Assembly: GCA_026224775.1 (NCBI GenBank)
Contig: JAMFRP010000011.1
Coordinates: forward strand, 1 to 64,000
Source: Bacteroidota bacterium
Lineage (GTDB): Bacteria; Bacteroidota; Bacteroidia; Sphingobacteriales; Sphingobacteriaceae
Direction of reading: 5' to 3'
DNA: 64,000 bases
Both the position numbers and the translations under genes were made by a program. Shown in pieces: positions 1-64,000 of the stretch. Position 1 is the first letter of the stretch; each line of letters opens with the position of its first letter. The notes under the pieces were generated by a model. That model was not told where the DNA came from. It worked only from the letters and a program-made list of their open reading frames with translations, and made no database searches.

Positions 1-346
1 TCGCCGGAGAATAGGTTAACCATTTTGTTTCCAATTCCAGCCTTTCCAGGTTCATCGTCGTTTCGAACTTTATCTGAAGATAGTCCTGTCGCTGAACAGC
101 TGAAAGTGTGGACAGCTTATATTGACGCAATTGATCTTTGATACTATTAAAAAAAACGATTTCTTTTTTGATGGTATCCTTTGGTTCTATCTCGTGCAGA
201 TCATCGATGTAGCCATTTGCTAATCCTGGTATAGGAAGAGCATGGTAACCATTAACAAAGCTATGGGTAAATGTGTCGAAACTTGGTTGCGGTTTCGGAT
301 TAAACAAGGAACAATCGGTAAAAATTAAGGCAGTGTGAATTTTCAT
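1..346 (-). CDS. Hypothetical protein, N-terminal part only (runs off window start)
   Basis: Open frame from ATG at 346 on minus strand: MKIHTALIFTDCSLFNPKPQPSFDTFTHSFVNGYHALPIPGLANGYIDDLHEIEPKD...; no stop before window edge. Confidence 0.65.
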   Translation of the reverse strand, partial: MKIHTALIFTDCSLFNPKPQPSFDTFTHSFVNGYHALPIPGLANGYIDDLHEIEPKDTIKKEIVFFNSIKDQLRQYKLSTLSAVQRQDYLQIKFETTMNLERLELETKWLTYSPA

Positions 347-573
347 GGAGTAATATAAGGTGGATAAATACGTCAATCCCCTACTTTAGACTCGCAAGGG
401 CTCAATATAGACAGCTATTTTGTTTATTCGACTAAGTATTACACTCCTTGTTACATAAAAATACTATTTTAATAATTATTACAGCCAATCCTTGGTTGTT
501 TACAGACTGAGTCTGAATCGTTTTATAAAGAACCTGTTTGATTGGGAAAGGATCTATTATAACTTATCGATAT

Positions 574-620
574 TTATTAATGATTTTTTAAGAATTGGTT
601 AATGATTTGGATTTTATTTG
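574..620 (+). promoter_or_regulatory. Triple heptamer direct repeat (11-bp period) plus TTTG -7-like element
   Basis: TTATTAA-TGAT-TTTTTAA-GAAT-TGGTTAA at 574/585/596; TTTG at 617-620. Confidence 0.55.
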
Positions 621-659
621 TTTGACATGATATTGTAAGCCTCATTGATAATCTTCTAT

Positions 660-2915
660 ATGAAAAACCGCCAGTTAACCTTATTGATATTCGCATGCCT
701 GTTAAATATATCTTCTTATTGCCAAACTACAGGCGATACGGTTGCTATCAGTGAAAATATAAACTGGAAAGAGTTTTTAAACCGTAGCGACATGGTTTGG
801 AAAGGCAAACTGCCTGATAACTGGGATAGGGGTGTTTTTTTGGGTAACGGCTGCTTGGGCACTATTTTTTGGGTTAACGATAAAGGCGCGTTTAACTTTG
901 AGGTTTCAAGAGGTGATCTTTACGATCATAGGAATGATGGTGATGGTAAAGCGGTTCTTTATTATACCAATCGCTTGCCTAACGGGCATTTCGAATTGAA
1001 ATTAAGTAATGATATACCCACCGGCAATATTCGTCTTGATCTATGGAACGCGGAAGCGCTGGGAAATGTAAAAAGCGGAGCAAATAATTACAGTATCCGT
1101 TGTTTTACCGCTGCAGACAGGAATGTGATCGTTTTGGAGATCACCGGAGACACGGGAAATCAACTGCATTGGTTTCCTGATACGGCAAAGTCCACCCGGA
1201 AAAACCCTCCGAAGGGCTATATGCCTTATCCTCCTCAAATTATTGAGCATAAAGATGGTATTTCGGTAAGTGTTCAGGAAATGCCGTCGGATGATCAATA
1301 CCATACTGCCGGTTTACCCGAAGGGGAATATGCTACCGCCTGGTTAAGGCAGGTACAGGGTAATAAGGTTACTTATTATATGAGTATGGGTTTATCCTAC
1401 CCTGGCAGAACGGCAGCGAACGAAGCCGTTAGGTTGATTAAGGATGCGCAAAAAGCCGGGACACTTAAATTGGAATATCTTCACCGCTCATGGTGGCATA
1501 GTTATTATCCTAAAAGTTTTGTGTCTATACCCGATGCCGCAATGGAGAGCTTTTACTGGATACAGATGTATAAAATGGGATCAGCCTCCAGACAAGGTGG
1601 GCCTATTTTAGATCTAATGGACCCCTGGTTCAGGCCTACCGTTTGGCCTGCCATTTGGTGGAACCTGAACATTCAGCTTACCTATTGGCCTTTTTATATG
1701 TCAAACCACCTGGATGAAGCGGAACCATTGTCAAGAACGGTTTGGAACGACCGGTTTACCCTGGCAAAAAACGCCGCGCCATATCAAAATGATTCTTTCG
1801 CGATAGGCCGGGGAACGGGGCCTGACGGAAGAACTCCGGTAGGTGGTGAAGTGGGTAATTTACCTTGGGTTATGCACAATCTTTGGATGTATTATCGGAG
1901 TACAATGGATGATAAGTATCTCCGGGAGCAATTATTCCCTTTAATGAAAGGTTCCTTTAATTATCTGCAGCATATCGTCATCAAGCAACCGGATGGAAAA
2001 TGGTCATTGCCTAAAACGGCCTCACCGGAATATACCGATGGCGTAGAAAACAGCAATTATACACTGGCTTGCCTTCGTTGGCTTGCCAATACATTAATTA
2101 TTGCCGATGACCGCCTGAAATTAAATGATCCGATAGTGAATAATTGCAAAGCGATGCTGAACAGGCTGGTACCTTATGAAATAGATAATGCCTCAGGTTT
2201 TATGGTTGGCAAAGGTATGCCTTTTATTAAATCGCACAGGCATTGGTCCCATTTATTCATGATCTACCCCTTTCACGAATACAGATGGGATAATCCGAAG
2301 GAAGCGCCATTAATAAGCAAATCGTTAGAAAACTGGATAACCAAGCCCCAGGCCTTTGCCGGCTATTCATGGTTAGGCGCCGCCTCCATTCTGGAAGCCG
2401 GCGGGTGGAGTGATGAAGCACTAGATTTTTTGCATTCGTTTCTCAGAAAGTCACCCCAGCCTAATACACTTTATCGGGAGGGCTCGCCGGTCATCGAAAC
2501 ACCGTTGGCATACGATCGTACCTTGCAGGAAATGCTAATGACCAGTTACAGCGATACGATCAGGATATTCCCCGGTGCACCATCTGTCTGGAAAAATATT
2601 TCCTTCGCAAGTTTAAGAGCCGAAGGGGCCTTCCTTGTCAGCGCCAGAAGAACATTCGGTGAACTAGATTTCATCGCGATAAAAAGTCTTGCCGGTGAAT
2701 CATGTATAATTAATACGGGATTTAAGGGGCCGGTTAAAGCAACAAATAGGGAGGCTGGTTCGATGAAAGATATGGGCAATGGCATAGTGCGCATATCTCT
2801 AAAAAAGGGTGAATCTACTATTTTATATACTGGGCAACATATTCCTGACATGAATTTACAGCCAGTTAGCCTTCCTGATCAACAAATATCATGGGGCGAA
2901 AGAAAACCACTGTAA
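660..2915 (+). CDS. Secreted glycoside hydrolase, GH95-like (alpha/alpha)6 barrel
   Basis: Signal peptide; WDRGVFLGNGCLGTIFWVNDKGAFNFEVSRGDLYDHR and MHNLWMYYRSTMDDKYLREQLFPLMKGSFNYL resemble GH95. ORF track begins at an upstream TTG; ATG at 660 is preferred. Confidence 0.7.
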   Translation: MKNRQLTLLIFACLLNISSYCQTTGDTVAISENINWKEFLNRSDMVWKGKLPDNWDRGVFLGNGCLGTIFWVNDKGAFNFEVSRGDLYDHRNDGDGKAVLYYTNRLPNGHFELKLSNDIPTGNIRLDLWNAEALGNVKSGANNYSIRCFTAADRNVIVLEITGDTGNQLHWFPDTAKSTRKNPPKGYMPYPPQIIEHKDGISVSVQEMPSDDQYHTAGLPEGEYATAWLRQVQGNKVTYYMSMGLSYPGRTAANEAVRLIKDAQKAGTLKLEYLHRSWWHSYYPKSFVSIPDAAMESFYWIQMYKMGSASRQGGPILDLMDPWFRPTVWPAIWWNLNIQLTYWPFYMSNHLDEAEPLSRTVWNDRFTLAKNAAPYQNDSFAIGRGTGPDGRTPVGGEVGNLPWVMHNLWMYYRSTMDDKYLREQLFPLMKGSFNYLQHIVIKQPDGKWSLPKTASPEYTDGVENSNYTLACLRWLANTLIIADDRLKLNDPIVNNCKAMLNRLVPYEIDNASGFMVGKGMPFIKSHRHWSHLFMIYPFHEYRWDNPKEAPLISKSLENWITKPQAFAGYSWLGAASILEAGGWSDEALDFLHSFLRKSPQPNTLYREGSPVIETPLAYDRTLQEMLMTSYSDTIRIFPGAPSVWKNISFASLRAEGAFLVSARRTFGELDFIAIKSLAGESCIINTGFKGPVKATNREAGSMKDMGNGIVRISLKKGESTILYTGQHIPDMNLQPVSLPDQQISWGERKPL

Positions 2916-2989
2916 CATATACTCTAAATAAATTAACTTATCTGTTCATCGTTAGCCTGGCTTAGCATAATGCTGAATTAATGGTAAAG

Positions 2990-3025
2990 GGCCAGTCTTG
3001 GGCATCATTGTCTGCAAGACCGGCC
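2990..3025. terminator. Stem-loop between convergent genes
   Basis: GGCCAGTCTTG...CAAGACCGGCC, one wobble. Confidence 0.5.
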
Positions 3026-3037
3026 ATTTGTTGCTGA

Positions 3038-3808
3038 TTATATTCCCTTTACTTCGCCACCATCCATTCTAACGGCTGTGCCGGTCATCCATTTTGCTGC
3101 CGATGATACCAGGAAGGCTATAAGTTCCGCGATTTCCTCCGGCTCCCCATAACGTTCAATGTGCGCATCCACCAAAAACTTTGCTTTCGCTTCATCCATG
3201 CTCATATGATTAGCTTCAGACCATTTTTTAAGAAACCCGATGCGGCGATTACTCATTACAGGCCCTGGCAATATACTGTTTACTTGAACACCGTCTATAA
3301 TTCCCTGTTCTGCAAATGCCTTTGCCAGAGCGACAATAGCAGCATTAATAGTAGCTACTGCGGCAAATCCCGGTTTAGGATCTTCAGCTGAATTTCCGGA
3401 AGTAAGGACTACTGATCCCTTGGATGCTTTCAAATAAGGCCATGCTTTGATGGTCAGGCGGCGTGCACCATGTAGCTTCATTTCTGCGCCGTCATTCCAT
3501 TGCTCATCAGTCATTTCAAATAGATGGATCTGTGGCACAGCACCGGCAATATTAACTACCGCGTTAATTTGCCCAAATTTTTCGATGGTTTTAGCAACAA
3601 CTTCATCTACTGCCGACACTTGCCTTAAATCGGCTGCTATAATCAGCGGTTCAGCACCGGCTGCTTTTACAGTTTTTGCTGTTACCTTTAATTCTTCTTC
3701 ACGACGGGCAACCAATACGATTCCTGAGAAATCTTTGGCCAGCCTGATAGCGGTTGCTGCACCAATACCAGCACTTGCTCCTGTTACAATTGCAATTGAA
3801 TTTTTCAT
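3038..3808 (-). CDS. SDR family oxidoreductase
   Basis: N-terminal TGASAGIG Rossmann motif, NIAGA, MDGG C-terminus. Confidence 0.93.
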   Translation of the reverse strand: MKNSIAIVTGASAGIGAATAIRLAKDFSGIVLVARREEELKVTAKTVKAAGAEPLIIAADLRQVSAVDEVVAKTIEKFGQINAVVNIAGAVPQIHLFEMTDEQWNDGAEMKLHGARRLTIKAWPYLKASKGSVVLTSGNSAEDPKPGFAAVATINAAIVALAKAFAEQGIIDGVQVNSILPGPVMSNRRIGFLKKWSEANHMSMDEAKAKFLVDAHIERYGEPEEIAELIAFLVSSAAKWMTGTAVRMDGGEVKGI

Positions 3809-3838
3809 AATTGATAATTAGTTTTTCTAAATACTGTT

Positions 3839-4450
3839 TTACATTTTTATTTTTAATCTCGGTGGCGCCGGTTTCAGATAGAAAAGCAATGCGCACCATA
3901 TCAAACCCAAGCTCCAAAGCGGCAGTCTAAAAGCAAGCAGCATAGCAATAATGAAAAGCCCGATGGTAAAAAATGACCGCATATTCATAATCCGCATGGT
4001 TTTCATGGTTATTCCTACAGATTGGTCGGTACATAACGCTTGCCATACCAAGATCAGATAAGTAATATTCACCATTAAAAAAATAGCCGCATAAATGAAT
4101 ACAGGAACCGGGGCCAGCCGGGTCTGCGCGATCCATGCTGTGGAAAATGGTACCAGAGATACGGAAAACAGCTGTGCGAAATTGCTCCAGATCAAAGGGA
4201 TTGTTGCGAGCTTGGCGTGCCTTAGCAAATAGTGATGGTTAACCCATGCGATGGCAACAAATAAATAACTTAACCCATAGCTTAATGCCGTGGGCCACAA
4301 CTTCCATAATTCCGAAAATGTTGGGTACTGAGGCGGTTTTAATAAAAAAACCATAATTGTAATAATTACTGCAAACACACCGTCTGAAAAGGCATTAAGT
4401 CTTTGCGGTGTAGCAAGGTCATCAGTTGTGTTTTTACTTTCACTTAACAT
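3839..4450 (-). CDS. TMEM175/DUF1211-family integral membrane protein
   Basis: RLNAFSDGVFAVIITIMVFLL signature and multiple TM segments; ATG at 4450 preferred over ORF start 4525. Confidence 0.85.
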   Translation of the reverse strand: MLSESKNTTDDLATPQRLNAFSDGVFAVIITIMVFLLKPPQYPTFSELWKLWPTALSYGLSYLFVAIAWVNHHYLLRHAKLATIPLIWSNFAQLFSVSLVPFSTAWIAQTRLAPVPVFIYAAIFLMVNITYLILVWQALCTDQSVGITMKTMRIMNMRSFFTIGLFIIAMLLAFRLPLWSLGLIWCALLFYLKPAPPRLKIKM

Positions 4451-4533
4451 ATAGATATGAATTAGTGTATTTATTATATTTATTATATTTTTCCGAGGCA
4501 TCAATAAACCATTTTCAGTATGCATTTTTTTTC

Positions 4534-4570
4534 TTTAGTGAGGCGATGCATTCGCAACCGCCTCACTAAA
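4534..4570 (-). terminator. Rho-independent terminator downstream of alpha/beta-hydrolase
   Basis: Perfect 12-bp arms TTTAGTGAGGCG/CGCCTCACTAAA followed on minus strand by T-rich tract. Confidence 0.75.
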
Positions 4571-4587
4571 GGAGGCTCTGAATTTTA

Positions 4588-5457
4588 TTATTTACGCAGC
4601 GTTGCTAAGAACGTAAGGATTTCTTCGCCGATCTCATTTACATGGGTTTCCAATGCGAAGTGACCTGTATCAAAAAACTTTACTATGGCATTTGGCAGGT
4701 CCTTTTTGAAAGCCTCAGCACCCGGCGGCAAAAAGAAAGGGTCCTTATCGCCCCAGACGGCTAATAAAGGCACTTGGCTTTCTTTAAAGTATTTATGGAA
4801 GGTGGGGTAAAGCGCTACATTGGTGGCATAATCTTTAAACAGATCAAGCTGAATTTCCCCATTTTCATCACGGTCAAGGAAAAATTGATCGAGTGAATAG
4901 GATTCCGGCGCTACAAGGCTCTTGTCACTTACACCGGTAAAATATTGCCATTGTGTTGTCTCTGCTGTTGACATCCCCTTTAGATTATTCCGGTTCTCCT
5001 CGGTTGGTTCGGCCCAATATTTTTGTATTGGCTCCCATCCGCCACTCAGCCCTTCTTCATAAGCATTACCGTTTTGTGAAATAATACCGGTGATCTTTTC
5101 AGGATTAGCTACAGCCAGCCTAAAGCCAACTGGAGCACCATAATCAAATACCTGAATGGCAAAACGTTTTAAACCTAATAGGTCTACAAAGCCCTGAATA
5201 TATTTTGTCAGGTTGTCGAATGTATAATTGAAGGATTTGTAATGAGGCGCGTCAGAAAAACCGAAACCGATAAGATCGGGGGCAATGACATGATATTTTT
5301 CGCTCAGGATAGGTATCAGGTTCCTGTACATGTGAGAAGATGTTGGATATCCATGTAATAAGAGTACCACAGGAGCATCTTTTTGTCCTGCTTCACGATA
5401 AAAAATGTTCAGGCCTTCTACCTGTACTTTGCGATAATTTACTGCTGATGTTTTCAT
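4588..5457 (-). CDS. Alpha/beta-hydrolase (haloalkane dehalogenase-like)
   Basis: LLHGYPTSSHMYRNLIP, VFDYGAPVG nucleophile-elbow region, DTGHFALETH; ATG at 5457 preferred. Confidence 0.88.
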   Translation of the reverse strand: MKTSAVNYRKVQVEGLNIFYREAGQKDAPVVLLLHGYPTSSHMYRNLIPILSEKYHVIAPDLIGFGFSDAPHYKSFNYTFDNLTKYIQGFVDLLGLKRFAIQVFDYGAPVGFRLAVANPEKITGIISQNGNAYEEGLSGGWEPIQKYWAEPTEENRNNLKGMSTAETTQWQYFTGVSDKSLVAPESYSLDQFFLDRDENGEIQLDLFKDYATNVALYPTFHKYFKESQVPLLAVWGDKDPFFLPPGAEAFKKDLPNAIVKFFDTGHFALETHVNEIGEEILTFLATLRK

Positions 5458-5491
5458 GATCTTGACAATTAATATTTGGTAGTGGATTAGT

Positions 5492-5523
5492 TTATTTAAA
5501 ACAGACAAGTATGTTTTAAATAA
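5492..5523. promoter_or_regulatory. Palindromic operator, probable TetR site
   Basis: TTATTTAAAACA-gacaagta-TGTTTTAAATAA, perfect 12-bp arms; core AAACAGACAAGTATGTTT. Confidence 0.75.
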
Positions 5524-5537
5524 GTTAAAAAATTAAG

Positions 5538-6404
5538 CTAATTTGCAGGCATTAAAAATGCCTTGATCCTCACGGCGATGCCTTCGTGGTGTTCCTCAAG
5601 TGCTAAATGACTGGTCTCATAAACATGTAATTCAGCGGAGGGCACGTCTTTTTTAATCGCCTCGGCGGCCGACAGCGGAAAAAAAACATCGTTCTTTCCC
5701 CATACCAAAAGTATCCGGGGTTGCTCCTCCTTCAGGAATTTCTGCCATTTGGGGTATTCTTCGATATTGGTTCGGTAATCATAAAGAAGGTCCAACTGAA
5801 TCTCTTCCTGACCAGGACGGCTTAAATAATATAAGGCGTTCAGATAACCATCCGGATTTATATTGGCTATATCTTTCGCACCATTCAGGAAGAATAACTT
5901 AATGCCCTCCAATGTCAACAAAGGCTTAACCAGTTTCTCAGTTTCTTCATGGCGATCTTGAAGGAAAGGCGCAGCATTATGCATTGCCGGCCCCAGGCCT
6001 TCTTCATACATATTAGAATTTTGAAGAATATAATTATTAAATAAATCCGGTCTTCTTGATGCGATGCGGAATGTTATTGGTCCACCATAGCCTAAAGCAT
6101 AAACATTAGGGTGAGTTAGCCCCATTTGGGCTATAAATTTTTCGATGCTTAAAGAAATATTATCAAATGTATAATCGAAGTTTTCTTTGTTGGGTATATC
6201 GCTGTTTCCGAAACCGGGGAAATCTGGTGCAACCAAATAAAAGTCTTCTTTCAGGTCATGAATCAATTCCTGGAAAGCACTGGATGCGTTAGGGATTCCA
6301 TTCAATAAAATAAGCTGTGGTTTGCTTTTATCACCTGCCTCCCTGTAAAAAATGTTGATCCCGTCAACATTTATTGTTTTGTAATAAATCGCTTGTTTTC
6401 TCAT
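5538..6404 (-). CDS. Alpha/beta-hydrolase, paralogue of 4588-5457
   Basis: INIFYREAGDKSKPQLILLNGIPNASSAFQELI; ETSHLALEEH. Confidence 0.87.
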   Translation of the reverse strand: MRKQAIYYKTINVDGINIFYREAGDKSKPQLILLNGIPNASSAFQELIHDLKEDFYLVAPDFPGFGNSDIPNKENFDYTFDNISLSIEKFIAQMGLTHPNVYALGYGGPITFRIASRRPDLFNNYILQNSNMYEEGLGPAMHNAAPFLQDRHEETEKLVKPLLTLEGIKLFFLNGAKDIANINPDGYLNALYYLSRPGQEEIQLDLLYDYRTNIEEYPKWQKFLKEEQPRILLVWGKNDVFFPLSAAEAIKKDVPSAELHVYETSHLALEEHHEGIAVRIKAFLMPAN

Positions 6405-6445
6405 TTTTCTTTTTGAATTATTGCTGTTTTTTAACCTTTAGTACA

Positions 6446-6463
6446 ATACAGATAGGTCTGTTT
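6446..6463. promoter_or_regulatory. Probable TetR operator
   Basis: ATACAGATAGGTCTGTTT matches AAACAGACAAGTCTGTTT at 15/18 positions with same half-site spacing. Confidence 0.65.
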
Positions 6464-6516
6464 TTTTAATTTTGTTGCTTATGATTTATTATTAATTACT
6501 ATATAAATTAGTTGGT

Positions 6517-7074
6517 TTATTTACTATCCAGGAGTTTTTTAGCTATGTTTCGCGCACTGATTACCGGCCAAACGTCATCATGTACCTTATTCGCGCTTAG
6601 AGCACCTTCAAATAGGATATACATTTCATCCGCCAGATCTTCTTTTCCAATTGGTTCCAGAATACGGGAAAACAATCTGCGCACGCCATTTTTTTGTTTT
6701 TTTATCTGTGTCCGTATCCGTTCATCTTCCTTGGGTATCTCTGAAATAATATTTAAGAAATTACAACCGTAATATTCTTTTTCTTGAACCAACTCAATCA
6801 GAAAATCGAAAATTGCCAATACCTTTTCTTTAGGATCAGAAAATTTGTCTGCGGCTCCCTTTAATGCCTCATCTGTAGCCAATCCCGAACTTTCCAGGTA
6901 AGTCATTAAAATATCTTCTTTCGAACGGAAACTAGTGTAAAGAGATGATTTGACAACCCCTGATTCTTCAACTATCTGATTAATACCCGTATTTCCATAT
7001 CCCTGTTTGTAAAATAAACGGGATGCAGTATCTACAATTGTTTGTTTGACGGCATTCTTTCTTTCGTTACGCAT
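6517..7074 (-). CDS. TetR/AcrR family transcriptional regulator
   Basis: IVDTASRLFYKQGYGNTGINQIVEESGVVKSSLYTSFRSKEDIL HTH; ATG at 7074 preferred. Confidence 0.93.
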   Translation of the reverse strand: MRNERKNAVKQTIVDTASRLFYKQGYGNTGINQIVEESGVVKSSLYTSFRSKEDILMTYLESSGLATDEALKGAADKFSDPKEKVLAIFDFLIELVQEKEYYGCNFLNIISEIPKEDERIRTQIKKQKNGVRRLFSRILEPIGKEDLADEMYILFEGALSANKVHDDVWPVISARNIAKKLLDSK

Positions 7075-7099
7075 AAGGCAAACATAAAATAAATTATTC

Positions 7100-7117
7100 A
7101 AACAGACAAGTCTGTTT
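7100..7117. promoter_or_regulatory. TetR operator (perfect palindrome)
   Basis: AAACAGAC-AA-GTCTGTTT about 25 nt upstream of tetR start. Confidence 0.8.
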
Positions 7118-7178
7118 TTATAAAAAATATATTTTTATAAAATGCTTAAGTAGGCCAGGTTACACTTTAATATGATGA

Positions 7179-7442
7179 TTATTTTGAAAATTGATTCAGT
7201 GGTTTAGCCAGGTTCAGACGATCGAGAACGGTGCCCGGAGCATATTTATAAGGTACCAGGCCACGGCGTTGAAGCTCAGCAATCACCTCATTCATAAACC
7301 GCAGCCAATCCTCAGGTATGGTTGGGAACATCAAAGCAAAGCCGTAGGTAGCATCGGCCACAAACCATTCTTCCAATCGGTCCGTAATCCCTTAGGAGTT
7401 CCGCCTATTATCGGTGTGCTACCCGTATTGGCGACTATATAG
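7179..7442 (-). pseudogene. C-terminal remnant of LLM-class flavin monooxygenase (NtaA/SnaA type)
   Basis: ITDRLEEWFVADATYGFALMFP...ELQRRGLVPYKY...LRLNL preceded in another frame by ANTGSTPIIGGTPKG. Confidence 0.75.
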
Positions 7443-7708
7443 GACACTTCGCTTAGGGTGCGCCCCTCGTTTTTATGTTGTTTTACTGATTGTTTTTTCT
7501 GATGACCATTGATCTAATGAAAATAAGCCTGGCCCGTATGACATAGCAATTATTTGCATAAGATAACTCATTGTCCTTAGCACATCGGGATAGGCATACG
7601 TATGCAGTTGTAAAAAATCATTGTCAACTCTCAAAAAACTGTATATTCACATTGCCAATTGTGACATTTTTAAATTTCATCAGCCTGTTGAAATTAAAAC
7701 CCATTATA

Positions 7709-10273
7709 ATGAATACCCGAGTCCTCAAAAAAGGTTATATACTCAGTTTGTTTTTTATTTTGCTTTTCTGCCAATTGGCCGATTGTCAATCTTTCGGACT
7801 TGGCTTTGCGGGATATGAAGCACATCAGGATAAAAGGACAAGCCTTGACTTAAGCCCGGAGAGAACCTTGTCTTTCGGAAATAATTTTGAGCTGTCATTT
7901 GATTTAGCCTTCCGTCCAAATTTCAGAACGTATTATGGCTATATCATAAGAATCATTGAAAATGGCAATAGAAATATTGATATCATCTATAATGATGCGC
8001 CCTTAGATCAAAAACATTTCAGGTTAATTATTGGGGATGCTTATTCAAAAATTGAATTTGAAATTCCAAGAGAAAGACTTTTCGGCCAATGGAACCATAT
8101 TCGGCTGAAATTTGATTTCGATAAGCAGTTATTGTCCCTATACTCAGGCAATAAAGTATATGCCCAATCAATTAATCTGAAAAAAAATAATAGTTATAAA
8201 TTTTTGTTCGGTGCAAGCAGTTACCATTCGTCTCAAATTATTGATGTACCTGCAATGATTATCAGCAATGTACGAATTGCGGAAAATGGTGCAATTAAAT
8301 ATAAATGGGAATTGAATGAATTTAACGGAAACATTGCCCACGAGGATGTAAAGCAGGCAAGTGCAGCAGTTAAAAATCCTATCTGGATGAAAGAAAAACA
8401 TTATGATTGGAACCTAACTAAAGATTTAACCTTAAATGGTGCGGTTGCTACAGCATTTGATCAAAAAAATGAGGCTATTTATATGGTCTCTAAAGATTCA
8501 GTATTTTGTTATCGGTTATCAAAAGATAGCCTGATCTCCAATGCCTGTCTTGATCGGCAATTCATGATCCAGGGTATGCAGTCGATATTCATACCCTATA
8601 AAAACAGTTTACTTGATATAAATGTAGACCGGAAACAGATTGCCCGCTTTGATTTTAACCGAAAGATATGGGATAAGAAATTGGATGACTCCTTGCTTAT
8701 GACGGGTTTTTATCATTACAATAAATTTTTCTCTGTAGCAGATACTTCATTATATATGATAGGCGGTTACGGCTATCACACGTTTAAAAACACAGTACAG
8801 TGCTATCATTTTTCATCCAAGCGATGGGAAATAGTTAAGGCAGGCGGTAGTTTTCTCGCCCCACATTATCTTTCAGCTTTGGGTACAACAAAATCAGGCG
8901 CTTATATTTTAGGCGGGTATGGCAGCAGGAATGGAGAGCAAGATCTAAATCCACGCTATTTTTATAGTTTGATATTTTTCAATATTAAAGATAGATCTTT
9001 TAAAAAAGTATATGATCTTAAGCTCCCTCCGTCAGACTTTGTATTTGCCAACTCTATGATAATAGATGAATCGGATAGCACATATTTTGCATTAATGTTC
9101 GATAAAGACAAATATGAATCGAAGCTTCAATTAATACATGGATCATTAAAAAAACCTGAGTTTAAAAAGCTCGGAAATTCGATACCGTATGATTTTGAGG
9201 ATATACATTCATTCGCGGATTTATTTTATAGTAAAGCAGATAACCGTTTTATTGCCGTTACCTTAAGTCACGGAACTAATGATAAATCAAAAGTAAATAT
9301 CTATACACTATACAGTCCAGCCATCACACTAATCGTCCCGATGATAACAATCGGCAACAAACCATCAAGCAATAATGTTATTTACCTAATTGTAGGTTTT
9401 ATAGTTATTTCTATTGTCTTTTTATTTTATAAAAGGACTTCAATATTTTTCCGATATGCCGATGCTATCGTGGACAGTGATATTGCTGATGGGGTTGCAA
9501 TAGTCGGTGAAAAAAAAGGGCAAAAGAAAATCAGGAACGCTATTTTTTTATTTGGTGACTTACAGGTTTTTGATGCTGATGGAAATGAACTAACGAAATT
9601 ATTTACTCCGCTGATTAAAGAATTATTCTTAATAATTATTATTTACAGCATACGCTGGGGCCGGGGTATAAGCTCCGAAAAACTTGAGGAACTTCTCTGG
9701 TCTGACAAGAGTTCGGACAGTGCCCAGAGTAATCGTTCTGTTAATATTGGGCGGTTAAAAAATATACTCTCAAAAATTGAAAATTGTACAGTTTCAAAAG
9801 AAAGTGGACACTGGAGAATTGACATTGACGATAATCATTTGACGGTGGACTACAAAAATTATCTTAGGCTGGCCCAAAATAAAAAGAGTATTACCAAAAA
9901 GGAAATATTAGACTTTACCAGCATTATTCGCAGAGGGGCTTTTTTATCCGATGTTGAATATGAATGGCTGGATGTTTTTAAGTCTGAGATCATGAACGAA
10001 ATTGTAGATATCTACCTGGAATTTTCCGCTTCGGTTAATCTGGCCGATGATCCCAAGTTTATGATACAACTGGCCAACTATATTTTCAATTTCGATCCCG
10101 TTAATGAAGAAGCCATGATGATCAAATGCAAAGCGCTCGCTCACCTTGGGAAACATTCACTTGCTAAAATTGCTTTTGAAAAATTTTCTAAGGAATATGA
10201 AATAATTTATGGTGAACGATTTAAAAAGAAGTTTCAGCATATTATGGACCCCGACACTGGTGTTCAATCTTAA
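7709..10273 (+). CDS. Membrane-anchored regulator: signal peptide, LamG-like, Kelch-like, TM, SARP/BTAD-like cytoplasmic domain
   Basis: TM NNVIYLIVGFIVISIVFLFYK; C-terminal AIFLFGDLQVFDADGNE...LEELLWSDKSSDSAQSNRSVNIGRLKNIL resembles SARP winged helix, then TPR/BTAD-like helices; ATG at 7709 preferred. Confidence 0.72.
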   Translation: MNTRVLKKGYILSLFFILLFCQLADCQSFGLGFAGYEAHQDKRTSLDLSPERTLSFGNNFELSFDLAFRPNFRTYYGYIIRIIENGNRNIDIIYNDAPLDQKHFRLIIGDAYSKIEFEIPRERLFGQWNHIRLKFDFDKQLLSLYSGNKVYAQSINLKKNNSYKFLFGASSYHSSQIIDVPAMIISNVRIAENGAIKYKWELNEFNGNIAHEDVKQASAAVKNPIWMKEKHYDWNLTKDLTLNGAVATAFDQKNEAIYMVSKDSVFCYRLSKDSLISNACLDRQFMIQGMQSIFIPYKNSLLDINVDRKQIARFDFNRKIWDKKLDDSLLMTGFYHYNKFFSVADTSLYMIGGYGYHTFKNTVQCYHFSSKRWEIVKAGGSFLAPHYLSALGTTKSGAYILGGYGSRNGEQDLNPRYFYSLIFFNIKDRSFKKVYDLKLPPSDFVFANSMIIDESDSTYFALMFDKDKYESKLQLIHGSLKKPEFKKLGNSIPYDFEDIHSFADLFYSKADNRFIAVTLSHGTNDKSKVNIYTLYSPAITLIVPMITIGNKPSSNNVIYLIVGFIVISIVFLFYKRTSIFFRYADAIVDSDIADGVAIVGEKKGQKKIRNAIFLFGDLQVFDADGNELTKLFTPLIKELFLIIIIYSIRWGRGISSEKLEELLWSDKSSDSAQSNRSVNIGRLKNILSKIENCTVSKESGHWRIDIDDNHLTVDYKNYLRLAQNKKSITKKEILDFTSIIRRGAFLSDVEYEWLDVFKSEIMNEIVDIYLEFSASVNLADDPKFMIQLANYIFNFDPVNEEAMMIKCKALAHLGKHSLAKIAFEKFSKEYEIIYGERFKKKFQHIMDPDTGVQS

Positions 10274-10628
10274 TACCTTCCGTTTTGTCTCAAAATCAGT
10301 ATTTTAATTCTATATAATTTCATTTTTTTAGGATTTTTTTAGGAAATTTTTATCCTTCCTCGAGACATTAGCTTTCATATAAGTTAATTATAAACCAATA
10401 ACATACTCATTTTGATATTAAAAAGCATTCCACAGCTTAAAATAGTTGGAGGGAGTAATGCCATTTCAGATCGAATATAAACTGCTGCTTAAAATTATAC
10501 CAGTGTTTAAAGCGAAATACTTATTTGAAACAAGTAGGGTTCCCCCTTAAGAGGAATGGTTAATGCGAGTCTGATGTTTCGTAAAAAGGTGATATCAATT
10601 AAAATAAACCAATTAAAATCTAAATAAA

Positions 10629-12170
10629 ATGAGAAAAAATTATTTTCTAACACTGTCTGCGCTGACAATGATCTGTATCGGCGGTTGTTCAAAAAATACG
10701 GCAATTGATGCAAAGTCCCCAAAACTTCTAAATACCGTATCAAAAACCTCTTCTTTTCCCTCCTCACCCGGCGACGTGGTAGGTAAGGTAACTGTTGGAT
10801 ACCAGGGATGGTTTCTAGCAGCCGGAGATGGTTCAAGTTTCAACTCTTTCCAACATACTGACCTGGAGTGCTGGCCGGATGTCAGGCAATACCCCACCAC
10901 TTACGGTAATGTTCAATTTAACCAGGATGGTGTATTACAACCTGGGTTCACAGGAACATTGGGTAACGGCCAACCTGCAAAGATGTTTTCAGACTGGGAT
11001 CAAAGTACAGTCAACGTGCATTTTTTATGGATGCAGCAGAATGGTATTGATTGCGCCGCTTTACAACGATTCGGTTCCCACTTCTCAGACCCGCGTGTGG
11101 TCAGCCAAGAAAATGGTGTAGCCGATAGGGTGCAAAGCGCAGCCCAAACTTATGGCCGAAAATTTTATATCATGTACGATATCAGCGGCTGGACTAATTT
11201 TCAAACAGAGTTGGAGCCAGACTGGACAAATACCATGCAGGCTCATACTACTTCCTCTGCCTATGCCAAGCAGAACGGAAAACCTGTGGTGTGCATCTGG
11301 GGAATCGGTGTATCTGGCAGGCCAGGAGATGTAACGTCATGGACAGCTCTAATTAACTGGTTCAAATCACAGGGTTGTTATGTCATTGTTGGGGTAAAAA
11401 CCGGTTTTGCCACTGATACAACCAATCTTGCTGCTTACAGTGCTGCAAATATGCTAATGGATTGGAGAGTGGGAGTAAACGCGTCGGCCAACTTTCAGGC
11501 GGATGATGCCGCGGCTTTAACCTTTTGTAATGCGCATGATATTGACTACCAGACCGATATTTATCCAGGCACATCTTTTTATAACGGTAATGGAACTGCT
11601 AAAAATATAATTCCTAGAAATCATGGAGATTTTATGTGGACACAATTCGCTGCAGCTAAAAACGCGGGAGTTCAAAGTGCATATATTTCTATGTTTGATG
11701 AGATCAATGAAGCTACGGGTATAATGAACTGTGCTGAAGATGCTTCTTCGATACCAGTTGGTAAATATTTTCTGACACTTGATTATGATGGTACACATGT
11801 ATCTTCCGATTATTATTTACGCTTAACAAACGATGGGGGTAAAATGATGAAAGGAACAATACCATATACTGCTACGGATCCAACACCTTTTGTTCTTACT
11901 CCGCCTGCCAGTCTTACCCCGCACGTGTTATCAAGCTCATCAATACAAGTCAACTGGTCGGCGGTGACGGATGCACCTTGTTTCAATATTAAAAGGTCAA
12001 CAACTACTGGAGGCCCTTATACGACGATATCATCAGGTATTACAGCCAATACGTTTACAGATACCGGGCTGACAGCCAATACAACTTATTACTATGTAGT
12101 TACAAGTGGTCGAATTAATGCGTCGGAAAGCATAATAAGCAGAGAAGTAAATGGCAAAACCAATCCTTAA
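10629..12170 (+). CDS. GH99/GH71-like lipoprotein with C-terminal FN3 domain
   Basis: Lipobox ICIGGC; VGKVTVGYQGWFLAAGDG, FDEINEATGI; FN3-like TPPASLTPHVLSSSSIQVNWSAV. Confidence 0.78.
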   Translation: MRKNYFLTLSALTMICIGGCSKNTAIDAKSPKLLNTVSKTSSFPSSPGDVVGKVTVGYQGWFLAAGDGSSFNSFQHTDLECWPDVRQYPTTYGNVQFNQDGVLQPGFTGTLGNGQPAKMFSDWDQSTVNVHFLWMQQNGIDCAALQRFGSHFSDPRVVSQENGVADRVQSAAQTYGRKFYIMYDISGWTNFQTELEPDWTNTMQAHTTSSAYAKQNGKPVVCIWGIGVSGRPGDVTSWTALINWFKSQGCYVIVGVKTGFATDTTNLAAYSAANMLMDWRVGVNASANFQADDAAALTFCNAHDIDYQTDIYPGTSFYNGNGTAKNIIPRNHGDFMWTQFAAAKNAGVQSAYISMFDEINEATGIMNCAEDASSIPVGKYFLTLDYDGTHVSSDYYLRLTNDGGKMMKGTIPYTATDPTPFVLTPPASLTPHVLSSSSIQVNWSAVTDAPCFNIKRSTTTGGPYTTISSGITANTFTDTGLTANTTYYYVVTSGRINASESIISREVNGKTNP

Positions 12171-12221
12171 CCAAAAACAATCAGAGGTGCAATTTTTAGA
12201 TTTAACATTATCACTGCAAAG

Positions 12222-13763
12222 ATGGAAAACAGAATTTCTTTAATCGTAATTATAAGTATTTTATTATCCGTTGGTTGTTCCAAGAAGGATGCTTCTGAAC
12301 AGCAAATAGTATTGGGGGGGCATGGTACACCCCGATCTTCATTCAATGCGGCATTATCCAATGGCAGCCTTAGCGACGGTAATATTAAATACTATGGACG
12401 TTGGGATTTCAGCAGCACAACTCAATATGTGAGCTATTGGGGCGGCGCTTATATTAAGGTAAACTTTTCGGGAACTACTGTGAAGGTAAAAGTTGGCAAT
12501 ACCAGTAACTTTTATGCAAAAATAGATAATGGAGCCTGGGTAACATACAGCGGTGCAAGCGGAACGATCAATCTTACGACAACGCCCCTGGCAAGCGGAA
12601 CTCATACATTAAGTGTTGCACAAGGCAAGGATTACGATTATGTATTCAACTTTCAGGGCCTGGTGCTGGATACGGGGGCGGTAACAAGTGCGCCTTCGGT
12701 CGGGACAGATCTTATCGAATATATTGGCGATTCCATTACCGCAGGTTATCTTGATCCTCAGGCCGATGTTTCCGATTATGCCTGGGTATGTGCCGAATCT
12801 TTAAGTGCCGAACATACACAGATCGCTTATCCCGGAATCGCCCTTGTAAACGGCTATGGTGTCAACGCCACCAAAATCGGAATGGATGTACAGTATTTTA
12901 AGGCACAATCGCTGGCTTATCCATCCTCCGCTAATTGGAATTTCACTCAATACACGCCCAAAATCATTGTGATTAATCTTGGGCAGAATGATGATACCGC
13001 TGGCGTGCCGGATAGCTTATTTCAAAACGACTACGAAAACTTTTTGATAAATATAAGAGCGAAGTTTCCAAGCGTACCAATTTTTGTAATGCGGACTTTT
13101 ATGGGCGTAAAAGCAGGCCCGGCACTGGCAGCAGTTAACGCCAGGATTGCAGCAGGCGATAACAATATTCATTATATAGATACCGGGGGGTGGTTGACAG
13201 CCAATAGTGCGGATTATGTAAATAATTCAGGCGTTCACCCAAGTGTCAGCGGCCATATTAAGGCGGCCAATTTCCTAACACCCTATCTGGCACCCTATTT
13301 ATCTTCCGGTACATCATTGTACCTGGATCATTGTGACGCAACTACGGGATGGGTTTCCGGTAATTCATTAACGCTTAATACCACTGACAAAAAAGAGGGA
13401 ACGGCTTCGCTGCAATCTGTCGGAAGTTCTACCCTTGAATTTCAGAAAGTATTTACGCCCGTGAATACTGGTACAACAGCAGCTAACGGTTCAATTGATT
13501 TCTGGTATTATGTTTCTGATATTACCAAGTTCGGCACTTCAAATCAAATTGAACTTGGAAGTGGTGGTACCAATGATGTCAATGAATATAACTGGAATAT
13601 GGGTACCCTGACAAACGGTTGGAATCACATTACTAAAACATTTAAAACCGCAGGTGTGACTGGTGGAAACCCCAATTTAAATGCAATAAACTGGTTTCGG
13701 GTTTATCATGCCAAAACGGGTAGCATAACTACCAAAATTGATGGAATTAGAATACTACATTAA
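12222..13763 (+). CDS. SGNH/GDSL esterase with N-terminal beta-sandwich (CE2-like arrangement)
   Basis: YYGRWDFSSTTQYVSYWGGAY, EYIGDSITAGY, INLGQNDD, HPSVSGH. Confidence 0.85.
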   Translation: MENRISLIVIISILLSVGCSKKDASEQQIVLGGHGTPRSSFNAALSNGSLSDGNIKYYGRWDFSSTTQYVSYWGGAYIKVNFSGTTVKVKVGNTSNFYAKIDNGAWVTYSGASGTINLTTTPLASGTHTLSVAQGKDYDYVFNFQGLVLDTGAVTSAPSVGTDLIEYIGDSITAGYLDPQADVSDYAWVCAESLSAEHTQIAYPGIALVNGYGVNATKIGMDVQYFKAQSLAYPSSANWNFTQYTPKIIVINLGQNDDTAGVPDSLFQNDYENFLINIRAKFPSVPIFVMRTFMGVKAGPALAAVNARIAAGDNNIHYIDTGGWLTANSADYVNNSGVHPSVSGHIKAANFLTPYLAPYLSSGTSLYLDHCDATTGWVSGNSLTLNTTDKKEGTASLQSVGSSTLEFQKVFTPVNTGTTAANGSIDFWYYVSDITKFGTSNQIELGSGGTNDVNEYNWNMGTLTNGWNHITKTFKTAGVTGGNPNLNAINWFRVYHAKTGSITTKIDGIRILH

Positions 13764-13778
13764 TTTTTTTATAAATAT

Positions 13779-13839
13779 GATCACGAAGGCATTGGCGATA
13801 ATAAAATGCCATAAAATCGTGTAGATGCTCTTCGTGATC
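13779..13839. terminator. Stem-loop with 10-bp arms downstream of esterase
   Basis: GATCACGAAG...CTTCGTGATC. Confidence 0.45.
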
Positions 13840-13889
13840 TTATTTAATTTTAATAACTCGTTGAAGACAATAACGGAAACAGGGTCCTG

Positions 13890-14533
13890 ATAGGTAAGCT
13901 AAATTTGTACTGAACGGTAAAACTTACACACTCTATTTAAATAATGGCTTTAACACGCTTCACGGCGGCAAGAAGAGGGTTTTCAGGATGTGATGTGGGA
14001 TGCAATGCAGCTGGATAGCTGATCAATTGAGTTAAGTTATTTATCTGAAGATATGGAAGAAGGCTTCCCCGGCAATTTGAAAATAAAGGTAACTTATACT
14101 TTAACCGATAATAATTCGCTGAAGATAAGTTATCAGGCAACTACAGATAAAACTACGATTGTTAATTTAACCAATCATGCATTCTTTAACCTGAATGGTG
14201 AAAACAGCGGTACAATCTTAGATCACAGGGTGCAAATAAAAGCAGACCGCTATACGCCGATCGATTCAACTTTTATCCCAATTGGATCGCTTGAAGATGT
14301 GGCAGGAACACCCTTTGATTTTCGTAAAGGGTACTGAATTGGTTTGCGGATAAATGACCATATTGAGCAATTGCGCAATGGCAAAGGATATGACCATAAT
14401 TTTGTGCTAAATCCGCGCAGCGCCAGAACATCTGGAGCCAGTGTGATTGGCGATAAAAGCGGTATTGTGATAGAAGTTTTTACAGATCAGCCGGGTTTGC
14501 AGTTTTACAGCGGGAATTTTATGCAGGGAAAAA
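13890..14533 (+). pseudogene. Aldose 1-epimerase (galM-like) pseudogene
   Basis: LYLNNGFNTLHGG..., MEEGFPGNLKIKVTYTL, NLTNHAFFNLNGE, DHRVQIKADRYTPIDSTFIPIGSLEDVAGTPFDFRKGY* and GLQFYSGNFMQGK, interrupted by stops and frameshifts. Confidence 0.85.
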
Positions 14534-15005
14534 TACGATGTCGATTTCTGTCAAGTCAGCCACTTTAAAATATTCCACAATACCAAGTTTTTGGCGATCG
14601 CTCAATACGGCAGTTTTCCTGGCAGACCGGCGCATGGCCTGTTTTACCTCGCCATCTTTGCGAAGTGTCGCCGTAAGCCGATGCGGCTGTCCACTCCGCA
14701 GATGCCCATCAGGTAAAATCAGCTACGTATTGTGCTGCATTATCACAGGTTTGCGGGCTGGCGTTGACCTCCAGCTTTTAAACCGATAATATTCTTCCCT
14801 TCATTAAACTGCTGTACGCGGTAATGAAATGCAAAAGGCAACTTTAAGTGGACAGCCGCGCCGCCCCTGATTTTAGAAAGCAGCCCCAGCTTACCCAGCT
14901 GCTCGATATCCCTGCGAATGGTATCCGATGACACATTAAGCTTGACTGCAAGATCATCAAAACCAACTTTACCATCGGTTTCCAGGATCCTACCAAATCA
15001 AATTT
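14533..15005 (-). pseudogene. DeoR-family regulator pseudogene
   Basis: ILETDGKVGFDDLAVKLNVSSDTIRRDIEQLGKLGLLSKIRGGA...FNEGKNIIGLKAG, then frameshifted GICGVDSRIG and VKQAMRRSARKTAVLSDRQKLGIVEYFKVADLTEID. Confidence 0.85.
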
Positions 15006-15031
15006 TATGATATTTTTTCTTTTTTACCTTC

Positions 15032-15078
15032 CTGTTAAACATCTGTTAAGGTTTGCTTAAGGTTCATATATACCTTTA
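15032..15078 (+). promoter_or_regulatory. Triple heptamer box plus TAnnTTTA -7-like element
   Basis: CTGTTAA-ACAT-CTGTTAA-GGTT-TGCTTAA at 15032/15043/15054; TACCTTTA 15071-15078. Confidence 0.65.
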
Positions 15079-15107
15079 AACATCAATTTACTTATCTTAC
15101 CTAATTT

Positions 15108-17927
15108 ATGAAGAGAACCAAACACTTCTGTTTACATTTACCGTTGATTTTTGCAACTGTGTTATTTTCATCAGCTGCGGCAGCGCAGTCGGGAAAGGAT
15201 GCTGCGCAATCGATCATTACCAAGATTGATACTTTCAATTTAAAAATGCCGGTTGAGAAACTTTATATCCAAACAGATAAGCCCTATTACGCTGTGGGGG
15301 ACACGATCTGGTTCAAAGCCTATCTTTGTAATGCATCACTTTCTTACTCACCGCTAAGCAGCCGTTTGTATGTCGAGTTGCTAAACGACAGCGGGAAAGT
15401 TGTCCAGCGGATGGCTGCCCCGATGGCATTAGGTATATCCTGGGGTGATATAGATCTATCGTCCTTCCGTGAAGGATCATATACCCTGAGGGCATATACC
15501 AATTGGATGCGTAATTTTAATAATGATTATTTTTTTCAGAAAGCCCTTTATATCGGGGATCCTCAAAAACAAAAATGGATCGCAAGTGAGCATAACGCTT
15601 TTAGTTCGGCATCACCGAATACAATAAAATTGGAAGTCCAGCTATCCAAAATAAATAGTCAACCCGAATCAGTAAGAGAACTTAAGTTGAGCCTATTGGA
15701 TGGGAAAAGAATAATCAATACTGGATCCGCACGGACTGGTATCTCTGGCGAATTTAACACGCAATTCAACCTGTCCGATCAAAAAGTTGTAAGAAACCTC
15801 TCGCTCCAGGTCGCCGATGCAAGTGACCCCAGTCAAAAAATAAATATACCGTTGGCCATCAACCGGTTAAGTGATATTGATCTGCAATTTATGCCAGAGG
15901 GGGGATATATGGTTGCGGGCCTGCCAAGTCATATCGGTTTTAAAGCGGTCGGCGAAGATGGCCGGGGAATCGATGTCAGCGGCAAGATCATCAACCTAAA
16001 AAACAATCAGGAGGTTACCGATCTTCAATCTGTTTACAAGGGATTGGGCACGATAGACCTCGCACCTGAGACCGGCGATATTTATGTCGCTAGGTTGTCC
16101 TCCGGAGGAGTGACACGTGACATCAAATTACCCGCAATAAAAATCTCTGGCTCTACGATCAGCGTGAGCAATCTGCTAACCCGCGATACGATGAATGTCC
16201 GTGTATTTCTTTCACCCGATCAGCTACAACCCGGTAAAAATCTTTATCTGGTCGGACAAAGCAGGGGCATTATTTGTTTTGCCGTCCCCGTATCAGGAGG
16301 GAAGACTTATACCAGCTTACGTGTCCCTAAAAACAATTTCCCAACTGGCATCGCACATCTTACTTTATTAAGCCCGGATTACAAACCGCTCAACGAACGT
16401 CTGGTTTATATTGACCACAAAGACAATTTAAAGATCGATGTTAGCGGTAACAACCAAAGGTACATGCCGCATGACAGTATCCCTATTCACATTAACGTAC
16501 AAACAGTAAAAGGAGAACCTGTTGTGGGCAGTTTTTCGGTAGCCGTCACCGATGACAGCCAGGTTAAAGCAGATAGTGTTGATGAAGATAATATTTTATC
16601 CCATTTATTAATCGCTTCAGATCTCAAAGGAAATGTTGAAAGTGCCGGTCATTATTTTTTAAATGATCCGGACGATTTAAGAGATTTAGACTGCCTTTTA
16701 TTGACTCAGGGTTGGGTGGGATACGATTGGCCAGCTATCGTGCAAGGGCCTCAAAACCCTGTTTTCCCAGCCGAATATCAATATATGGTCAGCGGAAAAG
16801 TCTCCAATCTGGTTGGTAAACCGATTGCTAATGCGGATGTTTTATTGCTCGCGACGGGTAAATATAAATTTGTTAAAGATACGACGACAAATGGTGAAGG
16901 ACGTTTTACTTTTAAAAACTTTGCCTTGGTTGACAGCGTGACCTTTGTCCTGGAGGCAAGAAACGCCAAACGCAAGGTGATCAGCGCAGGTATAAACATA
17001 GATGAGAAACAAGGCCCGGTGATCAATTTACAAAATCTGCCACGGGCGATGCCATGGAATGTAAATAGCTCGGCGCAAATGTTAAATTATATTAAAACAG
17101 ATTCGAGTTACCGCACACAATTGGAATATGCACAATATGGTGTAACGGGAAGAATGTTAAATACGGTTACAATCAGGGATAAGGCGATTATTAGAGGGTC
17201 TCAAAATCTAAATGGCGCTGGTGAGTCCGATCAGACGATAGACGAAGAAGCACTGGAAAAAGCCGATAAGATGAGCCTTACTCAGCTCTTGTTGCAAAAG
17301 ATAACAGGTTTCCGTATTGGTTTTAAAGCAAAAAGTACAGAACGTAATTTCTTTTTGAAAGATAAATCTGTTCACTTTGTGATCGACGGCATCGATATTA
17401 ATCGATTTTTTGAAGTGATCGATGGTGGCCCTCCTGAGCAACTCTATAACTATGACAAACAATACCTTGACTACTTTACAGCAGAAGATATTAAAGGCAT
17501 CGAGGTATTCTATTCGATAAAATATACCAATAACTATAATAACAAGAACCTGACCACGGATGAGTTACAAGCGGAGGCCCCAACAGGCAGCGGTGGCTTA
17601 ACCACTGCTACGATTGAGATCACGACCCGGTCGGGTAACGGCCCTTTTACCGAACATGCTAATGGCATCTTTGTTTATAAACCGATGTTCGTCACGCACG
17701 CAAAAGATTTTTACCGACCGCGTTACCAGAAGGGTGAAACACCAAAGTTCGGGGATCTCCGGTCTACCATCCATTGGCAGCCGTCTGTCGTTACTGCGAA
17801 AGATGGGACAGCGAATATTTCATTTTACGCGGCTGATAAACCGACAACTTATACAATTATCATACAAGGCACCGACTTCAAGGGTGATATAGGTTATAAA
17901 ATGGTTAAGGTAACGATCTCAAAATAA
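15108..17927 (+). CDS. Secreted MG2-domain protein with TonB-plug-like segment and no beta-barrel
   Basis: PVEKLYIQTDKPYYAVGDTIWFKAYL; later plug-like LTQLLLQKITGFRIG...VHFVIDGIDINRFFEVI...EDIKGIEVFY. Confidence 0.72.
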   Translation: MKRTKHFCLHLPLIFATVLFSSAAAAQSGKDAAQSIITKIDTFNLKMPVEKLYIQTDKPYYAVGDTIWFKAYLCNASLSYSPLSSRLYVELLNDSGKVVQRMAAPMALGISWGDIDLSSFREGSYTLRAYTNWMRNFNNDYFFQKALYIGDPQKQKWIASEHNAFSSASPNTIKLEVQLSKINSQPESVRELKLSLLDGKRIINTGSARTGISGEFNTQFNLSDQKVVRNLSLQVADASDPSQKINIPLAINRLSDIDLQFMPEGGYMVAGLPSHIGFKAVGEDGRGIDVSGKIINLKNNQEVTDLQSVYKGLGTIDLAPETGDIYVARLSSGGVTRDIKLPAIKISGSTISVSNLLTRDTMNVRVFLSPDQLQPGKNLYLVGQSRGIICFAVPVSGGKTYTSLRVPKNNFPTGIAHLTLLSPDYKPLNERLVYIDHKDNLKIDVSGNNQRYMPHDSIPIHINVQTVKGEPVVGSFSVAVTDDSQVKADSVDEDNILSHLLIASDLKGNVESAGHYFLNDPDDLRDLDCLLLTQGWVGYDWPAIVQGPQNPVFPAEYQYMVSGKVSNLVGKPIANADVLLLATGKYKFVKDTTTNGEGRFTFKNFALVDSVTFVLEARNAKRKVISAGINIDEKQGPVINLQNLPRAMPWNVNSSAQMLNYIKTDSSYRTQLEYAQYGVTGRMLNTVTIRDKAIIRGSQNLNGAGESDQTIDEEALEKADKMSLTQLLLQKITGFRIGFKAKSTERNFFLKDKSVHFVIDGIDINRFFEVIDGGPPEQLYNYDKQYLDYFTAEDIKGIEVFYSIKYTNNYNNKNLTTDELQAEAPTGSGGLTTATIEITTRSGNGPFTEHANGIFVYKPMFVTHAKDFYRPRYQKGETPKFGDLRSTIHWQPSVVTAKDGTANISFYAADKPTTYTIIIQGTDFKGDIGYKMVKVTISK

Positions 17928-17982
17928 GATAGAGGACATTTACATAGATAGTAACAGAGTTTCAGTTAAATTTTAGGACATT

Positions 17983-18022
17983 AAAAGAAAGAGACGATAC
18001 CAGCGGATCGTCTCTTTCTTTT
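17983..18022. terminator. Bidirectional intrinsic terminator
   Basis: Perfect 16-bp arms AAAAGAAAGAGACGAT/ATCGTCTCTTTCTTTT between convergent genes. Confidence 0.85.
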
Positions 18023-18059
18023 ATATAAAAATGCTGCCACAGTCTTAAAGTAAGAGATG

Positions 18060-20657
18060 TCAGACGCTTACGATCGCATGGAAATCCGATTTAAATTGTT
18101 CACCATAAAGATCTTTGAATTCTTTACTAAAATTTTCATAGGTGGATTTGGCCAGTGAATGTTTACCAAGAATGAAAAGAGCCCGGCATTTAATCATCAT
18201 TGCCTCTTCATTAACAGGATCAAAAACAAATATGGCATCAGCAATTTCGATGGCAAAATCAGGCTCATGTTCCACCTTGATGTGCTCGAGATAGTTTAAA
18301 TAGATATCGATCGCATCATTTGCAATATTTGCTTTTATTTGATCTAGCCACGGATAATCAACCCCATAGAGAAAGCTTCCCCTGGTAGTAATAGAGCAAA
18401 GTTCAGCGATTTGGTCTTTGGTAATACGCTTTTTATGTTCGAGAATCGCAAGAAACTCATGGAGATCGACATGCACCTTTTGAAAATCAATCTCCGTACG
18501 CCAATTGCCGGTGTCCTTTGACAGATGAATATGATCGAGGAAGTTCAACAGTGTTTTTAATTTCGAAAGGTTGGCGGAACGGTTATTACGTGCACTTTCG
18601 TCGGTTTTGTCAGCCCATAACAGTTCGATCAACTTATCCGGGCTGATGCCACTTTTTGATCGCAAGCTATAGATTATGATCACCAGAAAAAGCTCTTTAA
18701 CCAGCGCGGTAAAATTTCCAGTTATGTCTTTACCATTTTTATCCGTGATCTTTAGGTTACCAAAAAGATAGATCGCTGACCCACAAACCGCTGATAACCC
18801 ATTCTCTTCATCCTCACCTGTTAAAACTGGTTGCAGCATAGGAGGTACGTGTGCAACAGAGGAAGTTTTTTCGGTTTCCTTCCCGTGTGGTATAGACATC
18901 CTCTTTCTAAAACGCCAGAGGTATCCGGCAAGTGTGAAACAAATCAAACCAATAAGTACATAAATAATTGTCGCTAGATAATTAGTTTGAGTTGCTGAAA
19001 CAGTACGGTTTTCCGCAGGCCCCGATAAACTGTAAACCTGTATAAAGGAATCGTGATCATGCTCAGGTGCGCGATACATTGATACAGCGATGTATTGTTT
19101 GTCTTTTGTATTATAAAAAAGCTTTAAGAACGAGTGAGTATCATAAAAATCGAATGGTACCGGGTCGCCAAGCAGCTGATAATTGGGGTTGGTCAATGAA
19201 CCTGTTAGTAAGCGGAAGTTCGTGTTAAATTTTTGGTTTGAGTACACTAATACTGCATAAGTTTTGCTCCGCTCATCGATCAACATATTATTGCTGCAAA
19301 CAAAGCCATTTATTGGAACTTTTAAATCAAAGATTTTTTTAAAAGTCCTATTTTTAACATCAAAACGGATTAGGTCGTACATATTTCGCGCGTTCAGCAT
19401 CTGTTCCCCGGTAGTGCTGCCATAGCCACCCAGAAAATAAGCTATGTCGCCATGATTGGTTGTCCCGCAAGCAGATAGGTAACGCGGACAAAATTTATCT
19501 CCTTTCGTTATTATTTTTTCCCACTTGCTATTGCTCAAAGAACAACGAAACACCTCGTTTTTATAAGTCATCCGGCCGTATCCGCCGACTACATATATAG
19601 AAGTATCGCGTTCACAGGAAAAACTATTGGTTTGCCAATAATCGATCAAAGGCATTAACGAGGAGCTGACTGACCATTGATTAGTAAGCGTGTCATAATG
19701 CTCAAGTTGCTGATGCTCGTTATCAATATAATAATTATACAGCTTGTGTTTAAAAGGTACAAATATGCTTTCATTACTTGGTAACAAGTTAAATGACGTT
19801 TTATAAGTGATAACCTTGTCCGAATAATCAACAACAGATATCTGGTGCAGAGTATTTGTACCAATAAGATAAAGCCTATTGTTTACCTGATCAAAGGCTG
19901 CAGAAGTAATCCCGTCAAGATGAATGTTGTTTTCCAACAGCCAGTGCTGATGATCCTCTTTCATCCAATGTGGGTTATTGACCACCGCAGATTGGCCGGA
20001 CAGCGCTTCATGTGCAACATCTCCTGATTCTTCATCTAACGGCCATGAAAAATGTTTGGTGTTATCTTCAAAAATTGACACATTACGCAGCCTGAATGCC
20101 GAACAATCGCTAGTTTTGAAATCCGGATTATCACAAATTCCAAAAAACATTTTATAATGTCCTGTATGTACAAAATTAATATATTGTTGTCCTACATCTC
20201 GACCATTTACGATGACTATAACGGTATGATTGATGCAGTCAAACTTTAAAGAAACTTTATTCCAGCTATTATATAATTGTTGGGGCGGGATGACAAAATC
20301 AATGTTTGCATAACTTTCCCCAGCTACCAATCGGAAACGGTTATGAATTGAAGCCCCTTTAAGGATGAGCCGGTTATTATATACCAGGTCGATATTATGA
20401 CTTCCGGTTATTATCCGGCATATATAGCCAAAATAATCTGCCTTATTAGGAAGGAATGACATTTCAAAATTCAGATCAAATGTTTGCCTTCCCTGGAAAT
20501 CATCTCCTGGAAATAAATTCAAAGACGTTCGTTTGTCTGCGATGACTTCGTGACTCGCAAAACCCAATCCATAGTTTTGCGCAAAGCCTGGGGATATAAA
20601 AAGACAAACCAATCCCAATGTGATTAGCCATTTACAATAGTAGGATTGCGCTTTCAT
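18060..20657 (-). CDS. Second membrane-anchored LamG/Kelch/TM/SARP-like regulator, paralogue of 7709-10273
   Basis: Parallel segments YGLGFASHEVIADKRTSLNL, YVVGGYGRMTYKNEV, GGYGSTTGEQMLNARNMYDLIRFDVKNRTFKK, TM YLATIIYVLIGLICFTLAGYLW, AIYLFGNLKITDKNGK...LIELLWADKTDESARNNRSANLSKLKTLL. Confidence 0.72.
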   Translation of the reverse strand: MKAQSYYCKWLITLGLVCLFISPGFAQNYGLGFASHEVIADKRTSLNLFPGDDFQGRQTFDLNFEMSFLPNKADYFGYICRIITGSHNIDLVYNNRLILKGASIHNRFRLVAGESYANIDFVIPPQQLYNSWNKVSLKFDCINHTVIVIVNGRDVGQQYINFVHTGHYKMFFGICDNPDFKTSDCSAFRLRNVSIFEDNTKHFSWPLDEESGDVAHEALSGQSAVVNNPHWMKEDHQHWLLENNIHLDGITSAAFDQVNNRLYLIGTNTLHQISVVDYSDKVITYKTSFNLLPSNESIFVPFKHKLYNYYIDNEHQQLEHYDTLTNQWSVSSSLMPLIDYWQTNSFSCERDTSIYVVGGYGRMTYKNEVFRCSLSNSKWEKIITKGDKFCPRYLSACGTTNHGDIAYFLGGYGSTTGEQMLNARNMYDLIRFDVKNRTFKKIFDLKVPINGFVCSNNMLIDERSKTYAVLVYSNQKFNTNFRLLTGSLTNPNYQLLGDPVPFDFYDTHSFLKLFYNTKDKQYIAVSMYRAPEHDHDSFIQVYSLSGPAENRTVSATQTNYLATIIYVLIGLICFTLAGYLWRFRKRMSIPHGKETEKTSSVAHVPPMLQPVLTGEDEENGLSAVCGSAIYLFGNLKITDKNGKDITGNFTALVKELFLVIIIYSLRSKSGISPDKLIELLWADKTDESARNNRSANLSKLKTLLNFLDHIHLSKDTGNWRTEIDFQKVHVDLHEFLAILEHKKRITKDQIAELCSITTRGSFLYGVDYPWLDQIKANIANDAIDIYLNYLEHIKVEHEPDFAIEIADAIFVFDPVNEEAMMIKCRALFILGKHSLAKSTYENFSKEFKDLYGEQFKSDFHAIVSV

Positions 20658-21134
20658 TAATAAGAAATATTTAGGCCTAAGCTTTGAAGGAAAGTCTAAT
20701 AAACTTGCTAACAGCTTTCGGAGAATTGGTTAATCAAATCAAAAATAATCATTTGATACGCATATTTCAATAACAAATAAATTTTACTGAGATAAATCAA
20801 AGCAATGAGGAAGCGTCAGCTATAACTTCCGTAGTAAATCGATCTTTACAACCTGTTGCTATAGTAAATAGCTTTCGTTTTGCTAATCGCAAAAAAAGAT
20901 AGTAATGTAAGTTTTTTGACCACAATAGCTTTAGTTAAGAAAAATAGCAAAAAGGCCATTTATCAAAATATACGCATATACTTGCCCGTAGACAATACGA
21001 TACACCAATACCAATCAATGTCAGAACCAGTCGCATAAACGATTATGCCGCAGAACATTCAATTTCTTCCGGATCAGAAATCAAAAACAGTTAAAACGGA
21101 TAAATTATTAAAAAATTATGTCACTTTTTATTGC

Positions 21135-21181
21135 CTGTTAAGATTTGCTTAAGGTTCTGTTAAGATTCAACGCTTATTTCG
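21135..21181 (+). promoter_or_regulatory. Triple heptamer box upstream of susC
   Basis: CTGTTAA-GATT-TGCTTAA-GGTT-CTGTTAA at 21135/21146/21157; TTATTTCG 21174-21181. Confidence 0.65.
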
Positions 21182-21227
21182 AAGCCTGTTTAGATAACAA
21201 ACCAATTATAATTTAAACCAATTCAGC

Positions 21228-24200
21228 ATGAGAAAACTTTTATTATTCTTTTTGCTTTTATGGTCCTCGCTGGCCGTTAAAGCGCAAAACCACGTCGTCA
21301 AAGGTCAAGTTGTCGATGAACGCGGAGACCCTTTACCCGGCGCGACTGTTTCCGTAAAGGGTGCCGATCTTCACTCCGCTACCAGTATAGATGGTAAATT
21401 TTCCATCAATGTTCCGCCGCAGTCAAGTAACATTCTAGTCTTTACGTCTATCGGCTACGAACCATACGAAGCTGACGTGAAAGCAGTATTAGGCCCTGTA
21501 AATGTTAAAATGAAAACCAAAGCCAAAGAAATGGACGAGGTCGTTGTGGCGTTAAATCTGACACAGAAAAAAAGATCACTTGGTTTTGACCAGGTAGATG
21601 TCAATGTCAACCAAATGACGGAGGCAAGAGCAGCCAATATCACCGACCTTTTAGATGGCAAGGTTCCGGGCATGCAGTTGACAACCAGTGGTTACGCTAC
21701 AGGCTCAACACGCGTCACGCTCCGGGGTACTGCCTCTATCACCGGCGATAATCAACCGCTATGGGTGGTCGATGGTGTTCCGATCTATAACAACGATGGC
21801 CAAACGACCAACGGCAACACCAACACCGGTGCCGTGGATTATGGAAATGGCGCGTCGGCTTTAAACCCGGATGATATCCAGAGTATTGAAGTTTTAACAG
21901 GCCCGAATGCTGCTGCGTTATACGGTTCTGCGGCAGCAAACGGTGCGATCCTGGTCACTACCAAAAGAGGAAAAGCAGGGTCTGGTGTCGGCGTTAGCAT
22001 CAATGAAAATTACATGGCGTCCCGCGTTCTTCAATTCCCTGATTTTCAAAATATTTATGGAGAAGGGGGCAATAGTCAAAGTTCTGGTACAAGAAATCAG
22101 GCAGGTGTGCTTGAAGAAGGAACGGCCGGCGGTTCAAGCTATGGTGGCCCATTGCTTGGCCAGCCTATAATTGGTATAAACGGCCTGCCAACCACCTATA
22201 GTCCAAATCCGGATAACGTAAGCAGCCTGTACAAAACAGCGTATGCATTAACCCAGAATTTTGCAATATCAAACGCGACATCTACGCCGGGTTTGAACGG
22301 GCAACCCAACCTGAACACATCAATGCGAATCTCTTTTACCCGTGTTGATGCAAATGATGTGATTGATAAACAGGATTTACAAACAAAAAATAACCTTTCA
22401 TTTAATGTATCGAAAGATTTCACTAATTTTCTAACGATCGATACGCGCATGCAATACCTGCAGCAAACGGTACAAAATCGTCCGCAACGGAACGAAGACC
22501 CAAACAACATCCTAAACGTATATAATCATCTTCCGCGTGATGAATCCATCGCTTCTATGCAACCTTATATGGATGTAACGGGCAACGAGCTATCCAATGG
22601 TTCAACAGGCTTGGATAATCCGTATTGGATCATCAATGAAAATTATAATAAAGACATTACTAATACGATCATTGGTGGTATTGGGGCTACAGCAAAGCTT
22701 TTGCCGGGGTTAAGTTTCCGTGGACAAGTTTCTGCCAACTTAATATGGGGTAGCCGGGATTACTTCCTTCAAAAAGGTGCCGTAAACGCCCAAGGTAAGT
22801 TGGGCTATTTCAGTGAGTTCAGCCAAAATAATCAAAACTGGCAGACAGATGGTTTGTTTATATATAACAAACAATTCAACAAATTTAGTCTGAACGCCAA
22901 TCTGGGCACAAGCGTCCGAAAGTTGGATAATTATAACCAAACATCTACCATTACGTCTTTACTTGCCCATAGTGTAATGAGCCTGGCGAACAATGCTAGT
23001 GTTCCGCAAGCCGTTGAGGCATATGGTAATTCTCAAATCAACTCTGTTTATGGTACACTTACAGCTGGTTATAAAGATTATTTATTTCTTGAACTGACAG
23101 GGCGGAACGACTGGACGTCGACGTTGTCACAGGCCAACAATTCATACTTTTACCCGTCAGCAAGCGCCAGCTTTATATTTACCGACGTCCTGAAGATTCC
23201 TGATAATATTTTGAGTTTTGGTAAACTACGCGCATCAATTGCGGAGGTAGGTAACAGTACATCACCCTATAATCTGATCAATGAATTTAATTATGTAAAT
23301 TCGTTTAACGGCCAACCGTTGGTGACTTTTGATAACACGCTTAAGACTCCGAGCTTGAAACCAGAGCAAACGGTTTCAATCGAACTGGGGACCGAACTGC
23401 GATTTTTCAAGGATAGGCTGTCTTTAGACGCTTCCGTATATCAAAAGAATACAACAAATCAAATTATTTCGGGAGCCATTTCAAATGCCAGTTATTTTAG
23501 CTCAAAAATCATCAATGCGGGAAGTGTGTCTAACAAAGGGATTGATCTTGCGCTAAGCGGCACCCCAATCCAAACCACAAACTTCAGTTGGGGCGTCAAT
23601 GTGAATTTCGGTATGAACCGGAATAGGGTTAATTCACTTATCCCCGGTTTGACAACTTTCAACATTGGCAGCGCCTTGCTAACAAATGTTAATGCTGAGG
23701 TTGGTCAGCCGATTGGTGTTTTACGAGCTGAAGACTGGCTGAAAGATGCACAGGGTAACGTGATTATCAACCCGACAAATGGTTTGCCTTATAGCGGAAG
23801 TACGCCGGGTACCGTTGACGGGAAAGCACAGACAATCATCGGGAACTATCAACCAAAGTCATTGGAGTCGTTTGGATCAACATTTACCTATAAACAATTT
23901 GACTTTAATTTCCTGTTAAACGCCCGTATGGGTGGCCAGATATTTTCGGCAACACAATACCGTGCGGATGTTGCTGGTGTGACACAGCAAACACTTCCGG
24001 GGCGTGATGCCTACGAACAATCGGCAATCGTTTACGGTGAAGCCGGGCTTCCGGTTACCAACGGCATTACAACCGTATACGGTTTACCTTATCCGGATGC
24101 CGGGCGCGCTAAAGGACCGATATTTCAGGGGTACTACCCGGAAACAGACAAAAATGGAAATATCGTTTATGATAAAAATGGTTTGCCGATCGCCGATAAA

Positions 24201-24527
24201 TCAAAACCAAATACTTATTACCTTAATTCCAATGTTTACTTTGTGCGATTTAATCATATCAGCAGCTTGTTGACATTTGACGATTCGTTTATCAAATTAT
24301 CCCAGGTGATCATTGGTTATAACCTGCCAAAGCGTTATCTGAGTCATACTGTCTTTAAATCAGCAAGATTCTCGCTTGTTGGACGCGACTTGTGGACAAT
24401 ATTACAGCATACTCCACGTGGCATAGATCCCGAATCAGCCTATTCGTCCGGTAATGCGCAAGGTCTTGAAGAGGGTGGTGCGTTACCTTATTGCAGCTAC
24501 GGCGTTGACATAAAATTATCATTATAA
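21228..24527 (+). CDS. susC-like: SusC/RagA-family TonB-linked outer membrane receptor
   Basis: Carboxypeptidase-like N-domain GQVVDERGDPLPGATVSVKG, plug VTLRGTASITGDNQPLWVVDGVPI, GPNAAALYGSAAANGAILVTTKRG. Confidence 0.97.
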   Translation: MRKLLLFFLLLWSSLAVKAQNHVVKGQVVDERGDPLPGATVSVKGADLHSATSIDGKFSINVPPQSSNILVFTSIGYEPYEADVKAVLGPVNVKMKTKAKEMDEVVVALNLTQKKRSLGFDQVDVNVNQMTEARAANITDLLDGKVPGMQLTTSGYATGSTRVTLRGTASITGDNQPLWVVDGVPIYNNDGQTTNGNTNTGAVDYGNGASALNPDDIQSIEVLTGPNAAALYGSAAANGAILVTTKRGKAGSGVGVSINENYMASRVLQFPDFQNIYGEGGNSQSSGTRNQAGVLEEGTAGGSSYGGPLLGQPIIGINGLPTTYSPNPDNVSSLYKTAYALTQNFAISNATSTPGLNGQPNLNTSMRISFTRVDANDVIDKQDLQTKNNLSFNVSKDFTNFLTIDTRMQYLQQTVQNRPQRNEDPNNILNVYNHLPRDESIASMQPYMDVTGNELSNGSTGLDNPYWIINENYNKDITNTIIGGIGATAKLLPGLSFRGQVSANLIWGSRDYFLQKGAVNAQGKLGYFSEFSQNNQNWQTDGLFIYNKQFNKFSLNANLGTSVRKLDNYNQTSTITSLLAHSVMSLANNASVPQAVEAYGNSQINSVYGTLTAGYKDYLFLELTGRNDWTSTLSQANNSYFYPSASASFIFTDVLKIPDNILSFGKLRASIAEVGNSTSPYNLINEFNYVNSFNGQPLVTFDNTLKTPSLKPEQTVSIELGTELRFFKDRLSLDASVYQKNTTNQIISGAISNASYFSSKIINAGSVSNKGIDLALSGTPIQTTNFSWGVNVNFGMNRNRVNSLIPGLTTFNIGSALLTNVNAEVGQPIGVLRAEDWLKDAQGNVIINPTNGLPYSGSTPGTVDGKAQTIIGNYQPKSLESFGSTFTYKQFDFNFLLNARMGGQIFSATQYRADVAGVTQQTLPGRDAYEQSAIVYGEAGLPVTNGITTVYGLPYPDAGRAKGPIFQGYYPETDKNGNIVYDKNGLPIADKSKPNTYYLNSNVYFVRFNHISSLLTFDDSFIKLSQVIIGYNLPKRYLSHTVFKSARFSLVGRDLWTILQHTPRGIDPESAYSSGNAQGLEEGGALPYCSYGVDIKLSL

Positions 24528-24531
24528 CGAC

Positions 24532-26280
24532 ATGAAAAAATCAAAATATATCGCAATGATGCTGATCCTCGGGTTAGCTTCTTGTACAAAAAATTTTCAG
24601 AAAATTAATACCAACCCGGAACAATTTAGCGCCCCTGACCTGGAACCGGTGATGAGTGAAGTTTTTAAAACTACAGCGGACAGAATAGAAACGGATAACC
24701 TTACCTATTTCTGGGATTATCAAAATATCATCCAGGCATTTGGGTATGATCGTTATTCGACCAATGATGATGCTATGTGGAGTGATTTTTACATCAAGGG
24801 GCTTGGCAATATGTACCAGCTGAATAAGATTTATGGAAACAACCCCGGTTATGCAAACCGCAATATCATCGTGGATATTTGGTCGTGTTACCTTTATTCG
24901 TATCTGGTGTCAACTTACGGACCGGTTCCATACACGGCTGCTGGAACAAATTCATCTGTCATTCCCTATGATAGTGAAAATACCGTGTGCACTGCCCTGT
25001 TAACCCGCTTAACAAAAGATTACAATGGTATTAATCTTACCGGCGATAAACTATCAACAGATTTTGTATTCAATGGAAATTTGACGCAATGGAAAAAATT
25101 TGCAAATGCCCTTCGCTTGCGGTTAGCGCTGCGCTATCAGCGAAATATCCCAACCTTGGCAGTAGCAACTATCAAAGATGTTATGGCGCACGAAGTAGAT
25201 TTACCGACATCGGATGCAGATGACGCAAAATTCGCATATGGTACAGCCGACGGAAGCCAATCGCCCTATTGGACCAAGTATCTGAAAGCGGTTACCGTTG
25301 ATGCAAACTGGCCAACTATGGGTGATTTTGTTTTTACCTGGTTCCGTTCTTATAAAGACCCAAGGATGCAGGCTTATTTTAATTCCTCCGCAACTGGTTA
25401 TAGTATTACAGATACCTTGACCAGCAGTGCTGATGCCCTCCATCATATTGTTACTTATAAAGTGCCTTATCTTGGTTTAGATAAAGCGTCAACGCTGCTT
25501 TCAACCTGGGGTGTAACAACACAATTGTATTCCGGCGCGTCACAGACAGATAGTTATAGTACATTACCGGGCGCAAATGGCAAAACACCGACTACGCCGA
25601 CTGGAATCAATGTACTGGCCCCGGACAAACCATTTTATTTTATGACCTATGCAGAAGTTTGTTTTATGGAGGCAGAGGCTGCGCAACTTGGTTACGGCGG
25701 CGCGCTGACACCGGACAAATACTATTACAATGGGATCAGTGCCAATTTAACGTTATGGGGAGTTACACCAACACAAATTATTGCTTATGAAGCTACACCG
25801 GGTATACAGTGGGGTACAACAGGCAAAGGCTTCAACTATCCGCTAGGGTTAGTTAATGCTAATATCCCCGCGGATAATTCTTTTAAAATCTATCTCCAGG
25901 AATGGTTGAGCGGATATCCTGACGGCGGGTTTGATACGTGGTGTTTATTCCGTCGCACGTTATTTTTAAATATCCCACCCAATACTAATCCTGCTACGCC
26001 TATGTTATCTGCTACGTTGTGGGGCACACTACCCGACCGCTGGCAATATCCCAAAAGCGAGAATACTACGAATCCGCAAGGAGAGCAGGGGGGGGTTAAA
26101 CTGTTAGGCGGATTAGATTATCCGCAAACCGTGTTACAATTTGCAAAACCATATACACCTGTAAATTGGGGTGCGGCGAAGGTGTTTTATGACTACACTG
26201 AATTTGAAAAATGGTATGGAACCACAATCCAGAGTTTGCAGACAAACAGCATTACTTACACCGAAACTGGAAAGTATTGA
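24532..26280 (+). CDS. susD-like: SusD/RagB-like surface glycan-binding lipoprotein
   Basis: Lipobox LGLASC, INTNPEQF; immediately follows susC. Confidence 0.93.
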   Translation: MKKSKYIAMMLILGLASCTKNFQKINTNPEQFSAPDLEPVMSEVFKTTADRIETDNLTYFWDYQNIIQAFGYDRYSTNDDAMWSDFYIKGLGNMYQLNKIYGNNPGYANRNIIVDIWSCYLYSYLVSTYGPVPYTAAGTNSSVIPYDSENTVCTALLTRLTKDYNGINLTGDKLSTDFVFNGNLTQWKKFANALRLRLALRYQRNIPTLAVATIKDVMAHEVDLPTSDADDAKFAYGTADGSQSPYWTKYLKAVTVDANWPTMGDFVFTWFRSYKDPRMQAYFNSSATGYSITDTLTSSADALHHIVTYKVPYLGLDKASTLLSTWGVTTQLYSGASQTDSYSTLPGANGKTPTTPTGINVLAPDKPFYFMTYAEVCFMEAEAAQLGYGGALTPDKYYYNGISANLTLWGVTPTQIIAYEATPGIQWGTTGKGFNYPLGLVNANIPADNSFKIYLQEWLSGYPDGGFDTWCLFRRTLFLNIPPNTNPATPMLSATLWGTLPDRWQYPKSENTTNPQGEQGGVKLLGGLDYPQTVLQFAKPYTPVNWGAAKVFYDYTEFEKWYGTTIQSLQTNSITYTETGKY

Positions 26281-26298
26281 TTCTTAAATTTTAATAAA

Positions 26299-27492
26299 AT
26301 GAAAACAAAAAATATTTACTTATATGCATTGCTTGGTTTTATACTCATTACCTCGGCCATGTCTTGCAAAAAGAAAGACCCAAGCATCGACAACTATTTC
26401 TTAAATTATAAGATACCCGAAACACCCGCGACATTCGATTATATGGTAGGGGCATTTTATTACACATTTACTACATACAACGCAAATATCACTTATACGC
26501 CTGACAGCCTGGGAAAATATACGACCTCGACAACTGGTGTGATTCCGGCGAATGTGATTAAAACACATATTAACGAGGCAATTAACGCCAAAATTGATTA
26601 CTTTATCTTTTCGCTTCGTTCGCCGGATCTTGATTTTAATAACTACAAAATCGACTCGGTATCACTGGGTTGTTTTTTGAGCGCGCCAAATTCTTCAAAG
26701 ATGAACTTTGCGGTTACCTACAACTTAAGCCAGGGTACTTTAGGCATCACTGATGCCGGGAACCCGAATGCCCAAGGCATAGCCCAGGGCACGCCCATAG
26801 AGGCAAACGCTACCAAACTGGCAGGTTTTTACAAAGACTTTATCCGGCTGGCTTACTACATGAAAATGCCCAATTACCAAAAGGTTGACGGTAAGCCCAT
26901 CCTTATTATTAACAATGCCTATGAACTTAATTCAAACATGGACCCCAAAAATCCGGGGAGCGACGCGCCTCTATATAGCGCGATCCGTAAAGAATTATCG
27001 ACGTTAGGCCTTGATGTTTACATCATCGGTATGCAGACCAATTGGGGCGTACCGAATAACTATTTTTTCCGCTATCAAAACTGTCTGGATGCTTTATACG
27101 AAGCAAATATGGCAGATACAAAAAATATTTATGACCGTTGGTTTGCGTTCGGACCTTATGTTGATCAGAATTTCGCTTACTGGAAACAGGAACTGGAATC
27201 ATGGCCTGCAGGCGGGCTGACACCAGGTCAAAAAAATATGCAATTCGTACCCTGCATACAAGCTGGTTACAATTACCAAATCAATGCACCGACCAGCACC
27301 AGTTTTAGTATTGTAAAAAGCGCCGACTGGTATCGTACTTATACCAACGTCGCTAAACGGAACGCTTCCGGCAAACTTGTGCTGATTGATTCCTGGAACA
27401 ATTTTTCAGTCGATACCCAGATAGAACCCACAACCCAATATGGCACCACGTACACGGATGTCACCCGGCAAGAATTCAAAATTAACCAGTAA
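26299..27492 (+). CDS. GH99/WbsX-like lipoprotein
   Basis: Lipobox TSAMSC; MVGAFYYTF; LIDSWNNFSVDTQIEPTTQYG resembling the AWNEWGEGTYIEP-type motif. Confidence 0.65.
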   Translation: MKTKNIYLYALLGFILITSAMSCKKKDPSIDNYFLNYKIPETPATFDYMVGAFYYTFTTYNANITYTPDSLGKYTTSTTGVIPANVIKTHINEAINAKIDYFIFSLRSPDLDFNNYKIDSVSLGCFLSAPNSSKMNFAVTYNLSQGTLGITDAGNPNAQGIAQGTPIEANATKLAGFYKDFIRLAYYMKMPNYQKVDGKPILIINNAYELNSNMDPKNPGSDAPLYSAIRKELSTLGLDVYIIGMQTNWGVPNNYFFRYQNCLDALYEANMADTKNIYDRWFAFGPYVDQNFAYWKQELESWPAGGLTPGQKNMQFVPCIQAGYNYQINAPTSTSFSIVKSADWYRTYTNVAKRNASGKLVLIDSWNNFSVDTQIEPTTQYGTTYTDVTRQEFKINQ

Positions 27493-27500
27493 TTATTAAC

Positions 27501-27533
27501 TAATCCCCGGCATTTTATTAATGCCGGGGATTA
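27501..27533. terminator. Stem-loop between GH99-like lipoprotein and GH92 gene
   Basis: Perfect 13-bp arms TAATCCCCGGCAT/ATGCCGGGGATTA, 7-nt loop, no clear U tract. Confidence 0.6.
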
Positions 27534-27567
27534 TGATGTCCTTCAAATAAACTCCAATATTCTTAAT

Positions 27568-29844
27568 ATGCCCAATTATATAGCGTGGCGACACCGACTA
27601 AACAATTTGCTTAGGTTTAGTTTAATCATATCTATGAGCTTGTACTGTGGCCGTTTATCGGCACAAGACACCAATGCAGCCGATTCGGGCAATGGCAATC
27701 TAAAATACATCGACCCGCGGATTGGAAATGTGGGCTGGCTGTTGCAACCAACCCGGCCGACCGTACAATTGCCAAATCAAATGATCCGCGTGTACCCCGA
27801 ACGCAATGATTATATTGATGATCAGATATCGAGCTTTCCTTTAAGCATTGTTTCGCACCGTCTTGGCGAGGTATTCTCTATGAAACCCTGGTCGCAAACG
27901 ATAACCGTAAACTCCTGGAAACAAAAACAGGCCTATGATCACGATCTTGAAGTGACACGTCCGTGGTATTATTCAACATATCTTATCGATGATGATATCA
28001 CTGTGGAATTTGCCGCAGGAAAAAAAGTGGGTTTTTACCGTTTTAATTTTGGTGGCGATAGCCATAAACGGGCACTTCTTTTTGATCTGTATAACAAAGG
28101 CAAGGGTTCCTGGAAATTTATAGACGGAGAACGGATTGAAGGTACCGAAACCTATCACGATGATATAAAAGTTTATTTATACGGAGAATTTAGTCAGCCT
28201 GGTAAAACTGGGACGGTTGTTGGTAATCGCTTGACTGATGCGACAGAGATAGCGGGTTTACCGGCCCAATCTTTTATCAGCTTCAGCGACACGACCCACC
28301 AGTTGGATTTCAAATATGCCATTTCTTATATCAGCGCCGAGCAGGCAAAGAAAAATTTTTCAGAAGAGATTCAAACAGAAAACTTTGAAGATTTAAAACG
28401 AAATGGCATGACCGACTGGGGAAAGGCAATTGATAATATTCATATAGAAGGCGGTACCGAAGCACAACGCCGTTCCTTTTTTACGGCGTATTACCGCTGT
28501 AATGAACGTATGGTCGACATTACCGAAGATGGAAAATATTACAGTGGTTTTGACAAACAAATCCATACAACCACAAGGCCATTTTATGTGGATGACTGGA
28601 CCTGGGATACTTATCTGGCGCTACACCCGTTGAGAGCTATTGTAAATCCGTTACTTGAACAGGATATGGCGAATTCGTATGTTACCCAATATGAGCAAAG
28701 TGGCTGGATGCCGACTTTCCCCGTGCTTTTTGGAGACCATGCGTGTATGAACGGGTTTCATTCGACAATCATGCTGTTAGACGATTACCGAAAAGGCCTC
28801 CGCAATTTTGATACGGATAAAGCCTTTGAAGGGATGGTCAAAAATGCAGATGAAGCAACGATGCTGCCCTGGAAAAATGGTCCAAAAACCCGCCTAGAGG
28901 ATGTTTATTATAAAAAAGGGTTCTTTCCGGCACTTCGCATCGGTGAAACGGAAAGTGTACCAGAAGTTGATGGGCATGAACACCGACAGGCCGTTGCCGT
29001 AACGCTTGGCGCTAGTTATGATGACTGGGCTGTCGGTCAAATGGCAGCCGAGCTTGGCAAAACCGATATCGCGCAAAGATTTTCAAAGCGGGGATATAAT
29101 TACAAAAATCTTTGGAATACCAATTATATGATGTTTATCCCAAAAGATATTAATGGCAACTGGATTAATATAGACCCCAAATTTGATGGTGGTTCAGGTG
29201 GCAGGGATTATTATGATGAAAATAATGGCTGGACTTATTTATGGCAGGTACAGGAAGATATTCCCGGGCTGATCGGTCTGATGGGTGGCAAAACAAAATT
29301 TGAAGCACGTTTAGATCAGCTTTTCCGTGAACCACTTGGCCGGAGCAAATATGAATTTTGGTCAAAATTCCCTGATGCGACAGGTCTTGTGGGCGAATAT
29401 TCTATGGGAAACGAACCCAGCTTTTTTATACCTTACCTGTATAACTTTACAAATGCACCCTGGAAAACCCAGGAGCGTATCCGTCTTTTGATGGATGTCT
29501 GGTATAAGGATAACATATTTGGTATTCCGGGTGATGAAGATGGTGGCGGGATGTCAGCATTTATGGTATTTTCTTCCATGGGTTTTTACCCGGTAACACC
29601 AGGCCTTCCGCTTTATACAATCGGCAGCCCGGTTTTTAGTAAAGTCACGATCGATTTAACAGACGGAAAACACTTTACTATTATCGCCAATGGTGCATCG
29701 GTGATCAATAAGTATATACAAAGCGCCCGTATGAATGGCGTAGTTTTAAATAAACCCTGGTTTACACATCAGCAACTTGTTGATGGAGGTACCCTTGAAT
29801 TGGAGATGGGGCCAAAGCCAAATAAATCCTGGGGCCACGATTAA
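27568..29844 (+). CDS. GH92 family glycosidase (alpha-mannosidase-like)
   Basis: FYVDDWTWDTYLALHPL, GWMPTFPVLFGDHACMNGFH, GDEDGGGMSAFMVFSSMGFYPV. Confidence 0.92.
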   Translation: MPNYIAWRHRLNNLLRFSLIISMSLYCGRLSAQDTNAADSGNGNLKYIDPRIGNVGWLLQPTRPTVQLPNQMIRVYPERNDYIDDQISSFPLSIVSHRLGEVFSMKPWSQTITVNSWKQKQAYDHDLEVTRPWYYSTYLIDDDITVEFAAGKKVGFYRFNFGGDSHKRALLFDLYNKGKGSWKFIDGERIEGTETYHDDIKVYLYGEFSQPGKTGTVVGNRLTDATEIAGLPAQSFISFSDTTHQLDFKYAISYISAEQAKKNFSEEIQTENFEDLKRNGMTDWGKAIDNIHIEGGTEAQRRSFFTAYYRCNERMVDITEDGKYYSGFDKQIHTTTRPFYVDDWTWDTYLALHPLRAIVNPLLEQDMANSYVTQYEQSGWMPTFPVLFGDHACMNGFHSTIMLLDDYRKGLRNFDTDKAFEGMVKNADEATMLPWKNGPKTRLEDVYYKKGFFPALRIGETESVPEVDGHEHRQAVAVTLGASYDDWAVGQMAAELGKTDIAQRFSKRGYNYKNLWNTNYMMFIPKDINGNWINIDPKFDGGSGGRDYYDENNGWTYLWQVQEDIPGLIGLMGGKTKFEARLDQLFREPLGRSKYEFWSKFPDATGLVGEYSMGNEPSFFIPYLYNFTNAPWKTQERIRLLMDVWYKDNIFGIPGDEDGGGMSAFMVFSSMGFYPVTPGLPLYTIGSPVFSKVTIDLTDGKHFTIIANGASVINKYIQSARMNGVVLNKPWFTHQQLVDGGTLELEMGPKPNKSWGHD

Positions 29845-29857
29845 CTTTAAAACACAT

Positions 29858-32800
29858 ATGATGAAACGCATCAAAATATCTGCTTGGCTTTTTCTGGTTA
29901 CACTGACAGCGCTAACCACTTTTCCGTATCAAGGGCGCGCACAGGCGGTCAAATTTAATGCGCCCTTTGCGCCTTCTGCCGGTTATACAAATGACACGGA
30001 AAAACCGTATCGCCAAAGTATTTCATTAAACGGTTTATGGCACTTTGAGCCATGCGCCCTTCCTTTCGGTTTTAAAGAAGGCATCGACGTTACACCAGAA
30101 TTGCCGGCTTTCTCCGCAAATGACGTAGATAAGATACCTATCCGGATACCTTCTCCCTGGAATGCCAATGATTTTGCAGATCATGATGGCCTCGGGGGTG
30201 ACTTTAATAATTTTCCATCCTATCCAAAATCATGGGAAAAAATAAAAATGGGCTGGCTTTACCGGAAGTTTACTGTCCCGGCGGAATGGAAAGGCAAAAC
30301 GGTTATCCTTCATTTTGATGCGGTTGCCGGCGACGCACAGGTTTTTGTAAACGGAACAAAAGCAGGCAGTCACTTTGATATTTTTTTACCCTTTGATATT
30401 GATGTGACCCGATTGGTGAAATATGGAAAAGAAAACGAAATCACCGTTGGCGTACGAAAAGCATCGCTGTTTGACAAACAGGGCAAATACGGTCGCCGAA
30501 CCTACCAAGGTGGCTCTTTTTGGGGCCAGCATATCGCCGGTATATGGCAGGATGTAACGCTGATCGCAAAACCCATGCTAAATATCAGCGATATTTATGT
30601 CAGGCCACAATTAGATTCGGATTTATTGGTCGAGCAGGTAACACTAACCAACAATGATCCCGATACTAAACGGATTGGTTTGCAAGGTAAAGTATACGGA
30701 TGGGTAAATCACGCTGGAAGCGACGTGCTTTCCGCACCGGTCCCGGTTTCATCCCTTGGAAAAGCACCCGTGTTGCAGCTCAGTCAGCAACAAATCGTTA
30801 TACCTGCTGGCGGAACAGTGACGGTCACGCTACAGCAAAAAATAACCGGCCAGTTAAAAACATGGTCGCCTGATGCCCCCAATTTATACGGGATGGTTAT
30901 CAGCATCAACGACCACGATGTTGTAATGGATAATAAATATGTGCGATTTGGCTGGCGACAGACAAAAATTGTCGGTAAAGACTTTCTTTTGAATGGTTCA
31001 CCGATTATAGTAAGAGGGGATTCCTGGCATTTTATGGGTATACCCCAGATGACCAGACGATATGCGTGGGCATGGTTTAAGGCATTGAAAGACGCCCATT
31101 TAAATGCCGTTCGCTTACATGCCGAACCCTACCCGTCATTTTACCTGGATATGGCGGACGAAATGGGCGTTATGGTGCTTGACGAATCAGCAATGTGGGC
31201 AAGCGATGGCGGCCCAAAATTTGATGATCCGGCGTACTGGAAAGATAGTGAGCGTCATCTTGCCGATCTTATACGACGGGACAGGGATCATCCGAGCGTT
31301 TTTGGCTGGAGCATATCAAATGAAATCGTCCCGGTAATCCGGAATGTGATGCATAACCCGCCCGGTCTGTTGGATATCCTGATCAGCCATTATGCTATAT
31401 GGGCGGATAGCTGCCGACGGCTTGATCCGTCCCGGCCATGGATATCTGCCGATGGCGAAGACGATGGGAGCGGCCGTTTGCCGACATATATTGTTCACTA
31501 TGGTGGCTTCCAGGCAATGGACCGTGGTTTAAAAAGCCCAAAGCCATGGGGCGTTGGCGAAGCAGGCAATGCTTATTATGGTACGCCAGAACAAGTCGCC
31601 GGAACAAACGGTGACCGTGCCTACACTTCCTTTGAAGGACGAATGGAAGGTGTTGCTGCTTCATCTTATCAATCCCTTGTTGCACAACGCCAGCGAAAAG
31701 CTGTCTATCGAAGTGTCTTTAACCTCGTTTGGTATGGTTTGCAACCCCTTGCCCTTGGATTAAAAGATACCAGTCGCGCGCCTCAGGTAAACGATGGCAT
31801 TTTCTTTTCTTCGTTTGTCGAAGATGTGGCGGGTGTACAACCCGAGCGTCTTGGACCATATTGTACCACATTGAACCCCGGCTATGATCCAAATTATCCG
31901 TTGTATAAGCCATGGCCGCTTTTTGAAGCGATAAAAGATGCCTCAGGCGATACGACTATCGTCAGCAGATGGGCAAATATTCATCCGGCGGCAAGAAAAA
32001 CAACTCCGACGGTAATCGTACAACCCTTTAAGATTATCGGCGGCCCCGGTAGTGAATTGATTTCGAACTTAAAAAAACTTGGTATCTTGGTTGACCGTAG
32101 CGTTAATACCGGTGAAAAAGTGTTACTGATTGATGGTTTACATCCGCCCGGTGAAAACATCAAAAAAGAAATCAACGAAGTAACGGCCTCAGGTGGGCGA
32201 GTGATCATTTTTGGTGCTGACAATGGCAGGCTTTCAAAACTAAATAAACTTTTACCATCCCCTCTTGAAATCACTGACAGAAAAGCCTCCTCACTGGTTA
32301 TCGAAAAAGACAATCCTATTGTTGCCGGGATCGGGCTGGCCGATCTGTATTTTTCTGAACAAAGTCCGGCTGACGTGATATCAACGGGACTGGCAGGACC
32401 GTTTACCAATGAAAGCAATACGGTGTTGGCGGATTGTAACACTGACTGGCTGCGCTGGAACAAACAGCCCGAATATGCCAAAACGATCAGCATTCTGCGA
32501 TCAGAAAGAGAGAAAAAACCCGCAGGAGCGGTAATGATCAGTAAACAGATCGGTCAGGGAGAATTGCTGGTTACTACCTTTCCGCTTGATTCAAGATTGT
32601 TAAAAGTGGAACTGGCTGCCCGTAAAATTTTATCAAATCTTGGATTACCGCTTGATGCCAATGTAAATTCGGGGGCGGCTATAACGGGCAACAATTTGGT
32701 GCATGTACTGTCCAGTGATGGATTTACGCTACCATCCTTACAGGAAGCGTTAAGCAAGATCCACGTCGACCCGGCAAAAGGGGCGCTTATAAAAGATGGC

Positions 32801-33223
32801 GTACAGACTGATGGCCATAACTGGTCATCCAGTTATCAGGATAATGGTGTTTTTACCCTATCTGGGAAAAACAAAAAGACTGTCAATAGTAATGAAATCG
32901 TATACCTGAGTTTCTGGGTATCCAGTCCCAGGTCGTTAGAAGACCTTTTGCTGGAGCCTAATCTGCCAACTGTAAATTTTACTGCGATGACCACCGGAGC
33001 CGTACAGATTTGGTTAAATGGCGCACCCGTTCTGGAAAATACGGCTGACGGGCAACAACTAAAAGCAAGTGTCCAATCTGAACCGCTAAAATTAAAACAA
33101 GGCTGGAACCACTTCCTGATAAAGCTGATCAGGACAGGTGATCAGTGGACCTTTAGTGGTCATTTCACCAGCAACCAACCGGAATTTTTAAAACAGCTTG
33201 AATCTGCAATTGAAAAACCTTGA
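29858..33223 (+). CDS. GH2 family glycoside hydrolase
   Basis: Sugar-binding domain and TIM barrel: RKFTVPAEWKGKTVILHFDAVAGDAQVFVNG; RRDRDHPSVFGWSISNE; ATG at 29858 preferred. Confidence 0.9.
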   Translation: MMKRIKISAWLFLVTLTALTTFPYQGRAQAVKFNAPFAPSAGYTNDTEKPYRQSISLNGLWHFEPCALPFGFKEGIDVTPELPAFSANDVDKIPIRIPSPWNANDFADHDGLGGDFNNFPSYPKSWEKIKMGWLYRKFTVPAEWKGKTVILHFDAVAGDAQVFVNGTKAGSHFDIFLPFDIDVTRLVKYGKENEITVGVRKASLFDKQGKYGRRTYQGGSFWGQHIAGIWQDVTLIAKPMLNISDIYVRPQLDSDLLVEQVTLTNNDPDTKRIGLQGKVYGWVNHAGSDVLSAPVPVSSLGKAPVLQLSQQQIVIPAGGTVTVTLQQKITGQLKTWSPDAPNLYGMVISINDHDVVMDNKYVRFGWRQTKIVGKDFLLNGSPIIVRGDSWHFMGIPQMTRRYAWAWFKALKDAHLNAVRLHAEPYPSFYLDMADEMGVMVLDESAMWASDGGPKFDDPAYWKDSERHLADLIRRDRDHPSVFGWSISNEIVPVIRNVMHNPPGLLDILISHYAIWADSCRRLDPSRPWISADGEDDGSGRLPTYIVHYGGFQAMDRGLKSPKPWGVGEAGNAYYGTPEQVAGTNGDRAYTSFEGRMEGVAASSYQSLVAQRQRKAVYRSVFNLVWYGLQPLALGLKDTSRAPQVNDGIFFSSFVEDVAGVQPERLGPYCTTLNPGYDPNYPLYKPWPLFEAIKDASGDTTIVSRWANIHPAARKTTPTVIVQPFKIIGGPGSELISNLKKLGILVDRSVNTGEKVLLIDGLHPPGENIKKEINEVTASGGRVIIFGADNGRLSKLNKLLPSPLEITDRKASSLVIEKDNPIVAGIGLADLYFSEQSPADVISTGLAGPFTNESNTVLADCNTDWLRWNKQPEYAKTISILRSEREKKPAGAVMISKQIGQGELLVTTFPLDSRLLKVELAARKILSNLGLPLDANVNSGAAITGNNLVHVLSSDGFTLPSLQEALSKIHVDPAKGALIKDGVQTDGHNWSSSYQDNGVFTLSGKNKKTVNSNEIVYLSFWVSSPRSLEDLLLEPNLPTVNFTAMTTGAVQIWLNGAPVLENTADGQQLKASVQSEPLKLKQGWNHFLIKLIRTGDQWTFSGHFTSNQPEFLKQLESAIEKP

Positions 33224-33230
33224 TAACGTC

Positions 33231-33500
33231 ATGAAATTAAAAAATATCTTTTTCTGGTTGATCCTGTCCGTCGCTTTATCTCTGTCAGGGCGCATTCTAT
33301 TTCAAAACCAAAAACAGGTCAGCCCGGCGACCAAAATATTCAGTATTTCGGGCGTTGGGATTTTTCAAATAAGAATGAGTATGCCAGCTATTGGGGCGGC
33401 GCCTATCCACCAACTTTAACGGGACAACCGTTAAAGTTGGTATTGCCAGCCGTCAGGTCATTGAGCTTTATCAGCCATCAGGATATTATCATGCGTGGCG
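33231..33500 (+). pseudogene. Remnant of SGNH-esterase N-terminal beta-sandwich domain
   Basis: NIQYFGRWDFSNKNEYASYWGGAY then, frameshifted, NFNGTTVKVGIAS; compare YYGRWDFSSTTQYVSYWGGAYIKVNFSGTTVKVKVGN in 12222-13763. Confidence 0.8.
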
Positions 33501-33596
33501 GTACACTAAAACCGATAATGGGAAAAACGCCGAATTATAGTTTTGGCACAGCTTTACAGGACAGACCTTAAACCAACACAAAATTTTTTTACTATT

Positions 33597-35153
33597 ATGA
33601 TTAAAAAGTTCAAAAAATGTATGATCGTCGCTGCGATATTCGCTTTGCTGACCTTTCCAGCGGTGGCACAGGATGTCGTGGATGCCACGACGATGAACAA
33701 CAAAGTTATGGCAGGGTACCAGGGATGGTTCCGTACGCCTGATGACCGCAGCGGCAACCAGGGTTGGGCGCATCTTTTTAATGCCGCTACTCCGAGTCCC
33801 GAGAAACTGGCTTTCGATATCTGGCCAGACATGAGCGAACTCAGCAAAGCCGAAGAATATATCGTACCCGGTTTTAGTTATAGCGACAAAAGCCCGGCTT
33901 ATTTATATAGCGCACAAAACCCAAAAACGGTGTTGCGTCATTTTCAATGGATGAAAACATATGGTATCGATGGCGTCTGGCTCTCGGAGTTCTGCGGACA
34001 TTTTCCGGGTGCTGGTGGTGAACGCGATGCTCCAAATGTACAGCGAATTATGGAAAATGTACGAAAAGCAGCTACAGCTACAGGTCGGACATGGGCCTTT
34101 ATGTGGGATATGAGCGGTTTTGGGCCAAAGCTGTCCAAGCAACAAGTTTTTGATATCATCATTAATCAATGGAAAAAAATGGTAGATGATGGCATAACAG
34201 GTGATACCCGCTATTTACACCAGAATGGCAAACCTGTGCTTTTATTGTGGGGGTTTTTCCCAAACCGCCCGGCTTCTCAGCCAGATTATATGACCGCTGT
34301 ATTGGATTCGTTGCTTGCCCCCGGAAAATACCAGGCAACACTTGTGGGTGGAGTTGATCCAAACTGGCGGTCGCTGGGAACGCCCGAATTTCAGGCTATG
34401 CTGATGCGTATGCAGGCTATACAGCCCTGGAGCGTTGGGCGAAGGATCAAGGATCCAGCAACAGGTTATGACGTACAGAATACTTCTTTATGGGAAGGCG
34501 ATATCGCAAAATGCAAAGTAAACCATGTTGTCTTTATACCCGTATTTAATGCCGGAACAAACGTAGCCGGGCCACCGCCTGTACCACCGAAAACGCCGAC
34601 TGTACCAAGACGCATGGGCAATTATCTTTGGGAGCAATTTGTAAAAGCCTCCAAAATAGGCGGTATTAACAGCGCTTTTATAGCAATGTTTGATGAGATA
34701 AATGAGGGGACACAAATCATGAAAATCGATATTCATCCACCTATTCAGGCACCCTTTCTAACATATGACGGTGCAACCGGAGATTACTACCTCCGTCTTG
34801 TTGGTGCCGGTGCGAAATTGCTAAAGACCGGTAATCCGATCACACCAATCCTGCCGGTTTCTCCTTTTGATGAAGGGAATTATTATCGATTGGTCAACAC
34901 TTCCAGTAACGAGCTTCTTGGCCATACGGAGTGGCAGATTATTTATGAGCCATCCGGTTATTATCGTTTGGTCAGCAAAAATTCAAACGGAAAATTAACG
35001 TTCGAAGAAAACTCGGAGTGGCATTTTGAGTGGGATGGCACTGGCAGCTGTCAGTTGATCAGCAAACGTACGGGTAAGAAACTAGGGTTGAACGGCCAGT
35101 ATGAAGAAAACCCGCCGGCCGGCACGGATCATTGGATGATCCTTCCGGATTAG
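33597..35153 (+). CDS. GH99/GH71-like protein with C-terminal beta-trefoil-like region
   Basis: NNKVMAGYQGWFRTPDDRSGNQGWAHLF; FDEINEGTQIMK; ATG at 33597 preferred. Confidence 0.82.
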   Translation: MIKKFKKCMIVAAIFALLTFPAVAQDVVDATTMNNKVMAGYQGWFRTPDDRSGNQGWAHLFNAATPSPEKLAFDIWPDMSELSKAEEYIVPGFSYSDKSPAYLYSAQNPKTVLRHFQWMKTYGIDGVWLSEFCGHFPGAGGERDAPNVQRIMENVRKAATATGRTWAFMWDMSGFGPKLSKQQVFDIIINQWKKMVDDGITGDTRYLHQNGKPVLLLWGFFPNRPASQPDYMTAVLDSLLAPGKYQATLVGGVDPNWRSLGTPEFQAMLMRMQAIQPWSVGRRIKDPATGYDVQNTSLWEGDIAKCKVNHVVFIPVFNAGTNVAGPPPVPPKTPTVPRRMGNYLWEQFVKASKIGGINSAFIAMFDEINEGTQIMKIDIHPPIQAPFLTYDGATGDYYLRLVGAGAKLLKTGNPITPILPVSPFDEGNYYRLVNTSSNELLGHTEWQIIYEPSGYYRLVSKNSNGKLTFEENSEWHFEWDGTGSCQLISKRTGKKLGLNGQYEENPPAGTDHWMILPD

Positions 35154-35174
35154 CTGATAAAATAACTTCCAGAA

Positions 35175-37574
35175 ATGAAAAAGACATCTTATTTTCTATT
35201 GTTGGTATTAGTTACAATCGCCGCTGCAGCATTTAACGCCCATGCACAAGATACCACTTTACGTCTCTGGTACAAACAACCTGCGGGTAATGTATGGGAA
35301 AAAGCGCTGCCTATTGGTAACGGCCGTTTGGCCGGAATGGTTTTTGGTAACCCGGGGGCCGAGCTGATTGAATTGAATGAAGCATCGGTATGGACCGGGG
35401 GGCCGAATCGTAATGACAGCAAAAATGCACTTACCGCTTTACCAAAAATACGCGAACTGATCTTTAATGGTCAACATAAGGAGGCCGCGCAACTGGCACA
35501 GCAAACTATAAAATCGAACAGGATCAATGGCATGTCTTATCAGCCTGTTGGAAGACTGGTGCTGGACTTCCCTGGACATAATTTATATAGCAATTATTAC
35601 CGGGAACTTGATCTTCAAAATGCTGTCGTGACCACGCGGTACCGTGTGGGCATTATAAATTTTAAAAGAGAGTGTTTTGCATCAGTCCCTGACCAGGTTA
35701 TTGTGATGCGGCTTACCTCTGATCAACACGCAGGCATATCCTTAAATGCCCAAATGCTGACCAGCCAGCGATTGGATAAAAATTTTGAATTCCCGGCGAA
35801 TATTATGTCAGCGCTTGACGGCAAATCCCGGTTACATACCCGATTATCAGGAACAAACCACAAAGATGAACTCGTGCTGTCCGGGATCAGTGACGACAAA
35901 GATGGTGTGAAGAGCGCGATCCGGTTTCAGTCCCTGGTGAAATTTAAAGCTGATGGTGGCCATGTTCACACAACGGATTCAACGCTAAGCATTACTGGAG
36001 CGGATACTGTTACGGTTTTTATCTCAATAGCGACAAATTTTGTCAATTATCAGGATGTCAGCGCTGACGAAAAAAAGCGTGCTGCGTCTTATCTCAACCT
36101 CGTAGCGAGCAAGTCTTACACGCAATTACTCGCCAGCCATGAGAAAGCCTATCATAAATATTTTAATAGGGTAAAGCTCAATCTGGGTAGCTCAGACTCC
36201 ATAAAAAATCCAACAGATATCAGACTTGACGATTTTTCAACTGATAACGACCCTCAATTAGTTGCGCTTTATTTCCAGTTTGGACGCTATCTCCTGATTT
36301 CGTGTTCGCAACCGGGCGGGCAGCCTGCAAGCCTGCAGGGGTTATGCAATGACAAGATGATACCACCGTGGGGTAGTAAATACACGATCAATGTCAATAC
36401 AGAAATGAATTATTGGCCGGCTGAGGAGACTAACCTCGCCGAGATGCACGAACCGCTAATTCAAATGATAAGAGAATTATCAGTCGCCGGTCAGCAGACT
36501 GCAAAACAAATGTATGGTGCAAAGGGGTGGGTTGCCCATCATAACACAGATATCTGGCGGATCACAGGCCCGGTGGATGGAATCTTCTCTGGCATGTGGC
36601 CATCGGGTGGTGTCTGGCTTAGCCGGGATTTATGGGACAAGTATCTGTATAACGGTAATAAAGAATATCTCCGGTCCGTTTATCCTGTGCTAAAAAGCGC
36701 GGCACTGTTTTATCTTGATTATCTCGTTGAAGAACCGGAACACCACTGGCTTGTACTATCGCCATCGATGTCACCTGAAAATGCGCCGCAGGCATATGGT
36801 GGTGTATCTATTGATGCCGGTACAACCATGGACAATCAGCTTGCTTTCGAATTATTCAATAATGTCATCCATGCAGCCAATATCTTAAATGTTGACACAG
36901 CCCTGGTGAGTAAAATACGGGTTACACAAAAACGGCTTCCGCCGATGCAGATCGGCCAGTATGGCCAATTACAGGAATGGCTCCACGACCTTGATAACCC
37001 TGGTGATCATAACCGACATATTTCCCATCTTTTTGGTTTGTATCCCAGTAACGAAATCTCGCCCTATCGTACACCGGAATTGGCCAGTGCGGCAAAAAAT
37101 ACGTTAATTTATCGAACAGATGTTTCTACCGGGTGGTCGATGGCATGGAAGATCAATTTCTGGTCAAGATTGCGGGATGGTGATCATGCTTATCAACTGC
37201 TTAAAAACCAGCTGACTCCGGCAGGAAAAAATCATGGATCTGTCAACAACGGTGGCGGCACCTATCCCAATTTGTTTGATGCACACCCACCATTTCAGAT
37301 CGATGGAAACTTCGGCTGTACCGCCGGTATCACTGAAATGTTATTACAAAGCCAGGATGGTCTTGTCGATCTGCTCCCTGCATTGCCCGCTGCATGGCCA
37401 GCGAGAAGTATTTCCGGTTTACGTGCGCGGGGCGGTTTTGAACTGGTCGATATGGAATGGAAAGATGCCAAGCTTATAAAAGTAACGATCAAATCAAATC
37501 TGGGTGGGAACTGCCGTTTGAGGTTACCAAACGAAATGCAATGCGCTGACGGTAGCTTAAAAGAAGCAGTGTGA
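35175..37574 (+). CDS. GH95 alpha-L-fucosidase-like glycosidase, truncated by in-frame TGA
   Basis: [65 protein letters not shown]; frame continues 49 codons after TGA to a second TGA at 37722. Confidence 0.93.
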
Positions 37575-37770
37575 GAGAATACCAACCCATTTTACAAATT
37601 AATAGAGACGCCAGCACCTATAGTCTCTGTAAAAGCCACGCTTACAAAACTTGTAATCAAATCGACATTGGTATATGATTTGGCAACCAAACCGGGTCAG
37701 ACGTATAATTTGTATGCACGGTGACCGGCATAGCCCATATAAACGAAATAAAAATATAAAAGATGATCCT

Positions 37771-38904
37771 ATGATAAAAATCGTATCAAAAATAATCATT
37801 GTTTTCCTATTGATGATCTTATCGGCCGGCGCTTATGCACAAGAAAAAGACTCATTGCTAAACGGTGATGTCATATTAAAAACAATGAAACGGGTTACAA
37901 ACTGGCAGTTGGATAACTGGCAAAAGGATGGATCAAAATGGCCGCTCTACGATTGGACGAATGCCACCGGGTATGTCGGCTTGCTGGAATTAGGTAAGCT
38001 TGCCGGCGATTTAACCTATATAAATTATCTGGTCGGTATTGGTGAAAAGCTGAATTGGGAGACAGGTCCAAAGAAGTTAATGGCCGATGATTATTGTATC
38101 GGACAGGTTTATGCCGGCTTGTATTTGATTTACAAACGCCCGGTTATGATCAGTAAATTTAAATTACAGAGCGATACGCTCATTAACTTACCGCATACGG
38201 AATCGCTTGCATGGAAAAACAATATCCAGAACCGGGAGTGGGCATGGTGCGATGCCATGTTTATGGGACCGACAAGCTTATGGGCTTTAACAAAAGCAAC
38301 GGGCGATTTGGTTTATGGTAACGAGGCAAATGTGCTTTGGTGGAAAACAAAGAACTATTTATACGATGATAATGAACATCTTTATTATCGTGACAGTAGT
38401 TATTTTACAAAGCGTGAAGCAAACGGTCAAAAGGTATTCTGGTCGAGAGGTAATGGATGGGTGCTTGGCGGGCTGGTGCGCATCCTCCAGGACATGCCTG
38501 TCAATTTTCCTGACCGCCCTAAATATGTTGCCCTGTACCGCGAAATGATCGCCCGGATTGCACGGTTGCAACAACCGGATGGAAGCTGGCATGCATCACT
38601 CCTTGATCCGGCAAGCTATCCCGTAAAAGAAGCAAGCGGAACAGGTTTTTATGATTATGCCATTCTGTGGGGTTTGAATCACCACCTGCTCGACAGAACG
38701 TTATACTGGCCGGTCGCCCGCAAAGCCTGGCTCGCGCTGAATACCTGTATCCAACCTGATGGGATGCTTGGTTTCGTGCAAAAAGTAGGCGCCGCTCCCG
38801 ATAAGACGGATAGGAGCAGCACGGAAATATATGGCGTTGGTGCTTTTTTACTTGCGGGGACCCAGCTGTATGAATACCAGATCCATTACCCGGCAGACCG
38901 TTAG
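37771..38904 (+). CDS. GH105 unsaturated uronyl/rhamnogalacturonyl hydrolase
   Basis: LKTMKRVTNWQLDNW, EWAWCDAMFMGPT, FWSRGNGWVLGGL, DGSWHASLLDP; ATG at 37771 preferred. Confidence 0.92.
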   Translation: MIKIVSKIIIVFLLMILSAGAYAQEKDSLLNGDVILKTMKRVTNWQLDNWQKDGSKWPLYDWTNATGYVGLLELGKLAGDLTYINYLVGIGEKLNWETGPKKLMADDYCIGQVYAGLYLIYKRPVMISKFKLQSDTLINLPHTESLAWKNNIQNREWAWCDAMFMGPTSLWALTKATGDLVYGNEANVLWWKTKNYLYDDNEHLYYRDSSYFTKREANGQKVFWSRGNGWVLGGLVRILQDMPVNFPDRPKYVALYREMIARIARLQQPDGSWHASLLDPASYPVKEASGTGFYDYAILWGLNHHLLDRTLYWPVARKAWLALNTCIQPDGMLGFVQKVGAAPDKTDRSSTEIYGVGAFLLAGTQLYEYQIHYPADR

Positions 38905-39053
38905 CTTAATATCTTTTAGTTTATTGTTTACATAACGGGCCATGTCATCCACGGCCCATTTTATTTTCAGCACGCCTATCCAGCAAAGACCAAAAGCGCT
39001 CTGGATTACAGCAAGTCTGCCGCATTCCTTTAAGTGCCGGAATCAGGTATACA

Positions 39054-39189
39054 ATTGCTGGTTGGGCGCCGCAATTATATGACTACAGGTCTGCGTTATG
39101 AAGGTACGGCAAAGTTTGACCAAAATGATAATAGCAGTAAATTGAGCATATTGGACTTGCGTGTTGCTTTCGCTTTTGAGGCAAAATAA
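39054..39189 (+). pseudogene. C-terminal tail of a lost outer-membrane beta-barrel-like protein
   Basis: GRRNYMTTGLRYEGTAKFDQNDNSSKLSILDLRVAFAFEAK*. Confidence 0.5.
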
Positions 39190-39239
39190 AGAAAGATTTT
39201 AAATTTAAAATATTTGACTTATAAGAAGATTGTACCGGT

Positions 39240-39285
39240 TTGTTAATGTTTTATTAAATAGCTGTTAGGACTATCCGCTACATTT
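39240..39285 (+). promoter_or_regulatory. Triple heptamer box plus perfect TAnnTTTG
   Basis: TTGTTAA-TGTT-TTATTAA-ATAG-CTGTTAG at 39240/39251/39262; TACATTTG 39278-39285. Confidence 0.6.
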
Positions 39286-39292
39286 GTCGGAT

Positions 39293-41353
39293 ATGATGTA
39301 CCGCTATCTGTTAATTACGCTACTTGCGTTTTCATTTTATGGCACTGCAAGCGCCCAAAAACCAAACGATTTTGATACGGTCAAAGTTCGGTTAAGAAAG
39401 TTGTTGCTCTCTGATACTGCGTATGCAAATGAGCAAAGCTACCGGGTTACGGACGACATTATTTACAACAAAGATGCTGCCGGTTATTTGTCTGATCTGA
39501 CCCCAATGGGTAACTGGCCTGATATTAACTATTTCTCACAACAACCCAGCAGCTGGAAGCCAAGCTGGCACCTTTATCGTACAATGTTGCTTTGTCGTGC
39601 CTATTTTAAAACACATGACGATCATTACCTTAGTGCTGTTCACCGTGCATTAACCTTTTGGATAGCACATGATTTTCAAAGTAGCAATTGGTGGCAAAAT
39701 CAAATCAATACGCCTTATGCATTTTCATCTCTGCTGATCATGCTTAAGGAAAATGCCTCGACAACGGAATCGGATTATTTTCTGGAAAAACTGGCTAAAC
39801 GGATCACAATCTCGAACGCAACCGGGCAAAATTTGCTGTGGCAGTATGACAATCAGGCAAGGCTGGCGATAATTCTTGACAATAGACAAACTTTTGAGCG
39901 TTTGATGAAAGGAATGCAATCGCTTATTAAAATTACAACGGGTGAAGGTATTCAGCCAGACTATTCTTTTCATCAACACGGCGCCATGTTACAGTTTGGT
40001 AACTACGGATTACATTTTTTAAACAACACAGTATTTTGGCTTAATGTCACAACCGGTACAAATTTTGCTTTTGACTTAGAAAATCAACGGGTACTTTTTG
40101 ACTATTGCCGGAGCGGGCTAAAATGGACAGTGTTCAAGGGAGCGATGGATGTTACGGGTATAGGCAGACAAATCCGGCATGATTATACGGATAAACGCGG
40201 TACCGACCTGCAGGATGATTTTCAACTGATCAGTTTCGCGGATCCGGTCAAGGAAACTTGTAGATATTCACTTGACGGTTTTGATAATGGTAACGGTACA
40301 ATATGCGGATTGTGGGGCGTTAATGGTTTTTGGTGTAGTGATTATATGCTTGGACGCTCGGGTCGCAATTACCTGATCAGTGTTCGTACCCATGGCAATG
40401 GCGTAAAAAAAGTTGAATCCATCAACGGTGAGAATTTGAAAGGCGCTTTCTTAAACGATGGTGTAACGCTCATTCAACAAACCGGAAACGAGTATAAAAA
40501 TATCGAACCGCTTTGGAATTGGTCGATGCTCCCGGGAACGACATGTGATACGCTGGTTAATTTAACAGCGGCTTTTAATACAGATAATGATGACTCGCAT
40601 TTTGTTGGTCTTGCATCCAACGGTGTGATGGGTATAAGCACCATGGTTTATAACCGGCTTGGTTTAAGCGCAACAAAAAGCTATTTCTTAATCGGCGATA
40701 TGATGGTCGCGCTTGGCGCCGGTATCACGACAGCTGAAAAAGAGCATGTAGTTACAACACTCGATCAATGCTTTCTCCACTACCCGCGGCAGTTAAAAAG
40801 TGGCCTGACCAGTGATGGTCGCCAATGGATATTGAAAGATAGTATAGCTTATTGGTCCCTTGACAAAGATCAAAAAATCAACGTAGAGATTTCCACCAGG
40901 AAAGGCAGGTGGTCCGATATCGATAAAGCTTCTCCGGCAGATATGATCACTGATACTTTACTTACATTATATCTGCCGCATAATGTCAATAATTTTTATG
41001 CTTACGCGATAAAACCGTCAGCAAGTTTAAAAGATATTGCAACTACCATGCAGCCTACAACGATTAAGATCCTCACCAATACAGACTACTGCCAGGCTAT
41101 CGCGGTAAAAGAAAATGTGCTGGCTGCTTTTATAAAAGAGGGGACGCTAAATGTTTTTGACAACTCACTTAATGTCGATAGTCCATGTCTTCTGCTTTGT
41201 AAAAAAACTGATCATGGCACAAAATTTTGGATTGCTGACCCAACAAAAAAAATGTCTGAGATAAAAATTCATTATGGCCTCAAGAGTTTAACCGTTAAGC
41301 TCCCAAGAGGAAATCTGGCAGGATCAACAAGCCAAATAACTGAATTTGACTAA
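39293..41353 (+). CDS. PL8-family polysaccharide lyase
   Basis: NWWQNQINTPYAFSSLLIMLKEN; GEGIQPDYSFHQHGAMLQFGNYGLHFLN; ORF track starts at TTG 39284, ATG at 39293/39296 preferred. Confidence 0.87.
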   Translation: MMYRYLLITLLAFSFYGTASAQKPNDFDTVKVRLRKLLLSDTAYANEQSYRVTDDIIYNKDAAGYLSDLTPMGNWPDINYFSQQPSSWKPSWHLYRTMLLCRAYFKTHDDHYLSAVHRALTFWIAHDFQSSNWWQNQINTPYAFSSLLIMLKENASTTESDYFLEKLAKRITISNATGQNLLWQYDNQARLAIILDNRQTFERLMKGMQSLIKITTGEGIQPDYSFHQHGAMLQFGNYGLHFLNNTVFWLNVTTGTNFAFDLENQRVLFDYCRSGLKWTVFKGAMDVTGIGRQIRHDYTDKRGTDLQDDFQLISFADPVKETCRYSLDGFDNGNGTICGLWGVNGFWCSDYMLGRSGRNYLISVRTHGNGVKKVESINGENLKGAFLNDGVTLIQQTGNEYKNIEPLWNWSMLPGTTCDTLVNLTAAFNTDNDDSHFVGLASNGVMGISTMVYNRLGLSATKSYFLIGDMMVALGAGITTAEKEHVVTTLDQCFLHYPRQLKSGLTSDGRQWILKDSIAYWSLDKDQKINVEISTRKGRWSDIDKASPADMITDTLLTLYLPHNVNNFYAYAIKPSASLKDIATTMQPTTIKILTNTDYCQAIAVKENVLAAFIKEGTLNVFDNSLNVDSPCLLLCKKTDHGTKFWIADPTKKMSEIKIHYGLKSLTVKLPRGNLAGSTSQITEFD

Positions 41354-41594
41354 GCTTTTGATAAATAGTCCCATATTGTTAGTGATTAGTTTCTTAAACA
41401 TGAGACGTCAGACTTTCAACGTTGGAAGGATTAGTAATCAACCCAGTCTGTTGCCGTAACTAAAATGATTTTATCGACTCGACAGCGAGTAAAAAAGCCT
41501 GCAACAATTATTAGATAAGCACAATCAACTGGTGCGACCTTGAAAGTTAAAGAAGCAATAAATGAAAATAAAAATCATCCAATAGTGTAATAGT

Positions 41595-43133
41595 ATGAAT
41601 TTGAACAGAAATGGAAAAATTTACGATAGCTTTAAAGTTTTGTTATGCCTCTTTTTAGGCGGAATTTTGACTTATCCGATCGTATTAAAAGCGCAAAATG
41701 TAATGGCATTCGATGGTAAAAAAAGTACCTGGCATGATGGCTTTATACGTTATGATTTTATCATGGACGATTCAACCTTTGCCATCACGCCGTTCAAGGC
41801 CCCTGATGATGAACATTTCGGTGTAAAAGATCCACCGCCGGGAAAGCATCGTTGCATTGTTATCGCCCCAAAAGTTGCTGCGCCGGGTAACCCGTGGTCA
41901 TGGCAGGCCTGTTATTGGGATCACCAGCCCCAAACAGAAGTAGAGCTGCTGCATCGTGGGTTCCACATTGTTTATATCTCGGCAACAGCAACACTGGCGC
42001 CAGGCAAACAGTGGGACGCCTGGTATAAATACCTGACCAAACATGGCCTGTCACCCAAACCAGAATTTGTGGGCATGAGCCGCGGTGGTCAGTATGAGTA
42101 CACTTGGGCAACCGAACACCCGGATAAAGTAACCGCTATTTATGCCGATAACCCTTACATCCCAACCGATATACTGGCAAAAATTGGCGAACTAGCCAAA
42201 AATGATGTGCCGCTTATACATGTTTGTGGCAGCTTCGACCCACTGTATAATTTTTCTACGCTCCCTGTCGAGGCCATATACCAAGGCTTTGGTGCAAGGA
42301 TAAGCGTACTGGTAAAAGAAGGCTTTGGCCATCATCCGCACAGCTTACACAACCCAAAGATCATTGCCGATTTTATGGAGCAAAGCTTTAAGGAAACCAA
42401 GACCACTATACCCGACTATGCCGGTAAACATGCCGTTGCATCGTGGTTTTATAGCAGCAACTATATCTACACCAACTTTCCCAAGGAAAGTGCTTATATC
42501 ACTTGCCGTGGCCCCATATTTGTGCCAGCTTACCGGCGCTATCAAGTAACGCTGCCCGGTGTTGATGCATTTACCACTATCATCGCCCCTAAAAACCCGG
42601 CCGCTGGCAACCCATGGATATTCAGGGCCGATGCGGTCAGGCGCGATGACACTGTTTCCTTTGACATGCTGAATAAGGGCTATTTCATTGTCACCGGCGC
42701 CGTGTCATACAACGCCGACGGCCCGGTTTTGGCCCAGTGGAATAAAATTTACAAATATCTTACCGGGTATGGTTTTTCGCCCAAACCTACAATAAGTGGT
42801 AACGGAGGCGCAGCAGGCGAGGCATTGGCCTGGGCCATTGCCAACCCCGATAAAGTAGCCGGCATTTACATGGTAAACCCCATACTTAAAAGTAAAGGCA
42901 TACTGAAAACCATGCCAATAGATACACTTGCACCACTGGTAAAAGCCAAAATACAGGTACTATTTGTATGTGGAGCCGATGATCCGTCGCTCGATGAACA
43001 AGCATTGGTTGCACAAAAACGCTATAAACAGCTTGGCGGCAAAATAACTGTGATCGTTAAAAAAGGCGAGGCGCATTACATCCCTCAAGGTGATGCAGAG
43101 GCAGTTACTTTTATAACTACCCAGTCTAAATAA
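41595..43133 (+). CDS. Secreted tandem alpha/beta-hydrolase protein
   Basis: Two homologous halves: FVGMSRGGQYEYTWATEHPDKVTAIYADNP and ISGNGGAAGEALAWAIANPDKVAGIYMVNP. Confidence 0.75.
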   Translation: MNLNRNGKIYDSFKVLLCLFLGGILTYPIVLKAQNVMAFDGKKSTWHDGFIRYDFIMDDSTFAITPFKAPDDEHFGVKDPPPGKHRCIVIAPKVAAPGNPWSWQACYWDHQPQTEVELLHRGFHIVYISATATLAPGKQWDAWYKYLTKHGLSPKPEFVGMSRGGQYEYTWATEHPDKVTAIYADNPYIPTDILAKIGELAKNDVPLIHVCGSFDPLYNFSTLPVEAIYQGFGARISVLVKEGFGHHPHSLHNPKIIADFMEQSFKETKTTIPDYAGKHAVASWFYSSNYIYTNFPKESAYITCRGPIFVPAYRRYQVTLPGVDAFTTIIAPKNPAAGNPWIFRADAVRRDDTVSFDMLNKGYFIVTGAVSYNADGPVLAQWNKIYKYLTGYGFSPKPTISGNGGAAGEALAWAIANPDKVAGIYMVNPILKSKGILKTMPIDTLAPLVKAKIQVLFVCGADDPSLDEQALVAQKRYKQLGGKITVIVKKGEAHYIPQGDAEAVTFITTQSK

Positions 43134-43183
43134 TTTGTTGGCTCTCAAATAAACATTGTAAATTGAACTAAACCGTCACCACA

Positions 43184-43431
43184 ATGAAGATCAGATCAGC
43201 GTTTTTCTCGCTGCTTTTATTTCCGTTCACAGTGCTTGAATAGGATACCCAGATCAAATACCTGTCGGGCAGGGATAAAGGCCACACCGGAAAGTGGGAT
43301 TTTTACTGTACCGCTGCGCTGGTCACATCAGCGGCAAGTGGTCTACCATTTTCCGGTGTCCTCAAACTGGGAGCTGCAAGACTTTGGCAATTACATGGGG
43401 CTTAAATTAAATAAAAACTGGGGCAAGCAAT
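43184..43431 (+). pseudogene. Degraded N-terminus of a second GH2 glycosidase
   Basis: MKIRSAFFSLLLFPFTVLE* QIKYLSGRDKGHTGKWDFYCTAA, frameshift, SGKWSTI, VSSNWELQDFGNYMG. Confidence 0.75.
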
Positions 43432-43479
43432 AAAAAGTTCTTTTTGTTAGCCGGATTACGACGGCTTTAATGCCATAAC

Positions 43480-44496
43480 TTAATTTAAATATGGCGCTAT
43501 GATAGGTTCAAGCAGTTTGGCAGCTTTTTTATGTCCGTTAATACTTGGGTGAAGGCCGTCGGTATAGTCATCGGATTTGCGCGGACCAAGCCAGCCGTTG
43601 GTATCGATAAAATGGACCTTATCATCGCCGGCGGCATTGCGGACCTTTACTGCAGCAATAGTGGGTGCGGTTTTCAGGTCAAGAAAAGTCCGCAATGCAA
43701 ATATTTCCGCTTTCGGGAACTTCTCACGCACCCTTGTCAGCAGCTCGATATAAACTCTTTGGAAAACAGTATCAGGCACGCGGTTGTTATTATCATTTGT
43801 GCCCAGGTTAATTACAATAACATTTGGCGTGTAAGTCTTAAAATTCCAATCAGGAGAATCCTGAAATTTGAATGATCGGGCCTTAAAATATTGTATAATA
43901 GTACCGTTGCCCTTATTGGGCCAGGTAACTAGGTTAACGCCCGGGTAGGCAATTTGTGTATGCTCAACGCCAAGGTCTTCCGCCGCTACCCAGGCATAGT
44001 CGGATACTTCTGCCTGAGCATCCGTATAGCCGGTTGTAATGGAATCGCCTATATATTCGACCATCTTCTCGGATACTTTTGGTTTTTCAGTCCTTGCGCC
44101 GTCATCAAGCACTAGACCATCAAACTTGAAAATATAATCATAGTCCTTGCCTTGAGCGATCACAAGCGTATGTAAACCATTTAATAAGGGTTTTGTGGTA
44201 AGGTCGACTGTATCTTTTCCATTAAGGTGACTTACCCATGGTCCGTCATCTATTCTTGAGTAAAAATTACTTTTATTGCCTGCAATGAGTTTTACAGTTG
44301 TACCTGTAAAATTAACCCTGATGTATGCGCCTCCCCAATAACTAACATATTGAGCAGAATTACTCTTGTCCCAACGACCAAAATATACGATGTGTTTGTC
44401 ACCCGGCATCCCGGGCTGCGTTTGGGCGGCGAAAACCTTATGGGTAAATAATAAAAGGACTAAACCGTATAGCAATAGTATGGTTTTCTTTTTCAT
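43480..44496 (-). CDS. SGNH/GDSL esterase (CE2-like)
   Basis: YFGRWDKSNSAQYVSYWGGAYIRVNFTGTTVKL, EYIGDSITTGY, INLGTNDN, HPSINGH. Confidence 0.88.
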   Translation of the reverse strand: MKKKTILLLYGLVLLLFTHKVFAAQTQPGMPGDKHIVYFGRWDKSNSAQYVSYWGGAYIRVNFTGTTVKLIAGNKSNFYSRIDDGPWVSHLNGKDTVDLTTKPLLNGLHTLVIAQGKDYDYIFKFDGLVLDDGARTEKPKVSEKMVEYIGDSITTGYTDAQAEVSDYAWVAAEDLGVEHTQIAYPGVNLVTWPNKGNGTIIQYFKARSFKFQDSPDWNFKTYTPNVIVINLGTNDNNNRVPDTVFQRVYIELLTRVREKFPKAEIFALRTFLDLKTAPTIAAVKVRNAAGDDKVHFIDTNGWLGPRKSDDYTDGLHPSINGHKKAAKLLEPIIAPYLN

Positions 44497-44642
44497 GCAG
44501 ATGAAATTTTTAGTTAGTGATTAATTAATTCCTAATTAGATATAACGGCCGCAAGCGAGCCGGCCGGAACAATGAATTTTATTTACTTATAAGATGATGA
44601 CATATTCACAACGAAATAAGCACATTTCCCAATAATATTTGA

Positions 44643-46943
44643 TTACGGCCGGTATTCCTTTGCCGCGCCAAATTTGTAGTTTGGTTTACTTCCCATTATT
44701 ATTTTTAGCAAGCCGCCCTTCATCATATCTTTATAAGTAATATAGCTGTAAGGGTACGGCTTACCGTTAAAAGTTATACGTTGTATATAAATATTAGCAT
44801 CACTGTTGCTTACTGATTCAATCGTAAAAGGTACGCCTGAAGTCGTTGGAATGGTTGCTTTACTTACTACAGGACTACCGATGATATATTTGCCTGACGC
44901 CGGGAATACGGGGTAAAAGCCCATTGCCGAAAAGACATACCATGCTGACATTTGCCCGCAATCTTCATTGCCGATTACACCATCCGGATTATTCGGGTAG
45001 AAATTTTTACTGATGTAACGCGTTTTTTCAACAGTTTTCCATTGCTCTCCACTAAAGTTATACAAATAAGCTGTAGCATGACTGGGCTCGTCGCCGTGGG
45101 CATATTGCCCTATCTCGCCGGTTAGATCAGCCAGATCACCTTCCGGAGTCGGTGCTTTGGCGACAAACAGGCTGTCAAGCTTATTATTGAAACCTTTATC
45201 ACCGCCTAACAGTTCGATTAAGCCATGTACATCCTGTGGTACCAGCCACAAATATTGCCAACCGTTACCTTCAGCATACAAGCCATTCTTAGTGCTGAAA
45301 GGTGAATAATTAGGTGCGAAACTCCCATCAGCAAGTTTTCCTTTTATGAAGCCGTCAGCCGGGTCAAAATACATTTTATATTCCTTGGCCCTTTTGGTAT
45401 AATATTCGTAATCGGCTGTTTTACCCATTTGTTCAGCCAGCAAAGCAGTACTGCCATCGCTCACGCCGTATTCTAACGCACGTGCTGTAGAACGATTAAC
45501 TCTGTCCGATGGCATATATTGAAGTTTTTTTACATAATCCAAACCGTAACGGTCACTTTCAGACGTGTTTTTCACGGCTTCGTAAGCATGGTCGGCATCA
45601 AAGCCCCTGATACCCTTCAGACAAGCTTCATCCACTATCTGCATACTGCTGATGCCTACCATCGTGCCGGTTTCCCATCCATCCAAAGGCCAAACGGGTA
45701 GATATTTTTGTTGATCGTATATCGCAAGCAAGCTGTTTACCATGTCGCCAACCCGGTTGGGCTCTAACAAAAGATAAAGCGGATCGGCAGCGCGATAGGT
45801 GTCCCATGTAGAAAAAATGGAATAATTAGTAAAACCTGGGTGATGGTACACTTGTTTGTCAGTGCCTCGGTAGTCGCCGTTATGATCGTTAAATATTGCC
45901 GGGTCTATCATGGTATGGAACAGGGCAGTATAGAATATTTTTTTGTCAGAAAGCCTACGTGTTTCGATCTTTATCTTTGAAAGCTCCTTATTCCATTTGT
46001 CATTAGCCTCCTTAACTACCCGCTCAAAATTCCAGTCAGGAATTTCTGTTTGGATATTGTCCAACGCATTCTCTGGGCTTACCGGCGATATGCCCACTTT
46101 CAGCATTACAGTAGCCGGCGCTTTGTTGAAAGTGATCAGGCCTTTAATGTTATCGCCGGTAGCATCGTCGCCATCCACGGCATTGTCGTTGCTGTAAGCC
46201 ATAAAATTCGCAATAGGCACTGAAGACTTGATGGCGAAAAATATCCATCGGTTTTTGGCCCAGCCATTTGATCTGCGACGACCAACCAACGTATAATTAT
46301 CTATCTTTTTGATATTGCAATCAAAGGATTTGGAATTGATGCCCGTTTGCAGATCGATGATGATATGGGCTTCTTTTCCTGCCGGAAAGTGATAGCGATG
46401 GAAAGCTACACGCTCGCTGGCGGTTAACTCGACATCAACATCATAATTAAGCAATTTAACCGAATAATAGCCTGGTTGAACCTTCTCTTGTTTGTGCGAA
46501 TAGCGCGAAGAAAATGAATTTTCCGATACCTGCTCAACCTCCCGTCGGCCATTTGCGGCTACCTGGTTCCCGGTTCCGGGGATTTTAACCACAGTGATCC
46601 CTTCATCTAAACGCACATGACCCGTATAAGGCATGATCAGTATGTCTGCCAGGTCGCCGATACCTGTACCACTTAAATGAGTTTGCGCAAAGCCGATCGT
46701 CAGACTATCGGCATAGTTATACCCCGAGCACCAGTCCCAGCCCTTATAGTGATTGTCGGGGCCGACCTGTACTGCACCAAATGGCACGCTGGCACCTACG
46801 AAAACGTGTCCATGGCCGCCGGCACCAATGTAGGGATCGACAAAAGAAGTCGGTTCCGGGACGGCACTTTTTTGTGCATGGGCCGGGTATACCAAAAGAA
46901 CGATCGCAAATAAAATAATGTAATTCTTATAAAAAAATCTCAT
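44643..46943 (-). CDS. GH92 family alpha-mannosidase-like glycosidase
   Basis: FVDPYIGAGGHGHVFVGASVPFGAVQVGPDN; STWDTYRAADPLY; GNEDCGQMSAWYVFSAMGFYPV. Confidence 0.95.
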   Translation of the reverse strand: MRFFYKNYIILFAIVLLVYPAHAQKSAVPEPTSFVDPYIGAGGHGHVFVGASVPFGAVQVGPDNHYKGWDWCSGYNYADSLTIGFAQTHLSGTGIGDLADILIMPYTGHVRLDEGITVVKIPGTGNQVAANGRREVEQVSENSFSSRYSHKQEKVQPGYYSVKLLNYDVDVELTASERVAFHRYHFPAGKEAHIIIDLQTGINSKSFDCNIKKIDNYTLVGRRRSNGWAKNRWIFFAIKSSVPIANFMAYSNDNAVDGDDATGDNIKGLITFNKAPATVMLKVGISPVSPENALDNIQTEIPDWNFERVVKEANDKWNKELSKIKIETRRLSDKKIFYTALFHTMIDPAIFNDHNGDYRGTDKQVYHHPGFTNYSIFSTWDTYRAADPLYLLLEPNRVGDMVNSLLAIYDQQKYLPVWPLDGWETGTMVGISSMQIVDEACLKGIRGFDADHAYEAVKNTSESDRYGLDYVKKLQYMPSDRVNRSTARALEYGVSDGSTALLAEQMGKTADYEYYTKRAKEYKMYFDPADGFIKGKLADGSFAPNYSPFSTKNGLYAEGNGWQYLWLVPQDVHGLIELLGGDKGFNNKLDSLFVAKAPTPEGDLADLTGEIGQYAHGDEPSHATAYLYNFSGEQWKTVEKTRYISKNFYPNNPDGVIGNEDCGQMSAWYVFSAMGFYPVFPASGKYIIGSPVVSKATIPTTSGVPFTIESVSNSDANIYIQRITFNGKPYPYSYITYKDMMKGGLLKIIMGSKPNYKFGAAKEYRP

Positions 46944-47063
46944 GGTAATTAATTGGGTTATTTAGTTAAATCAAATTTTAATTGGCTCCAGGGTTCCAGG
47001 CTGAATAAACCGTAGCCTCGTAAACGCAATTATTGTCAGATACTGTCATTGCAGATTTTTCCT

Positions 47064-49079
47064 TTACATACCGTTGTCACTCAAAATATTATGTTGTAAA
47101 AGCGCTTTTTCTTTACTCGCGATGCCTTTGGCTGCATTGTTACGGCTGATATTGCTGTTTATCTGTACATTTTCGCCGTTTGCATAAATGCCATTCTGGT
47201 CGTTGCCCTCGGCAAGATTGTTTATTATATGCAGGTTTTTCACATCCAGGCAGTAAATCCCATTCAGTTTATTGCGTTCGGTTTCGTTTCCTGAAAAAAT
47301 GATGTCGTTGCCGGCAATAATGCTACAGCCATTACCCCATGGAGAGCTATCCAAACGCGTATCATTAACTTGTACATGCTCCACATGCAGCAGGCGTAGG
47401 TTGTGGTGTTGCCCGCCCCCTGGAACCGTCCATGAACCATTGTCGCTGAAGTCACAGTTATGGATGGTGAGATTAACACACCCGCTGATATAAATGCCAC
47501 TCTTAGTGCAGTTTTGCACAGTGATATGGTCAATAACAATATTGTGGATCAGGCTATCAGATGTGCCTGCAAACAATATCCCGCCACGGGATGGCGAACT
47601 CTCATAAGCGCGTATGCGACGGTCATTATTCGGGTCGGAACTTATGGCAGCGCTTGTTGCCCCTTCGATCAGTAAGTCACGGATCGTCACATCGTGCATG
47701 TTTGAGACCTTGTTTTTCAATACAATGTCATCGCTGACTGTAGGGGCGAAGAATAGGATAGTTCCTAGTCCCTCGCCACACAAGGTAATATTTGACGGGA
47801 CGAGCAGGCCCGCACTTATGGTGTGGACGCCTTTTAATAACAGCACTGTGCCGCCGGGCTTGCAATTATCAAGCGCTGATTGTATCGGTTCACCGGGTTT
47901 TACGCGAACAGCATCAGCCGGTAAGTCCTCAACCTTTTCAGAAGCGCCCGCTCGAATGGCATCTGTTCCCGGCTCGGGTAGATTACTGTATTTTCCATCT
48001 TCATGTGGTACGGTATGTATATTAGTAAGCAATACCTGTGATGTCTTAGCCCTTGTACGTTCCATCATTTTGCCGGTATAAGGCATATTGAGGTGATCTG
48101 TGAAATGATAATGATTATAAACATTTTCATAAATATCCCTCAGCGTTCCGCGCTCACGTTCGGATATCGGCCCGTAAACAGGCACGTTTCCTCCCAATAG
48201 ATATTTTGAAGCATATTCAAATCCCCGCGCAAGCCTGTTGTCAGCAACACTGTATAGGTCAATTCCTTGTGTCCACGCAGTTTGTGCGGCTTTGGCAAAT
48301 TCGCCCAAACCCAGCTGCACATGGCCCCAATCCCTGGTAGCTTCTTGTATCTGTCCGCCCGGGTAGATGTACTTAGTGATGCCGCCATTACCGTTGCCGA
48401 TGTAGAACTTGGTAACCGCGCGGTTAAACATCGCATGATCTTCGCAAAAAACAGCAAGGCACATCATGGTATTGATCATGCTGGCATCCCAGTTCCCGTT
48501 TGCTTCGGGAAAGAAATCTTTAATCAGAGGATAATAAACCGTAAGCATCATGAACTTAAATTGCGCTGCGTCTTTTACTTTCCAACCCGAATTACTATAT
48601 TTCAGTATCTCAGCAGCGTTAAGCAAAAAATGCCCGGATAAACCGGCCAGCAATTTAGCATTGTTGCCGCTTAAATCCCATAATGTATAGGACCATGCGT
48701 TGATAATGCCCGTAGCTTCATTGGCATATTCCTGTTTACCTGTGATATACCAGAGAATAGCGGCGCTGTAGGCAATGTCGGAAGATTTCATCAGTTCTTT
48801 GCCGCCTAAATCAGATGATCCATAGGGTCCCTGTGACAGATGTGAAACAGGATGTGTTATATAGTCAGTCGGGGTTGATGATTTTAAACGGTCGAAGGCA
48901 GCCTTCCAAGGCTGCACGCCCAAAAGTGCTTCCTTTTTCATCAGCTCCAGATCTTGCCTGTTTTGTGCCATGCCGGGATGAACAAATGCTTTGCTGTCGC
49001 TGAGTTGCTGAATTTTAGTTTGCGCTTTTACACTTAGAAATGCGCCGGTGAGCAGTAATATAATTATATGTTTCTTCAT
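47064..49079 (-). CDS. Alginate-lyase-domain plus right-handed beta-helix fusion protein
   Basis: N-half HPGMAQNRQDLELMKKEALLG...NGNWDASMINTMMCLAVF; C-half ALDNCKPGGTVLLLKGVHTI and N-rich repeats ISGCVNLTIHNCDFSDNGS. Confidence 0.82.
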   Translation of the reverse strand: MKKHIIILLLTGAFLSVKAQTKIQQLSDSKAFVHPGMAQNRQDLELMKKEALLGVQPWKAAFDRLKSSTPTDYITHPVSHLSQGPYGSSDLGGKELMKSSDIAYSAAILWYITGKQEYANEATGIINAWSYTLWDLSGNNAKLLAGLSGHFLLNAAEILKYSNSGWKVKDAAQFKFMMLTVYYPLIKDFFPEANGNWDASMINTMMCLAVFCEDHAMFNRAVTKFYIGNGNGGITKYIYPGGQIQEATRDWGHVQLGLGEFAKAAQTAWTQGIDLYSVADNRLARGFEYASKYLLGGNVPVYGPISERERGTLRDIYENVYNHYHFTDHLNMPYTGKMMERTRAKTSQVLLTNIHTVPHEDGKYSNLPEPGTDAIRAGASEKVEDLPADAVRVKPGEPIQSALDNCKPGGTVLLLKGVHTISAGLLVPSNITLCGEGLGTILFFAPTVSDDIVLKNKVSNMHDVTIRDLLIEGATSAAISSDPNNDRRIRAYESSPSRGGILFAGTSDSLIHNIVIDHITVQNCTKSGIYISGCVNLTIHNCDFSDNGSWTVPGGGQHHNLRLLHVEHVQVNDTRLDSSPWGNGCSIIAGNDIIFSGNETERNKLNGIYCLDVKNLHIINNLAEGNDQNGIYANGENVQINSNISRNNAAKGIASKEKALLQHNILSDNGM

Positions 49080-49094
49080 CTTTCACGGGGTAAA

Positions 49095-50837
49095 TTATTT
49101 CTCAATGATCTGCCAACGCAATTCATCATGTGTTTTAGGATCGAAAGGAGTACTTACGTCGGGAACCTGTATTACCCGTGTTCCGTTAGTGGTTCTGTTG
49201 TTACTGCTTAGCGCATATTTATCGGTTTTACTTACAATACGGCAATCGCCGGTGCCGTCCCACTCAAGGTGCCATTTAACGATATCGGTTTGTGTGTCGG
49301 TTACTTGTGTGAGCTTGTCATTTTCGGCAGATGCAGCCAATGCCTTACCTGACATGCGGTTTTTAATGGTAAAATATCCTTTTCCGTCTAAAATGATCTG
49401 CCATTCGGCTTCATCACCCGGGGTCTGCACGACGGTTGTGTTGTCTTTATTGTGCAAGGCCATTCCGCTTGCCTTATTTTTAATGATATAAGTTTTTTTC
49501 AAGTCAAACGGTGACACTGGTATCGGGAAAGCGACAGGTGAATGGCTTCTGAGCAGTTTTGCCCCGGCCCCGGTCAGACGCAGATAATAGTCGCTTGTCG
49601 CACCTTCATAGGTTAGAAATGGCGCTTGGGTTGGCGGATGGTTGCTTATTTTCTCAATCTGAGTTCCCTCGTTTATTTCATCAAACATTGCCACAAATGC
49701 GCTGTTGATTACACCTGTTTTTGAGGCTGCAACAAAATATTGCCATAGGTAATCACCTTGCCGGCGTGGGACTGCCGGCAGTCCTGGCCAGGGCACCTTA
49801 GCTCGGGCGTTAGACGCGTTTAGCACCCCCGGAGGTGGCCCGGCTATATTAGTACCGGAGTTGATTACCGGAATAAATATTACATTGTTTTCCTTGCATT
49901 TGACGATATCCGCAGCCCATTCATCGGTAAAAGGCACTCGATAGCCCGTTGCCGGATCTGTTGTGACGCGCCCTACACTCCATGGCTGTAAGGCCGCGCA
50001 GCGCATCAGCATTGCCTGAAACTCGGGTGTGCCCTGCCTCCATTTATTATCTGCGCCGGCTACTAATGTTGCCTGATATTTACCGGGGGCAAGCAAAAAA
50101 TCAAGCACAGGGGTCATGTAATCAGGCTGAGACGCCGGACGACCCGGGAAAAATCCCCAGATAAGCAACACTGGCTTGCCGTTGTGATGTAAATAGCGCG
50201 GATCAGAGGTTACACCCTGGTCAACCATGTTTTTCCATTGTGTTATAATGGTATTGTAAACATCCGCTTTTGTACTGCGAGGTCCGAATGAACTCATGTC
50301 CCACATATAAGCCCATGTTCGCCCGGTTACAGTCGCTGCCTTTCGCACATTGTTCATAACTGTCAGCATCGCTGAATCGGCATGCCCGTTGCGGAAACTG
50401 CCGCAAAATTCTGACAGCCATACGCCGTCGATACCATACTCTTTCATCCATTCAAAATGCTTAAGAACCGAGTAATAGTTTTGCGGGCTATACATATAGG
50501 CTTGATTGCTGCTTGGGTCGGTAAAACCCGGTACGGGGAATAGGTCCTGTTTCCTGAATTCGCTTACATCAGGCCAGGTGTCAAAGGCTAAATTTTGCGC
50601 TGTAATGCCGGCATGGTTAAACACGTGCGCCCAGCTGGTGCTTCCGGGTCTGTCACCTGGACAGCGAAACCAGCCTTGATAGCCCGCCATTATTTTATTG
50701 TTCAGGCTAGTGGCATCAACCACACCCTGCGCAATTAGAGGTTTATCGCAAGCCACTATTAAGCTGATTGTGATTGCCAGGTATCTAAGAAGCTTCACGC
50801 AGTTAGCTCCGTTGACGGATGAATTTTGAGATGACAT
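49095..50837 (-). CDS. GH99/GH71-like protein with C-terminal beta-trefoil (RICIN-like) module
   Basis: NNKIMAGYQGWFRCPGDRPGSTSWAHVF; IDGVWLSEFCG; KTYIIKNKASGMALHNKDNTTVVQT. Confidence 0.83.
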   Translation of the reverse strand: MSSQNSSVNGANCVKLLRYLAITISLIVACDKPLIAQGVVDATSLNNKIMAGYQGWFRCPGDRPGSTSWAHVFNHAGITAQNLAFDTWPDVSEFRKQDLFPVPGFTDPSSNQAYMYSPQNYYSVLKHFEWMKEYGIDGVWLSEFCGSFRNGHADSAMLTVMNNVRKAATVTGRTWAYMWDMSSFGPRSTKADVYNTIITQWKNMVDQGVTSDPRYLHHNGKPVLLIWGFFPGRPASQPDYMTPVLDFLLAPGKYQATLVAGADNKWRQGTPEFQAMLMRCAALQPWSVGRVTTDPATGYRVPFTDEWAADIVKCKENNVIFIPVINSGTNIAGPPPGVLNASNARAKVPWPGLPAVPRRQGDYLWQYFVAASKTGVINSAFVAMFDEINEGTQIEKISNHPPTQAPFLTYEGATSDYYLRLTGAGAKLLRSHSPVAFPIPVSPFDLKKTYIIKNKASGMALHNKDNTTVVQTPGDEAEWQIILDGKGYFTIKNRMSGKALAASAENDKLTQVTDTQTDIVKWHLEWDGTGDCRIVSKTDKYALSSNNRTTNGTRVIQVPDVSTPFDPKTHDELRWQIIEK

Positions 50838-50866
50838 ATTGATATAGTTGGTAACATAGAGAACTG

Positions 50867-50913
50867 CAAATTACCTGTGATCTCTTAATCATTGTTTAAT
50901 AATTCCTTAATTG
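50867..50913 (-). promoter_or_regulatory. Triple heptamer box plus TTTG, minus strand
   Basis: Minus strand: CAATTAA-GGAA-TTATTAA-ACAA-TGATTAA, then TTTG at 50870-50867. Confidence 0.6.
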
Positions 50914-51249
50914 GATTTATAATTTTGCAACAAGAAGGTTACAATTACAGGAAAACTCGTTATATCCTCTTTAATATCTAATAATAGTATCTTTAAAGCG
51001 GCAATCAGGCAAGCTTGAGCAAGCTGCTTAACGAGCGGAGATATGTTTAAGATTTACTTTCAAAACAATAGATTAAATCTCTGCCAGTATTAGCAAACTA
51101 AATGAACCATAATTAACTATAAGGAACATGAGCACCCCAAATAGCCTGTAAAGCCCGGTTTTGAAAGGGCCTGGCTTTTGTTGTTTTGGTATTAGATAGT
51201 TAGAATTTGCACGCTTAAATGTTCTGGCTAACACCTATAAAGCATATCT

Positions 51250-52121
51250 TTGCCGGACCAGCCATCACTATGCGCTTTGGATCATCAGCAATACTTTCAA
51301 CCGAAGAATCCCTTGGTCGAATGAAAGCGCATAATCGCGGTAAGCCAGACCCGTCACATCCCGGTACAGCCAGAGGTGAACACGCGAATGTTGCTCTAAA
51401 AAAGGCAGCGCGCGGTCGAACAAACCCGCGCCATTCAGCACTACAAAATCAACCGTGCGCGGGTCTTCATAAGGGTGCAAAGCCTGGTAAGAAAGGAAGT
51501 CCATAAAGCCCTCGAAAATATGTGCAGAAACAGCGCCCGAACCCAGGTAGGTAATGCCTTTGGGCGCACTGCTTTGCTTGAAATTTTTGTTGCGGATCTC
51601 TCAGCCGCCCGCATCGTTCTGAAAGCCGATACCTTAGTAAGAATGACCATTAATTTCGTAGGAAACCTCCTTGCAAAACTGTCCGCAACCGCTATTGGAA
51701 TTGACCGTTCATGCAGGTAATTTTTAAGCGGGTAAGCATAAAGCGGCCGTACGTCTTTTACCGTTAATTTGCTATCCGACCCGGCACGCCCCCCATGCAA
51801 ATCCGGTTTATGCAAATCGAGCTGGTGAGGGGAAAAAGAAGCATTCATCCTGTCCAGCAGTTCCGTTATGGAACAGCCGTGGTAACGGAGTAAAAAGTCT
51901 ACCGGGTTACCGCCTGCCATCAGCCCGAAATCATACCATTCATTGGCCACGCGGTCAACATGAAAACTTGCCGTCCGCTCATTCCGTAATGGCGACACAT
52001 ACCAATAATCGGTATCGCCTTTCTTTCGCGATACCACCTCATGGCCCAGCATCTCTAACAGATAAGCCAGGTCCAACTCCCTAAGCCGGGAAAGCGAAAA
52101 CACCTCACTTGTAAAATCCAT
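51250..52121 (-). pseudogene. CHC2 zinc-finger/toprim mobile-element protein, frameshifted and truncated
   Basis: MDFTSEVFSLSRLRELDLAYLLEMLGHEVVSRKKGDTDYWYVSPLRNERTASFHVD...; second frame KEVSYEINGHSY*GIGFQNDAGG*EIRNKNFKQSSAPKGITYLGSGAVSAHIFEGFMDFLSYQ. Confidence 0.85.
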
Positions 52122-52261
52122 TGCACAAATCCCTTTCAAAATCAAATCAAAAGTAAAGTGCCCATCTCACATTCACCTATCCTCCCCAAATATTGATGAG
52201 GATCGTTTCATTCCGCCCAACTACCTTTGAGCTATTAATTAACCATTAAAATCAAATGAAT

Positions 52262-52540
52262 ATGGCAACGAATGTGTTGGGAAAGGTCTATGAAACTTTG
52301 TTATGTAGCCCAGGGATGAACGAGGCGGTGAAAGTCGATGTCAAGGTTAACCGAAAAGCAATCTTACTGTTGAGCAGCGTAGTGGAAAACGGATTGAGCA
52401 AGGATGAAAACTATGCACAGGAATTATTAGCGCTGGTACCTGTAGAAGATCTGAATGAACTCAAAGGCTTTGCAGAGGAATGCCTGAAAAAGGCAGGATT
52501 AACGGAATTGAGTGAAAAAATGAAAAGCCTGCATAAGTAA
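52262..52540 (+). CDS. Small conserved-looking hypothetical protein
   Basis: Intact 92-aa helical ORF; TACCTTTG promoter element at 52222-52229. Confidence 0.7.
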   Translation: MATNVLGKVYETLLCSPGMNEAVKVDVKVNRKAILLLSSVVENGLSKDENYAQELLALVPVEDLNELKGFAEECLKKAGLTELSEKMKSLHK

Positions 52541-52571
52541 GCGGCAAAATAAATAGCATGGCTGCCAACAG

Positions 52572-52946
52572 CTAAATAACTTTTGCACTCTTTTCAGTGT
52601 TTTTGATCACGATCATTTTAACGATCTGATCATTCTTTACGGTAAAAAAGTAATCCAGGTAGGTCGGGTCTGGGGCTTTGGATTTATCGTAATTTCCGTC
52701 GGTAAGGGCGGTTATTAAAAAATCGCCGTAATGTTCAATGATCTCGTCTGCCTTAAAAGTGACTTTTGGCGCGATAATTTCCTGATCAGCCCAATCCCTG
52801 ATCTTTTCTTTACCCCAAAAATTCCGGGCAAAATCGTTGACTAAGGCATCTTCCGAAAAGGTAGCTATATACGCTTTGCTGTCATGATCATTTGACGCTT
52901 TGATAAAGGTTTCGATAACTGCGGGTAATTTAACTTGCTTTGACAT
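52572..52946 (-). CDS. NTF2/SnoaL-like protein
   Basis: VIETFIKASNDHDSKAYIATFSEDALVND; FTVKNDQIVKM. Confidence 0.85.
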   Translation of the reverse strand: MSKQVKLPAVIETFIKASNDHDSKAYIATFSEDALVNDFARNFWGKEKIRDWADQEIIAPKVTFKADEIIEHYGDFLITALTDGNYDKSKAPDPTYLDYFFTVKNDQIVKMIVIKNTEKSAKVI

Positions 52947-53032
52947 GGCTATTGAATTTTGATAAATAATAGGTCAAAGGTACCCGGTATATAACAGGTC
53001 GCTTAATTCAAAACGTTCAAACTATCTACTCA

Positions 53033-53887
53033 TCAGCTCAAATTTGCCAGTTGGTACGCAGTCGGTGTCATGCCATATTCTTTTTTAAAGGCAAGGATAA
53101 AATTGGACTGATTGGCATAGCCCACTTGTGCGTAGACAGAGCCCGGCCGCTCCTGCGGCTGTTTCAGCAAGTTGGCCGCAAGCTGCATTTTTTGCCGGGT
53201 CAACCATCGCTGCGGAGACGTACCATAGCTGTTAAAAAATTTACGTTTGAACGTTGATAGGCTGGTATTGCACAAAAAGGCTAACTCATCTACGGAGATC
53301 GGGGTCGTGATATGACTTTCGGCTGCTTTACGGAACCTCATATCCTCGTTATCCTTTGCGATCATCGATAACGACTGTAGTTTCTCAGGGTTGGTTTGAA
53401 GCAGATATAACAACAATTCTTCCAGTTTGAGCAGTTTAAGTTGGTCTGAGAATTTCGACGGTGATTTTAATAACAGCAAAACGGAATTTATATAATTGCT
53501 GATAAATACATCTTGCCGGTAAGTAATAAAGGGTTGTTTGGGATGCATTTTTGAGTTGCCGTCACGCTCATATTTAATGCGGAAGTCAGCCAACACTTCA
53601 TTGGTAAAATAGATCGCCAGGTTATGGAAAAGGCCTTGTTCCGGTAACGCCTGGGAGACGAGCGAACTGCCTTTAGCAAGGATCATGATTTCGCCGGCGT
53701 CGAGCGCGGTGATATTGTAAGCATCGATAATTGTCTTTTTTCCCGCGATGATGATATCCACCATATTCTGATGAATGATGCTTTTGTTGTTTGCCGAACG
53801 GGTCGGTGATTGGTAAGAACGTATGATTACCGGTTTTCCCTGCTCTTCTACTGAATTGAAATCGTCGGGAAGATTATAAATTATCAA
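53033..53887 (-). CDS. AraC-family transcriptional regulator
   Basis: C-terminal SVDELAFLCNTSLSTFKRKFFNSYGTSPQRWL...VGYANQSNFILAFKKEYGMTPTAY. Confidence 0.95.
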   Translation of the reverse strand: MIIYNLPDDFNSVEEQGKPVIIRSYQSPTRSANNKSIIHQNMVDIIIAGKKTIIDAYNITALDAGEIMILAKGSSLVSQALPEQGLFHNLAIYFTNEVLADFRIKYERDGNSKMHPKQPFITYRQDVFISNYINSVLLLLKSPSKFSDQLKLLKLEELLLYLLQTNPEKLQSLSMIAKDNEDMRFRKAAESHITTPISVDELAFLCNTSLSTFKRKFFNSYGTSPQRWLTRQKMQLAANLLKQPQERPGSVYAQVGYANQSNFILAFKKEYGMTPTAYQLANLS

Positions 53888-53960
53888 TGCCTTTCTGATT
53901 TGAGATAGACAAATTTATACAATTAACTTAATGATTTTTTTCCTTTCCCTTTCCCGAAAT

Positions 53961-54554
53961 TCAGGAATAACGTTTCACCATCCGGGCCAGTTCCTGCTGT
54001 AGCGTACGGGTTTTATCCGCGTCATACCAGCCATGAACTTTGGGGATCAGTTCCCGGAGCTCCATCCCGTCGTCCTTCCATTGCTTCATCAACTGCTGTA
54101 AACCCGCCGGGCGCGGCCCCCAAAAACCAAGCGGTTTGAGGTCATCACTTAAAGCGATCAGCTTAGGTATCGAACGGCCGCCATCGGTCAGATGGGCATC
54201 CATGATTTCAGGATTGCTGTCACGCAGCACCAAACGCAGCTTAACCTTTTCCGGCACCAGTTTTTCCAGGACATGAAATAGCGGCACATTAAAAGCGGCA
54301 TCGCCGCACCAGCCCTCGGTAATGACCAACCAGGTAGTGGCCGGACCCGTATTTACCGCATCCAACAGCGCTGGAGTTATCCGGTAGTTTTCATCATAGT
54401 CGTCCATCAAAGCCGAGTTACTCTTTAGGTAAGGTCTCATTTTTTCAGCCGTCGCATCGGCGGGCGAAGAGGCCAGCGTTGCCATAATCACCCTCCGGTA
54501 ATCCGGGTAAGTCAGGGCCGTGTCTATAAGTTTTGTCGTATAATGGTAGGCCAT
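53961..54554 (-). CDS. Thioredoxin-family protein
   Basis: WLVITEGWCGDAAFNVPLFHVLEKLVPEKVKLRLVLRDSNPEIMD. Confidence 0.85.
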   Translation of the reverse strand: MAYHYTTKLIDTALTYPDYRRVIMATLASSPADATAEKMRPYLKSNSALMDDYDENYRITPALLDAVNTGPATTWLVITEGWCGDAAFNVPLFHVLEKLVPEKVKLRLVLRDSNPEIMDAHLTDGGRSIPKLIALSDDLKPLGFWGPRPAGLQQLMKQWKDDGMELRELIPKVHGWYDADKTRTLQQELARMVKRYS

Positions 54555-54748
54555 CAGCGTTATTTTTAAACGAAAATAAGCTATTCATAAAATTATCATA
54601 GCTGGCGCGCAAAATAGGACATCTCTATGGCAAAGCTAACCGTCTAACATGAAACAATCACGGGTTTCCTTAACCGGGGTTAAAGGCAATGCCAAATAAA
54701 GACGATAATCGTTTGACTAGCGTCAATAAATTTGGTTAATATCCTTTG

Positions 54749-55327
54749 TTAAAATAAAGTCAGCTGTACAAGGCTAACTTCATAAGCAGCTATCGCTTTC
54801 AATGTTTTCTGCAATACATCCTGCTTGTAATTGGTGGTGTCTGAATTACCTAAATATTTTGTCATCTGGCTCTTCATTTCAGCCAGCGCAGTAGTCAACG
54901 CGACATCGTAGTTTGGATATTTTTTACAGAAAACACAAAGCGGCCCGCTACTGCCGGCAGTACCGTAATTACAGCTTAAAGCATAAGTCCAAATGCCATT
55001 CGGCTCACGCCCGATACGAATTTCGCTTTGCTCCAGTTTAATATTCTCACGGTCTAAAAATTTCGGTGCTGTATACCAGCCGTATTGATTGAAAGCAATT
55101 TCCGTAAATCCGAACTCTAGTGCCCTGCGGTGTTCATTTATATTCATTAGGATCTGTCGGAAACTATCACCAAAACCTGCGAACCAGGCTAAAGATTTCG
55201 TGTCACCTTTTTCAATAACTGAAACAATTTCAGCCATAATCTCCCGGTCGAAGCGCATCAGGTGGTTACTGGCCATGTGCTCGTCAATGGCTTTTTTGGA
55301 CTGAAGGGTTAATGCAAACTTTTCCAT
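54749..55327 (-). CDS. Hypothetical protein
   Basis: Intact 192-aa ORF on minus strand. Confidence 0.65.
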   Translation of the reverse strand: MEKFALTLQSKKAIDEHMASNHLMRFDREIMAEIVSVIEKGDTKSLAWFAGFGDSFRQILMNINEHRRALEFGFTEIAFNQYGWYTAPKFLDRENIKLEQSEIRIGREPNGIWTYALSCNYGTAGSSGPLCVFCKKYPNYDVALTTALAEMKSQMTKYLGNSDTTNYKQDVLQKTLKAIAAYEVSLVQLTLF

Positions 55328-55522
55328 AAGCTAAAAATTAAGTTTATATATACCCTTGACTGGCACCTGTATAGCGCGCTACCTTTGTGGTAAAAACTTA
55401 TTTTTAGCGAAAAAGTGTGCTAACCAGAAGACAGCGCTTTATAGCATTGCCTGATTGAACATGCTCACCAGTATTGAAGTCGTCATTAATAAGCCAATAA
55501 AGGCAACTGCCGTGGTTTTGGT

Positions 55523-55659
55523 CATCGCAGGGACGGCCTCAGCCGCCTGCGATGGCGAAGCGTAACCAAAACGGCGGCTGTAGCCCTCTGCCGGTAAAGC
55601 GGGTGAACCGCAGTGACGTGCGCGAAGCGCGCAAAGTGGAGGTGAACCGGCTTTACCGG
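55523..55659. repeat. GC-rich nested palindromic segment
   Basis: CATCGCAGG...CCTGCGATG (55523-55554, nested CGGC/GCCG) and CCGGTAAAGC (55591-55600)...GCTTTACCGG (55650-55659). Confidence 0.7.
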
Positions 55660-56324
55660 TATGCAAGTCAACAGTCATTCAATATTATGCTGTCATTGCT
55701 TATTTTTGCATACCAATTGAAAAATCATGAGACAACGAATAAAAGAAAGGTTCTGTCTGCTACATCAGCAATTAAACACAAAACCACGAAAAGAAAACGT
55801 TCCAGCAATTCGGATAGTGTCCAAACCCAGCGAGATGGCATAAGCAGGGCTGTCCGCTCAAAAAAGATGCTAAAAAAACTATTGAATAACCATATTCAAT
55901 ACAAGCCTTTACCCGGTTAAAGGAAACACGAGGTATCGAAGGCAACTACTGGAAACTCATTTATAACACGCCTAAATCTTAATAGGCTAGTCTAATGATC
56001 GGGCTTTTTACAACCGCTTTGTATGCAGACCAAAGTGACCTCTGACCCACTATTTCCTTAAATATCGAACACAGAACAGGTGGCTAAAGGCAGCAAGACG
56101 ACTTACATAGACATTATGCACAATGAGTTGCAAAACAGCTCACAAAGATTTATGAGGTGAAAGACACGCACTTCTCAAACAGCTTTACATTACCATCAAG
56201 GTTTACCAGAAATCTATAACAAGTCCTGGCGCGAAAACAGCTTACACGTTCGCCGCCGACATCAGCGCATTTCTGGAAAGAAGTCGAGAGTCGACTTCCT
56301 GGCCTTTTAGCTCTTCAACCGTTG

Positions 56325-57653
56325 TTAAACACCCGTTATGAATCGCACAAAACCAAGCACAAGACTCAATAGGATTAGGTAAATAATATTCAGGTTAAAC
56401 TTTATTAAAAGTATCAGGGAAATTAGCACCCACATTAATGAAACAAGGTTAAGATGCGACAACAGGACTCCGCCCGGAAAAATAACATCTTTTCCAAGAT
56501 AGATGGTTAAGTTAAGAATAACCCCTACTACGGCAGCAGTAACCAGTTTCAGAACGGCGCTGACGGTCTCATTCCCGTGTGATTTCTCGATCAAAGGGCC
56601 GCCGGCAAAAATGTATAAAAAACACGGCAGAAAAGTATAATACACCGTGAGCAACAAAGCTAAAATGCCCATGAGTAACGAGGCGTGAAAATGATTGTAA
56701 CCCGCCATGAAACCTACGAATCCAACCACTATGATTAATGGTCCCGGCGTTGTTTCGGCCAATGCAAAACCGTCCACCATTTGCATTTTAGATAACCAGG
56801 CAAACTTTCCTACCGCAAACTGCGCCACATAGGGTAAAACTGTATAAGACCCGCCCACGGTAAAGAATGCGGTTTGTGTAAAAAAAAGAATGAGTTTTTG
56901 CCAGAACGAGCTGACCGGTAAAAAAAACAAGCAGCAAACAAATGGCAATAACCATAGCAAGAGAAAGACACTAAGTTGAATAAGCGTATTTTTCCAACTA
57001 AAGCTTTCCGACCGGGTTGCGGAAGCTTTATTAATATAATAACGCTGTTCATCGGCAAGTTCCTGTTCTTTAGCCAGTCTATTTCCCAGTAATAATTGTG
57101 GCCGGAAATAATGTATCATAACGGCTATAACAATAGTTGCGCTAATGATCAGCAAAAGTGAAATATTGAAAATAAAAATGCAGATGAAGGCTATACCAGC
57201 AACCAAATAATGCAGTGAACTTTGTAATGATTTTTTAGCCACGCGGTAAAGTGCGACAATTATCAGTGCGATTACTGCCGGCTTCAGGCCATTAAATAAT
57301 GAATAGATCCAGGGTAAGTTTCCGAATGACACGTAAATACTACTTAGGATCAGGAGGATAAACATAGATGGCAACACAAACAAAACTCCAGCAGCTATAC
57401 CTCCCTTTGTCCCGTGCAAAGCCTTGCCGGTATAGATGGCTAACTGCTGGGCTTCAGGACCCGGTAAAAGCATGCAGAGACTAAGCGCATGAAAAAAACG
57501 ACTATTGCTGATCCACTGTTTTTTGTCGACTAAGAAATCATGCATCAGCGCAATATGACCAGCTGTTCCGCCGAAGCTTATCCAACCTAATTTAAACCAA
57601 AAACGTAAAGCTTCCTTAAATTCAGGAGTTTCCTCCGAGGGGGGATTTATCAT
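56325..57653 (-). CDS. chrA: ChrA-family chromate transporter
   Basis: FWFKLGWISFGGTAGHIALMHDFLV, LLPGPEAQQLAIYTGKALHG, second-half FTVGGSYTVLPYV...ETTPGPLIIVVGFVGFMAG. Confidence 0.95.
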   Translation of the reverse strand: MINPPSEETPEFKEALRFWFKLGWISFGGTAGHIALMHDFLVDKKQWISNSRFFHALSLCMLLPGPEAQQLAIYTGKALHGTKGGIAAGVLFVLPSMFILLILSSIYVSFGNLPWIYSLFNGLKPAVIALIIVALYRVAKKSLQSSLHYLVAGIAFICIFIFNISLLLIISATIVIAVMIHYFRPQLLLGNRLAKEQELADEQRYYINKASATRSESFSWKNTLIQLSVFLLLWLLPFVCCLFFLPVSSFWQKLILFFTQTAFFTVGGSYTVLPYVAQFAVGKFAWLSKMQMVDGFALAETTPGPLIIVVGFVGFMAGYNHFHASLLMGILALLLTVYYTFLPCFLYIFAGGPLIEKSHGNETVSAVLKLVTAAVVGVILNLTIYLGKDVIFPGGVLLSHLNLVSLMWVLISLILLIKFNLNIIYLILLSLVLGFVRFITGV

Positions 57654-57773
57654 TGTTAAAGATACGAAACCAGCTTCGGTTTACCTTAAAAATAGTCCAT
57701 TTTCAGCCCTTAAAAACGACTTGGTTAAAGAATATTATCAGGTGATAGTCATCGTAAAAAAGTCCCGTCAGAA

Positions 57774-58067
57774 TCACCGTTGATTATTGATTTTATCAGC
57801 TAATGTTTTTTTTAGGGTTCTTTTATAGTCATCATCCAGCTTAATCTCAATTGTAGGGTCTGTTTTTAAAAGGTTACGCACCATATCGCTTATTAACAGG
57901 CTTTGCTGCTCATAAACGCGGCAGATATAACAACCCGCCAAATGAATTTTCAATTCCAACTTTTCTCTGTCAGAGAGTTCCTCGCCCTGTTTTTTTTCTA
58001 TCAGATAGGTCGCCTGTCTACAGTTGTAGGCAATTTTTTCCAGGTCTGTTTTTAATTCCTTTTTCAT
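57774..58067 (-). CDS. Soluble zf-HC2-like putative anti-sigma factor
   Basis: HLAGCYICRVYEQQS; no TM segment; starts 5 nt after sigma stop. Confidence 0.75.
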   Translation of the reverse strand: MKKELKTDLEKIAYNCRQATYLIEKKQGEELSDREKLELKIHLAGCYICRVYEQQSLLISDMVRNLLKTDPTIEIKLDDDYKRTLKKTLADKINNQR

Positions 58068-58071
58068 TTGC

Positions 58072-58674
58072 TTAGATCCAGTTTTTTTGCATGCAAGATC
58101 TCAAGTTTACCTTTGCCCGGTGAATGATCACCCAAAAGTTAGCGGATGTAATCTTCAGTTCTTTACAGATGGTCACCGTAACGGTTTCATCCAAGTGTTT
58201 CATTGTAAATACGGAAAGCCATAGCGGAGGAAGTTTTGCCATGCATTTTTGAAGTATAATATTAAACTCTTTATGATGCAGCGGGTCTTGTTCCTCTATG
58301 CCGAAAGGTGCCGGCCAGTGTTCTTTTTTCCAATTGTTCAGATCCGGATCAAAAAACTCCATATCCTGCTCCTTAACATCTGCAGCATTCCGGCTCATTA
58401 GTCTGTTTTTTTTCCGGTAAACATCGATCACTTTATATTTAATGATTGCCGTTAACCAGGTACGTTCTGTACTATTCCCTTTAAAGGAGCTTGTTTTTTC
58501 CAAAGCGGATAAAAAGGTTTCCTGAACAAGATCTCTTGCCAGCTCGTCGTCATTCAATCGCCTTAGTGCATAGGCATACAAATAATCAGCATGCAGATCT
58601 ACCCATAAATGTGGCTGTAAATTGCCCTTATTTATGTGTAGTGTTTCCCCAGCCATTGTTAGTTCGGTTCCCAT
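58072..58674 (-). CDS. ECF-type sigma-70 family RNA polymerase sigma factor
   Basis: Region 2 LNDDELARDLVQETFLSALEKTSSFKGNSTERTWLTAIIKYKVIDVYRKK; region 4 MAKLPPLWLSVFTMKHLDE. Confidence 0.93.
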   Translation of the reverse strand: MGTELTMAGETLHINKGNLQPHLWVDLHADYLYAYALRRLNDDELARDLVQETFLSALEKTSSFKGNSTERTWLTAIIKYKVIDVYRKKNRLMSRNAADVKEQDMEFFDPDLNNWKKEHWPAPFGIEEQDPLHHKEFNIILQKCMAKLPPLWLSVFTMKHLDETVTVTICKELKITSANFWVIIHRAKVNLRSCMQKNWI

Positions 58675-58707
58675 AATGCCTCGTTGTGAAATTGTAAGCT
58701 TTGCCTG

Positions 58708-58736
58708 TTAGTCGGACATCTAAACAAATCCTTACA
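58708..58736 (-). promoter_or_regulatory. Predicted ECF promoter upstream of sigma gene
   Basis: Minus strand TGTAAGG-N13-TCCGACTAA. Confidence 0.75.
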
Positions 58737-58754
58737 AAATAAAACGTTTTTTCG

Positions 58755-59258
58755 CTATTTATTGGACACGCTATTATCCAATGTTACCTGGTTAGCTAAT
58801 GCCAGCAGTTGCGCGGCATCTAAAAAGCCCTCTGACTTTTTCAGGATCTGGCCGTTGCTATCTATGAAAAGCAGTGTCGGATAGCTATCCACCGCAAATT
58901 GATCGGCAAATCCCACACCGTCACCCTTTTCCATATCCATAGAAACATTGATAAAATGCGCATTGAAGTAAGCAGCGACTCCTGCGTTGGTAAATGTTTG
59001 CGCTTTAAGATCCTTGCAAGGGCCGCACCAGGCTGCATAAGCATCAACAAAGACGACCTGTTTTTTTTGTCTGGCCATTTGAAGCACTTTAGTCCATTTC
59101 TGATCTGTGAAACTGATCTTTTCTTTGGCTATTCGATTGTTTTGTGCGAGGGTGCTTCTCCCAACCAGTAGGCAACACCCGATAACCATCAGGCAGCTGA
59201 ATAGCCGCTGCAACGAGGCATGTTTACTGATCTTATTTCTCATTAGCTTTTGCTGCAT
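58755..59258 (-). CDS. Secreted thioredoxin-like protein
   Basis: VFVDAYAAWCGPCKDLKAQTF. Confidence 0.92.
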   Translation of the reverse strand: MQQKLMRNKISKHASLQRLFSCLMVIGCCLLVGRSTLAQNNRIAKEKISFTDQKWTKVLQMARQKKQVVFVDAYAAWCGPCKDLKAQTFTNAGVAAYFNAHFINVSMDMEKGDGVGFADQFAVDSYPTLLFIDSNGQILKKSEGFLDAAQLLALANQVTLDNSVSNK

Positions 59259-59922
59259 TTTCTTTGACCAGTGCCGCAGCTACCGATTGTAAAAGATCCG
59301 AACCGATACGCTGCTTAAAATCAGGATTAATGTACTCAAACTGGATAATGCCCTTTTGATCAAGGATGAATACAGATGGTACAGGCAGCAATTTATCGAC
59401 ATTTTTTCCATCAGACCCTGCCACTAATATACTGCTATAAGCGGCAGGCGCTTTGAAAGCGATGCCGAATTCTTTGGAAACGGTCAGGTTAGCATCCGAT
59501 AAGAGCGTATAGGTTAACTGATGTTTTCCGATGCTCTTGGTGAGGTTATCCGGGCTGTCAGTGCTAATAGCGATTAACTGGTAACCCATTTTAACCAGGT
59601 CACCCTGGACAGCCTGCAGTCCTGCCAATTCTTTATTGCAGAAAGGGCACCAACCACCACGATAGAAAACCAGGATGGTCGGCTTTTCGCTTATTTTGGC
59701 ATTCAAGTCATAAGATTTCCCACCGGCATCTGGAACCACAACCGCCGGAATGGATTCGCCGATCAGTAAGGGGCTGATACCAGTTGGTTCGGCAGGGATA
59801 GCATTTTTTGTCATAGTGGTATCGGATATCTGGTTACGCAAAGTGTTGGCTTTGCTAACGCTGTGTATAAGCGCTGCGGGCAACAGGGCGCAAAGCAGGC
59901 ATTGGATTAGTTTTCTTTTCAT
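59233..59922 (-). CDS. Secreted peroxiredoxin-like (AhpC/TSA) protein
   Basis: KPTILVFYRGGWCPFCNKELAGLQ. Confidence 0.92.
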   Translation of the reverse strand: MKRKLIQCLLCALLPAALIHSVSKANTLRNQISDTTMTKNAIPAEPTGISPLLIGESIPAVVVPDAGGKSYDLNAKISEKPTILVFYRGGWCPFCNKELAGLQAVQGDLVKMGYQLIAISTDSPDNLTKSIGKHQLTYTLLSDANLTVSKEFGIAFKAPAAYSSILVAGSDGKNVDKLLPVPSVFILDQKGIIQFEYINPDFKQRIGSDLLQSVAAALVKENAAKANEK

Positions 59923-59947
59923 TAGCGTTTTTCATTAATGGACTAAA

Positions 59948-59972
59948 ACAGCGGGCCATCACAGCCCGCTGT
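59948..59972. terminator. Stem-loop between KM-repeat gene and peroxiredoxin gene (possible attenuator/processing site)
   Basis: ACAGCGGGC/GCCCGCTGT 9-bp arms, short T tract on minus strand. Confidence 0.5.
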
Positions 59973-59980
59973 CATCCGCC

Positions 59981-60178
59981 TTACATTTTGGTGGAATCTT
60001 TTTTCATTTTGTCGTTGGACATTTTACTCATTTTCTTTTTAGACATTTTCTTATGGTCCATCTTGGACATTTTTTTGCTTGTGTCCGTTGCCATTTTGTC
60101 TTGTGCCTGAACATTTACAGATAAGAAAAGCGCTACCGCTGCTGCTGCGCAGATCATTTTTAAATTCGTTGTTTTCAT
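59981..60178 (-). CDS. Small secreted Lys-Met repeat peptide (MXKDX-like)
   Basis: Signal peptide then DKMATDTSKKMSKMDHKKMSKKKMSKMSNDKMKKDSTKM. Confidence 0.8.
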   Translation of the reverse strand: MKTTNLKMICAAAAVALFLSVNVQAQDKMATDTSKKMSKMDHKKMSKKKMSKMSNDKMKKDSTKM

Positions 60179-60200
60179 TTTCTAGTTATTGATTTATGGT

Positions 60201-60229
60201 TTAGTCGGGCAACCGTACAAAACCTTACA
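60201..60229 (-). promoter_or_regulatory. Predicted ECF promoter
   Basis: Minus strand TGTAAGG-N13-CCCGACTAA. Confidence 0.75.
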
Positions 60230-60307
60230 AAGATTTTTAGCTATTTTGAGGTATTACTCAAGTGCCCTAACCTCTTCTAACTATTTCTAAAAAAACAAAA
60301 TATTTTT

Positions 60308-60336
60308 TGTAAGGATATCGTTTATCTTACGACGAA
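60308..60336 (+). promoter_or_regulatory. Predicted ECF promoter
   Basis: TGTAAGG-N13-TACGACGAA. Confidence 0.75.
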
Positions 60337-60425
60337 CTGACTGGGAATGATTATCTCCGGTAGGTGGAATTATCATTTTTCTTTAGTATTAACCTATTCG
60401 TAAACTAAATTTCAAACAACGTATT

Positions 60426-60719
60426 ATGGTAAAATTCGCTTTATTGGCTCGTTTAGAGGCCAAACCCGGAAAAGAACAGGAAGTCGCCGACTTCATTAAA
60501 AGCGCCTTGCCGCTTGCGCAACAGGAAACACAAACAGTTAGCTGGTATGCTTTGCAAATTGGTCCGTCTACGTTTGGTATCTTCGACACTTTCGAAACCG
60601 AAGAAGGAAGAAAGGCACATTTAGGCGGACAGATCGCAGCCGCGCTGATGGCTAAAGCACCGGAACTGCTGGCAAAGGATCCTATTATAGAACAGGTAGA
60701 CTTACTGGCGGTTAAGTAA
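60426..60719 (+). CDS. Antibiotic biosynthesis monooxygenase (ABM)-fold protein
   Basis: LLARLEAKPGKEQEVADFIKSALPLAQQE...FGIFDTFETEEGRKAHL. Confidence 0.9.
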   Translation: MVKFALLARLEAKPGKEQEVADFIKSALPLAQQETQTVSWYALQIGPSTFGIFDTFETEEGRKAHLGGQIAAALMAKAPELLAKDPIIEQVDLLAVK

Positions 60720-60754
60720 AAAAGAGCTTCGGTCATTAGCCGAAGCTCTTTTTT
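60718..60754. terminator. Bidirectional intrinsic terminator
   Basis: AAAAAAGAGCTTCGG-tcattag-CCGAAGCTCTTTTTT. Confidence 0.88.
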
Positions 60755-60770
60755 TATAATGCTAAACCCT

Positions 60771-61304
60771 TTAGAGTTCCGGTGCAGTAGGAAAATCTAC
60801 CGGCAGCTGGGTAATTTTATGCAAATAATTGCTGATGATCTTGTCGCCGATCACGACCAGGATATCGATCAGGTTAGCCTCCGTATAGCCGGCTTCAAAT
60901 AATGCTTCAACCGCGTCAGCAGAAGGCTCACCATGGGTTGCAGTGGTTTCTTTTACAAATTCTGCCAGCATTGCCAGTTTACTATCAAAGCTGATGGCGG
61001 CCTTCCGTATTTCCAGAACCTGCTCGTCGGTAAAGCCATTCATTTTGCCAACCACCGTATGTGCGGCCAAACAATACTTGCAATTATTGACCTGACTTAC
61101 CACCAGATTGATCACTTCACGCTCTTTGGCGGTAAGGGTATTTTTGCGCATCTGAAGAGCCAGGTAGTCGGACAGGGCCGTTTCATTTTTTCCGAAGTAA
61201 GCGTACAGATTGGGAACCATGCCCATGTTTTTCTGAAGGTTGTCAAATATGTGTTGATTAGTTTCCGAAACTTCTTCTTTCGTTGGAACAGTGAATTTTT
61301 TCAT
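60771..61304 (-). CDS. Carboxymuconolactone decarboxylase/AhpD-family protein
   Basis: LTAKEREVINLVVSQVNNCKYCLAAHTVVGK (CxxC AhpD motif). Confidence 0.93.
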   Translation of the reverse strand: MKKFTVPTKEEVSETNQHIFDNLQKNMGMVPNLYAYFGKNETALSDYLALQMRKNTLTAKEREVINLVVSQVNNCKYCLAAHTVVGKMNGFTDEQVLEIRKAAISFDSKLAMLAEFVKETTATHGEPSADAVEALFEAGYTEANLIDILVVIGDKIISNYLHKITQLPVDFPTAPEL

Positions 61305-61332
61305 GTGGTTATATATTAAAAATTGAATAAAT

Positions 61333-61362
61333 CCACGGGCTTGAACTTGTTCAGTCCCGTGG
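61333..61362. terminator. Intergenic stem-loop between spondin and AhpD genes
   Basis: CCACGGG-ct-TGAAC-tt-GTTCA-gt-CCCGTGG. Confidence 0.5.
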
Positions 61363-61375
61363 GATAAGCTATTTA

Positions 61376-62677
61376 TTATTGAAGAGTTACTTTAATGATC
61401 CCGGAAATGGCCGGCAGGGTGGTAAACGGATTTGGGTTTGGCACAGCTGAGATTGGCTGGCTTATTTTCAACGGTGTACCAGCAAGGTTAAACTGGGTAA
61501 CGCCTGCACCGGGGAACTGGTTAACCGCTGTGCCATCGTCAAACAACGCAATCGAAGACGAAATATCACCTTTCTGTGTGGGATCTACACCGTTATCGGT
61601 TGAGGCAAAAAACCAGTCGTTAGAAAATCCGTACATGGTAGCAATAGCCAGCCTGTCACCCTTACTTACGGTTAATTGCTGGGATACAATGCCACCGGGT
61701 TGCCCGCCAATTTGGGGTAATAAAACGGTAGTAGTTGGTGCCGGTAAAACATATACCGCTTTAATACCGGGTTTACCTTTCAGGTAAGCTGCTAAAGTAT
61801 CGGCATTACCTTGCTGGGCAATCGCTTTTAAGCCCTGGCCGCGGTCAAGCTCGCCATTTTTGTAGATCGGATTATCGATGCCGTTATAAACCACAACGAG
61901 GATCGGTGATAACGGGGTAAATATCCCGGTTATCGATTTAACGTAAGCACTTAAAGCCGTGTTATCACCAGCCTCGGCAATGTTAGTCAAACCATTCGCT
62001 GTTGGCTGGCCACTAACATACAACGGGTTTGGAGCTTGTAAGGTCCCGCCTACGATGTAAGAAACGGACCAAACACCCGGGCTTAAAGGTGTTTCATTCG
62101 CGGTACCTTCTGACGTATTTTGCAGGGTAAGTGTAAATACGGAATTACCGTTATATTTCAATGTGGCCGTAACCAATTTAGAAGCGGCCAGATAGGTGTT
62201 GCCCTGGGCATCTGTTCCTACTACTTCGCTAATGTTTTTGGTTTCGGCAGTGCCCGGATGGCTGACCGTAGTGCCTGGTTTCTGATTTATCCGCGTGCCA
62301 TTATCCCATAATTTTACTTGGGCAGATACATCACCTTCAATCGGGTTACCATTGGCATCATATACCTGTATGCCCGGATTTGAAGGGGCAAAAAACAGGT
62401 CGTTTGATGCGCCGTACATCGTTGCAAAACTTAAAGCTTCGCCTTTTGCCGCGGAGAAAGTAATTGTAGTAGATTGGCCAGGTTGAATCAAGGCAGGCGA
62501 TCCTGTTCCCTGGAAAGTGCCTGATTCAACCAGCGGTTCAGATTTCAATACATTCTCAACCGTGATCGTCGTTTGCTGATTAGCTGCGCCCGTAGCATTA
62601 TTGTCTTTTTTGCACGCTGTAAAAGCAAGCGGCAACAAAAGCATCATTCCTGTTTTCAATAGATTGTTGTAGTTCAT
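61376..62677 (-). CDS. Spondin-domain lipoprotein with two spondin-like units
   Basis: Lipobox LAFTAC; LSFATMYGASNDLFFAPSNPGIQVYD and LAIATMYGFSNDWFFASTDNGVDP; ATG at 62677 preferred. Confidence 0.85.
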   Translation of the reverse strand: MNYNNLLKTGMMLLLPLAFTACKKDNNATGAANQQTTITVENVLKSEPLVESGTFQGTGSPALIQPGQSTTITFSAAKGEALSFATMYGASNDLFFAPSNPGIQVYDANGNPIEGDVSAQVKLWDNGTRINQKPGTTVSHPGTAETKNISEVVGTDAQGNTYLAASKLVTATLKYNGNSVFTLTLQNTSEGTANETPLSPGVWSVSYIVGGTLQAPNPLYVSGQPTANGLTNIAEAGDNTALSAYVKSITGIFTPLSPILVVVYNGIDNPIYKNGELDRGQGLKAIAQQGNADTLAAYLKGKPGIKAVYVLPAPTTTVLLPQIGGQPGGIVSQQLTVSKGDRLAIATMYGFSNDWFFASTDNGVDPTQKGDISSSIALFDDGTAVNQFPGAGVTQFNLAGTPLKISQPISAVPNPNPFTTLPAISGIIKVTLQ

Positions 62678-62697
62678 AAGTTTATATATTTTGCTTG

Positions 62698-62726
62698 TTT
62701 GTCGTCCTATCGGGATATTTCTTACA
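62698..62726 (-). promoter_or_regulatory. Predicted ECF promoter
   Basis: Minus strand TGTAAGA-N13-GACGACAAA. Confidence 0.7.
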
Positions 62727-62813
62727 ATAAAAATTCTTCTATAAACGGAAGTGACTTTCTGATGACGATTCAATTATGATGTGCTATCAACGGAAAATTT
62801 TTTTGAAAAAGAT

Positions 62814-62842
62814 TGTAAGGGTTGGCTTCGCCATACGACTAA
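62814..62842 (+). promoter_or_regulatory. Predicted ECF promoter
   Basis: TGTAAGG-N13-TACGACTAA. Confidence 0.75.
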
Positions 62843-62923
62843 TCGGCCATCTGGTCATTAACTTGCTTTAAATATTGCCGGGATGAACCGGAGGCTTAAA
62901 AACTAATAACAAATACAATTCTT

Positions 62924-63367
62924 ATGAAATCAACTGAAAAATGGGCTTCTTTAATCTTACGATTAGTAGTTGGCTTTGGGTTTATGGCTCATGGCTGGGC
63001 AAAATTAAGCGCGGGTACAGCAGGGTTTGAGAAATTGTTGATTCAGACCGGAGTGCCGCTTCCGCACATAACGTCATACATAGTACCTTATGTTGAGCTA
63101 TTAGGAGGTTTTGCCATTTTTATTGGCGCGCTGACCGTTATCGTGGCCATACCGCTGATTGCCACGATGCTGGTAGCCATAATTACCGTGCAATTCAAAT
63201 TTGGCTATAGCTCTGTAAAAACCATCGGCCTGACAGCAGGCGGACCGTTATTCGGGCCACCTGGATATGAGATCAACCTATTGTATATCGCAGCCCTTAT
63301 CGCCTTGATGTTATACGGGCCGGGCTTGTATTCGGTGGATCAATGGTTGGCAAGCAAAAGGAAATAG
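62924..63367 (+). CDS. DoxX-family membrane protein
   Basis: LILRLVVGFGFMAHGWAKL; four TM segments. Confidence 0.93.
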   Translation: MKSTEKWASLILRLVVGFGFMAHGWAKLSAGTAGFEKLLIQTGVPLPHITSYIVPYVELLGGFAIFIGALTVIVAIPLIATMLVAIITVQFKFGYSSVKTIGLTAGGPLFGPPGYEINLLYIAALIALMLYGPGLYSVDQWLASKRK

Positions 63368-63420
63368 CTGATCCTCCGATTCGTTAGTATCATTTATTAC
63401 CTTAGTGGATATTTTATCAG

Positions 63421-64000
63421 ATGAAAAATATATTATTGGTCGAGGATGACCCCGAGATCACCAAATTATTACAGCTGCATTATAAAGAACCCAATTATGC
63501 GTTAACTGCGACGGCCAGCGGCAGTGATGGTTTGGAAAAAGCATTGGACGGCAATTTCGATCTGGTCATACTGGACTTGACCTTGCCAGACATGGATGGC
63601 ATGGAGGTTTGTAAAGGCATCAGGGACCATAAAGTTTCCAGCGCTATTTTAATGCTCACCTCCAAATCCGAAGAAATTGATAAAGTACTCGCCCTGGAAC
63701 TGGGTGCGGATGATTATGTGACCAAACCGTTTGGGATCAGGGAACTGATGGCCCGGTCAAAGGCGCTCATCAGGCGTTTTGAGCAAGTGCCTCAGCATAT
63801 GCCGGAACAGGAGAAGGAGATTCTCGTCAAAGACCTGGCTATCGATCAGAATTTAAGAAAGGCATCATTGAAAGGCACCCGTCTGGAACTAACTCCGAAA
63901 GAGTTTGACCTGCTGGTATTGCTTGCCTCGAATCCCGGCAAGGCCTTTACACGCCAGGAATTACTCGAACAGGTATGGGGATATACTTTTTCAGGATATG
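63421..64000 (+). CDS. OmpR-family response regulator, truncated at window end
   Basis: MKNILLVEDDPEITKLLQLHYK...VILDLTLPDMDGMEVC...GADDYVTKPFGIRELMAR; C-terminal winged helix LELTPKEFDLLVLLASNPGKAFTRQELLEQVWGY. Confidence 0.97.
   Translation, partial: MKNILLVEDDPEITKLLQLHYKEPNYALTATASGSDGLEKALDGNFDLVILDLTLPDMDGMEVCKGIRDHKVSSAILMLTSKSEEIDKVLALELGADDYVTKPFGIRELMARSKALIRRFEQVPQHMPEQEKEILVKDLAIDQNLRKASLKGTRLELTPKEFDLLVLLASNPGKAFTRQELLEQVWGYTFSGY

Follow-up and report, generated by a model that had tools for sequence, protein, structure and literature searches.

The 64,000-nucleotide window (the whole stretch of DNA that was analysed) carries at positions 7709–10273 of the plus strand a gene for a protein of 854 amino acid residues, regulator 1, which is probably a membrane-anchored one-component transcription activator of polysaccharide-locus (PUL) genes. 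The fold and topology of the protein, its association with PULs, the operator geometry and two operator types matching two regulator subgroups were computed, and from these we infer DNA binding, activation, a ligand and transmembrane signalling.

Domain architecture, topology and fold

The open reading frame begins with an ATG at 7709 and ends with a stop codon at 10273, and its domain order was obtained from Pfam, AlphaFold2 and Foldseek. The full-length AlphaFold2 model, computed with 48 relatives, had a mean pLDDT of 88.5 and showed a signal helix (residues 3–21), a sandwich to about residue 225, a propeller to about residue 540, a transmembrane (TM) helix at residues 555–576, a disordered linker and a mixed domain at residues 611–850. 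On the plus strand these parts correspond to a signal peptide with a cleavage region near residue 26 (7709–7786), a LamG/ConA-like β-sandwich of about residues 28–225 (7790–8383), a Kelch β-propeller of about residues 234–540 (8408–9328), the single TM helix (9371–9436), a flexible cytoplasmic linker of residues 577–610 with pLDDT below 50 at residues 576–605 (9437–9538), and a SARP domain consisting of a winged helix (residues 611–706) and a helical BTA-like part (residues 714–850) (9539–10258).

The position of the reading frame and the Kelch motifs given by the initial annotation were both borne out: Kelch_6 scored above the Pfam cut-off in regulator 1, and a Foldseek search of the propeller gave 471 PDB matches at E ≤ 0.001, with Kelch propellers the best. 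The LamG-like N-terminus proposed in the same annotation agrees with the modelled β-sandwich; by sequence the likeness was weak, Laminin_G_3 being matched by one of 18 members at 1.8 × 10−5, and a PDB profile search with the N-terminal domain gave nothing useful. Single-protein sequence searches of Pfam, NCBIfam and PDB returned Kelch only, the NCBIfam scan of regulator 1 being empty.

A strong TM segment (hydropathy at least 1.6) was found at the matching place, the junction of the Kelch and SARP parts, in 84 of 86 relatives, and a second TM-like stretch was found in none of the 86, in agreement with the single segment noted earlier. The N-terminus was hydrophobic in 82 relatives and the K/R content was higher after the TM segment than before it in 85, which indicates an N-out/C-in orientation. 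As predicted from these sequences, the sensor part is outside the inner membrane and the C-terminal domain inside. The linker between the TM segment and the SARP domain has a median length of 47 residues in the family (range 32–92).

A single TM segment with a disordered juxtamembrane linker would also suit regulated proteolysis, a common bacterial route in its intramembrane form, in which a signal would cause the SARP domain to be cleaved off and to activate transcription in soluble form from the same operators. SusR, CadC and ToxR act while anchored, and neither a partner protease nor a conserved cleavage motif happened to be noticed in the neighbourhoods inspected; release from the membrane is considered unlikely and an activator that stays anchored is preferred.

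The C-terminal domain alone (about 240 residues) was modelled at a pLDDT of 91.8 using AlphaFold2 with 46 relatives, and showed two β-strands, a helix-turn-helix and a wing followed by helices. Foldseek matched this model to six PDB chains at E ≤ 0.001, all of them AfsR or EmbR, both SARPs of solved structure (E 6 × 10−7 to 1 × 10−5, TM-score 0.63–0.70), the next match being at 0.1. In addition, hhalign against soluble Bacteroidota SARPs gave a probability of 99.2% over 231 columns with both parts covered, and a bridge profile of Bacteroidota SARPs matched AfsR at 6 × 10−16. The SARP-like output domain suggested by the initial annotation is therefore upheld, and in the model the region after the TM helix has the SARP fold, an OmpR-type winged helix with a helical BTA part.

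No Pfam or NCBIfam model matched the C-terminal domain. Pfam BTAD gave no match in the own genome and Trans_reg_C matched two of 46 members, with a best E of 0.037. Because Pfam BTAD misses the domain it is unannotated. By this criterion, which concerns annotation and not mechanism, the proteins were filed as a distant SARP-like group and not as canonical SARPs. A Pfam BTAD search of Bacteroidota retrieved soluble SARPs of other architecture; at three loci (L096, L130, L132) soluble proteins were seen by eye to combine an N-terminal SARP with an adenylate-cyclase/TPR-like C-terminal part.

Distribution and polysaccharide-locus context

A paralogue of the same architecture, regulator 2 (18060–20657, minus strand; 39–41% identical), is directly divergent from susC and was absent from the initial annotation. 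The genome contains four copies, namely the two regulators of the window, one at C37 and one at C56 (25% identity). A two-peptide scan of GTDB genomes confirmed 203 loci, of which 79 were fetched; these encoded relatives and the four copies in one genome confirm that the initial observation goes beyond chance. The family occurs in Mucilaginibacter, Pedobacter, Dyadobacter, Hufsiella, Chitinophaga, Parapedobacter, Sphingobacterium, Segetibacter, Puia and others; judging by the nearest named relatives, the host of the window is probably a Mucilaginibacter-like bacterium. The regulator was present in 32 of 61 genomes of a genus sample, and the profile was matched in 14 of 396 genomes of a phylum sample, three of these being weak matches to ordinary soluble SARPs. 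No description of the LamG/Kelch-TM-SARP architecture was found in the literature searched, and the family is widespread and apparently undescribed. Tandem pairs of a full-length regulator and a shorter relative were observed at L128, L134, L136, L125 and L135 (phylum genomes G244, G432 and G362); the shorter partner is either a LamG-TM-SARP protein of 685 residues without Kelch repeats or a soluble SARP of 277 residues without a TM segment.

A survey of the genes beside the regulators found a SusC/D or PUL hydrolase gene within 9.9 kb in all 37 non-redundant neighbourhoods (regulators <72% identical, at least 20 kb of sequence each). SusC was found in 27, GH99-like proteins in 24, GH92 in 22 and GH95 in eight of them. 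The neighbours were labelled with iterated profiles, most of whose seeds were window genes; when 76 neighbours were scanned directly with Pfam, the labels agreed for GH92, GH99, SusC and SusD. With 15 GH92 genes and some 60 SusD genes in the 5.4 Mb of the own genome, about 6% and 20%, respectively, are estimated to be expected by chance. The presence of GH92 across the genus, considered as a further signal, was uninformative, as it was found in 61 of 61 genomes.

The PUL of the window contains two GH92, one GH2, two GH95, one GH88 and one PL8 gene together with genes for CE2-like esterases and GH99-like enzymes. On the plus strand, a GH95-like glycoside hydrolase gene (645–2915, ATG at 660; with a predicted operator upstream) is a predicted target, and a gene for a GH99-like secreted protein (10629–12170; assigned by an iterated profile, with no Pfam match of its own) adjoins regulator 1. 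They are followed by a gene for a 939-residue secreted MG2/CarboxypepD_reg-like protein (15108–17927, predicted target), a susC-like TonB-dependent transporter gene (21228–24527, predicted target), a susD-like gene (24532–26280; SusD-like_2), GH92 and GH2 genes (27568–33223) and GH95, GH88 and PL8 genes (35175–41353). A GH99-like enzyme with a RicinB domain, encoded on the minus strand (49095–50837), is also a predicted target. The minus-strand block of unrelated genes at 3038–7101, located between the GH95-like gene with its operator and regulator 1, was read by eye as an SDR, a small membrane protein, two alpha/beta hydrolases and a TetR-like protein, and may be an insertion.

From this enzyme set an α-mannose-rich, acidic, acetylated glycan is a plausible target of the PUL, and the periplasmic LamG-like and Kelch domains would sense oligosaccharides of the α-mannose-rich glycan after SusC/D import. 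A variant that differs in the ligand only, with a protein (SusC/SusD or another PUL lipoprotein) sensed instead of the glycan, has a smaller yet appreciable chance of being correct: proteins or peptides are the ligands of most solved Kelch propellers that were retrieved (KLHDC2, LZTR1, Keap1), and anti-sigma systems sense SusC, whereas LamG/ConA-like folds often bind carbohydrate and some of the 37 neighbourhoods had no susC within 10 kb.

Predicted operators of the two regulator subgroups

One-turn direct repeats were first suggested by reading the susC promoters. In a sequence-blind test, which scored triple repeats of any 9-mer at each period from 7 to 18, period 11 gave 30 high scores in 152 regulator-adjacent intergenic regions and each other period 0–5. 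For the non-redundant set the figure at period 11 was 12 of 65 (shuffle mean 0.45, maximum 3). The boxes at this period read TTAAK-N6-TTAAK-N6-TTAAK. The Bacteroidota −7 box is TAnnTTTG (PMC9723704), and TTTG peaked 12–14 bp past the last box, at 63 of 157 sites (26 of 73 non-redundant). The TA half of the −7 box was poorly conserved at the repeat sites, as is expected of activator-dependent promoters.

The composite of repeats and TTTG occurred 67 times in 1.79 Mb, never within coding sequence and at a median of 55 bp before the start codon; the same pattern read backwards did not occur in the 1.79 Mb. It preceded genes for GH92 (20), GH95 (16), GH99-like proteins (9) and susC (7). With up to one mismatch allowed, the window had eight matches against 0.27 expected, a number reached in none of 100 shuffles. 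Predicted operators were located at 577–620 (plus strand; TTAAT-N6-TTAAG-N6-TTAAT-N13-TTTG) before the GH95-like gene, at 15035–15078 (plus; with TTAAA as one box and TTTA after N13) before the gene that starts at 15108, at 21138–21181 (plus; three TTAAG boxes, N13 then TTTC) before susC, and at 50867–50910 (minus; N13 then TTTG) before the GH99-like gene. In all four promoter sites (577, 15035, 21138 and, on the minus strand, 50910) TTT stands at exactly 13 bp. The operator before the gene of the 939-residue protein suggests for the latter a role in the same glycan pathway. The canonical TTAA operators nearest to regulator 1 are those at 577 and 15035, none being directly adjacent to it. An AT-rich triple repeat of 11-bp pitch with TTTTAGG boxes, at 10322–10354 between regulator 1 and the GH99-like gene, was not counted as an operator despite its high period score, because it has neither a TTAA core nor a correctly placed TTTG.

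In the genus sample, genomes carrying the main regulator subgroup had 1.00 sites per Mb versus 0.35 in those without this subgroup (Mann–Whitney p = 2 × 10−5), and genomes with the divergent subgroup only had 0.21 main-type sites per Mb; the backwards control pattern showed no significant difference in density (p = 0.16). Summed from the table, the composite was present at 77 sites in main-subgroup genomes, with 2 for the control, and at 25 sites, with 8 for the control, in genomes without the subgroup, where sites are present at background level; in the own genome 10 exact sites were counted, and 1 for the control. Fifteen genomes had 87 sites in total; 28 of these were no more than 10 kb from a regulator and 15 no more than 1 kb, where 0.7 and 0.14, respectively, would be expected. 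The loci that yielded the pattern overlap in part with the genus genomes. Related genomes share sites by descent, so these counts are not independent. The likely DNA target, as read from the sequences, consists of three short direct repeats that closely precede the promoter and are spaced by one helical turn.

Exact TTAAK triple repeats were also seen far from any regulator in genome G000 (C57:69670–69696, L144; C16:64876, L141; C27:19701, L142; C58:14924, L145), one of them immediately upstream of a gene of susC size that has a SusD gene behind it. As far as sequence goes, the regulon may extend beyond the local PUL.

In the divergent subgroup the boxes TTAACCC, TTAACCC and TTAATAC, at a pitch of 12 bp and followed by a TAnnnTTG-like box, were found in 17 of 21 loci. 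Among held-out loci of other phylum families, 12-bp TTAACCC repeats lie beside the regulator in L122, L123, L125/L135 and L126, and L127 has a variant of this repeat; L120, of the main type, has 11-bp TTAAT repeats, and four other held-out loci showed no clear repeat of this kind. The strict form TTAAYCC-N5-TTAACCC-N5-TTAA occurred in five of 396 phylum genomes (G000, G044, G186, G362 and G443); four of the five have the regulator, and in all four the site is within about 200 bp of its 3′ end. The loose form TTAAYC-N6-TTAACC-N6-TTAA was noisy (19 of 396 genomes, four of them with a Kelch-SARP regulator) and was set aside, specificity being confined to the strict form. At L048 (3706–3738) a CCGAACA triple repeat of 11-bp pitch was noted just after a divergent regulator, possibly another specificity.

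Some predicted sites have no regulator gene anywhere near them and might be bound by another factor; the 11- and 12-bp repeats would then belong to a different regulator of the same PULs and the SARP domain would have some other role, such as tethering or protein interaction. Sites nevertheless adjoin regulator genes, their density across the genus follows the presence of the regulator, and their geometry is that of SARP operators. The best argument that the LamG/Kelch-SARP protein reads the site is that the two regulator subgroups differ in both the pitch and the sequence of their repeats (11-bp TTAAK or 12-bp TTAACCC). We consider it highly improbable that another factor does so, and keep to recognition by the regulator itself.

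Proposed mechanism and comparison with known systems

A signal from the periplasmic domains would pass through the single TM helix and promote DNA binding by the cytoplasmic SARP domains, which may sit side by side, head to tail, on the three TTAA-cored direct repeats. The flexible linker of 32–92 residues would let membrane-anchored protomers bind DNA in this arrangement. As the last of the three repeats occupies the −33 region, with 13 bp between it and the TTTG of the −7 box, the SARP domain would recruit RNA polymerase without a proper −33 element, as in AfsR. The geometry is nearly that of actinobacterial SARPs, which makes activation at promoters of this kind the likely mode.

SARPs have been known mainly from Actinobacteria, as soluble proteins that activate antibiotic clusters. 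If the mechanism is correct, their fold and operator geometry, wired here to a periplasmic sensor, would link antibiotic-cluster activators and PULs. On balance, we favour the view that LamG/Kelch-SARP proteins form a further class of PUL signalling besides SusR, HTCS and ECF/anti-sigma systems, with two main subgroups of 11- and 12-bp pitch, head-to-tail binding while anchored and a regulon that would be readable from sequence. Such a class would be one missed by Pfam-based surveys of transmembrane regulators; a survey of these does not mention BTAD (PMC10269533). With the operator explicit, regulons and candidate substrates would be predictable genome by genome, α-mannan-rich glycans being the candidates from the GH92/GH99 association, and the family would offer a clean system for the binding of direct-repeat DNA by a membrane-anchored protein.

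Actinobacterial SARPs recognize direct repeats with an 11-bp pitch, of which the last is 8 bp away from the −10 box, and AfsR binds as a side-by-side dimer that overlaps the −35 element and contacts sigma region 4 (PMC10936776); the PimR operator has three heptamers separated by 4-bp spacers (PMC5930380). The present proteins share with the actinobacterial SARPs AfsR, EmbR, PimR and DnrI the OmpR-type winged helix followed by a helical BTA domain and, in silico, an 11-bp direct-repeat operator whose last repeat is next to the −10/−7 box, the three repeats being found also for PimR. The typical SARP is soluble with the domain N-terminal, whereas here, in Bacteroidota, it is C-terminal, after one TM helix and periplasmic LamG/Kelch domains; the boxes are AT-rich and TTAA-cored, one subgroup has a 12-bp pitch, and Pfam BTAD is not matched.

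ToxR and CadC are likewise one-component membrane-anchored winged-helix regulators, but their DNA-binding domain is N-terminal and their sensor C-terminal, the inverse of the order found here, where a BTA part is also present. HTCS proteins resemble the family in the periplasmic sensor, the PUL location and the DNA-binding output in one polypeptide; they differ in sensor fold, and the Pfam scan of regulator 1, with Kelch and chance-level matches only, found no kinase, receiver or AraC domain. The ECF sigma/anti-sigma (FecR-type) systems of PULs also signal from periplasm to cytoplasm through a single TM segment, whereas here the output is a SARP instead of a sigma-binding domain, and the Pfam scan found no FecR domain.

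A similar layout is that of SusR of Bacteroides, in which a periplasmic sensor is joined through a TM segment to a cytoplasmic DNA-binding domain reported to be unlike any known transcription factor, with a predicted motif of two boxes 67 or 77 bp apart (PMC3878776). By prediction the present family shares with it the one-component membrane protein, the periplasmic sensor, the C-terminal cytoplasmic DNA-binding domain and the place beside susC/susD; it is set apart from SusR, as described, by the SARP domain and by repeats of 11 or 12 bp instead of 67 or 77. In proposing a different class of PUL regulator the initial annotation went too far on one point: one-component transmembrane regulation of PULs is not new, being already that of SusR (PMC3878776), whereas the SARP output, the LamG/Kelch sensor and the operator type appear to be new. 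We regard the LamG/Kelch-SARP regulator as combining the layout of SusR with a predicted SARP-type mode of DNA recognition and an unusual sensor.
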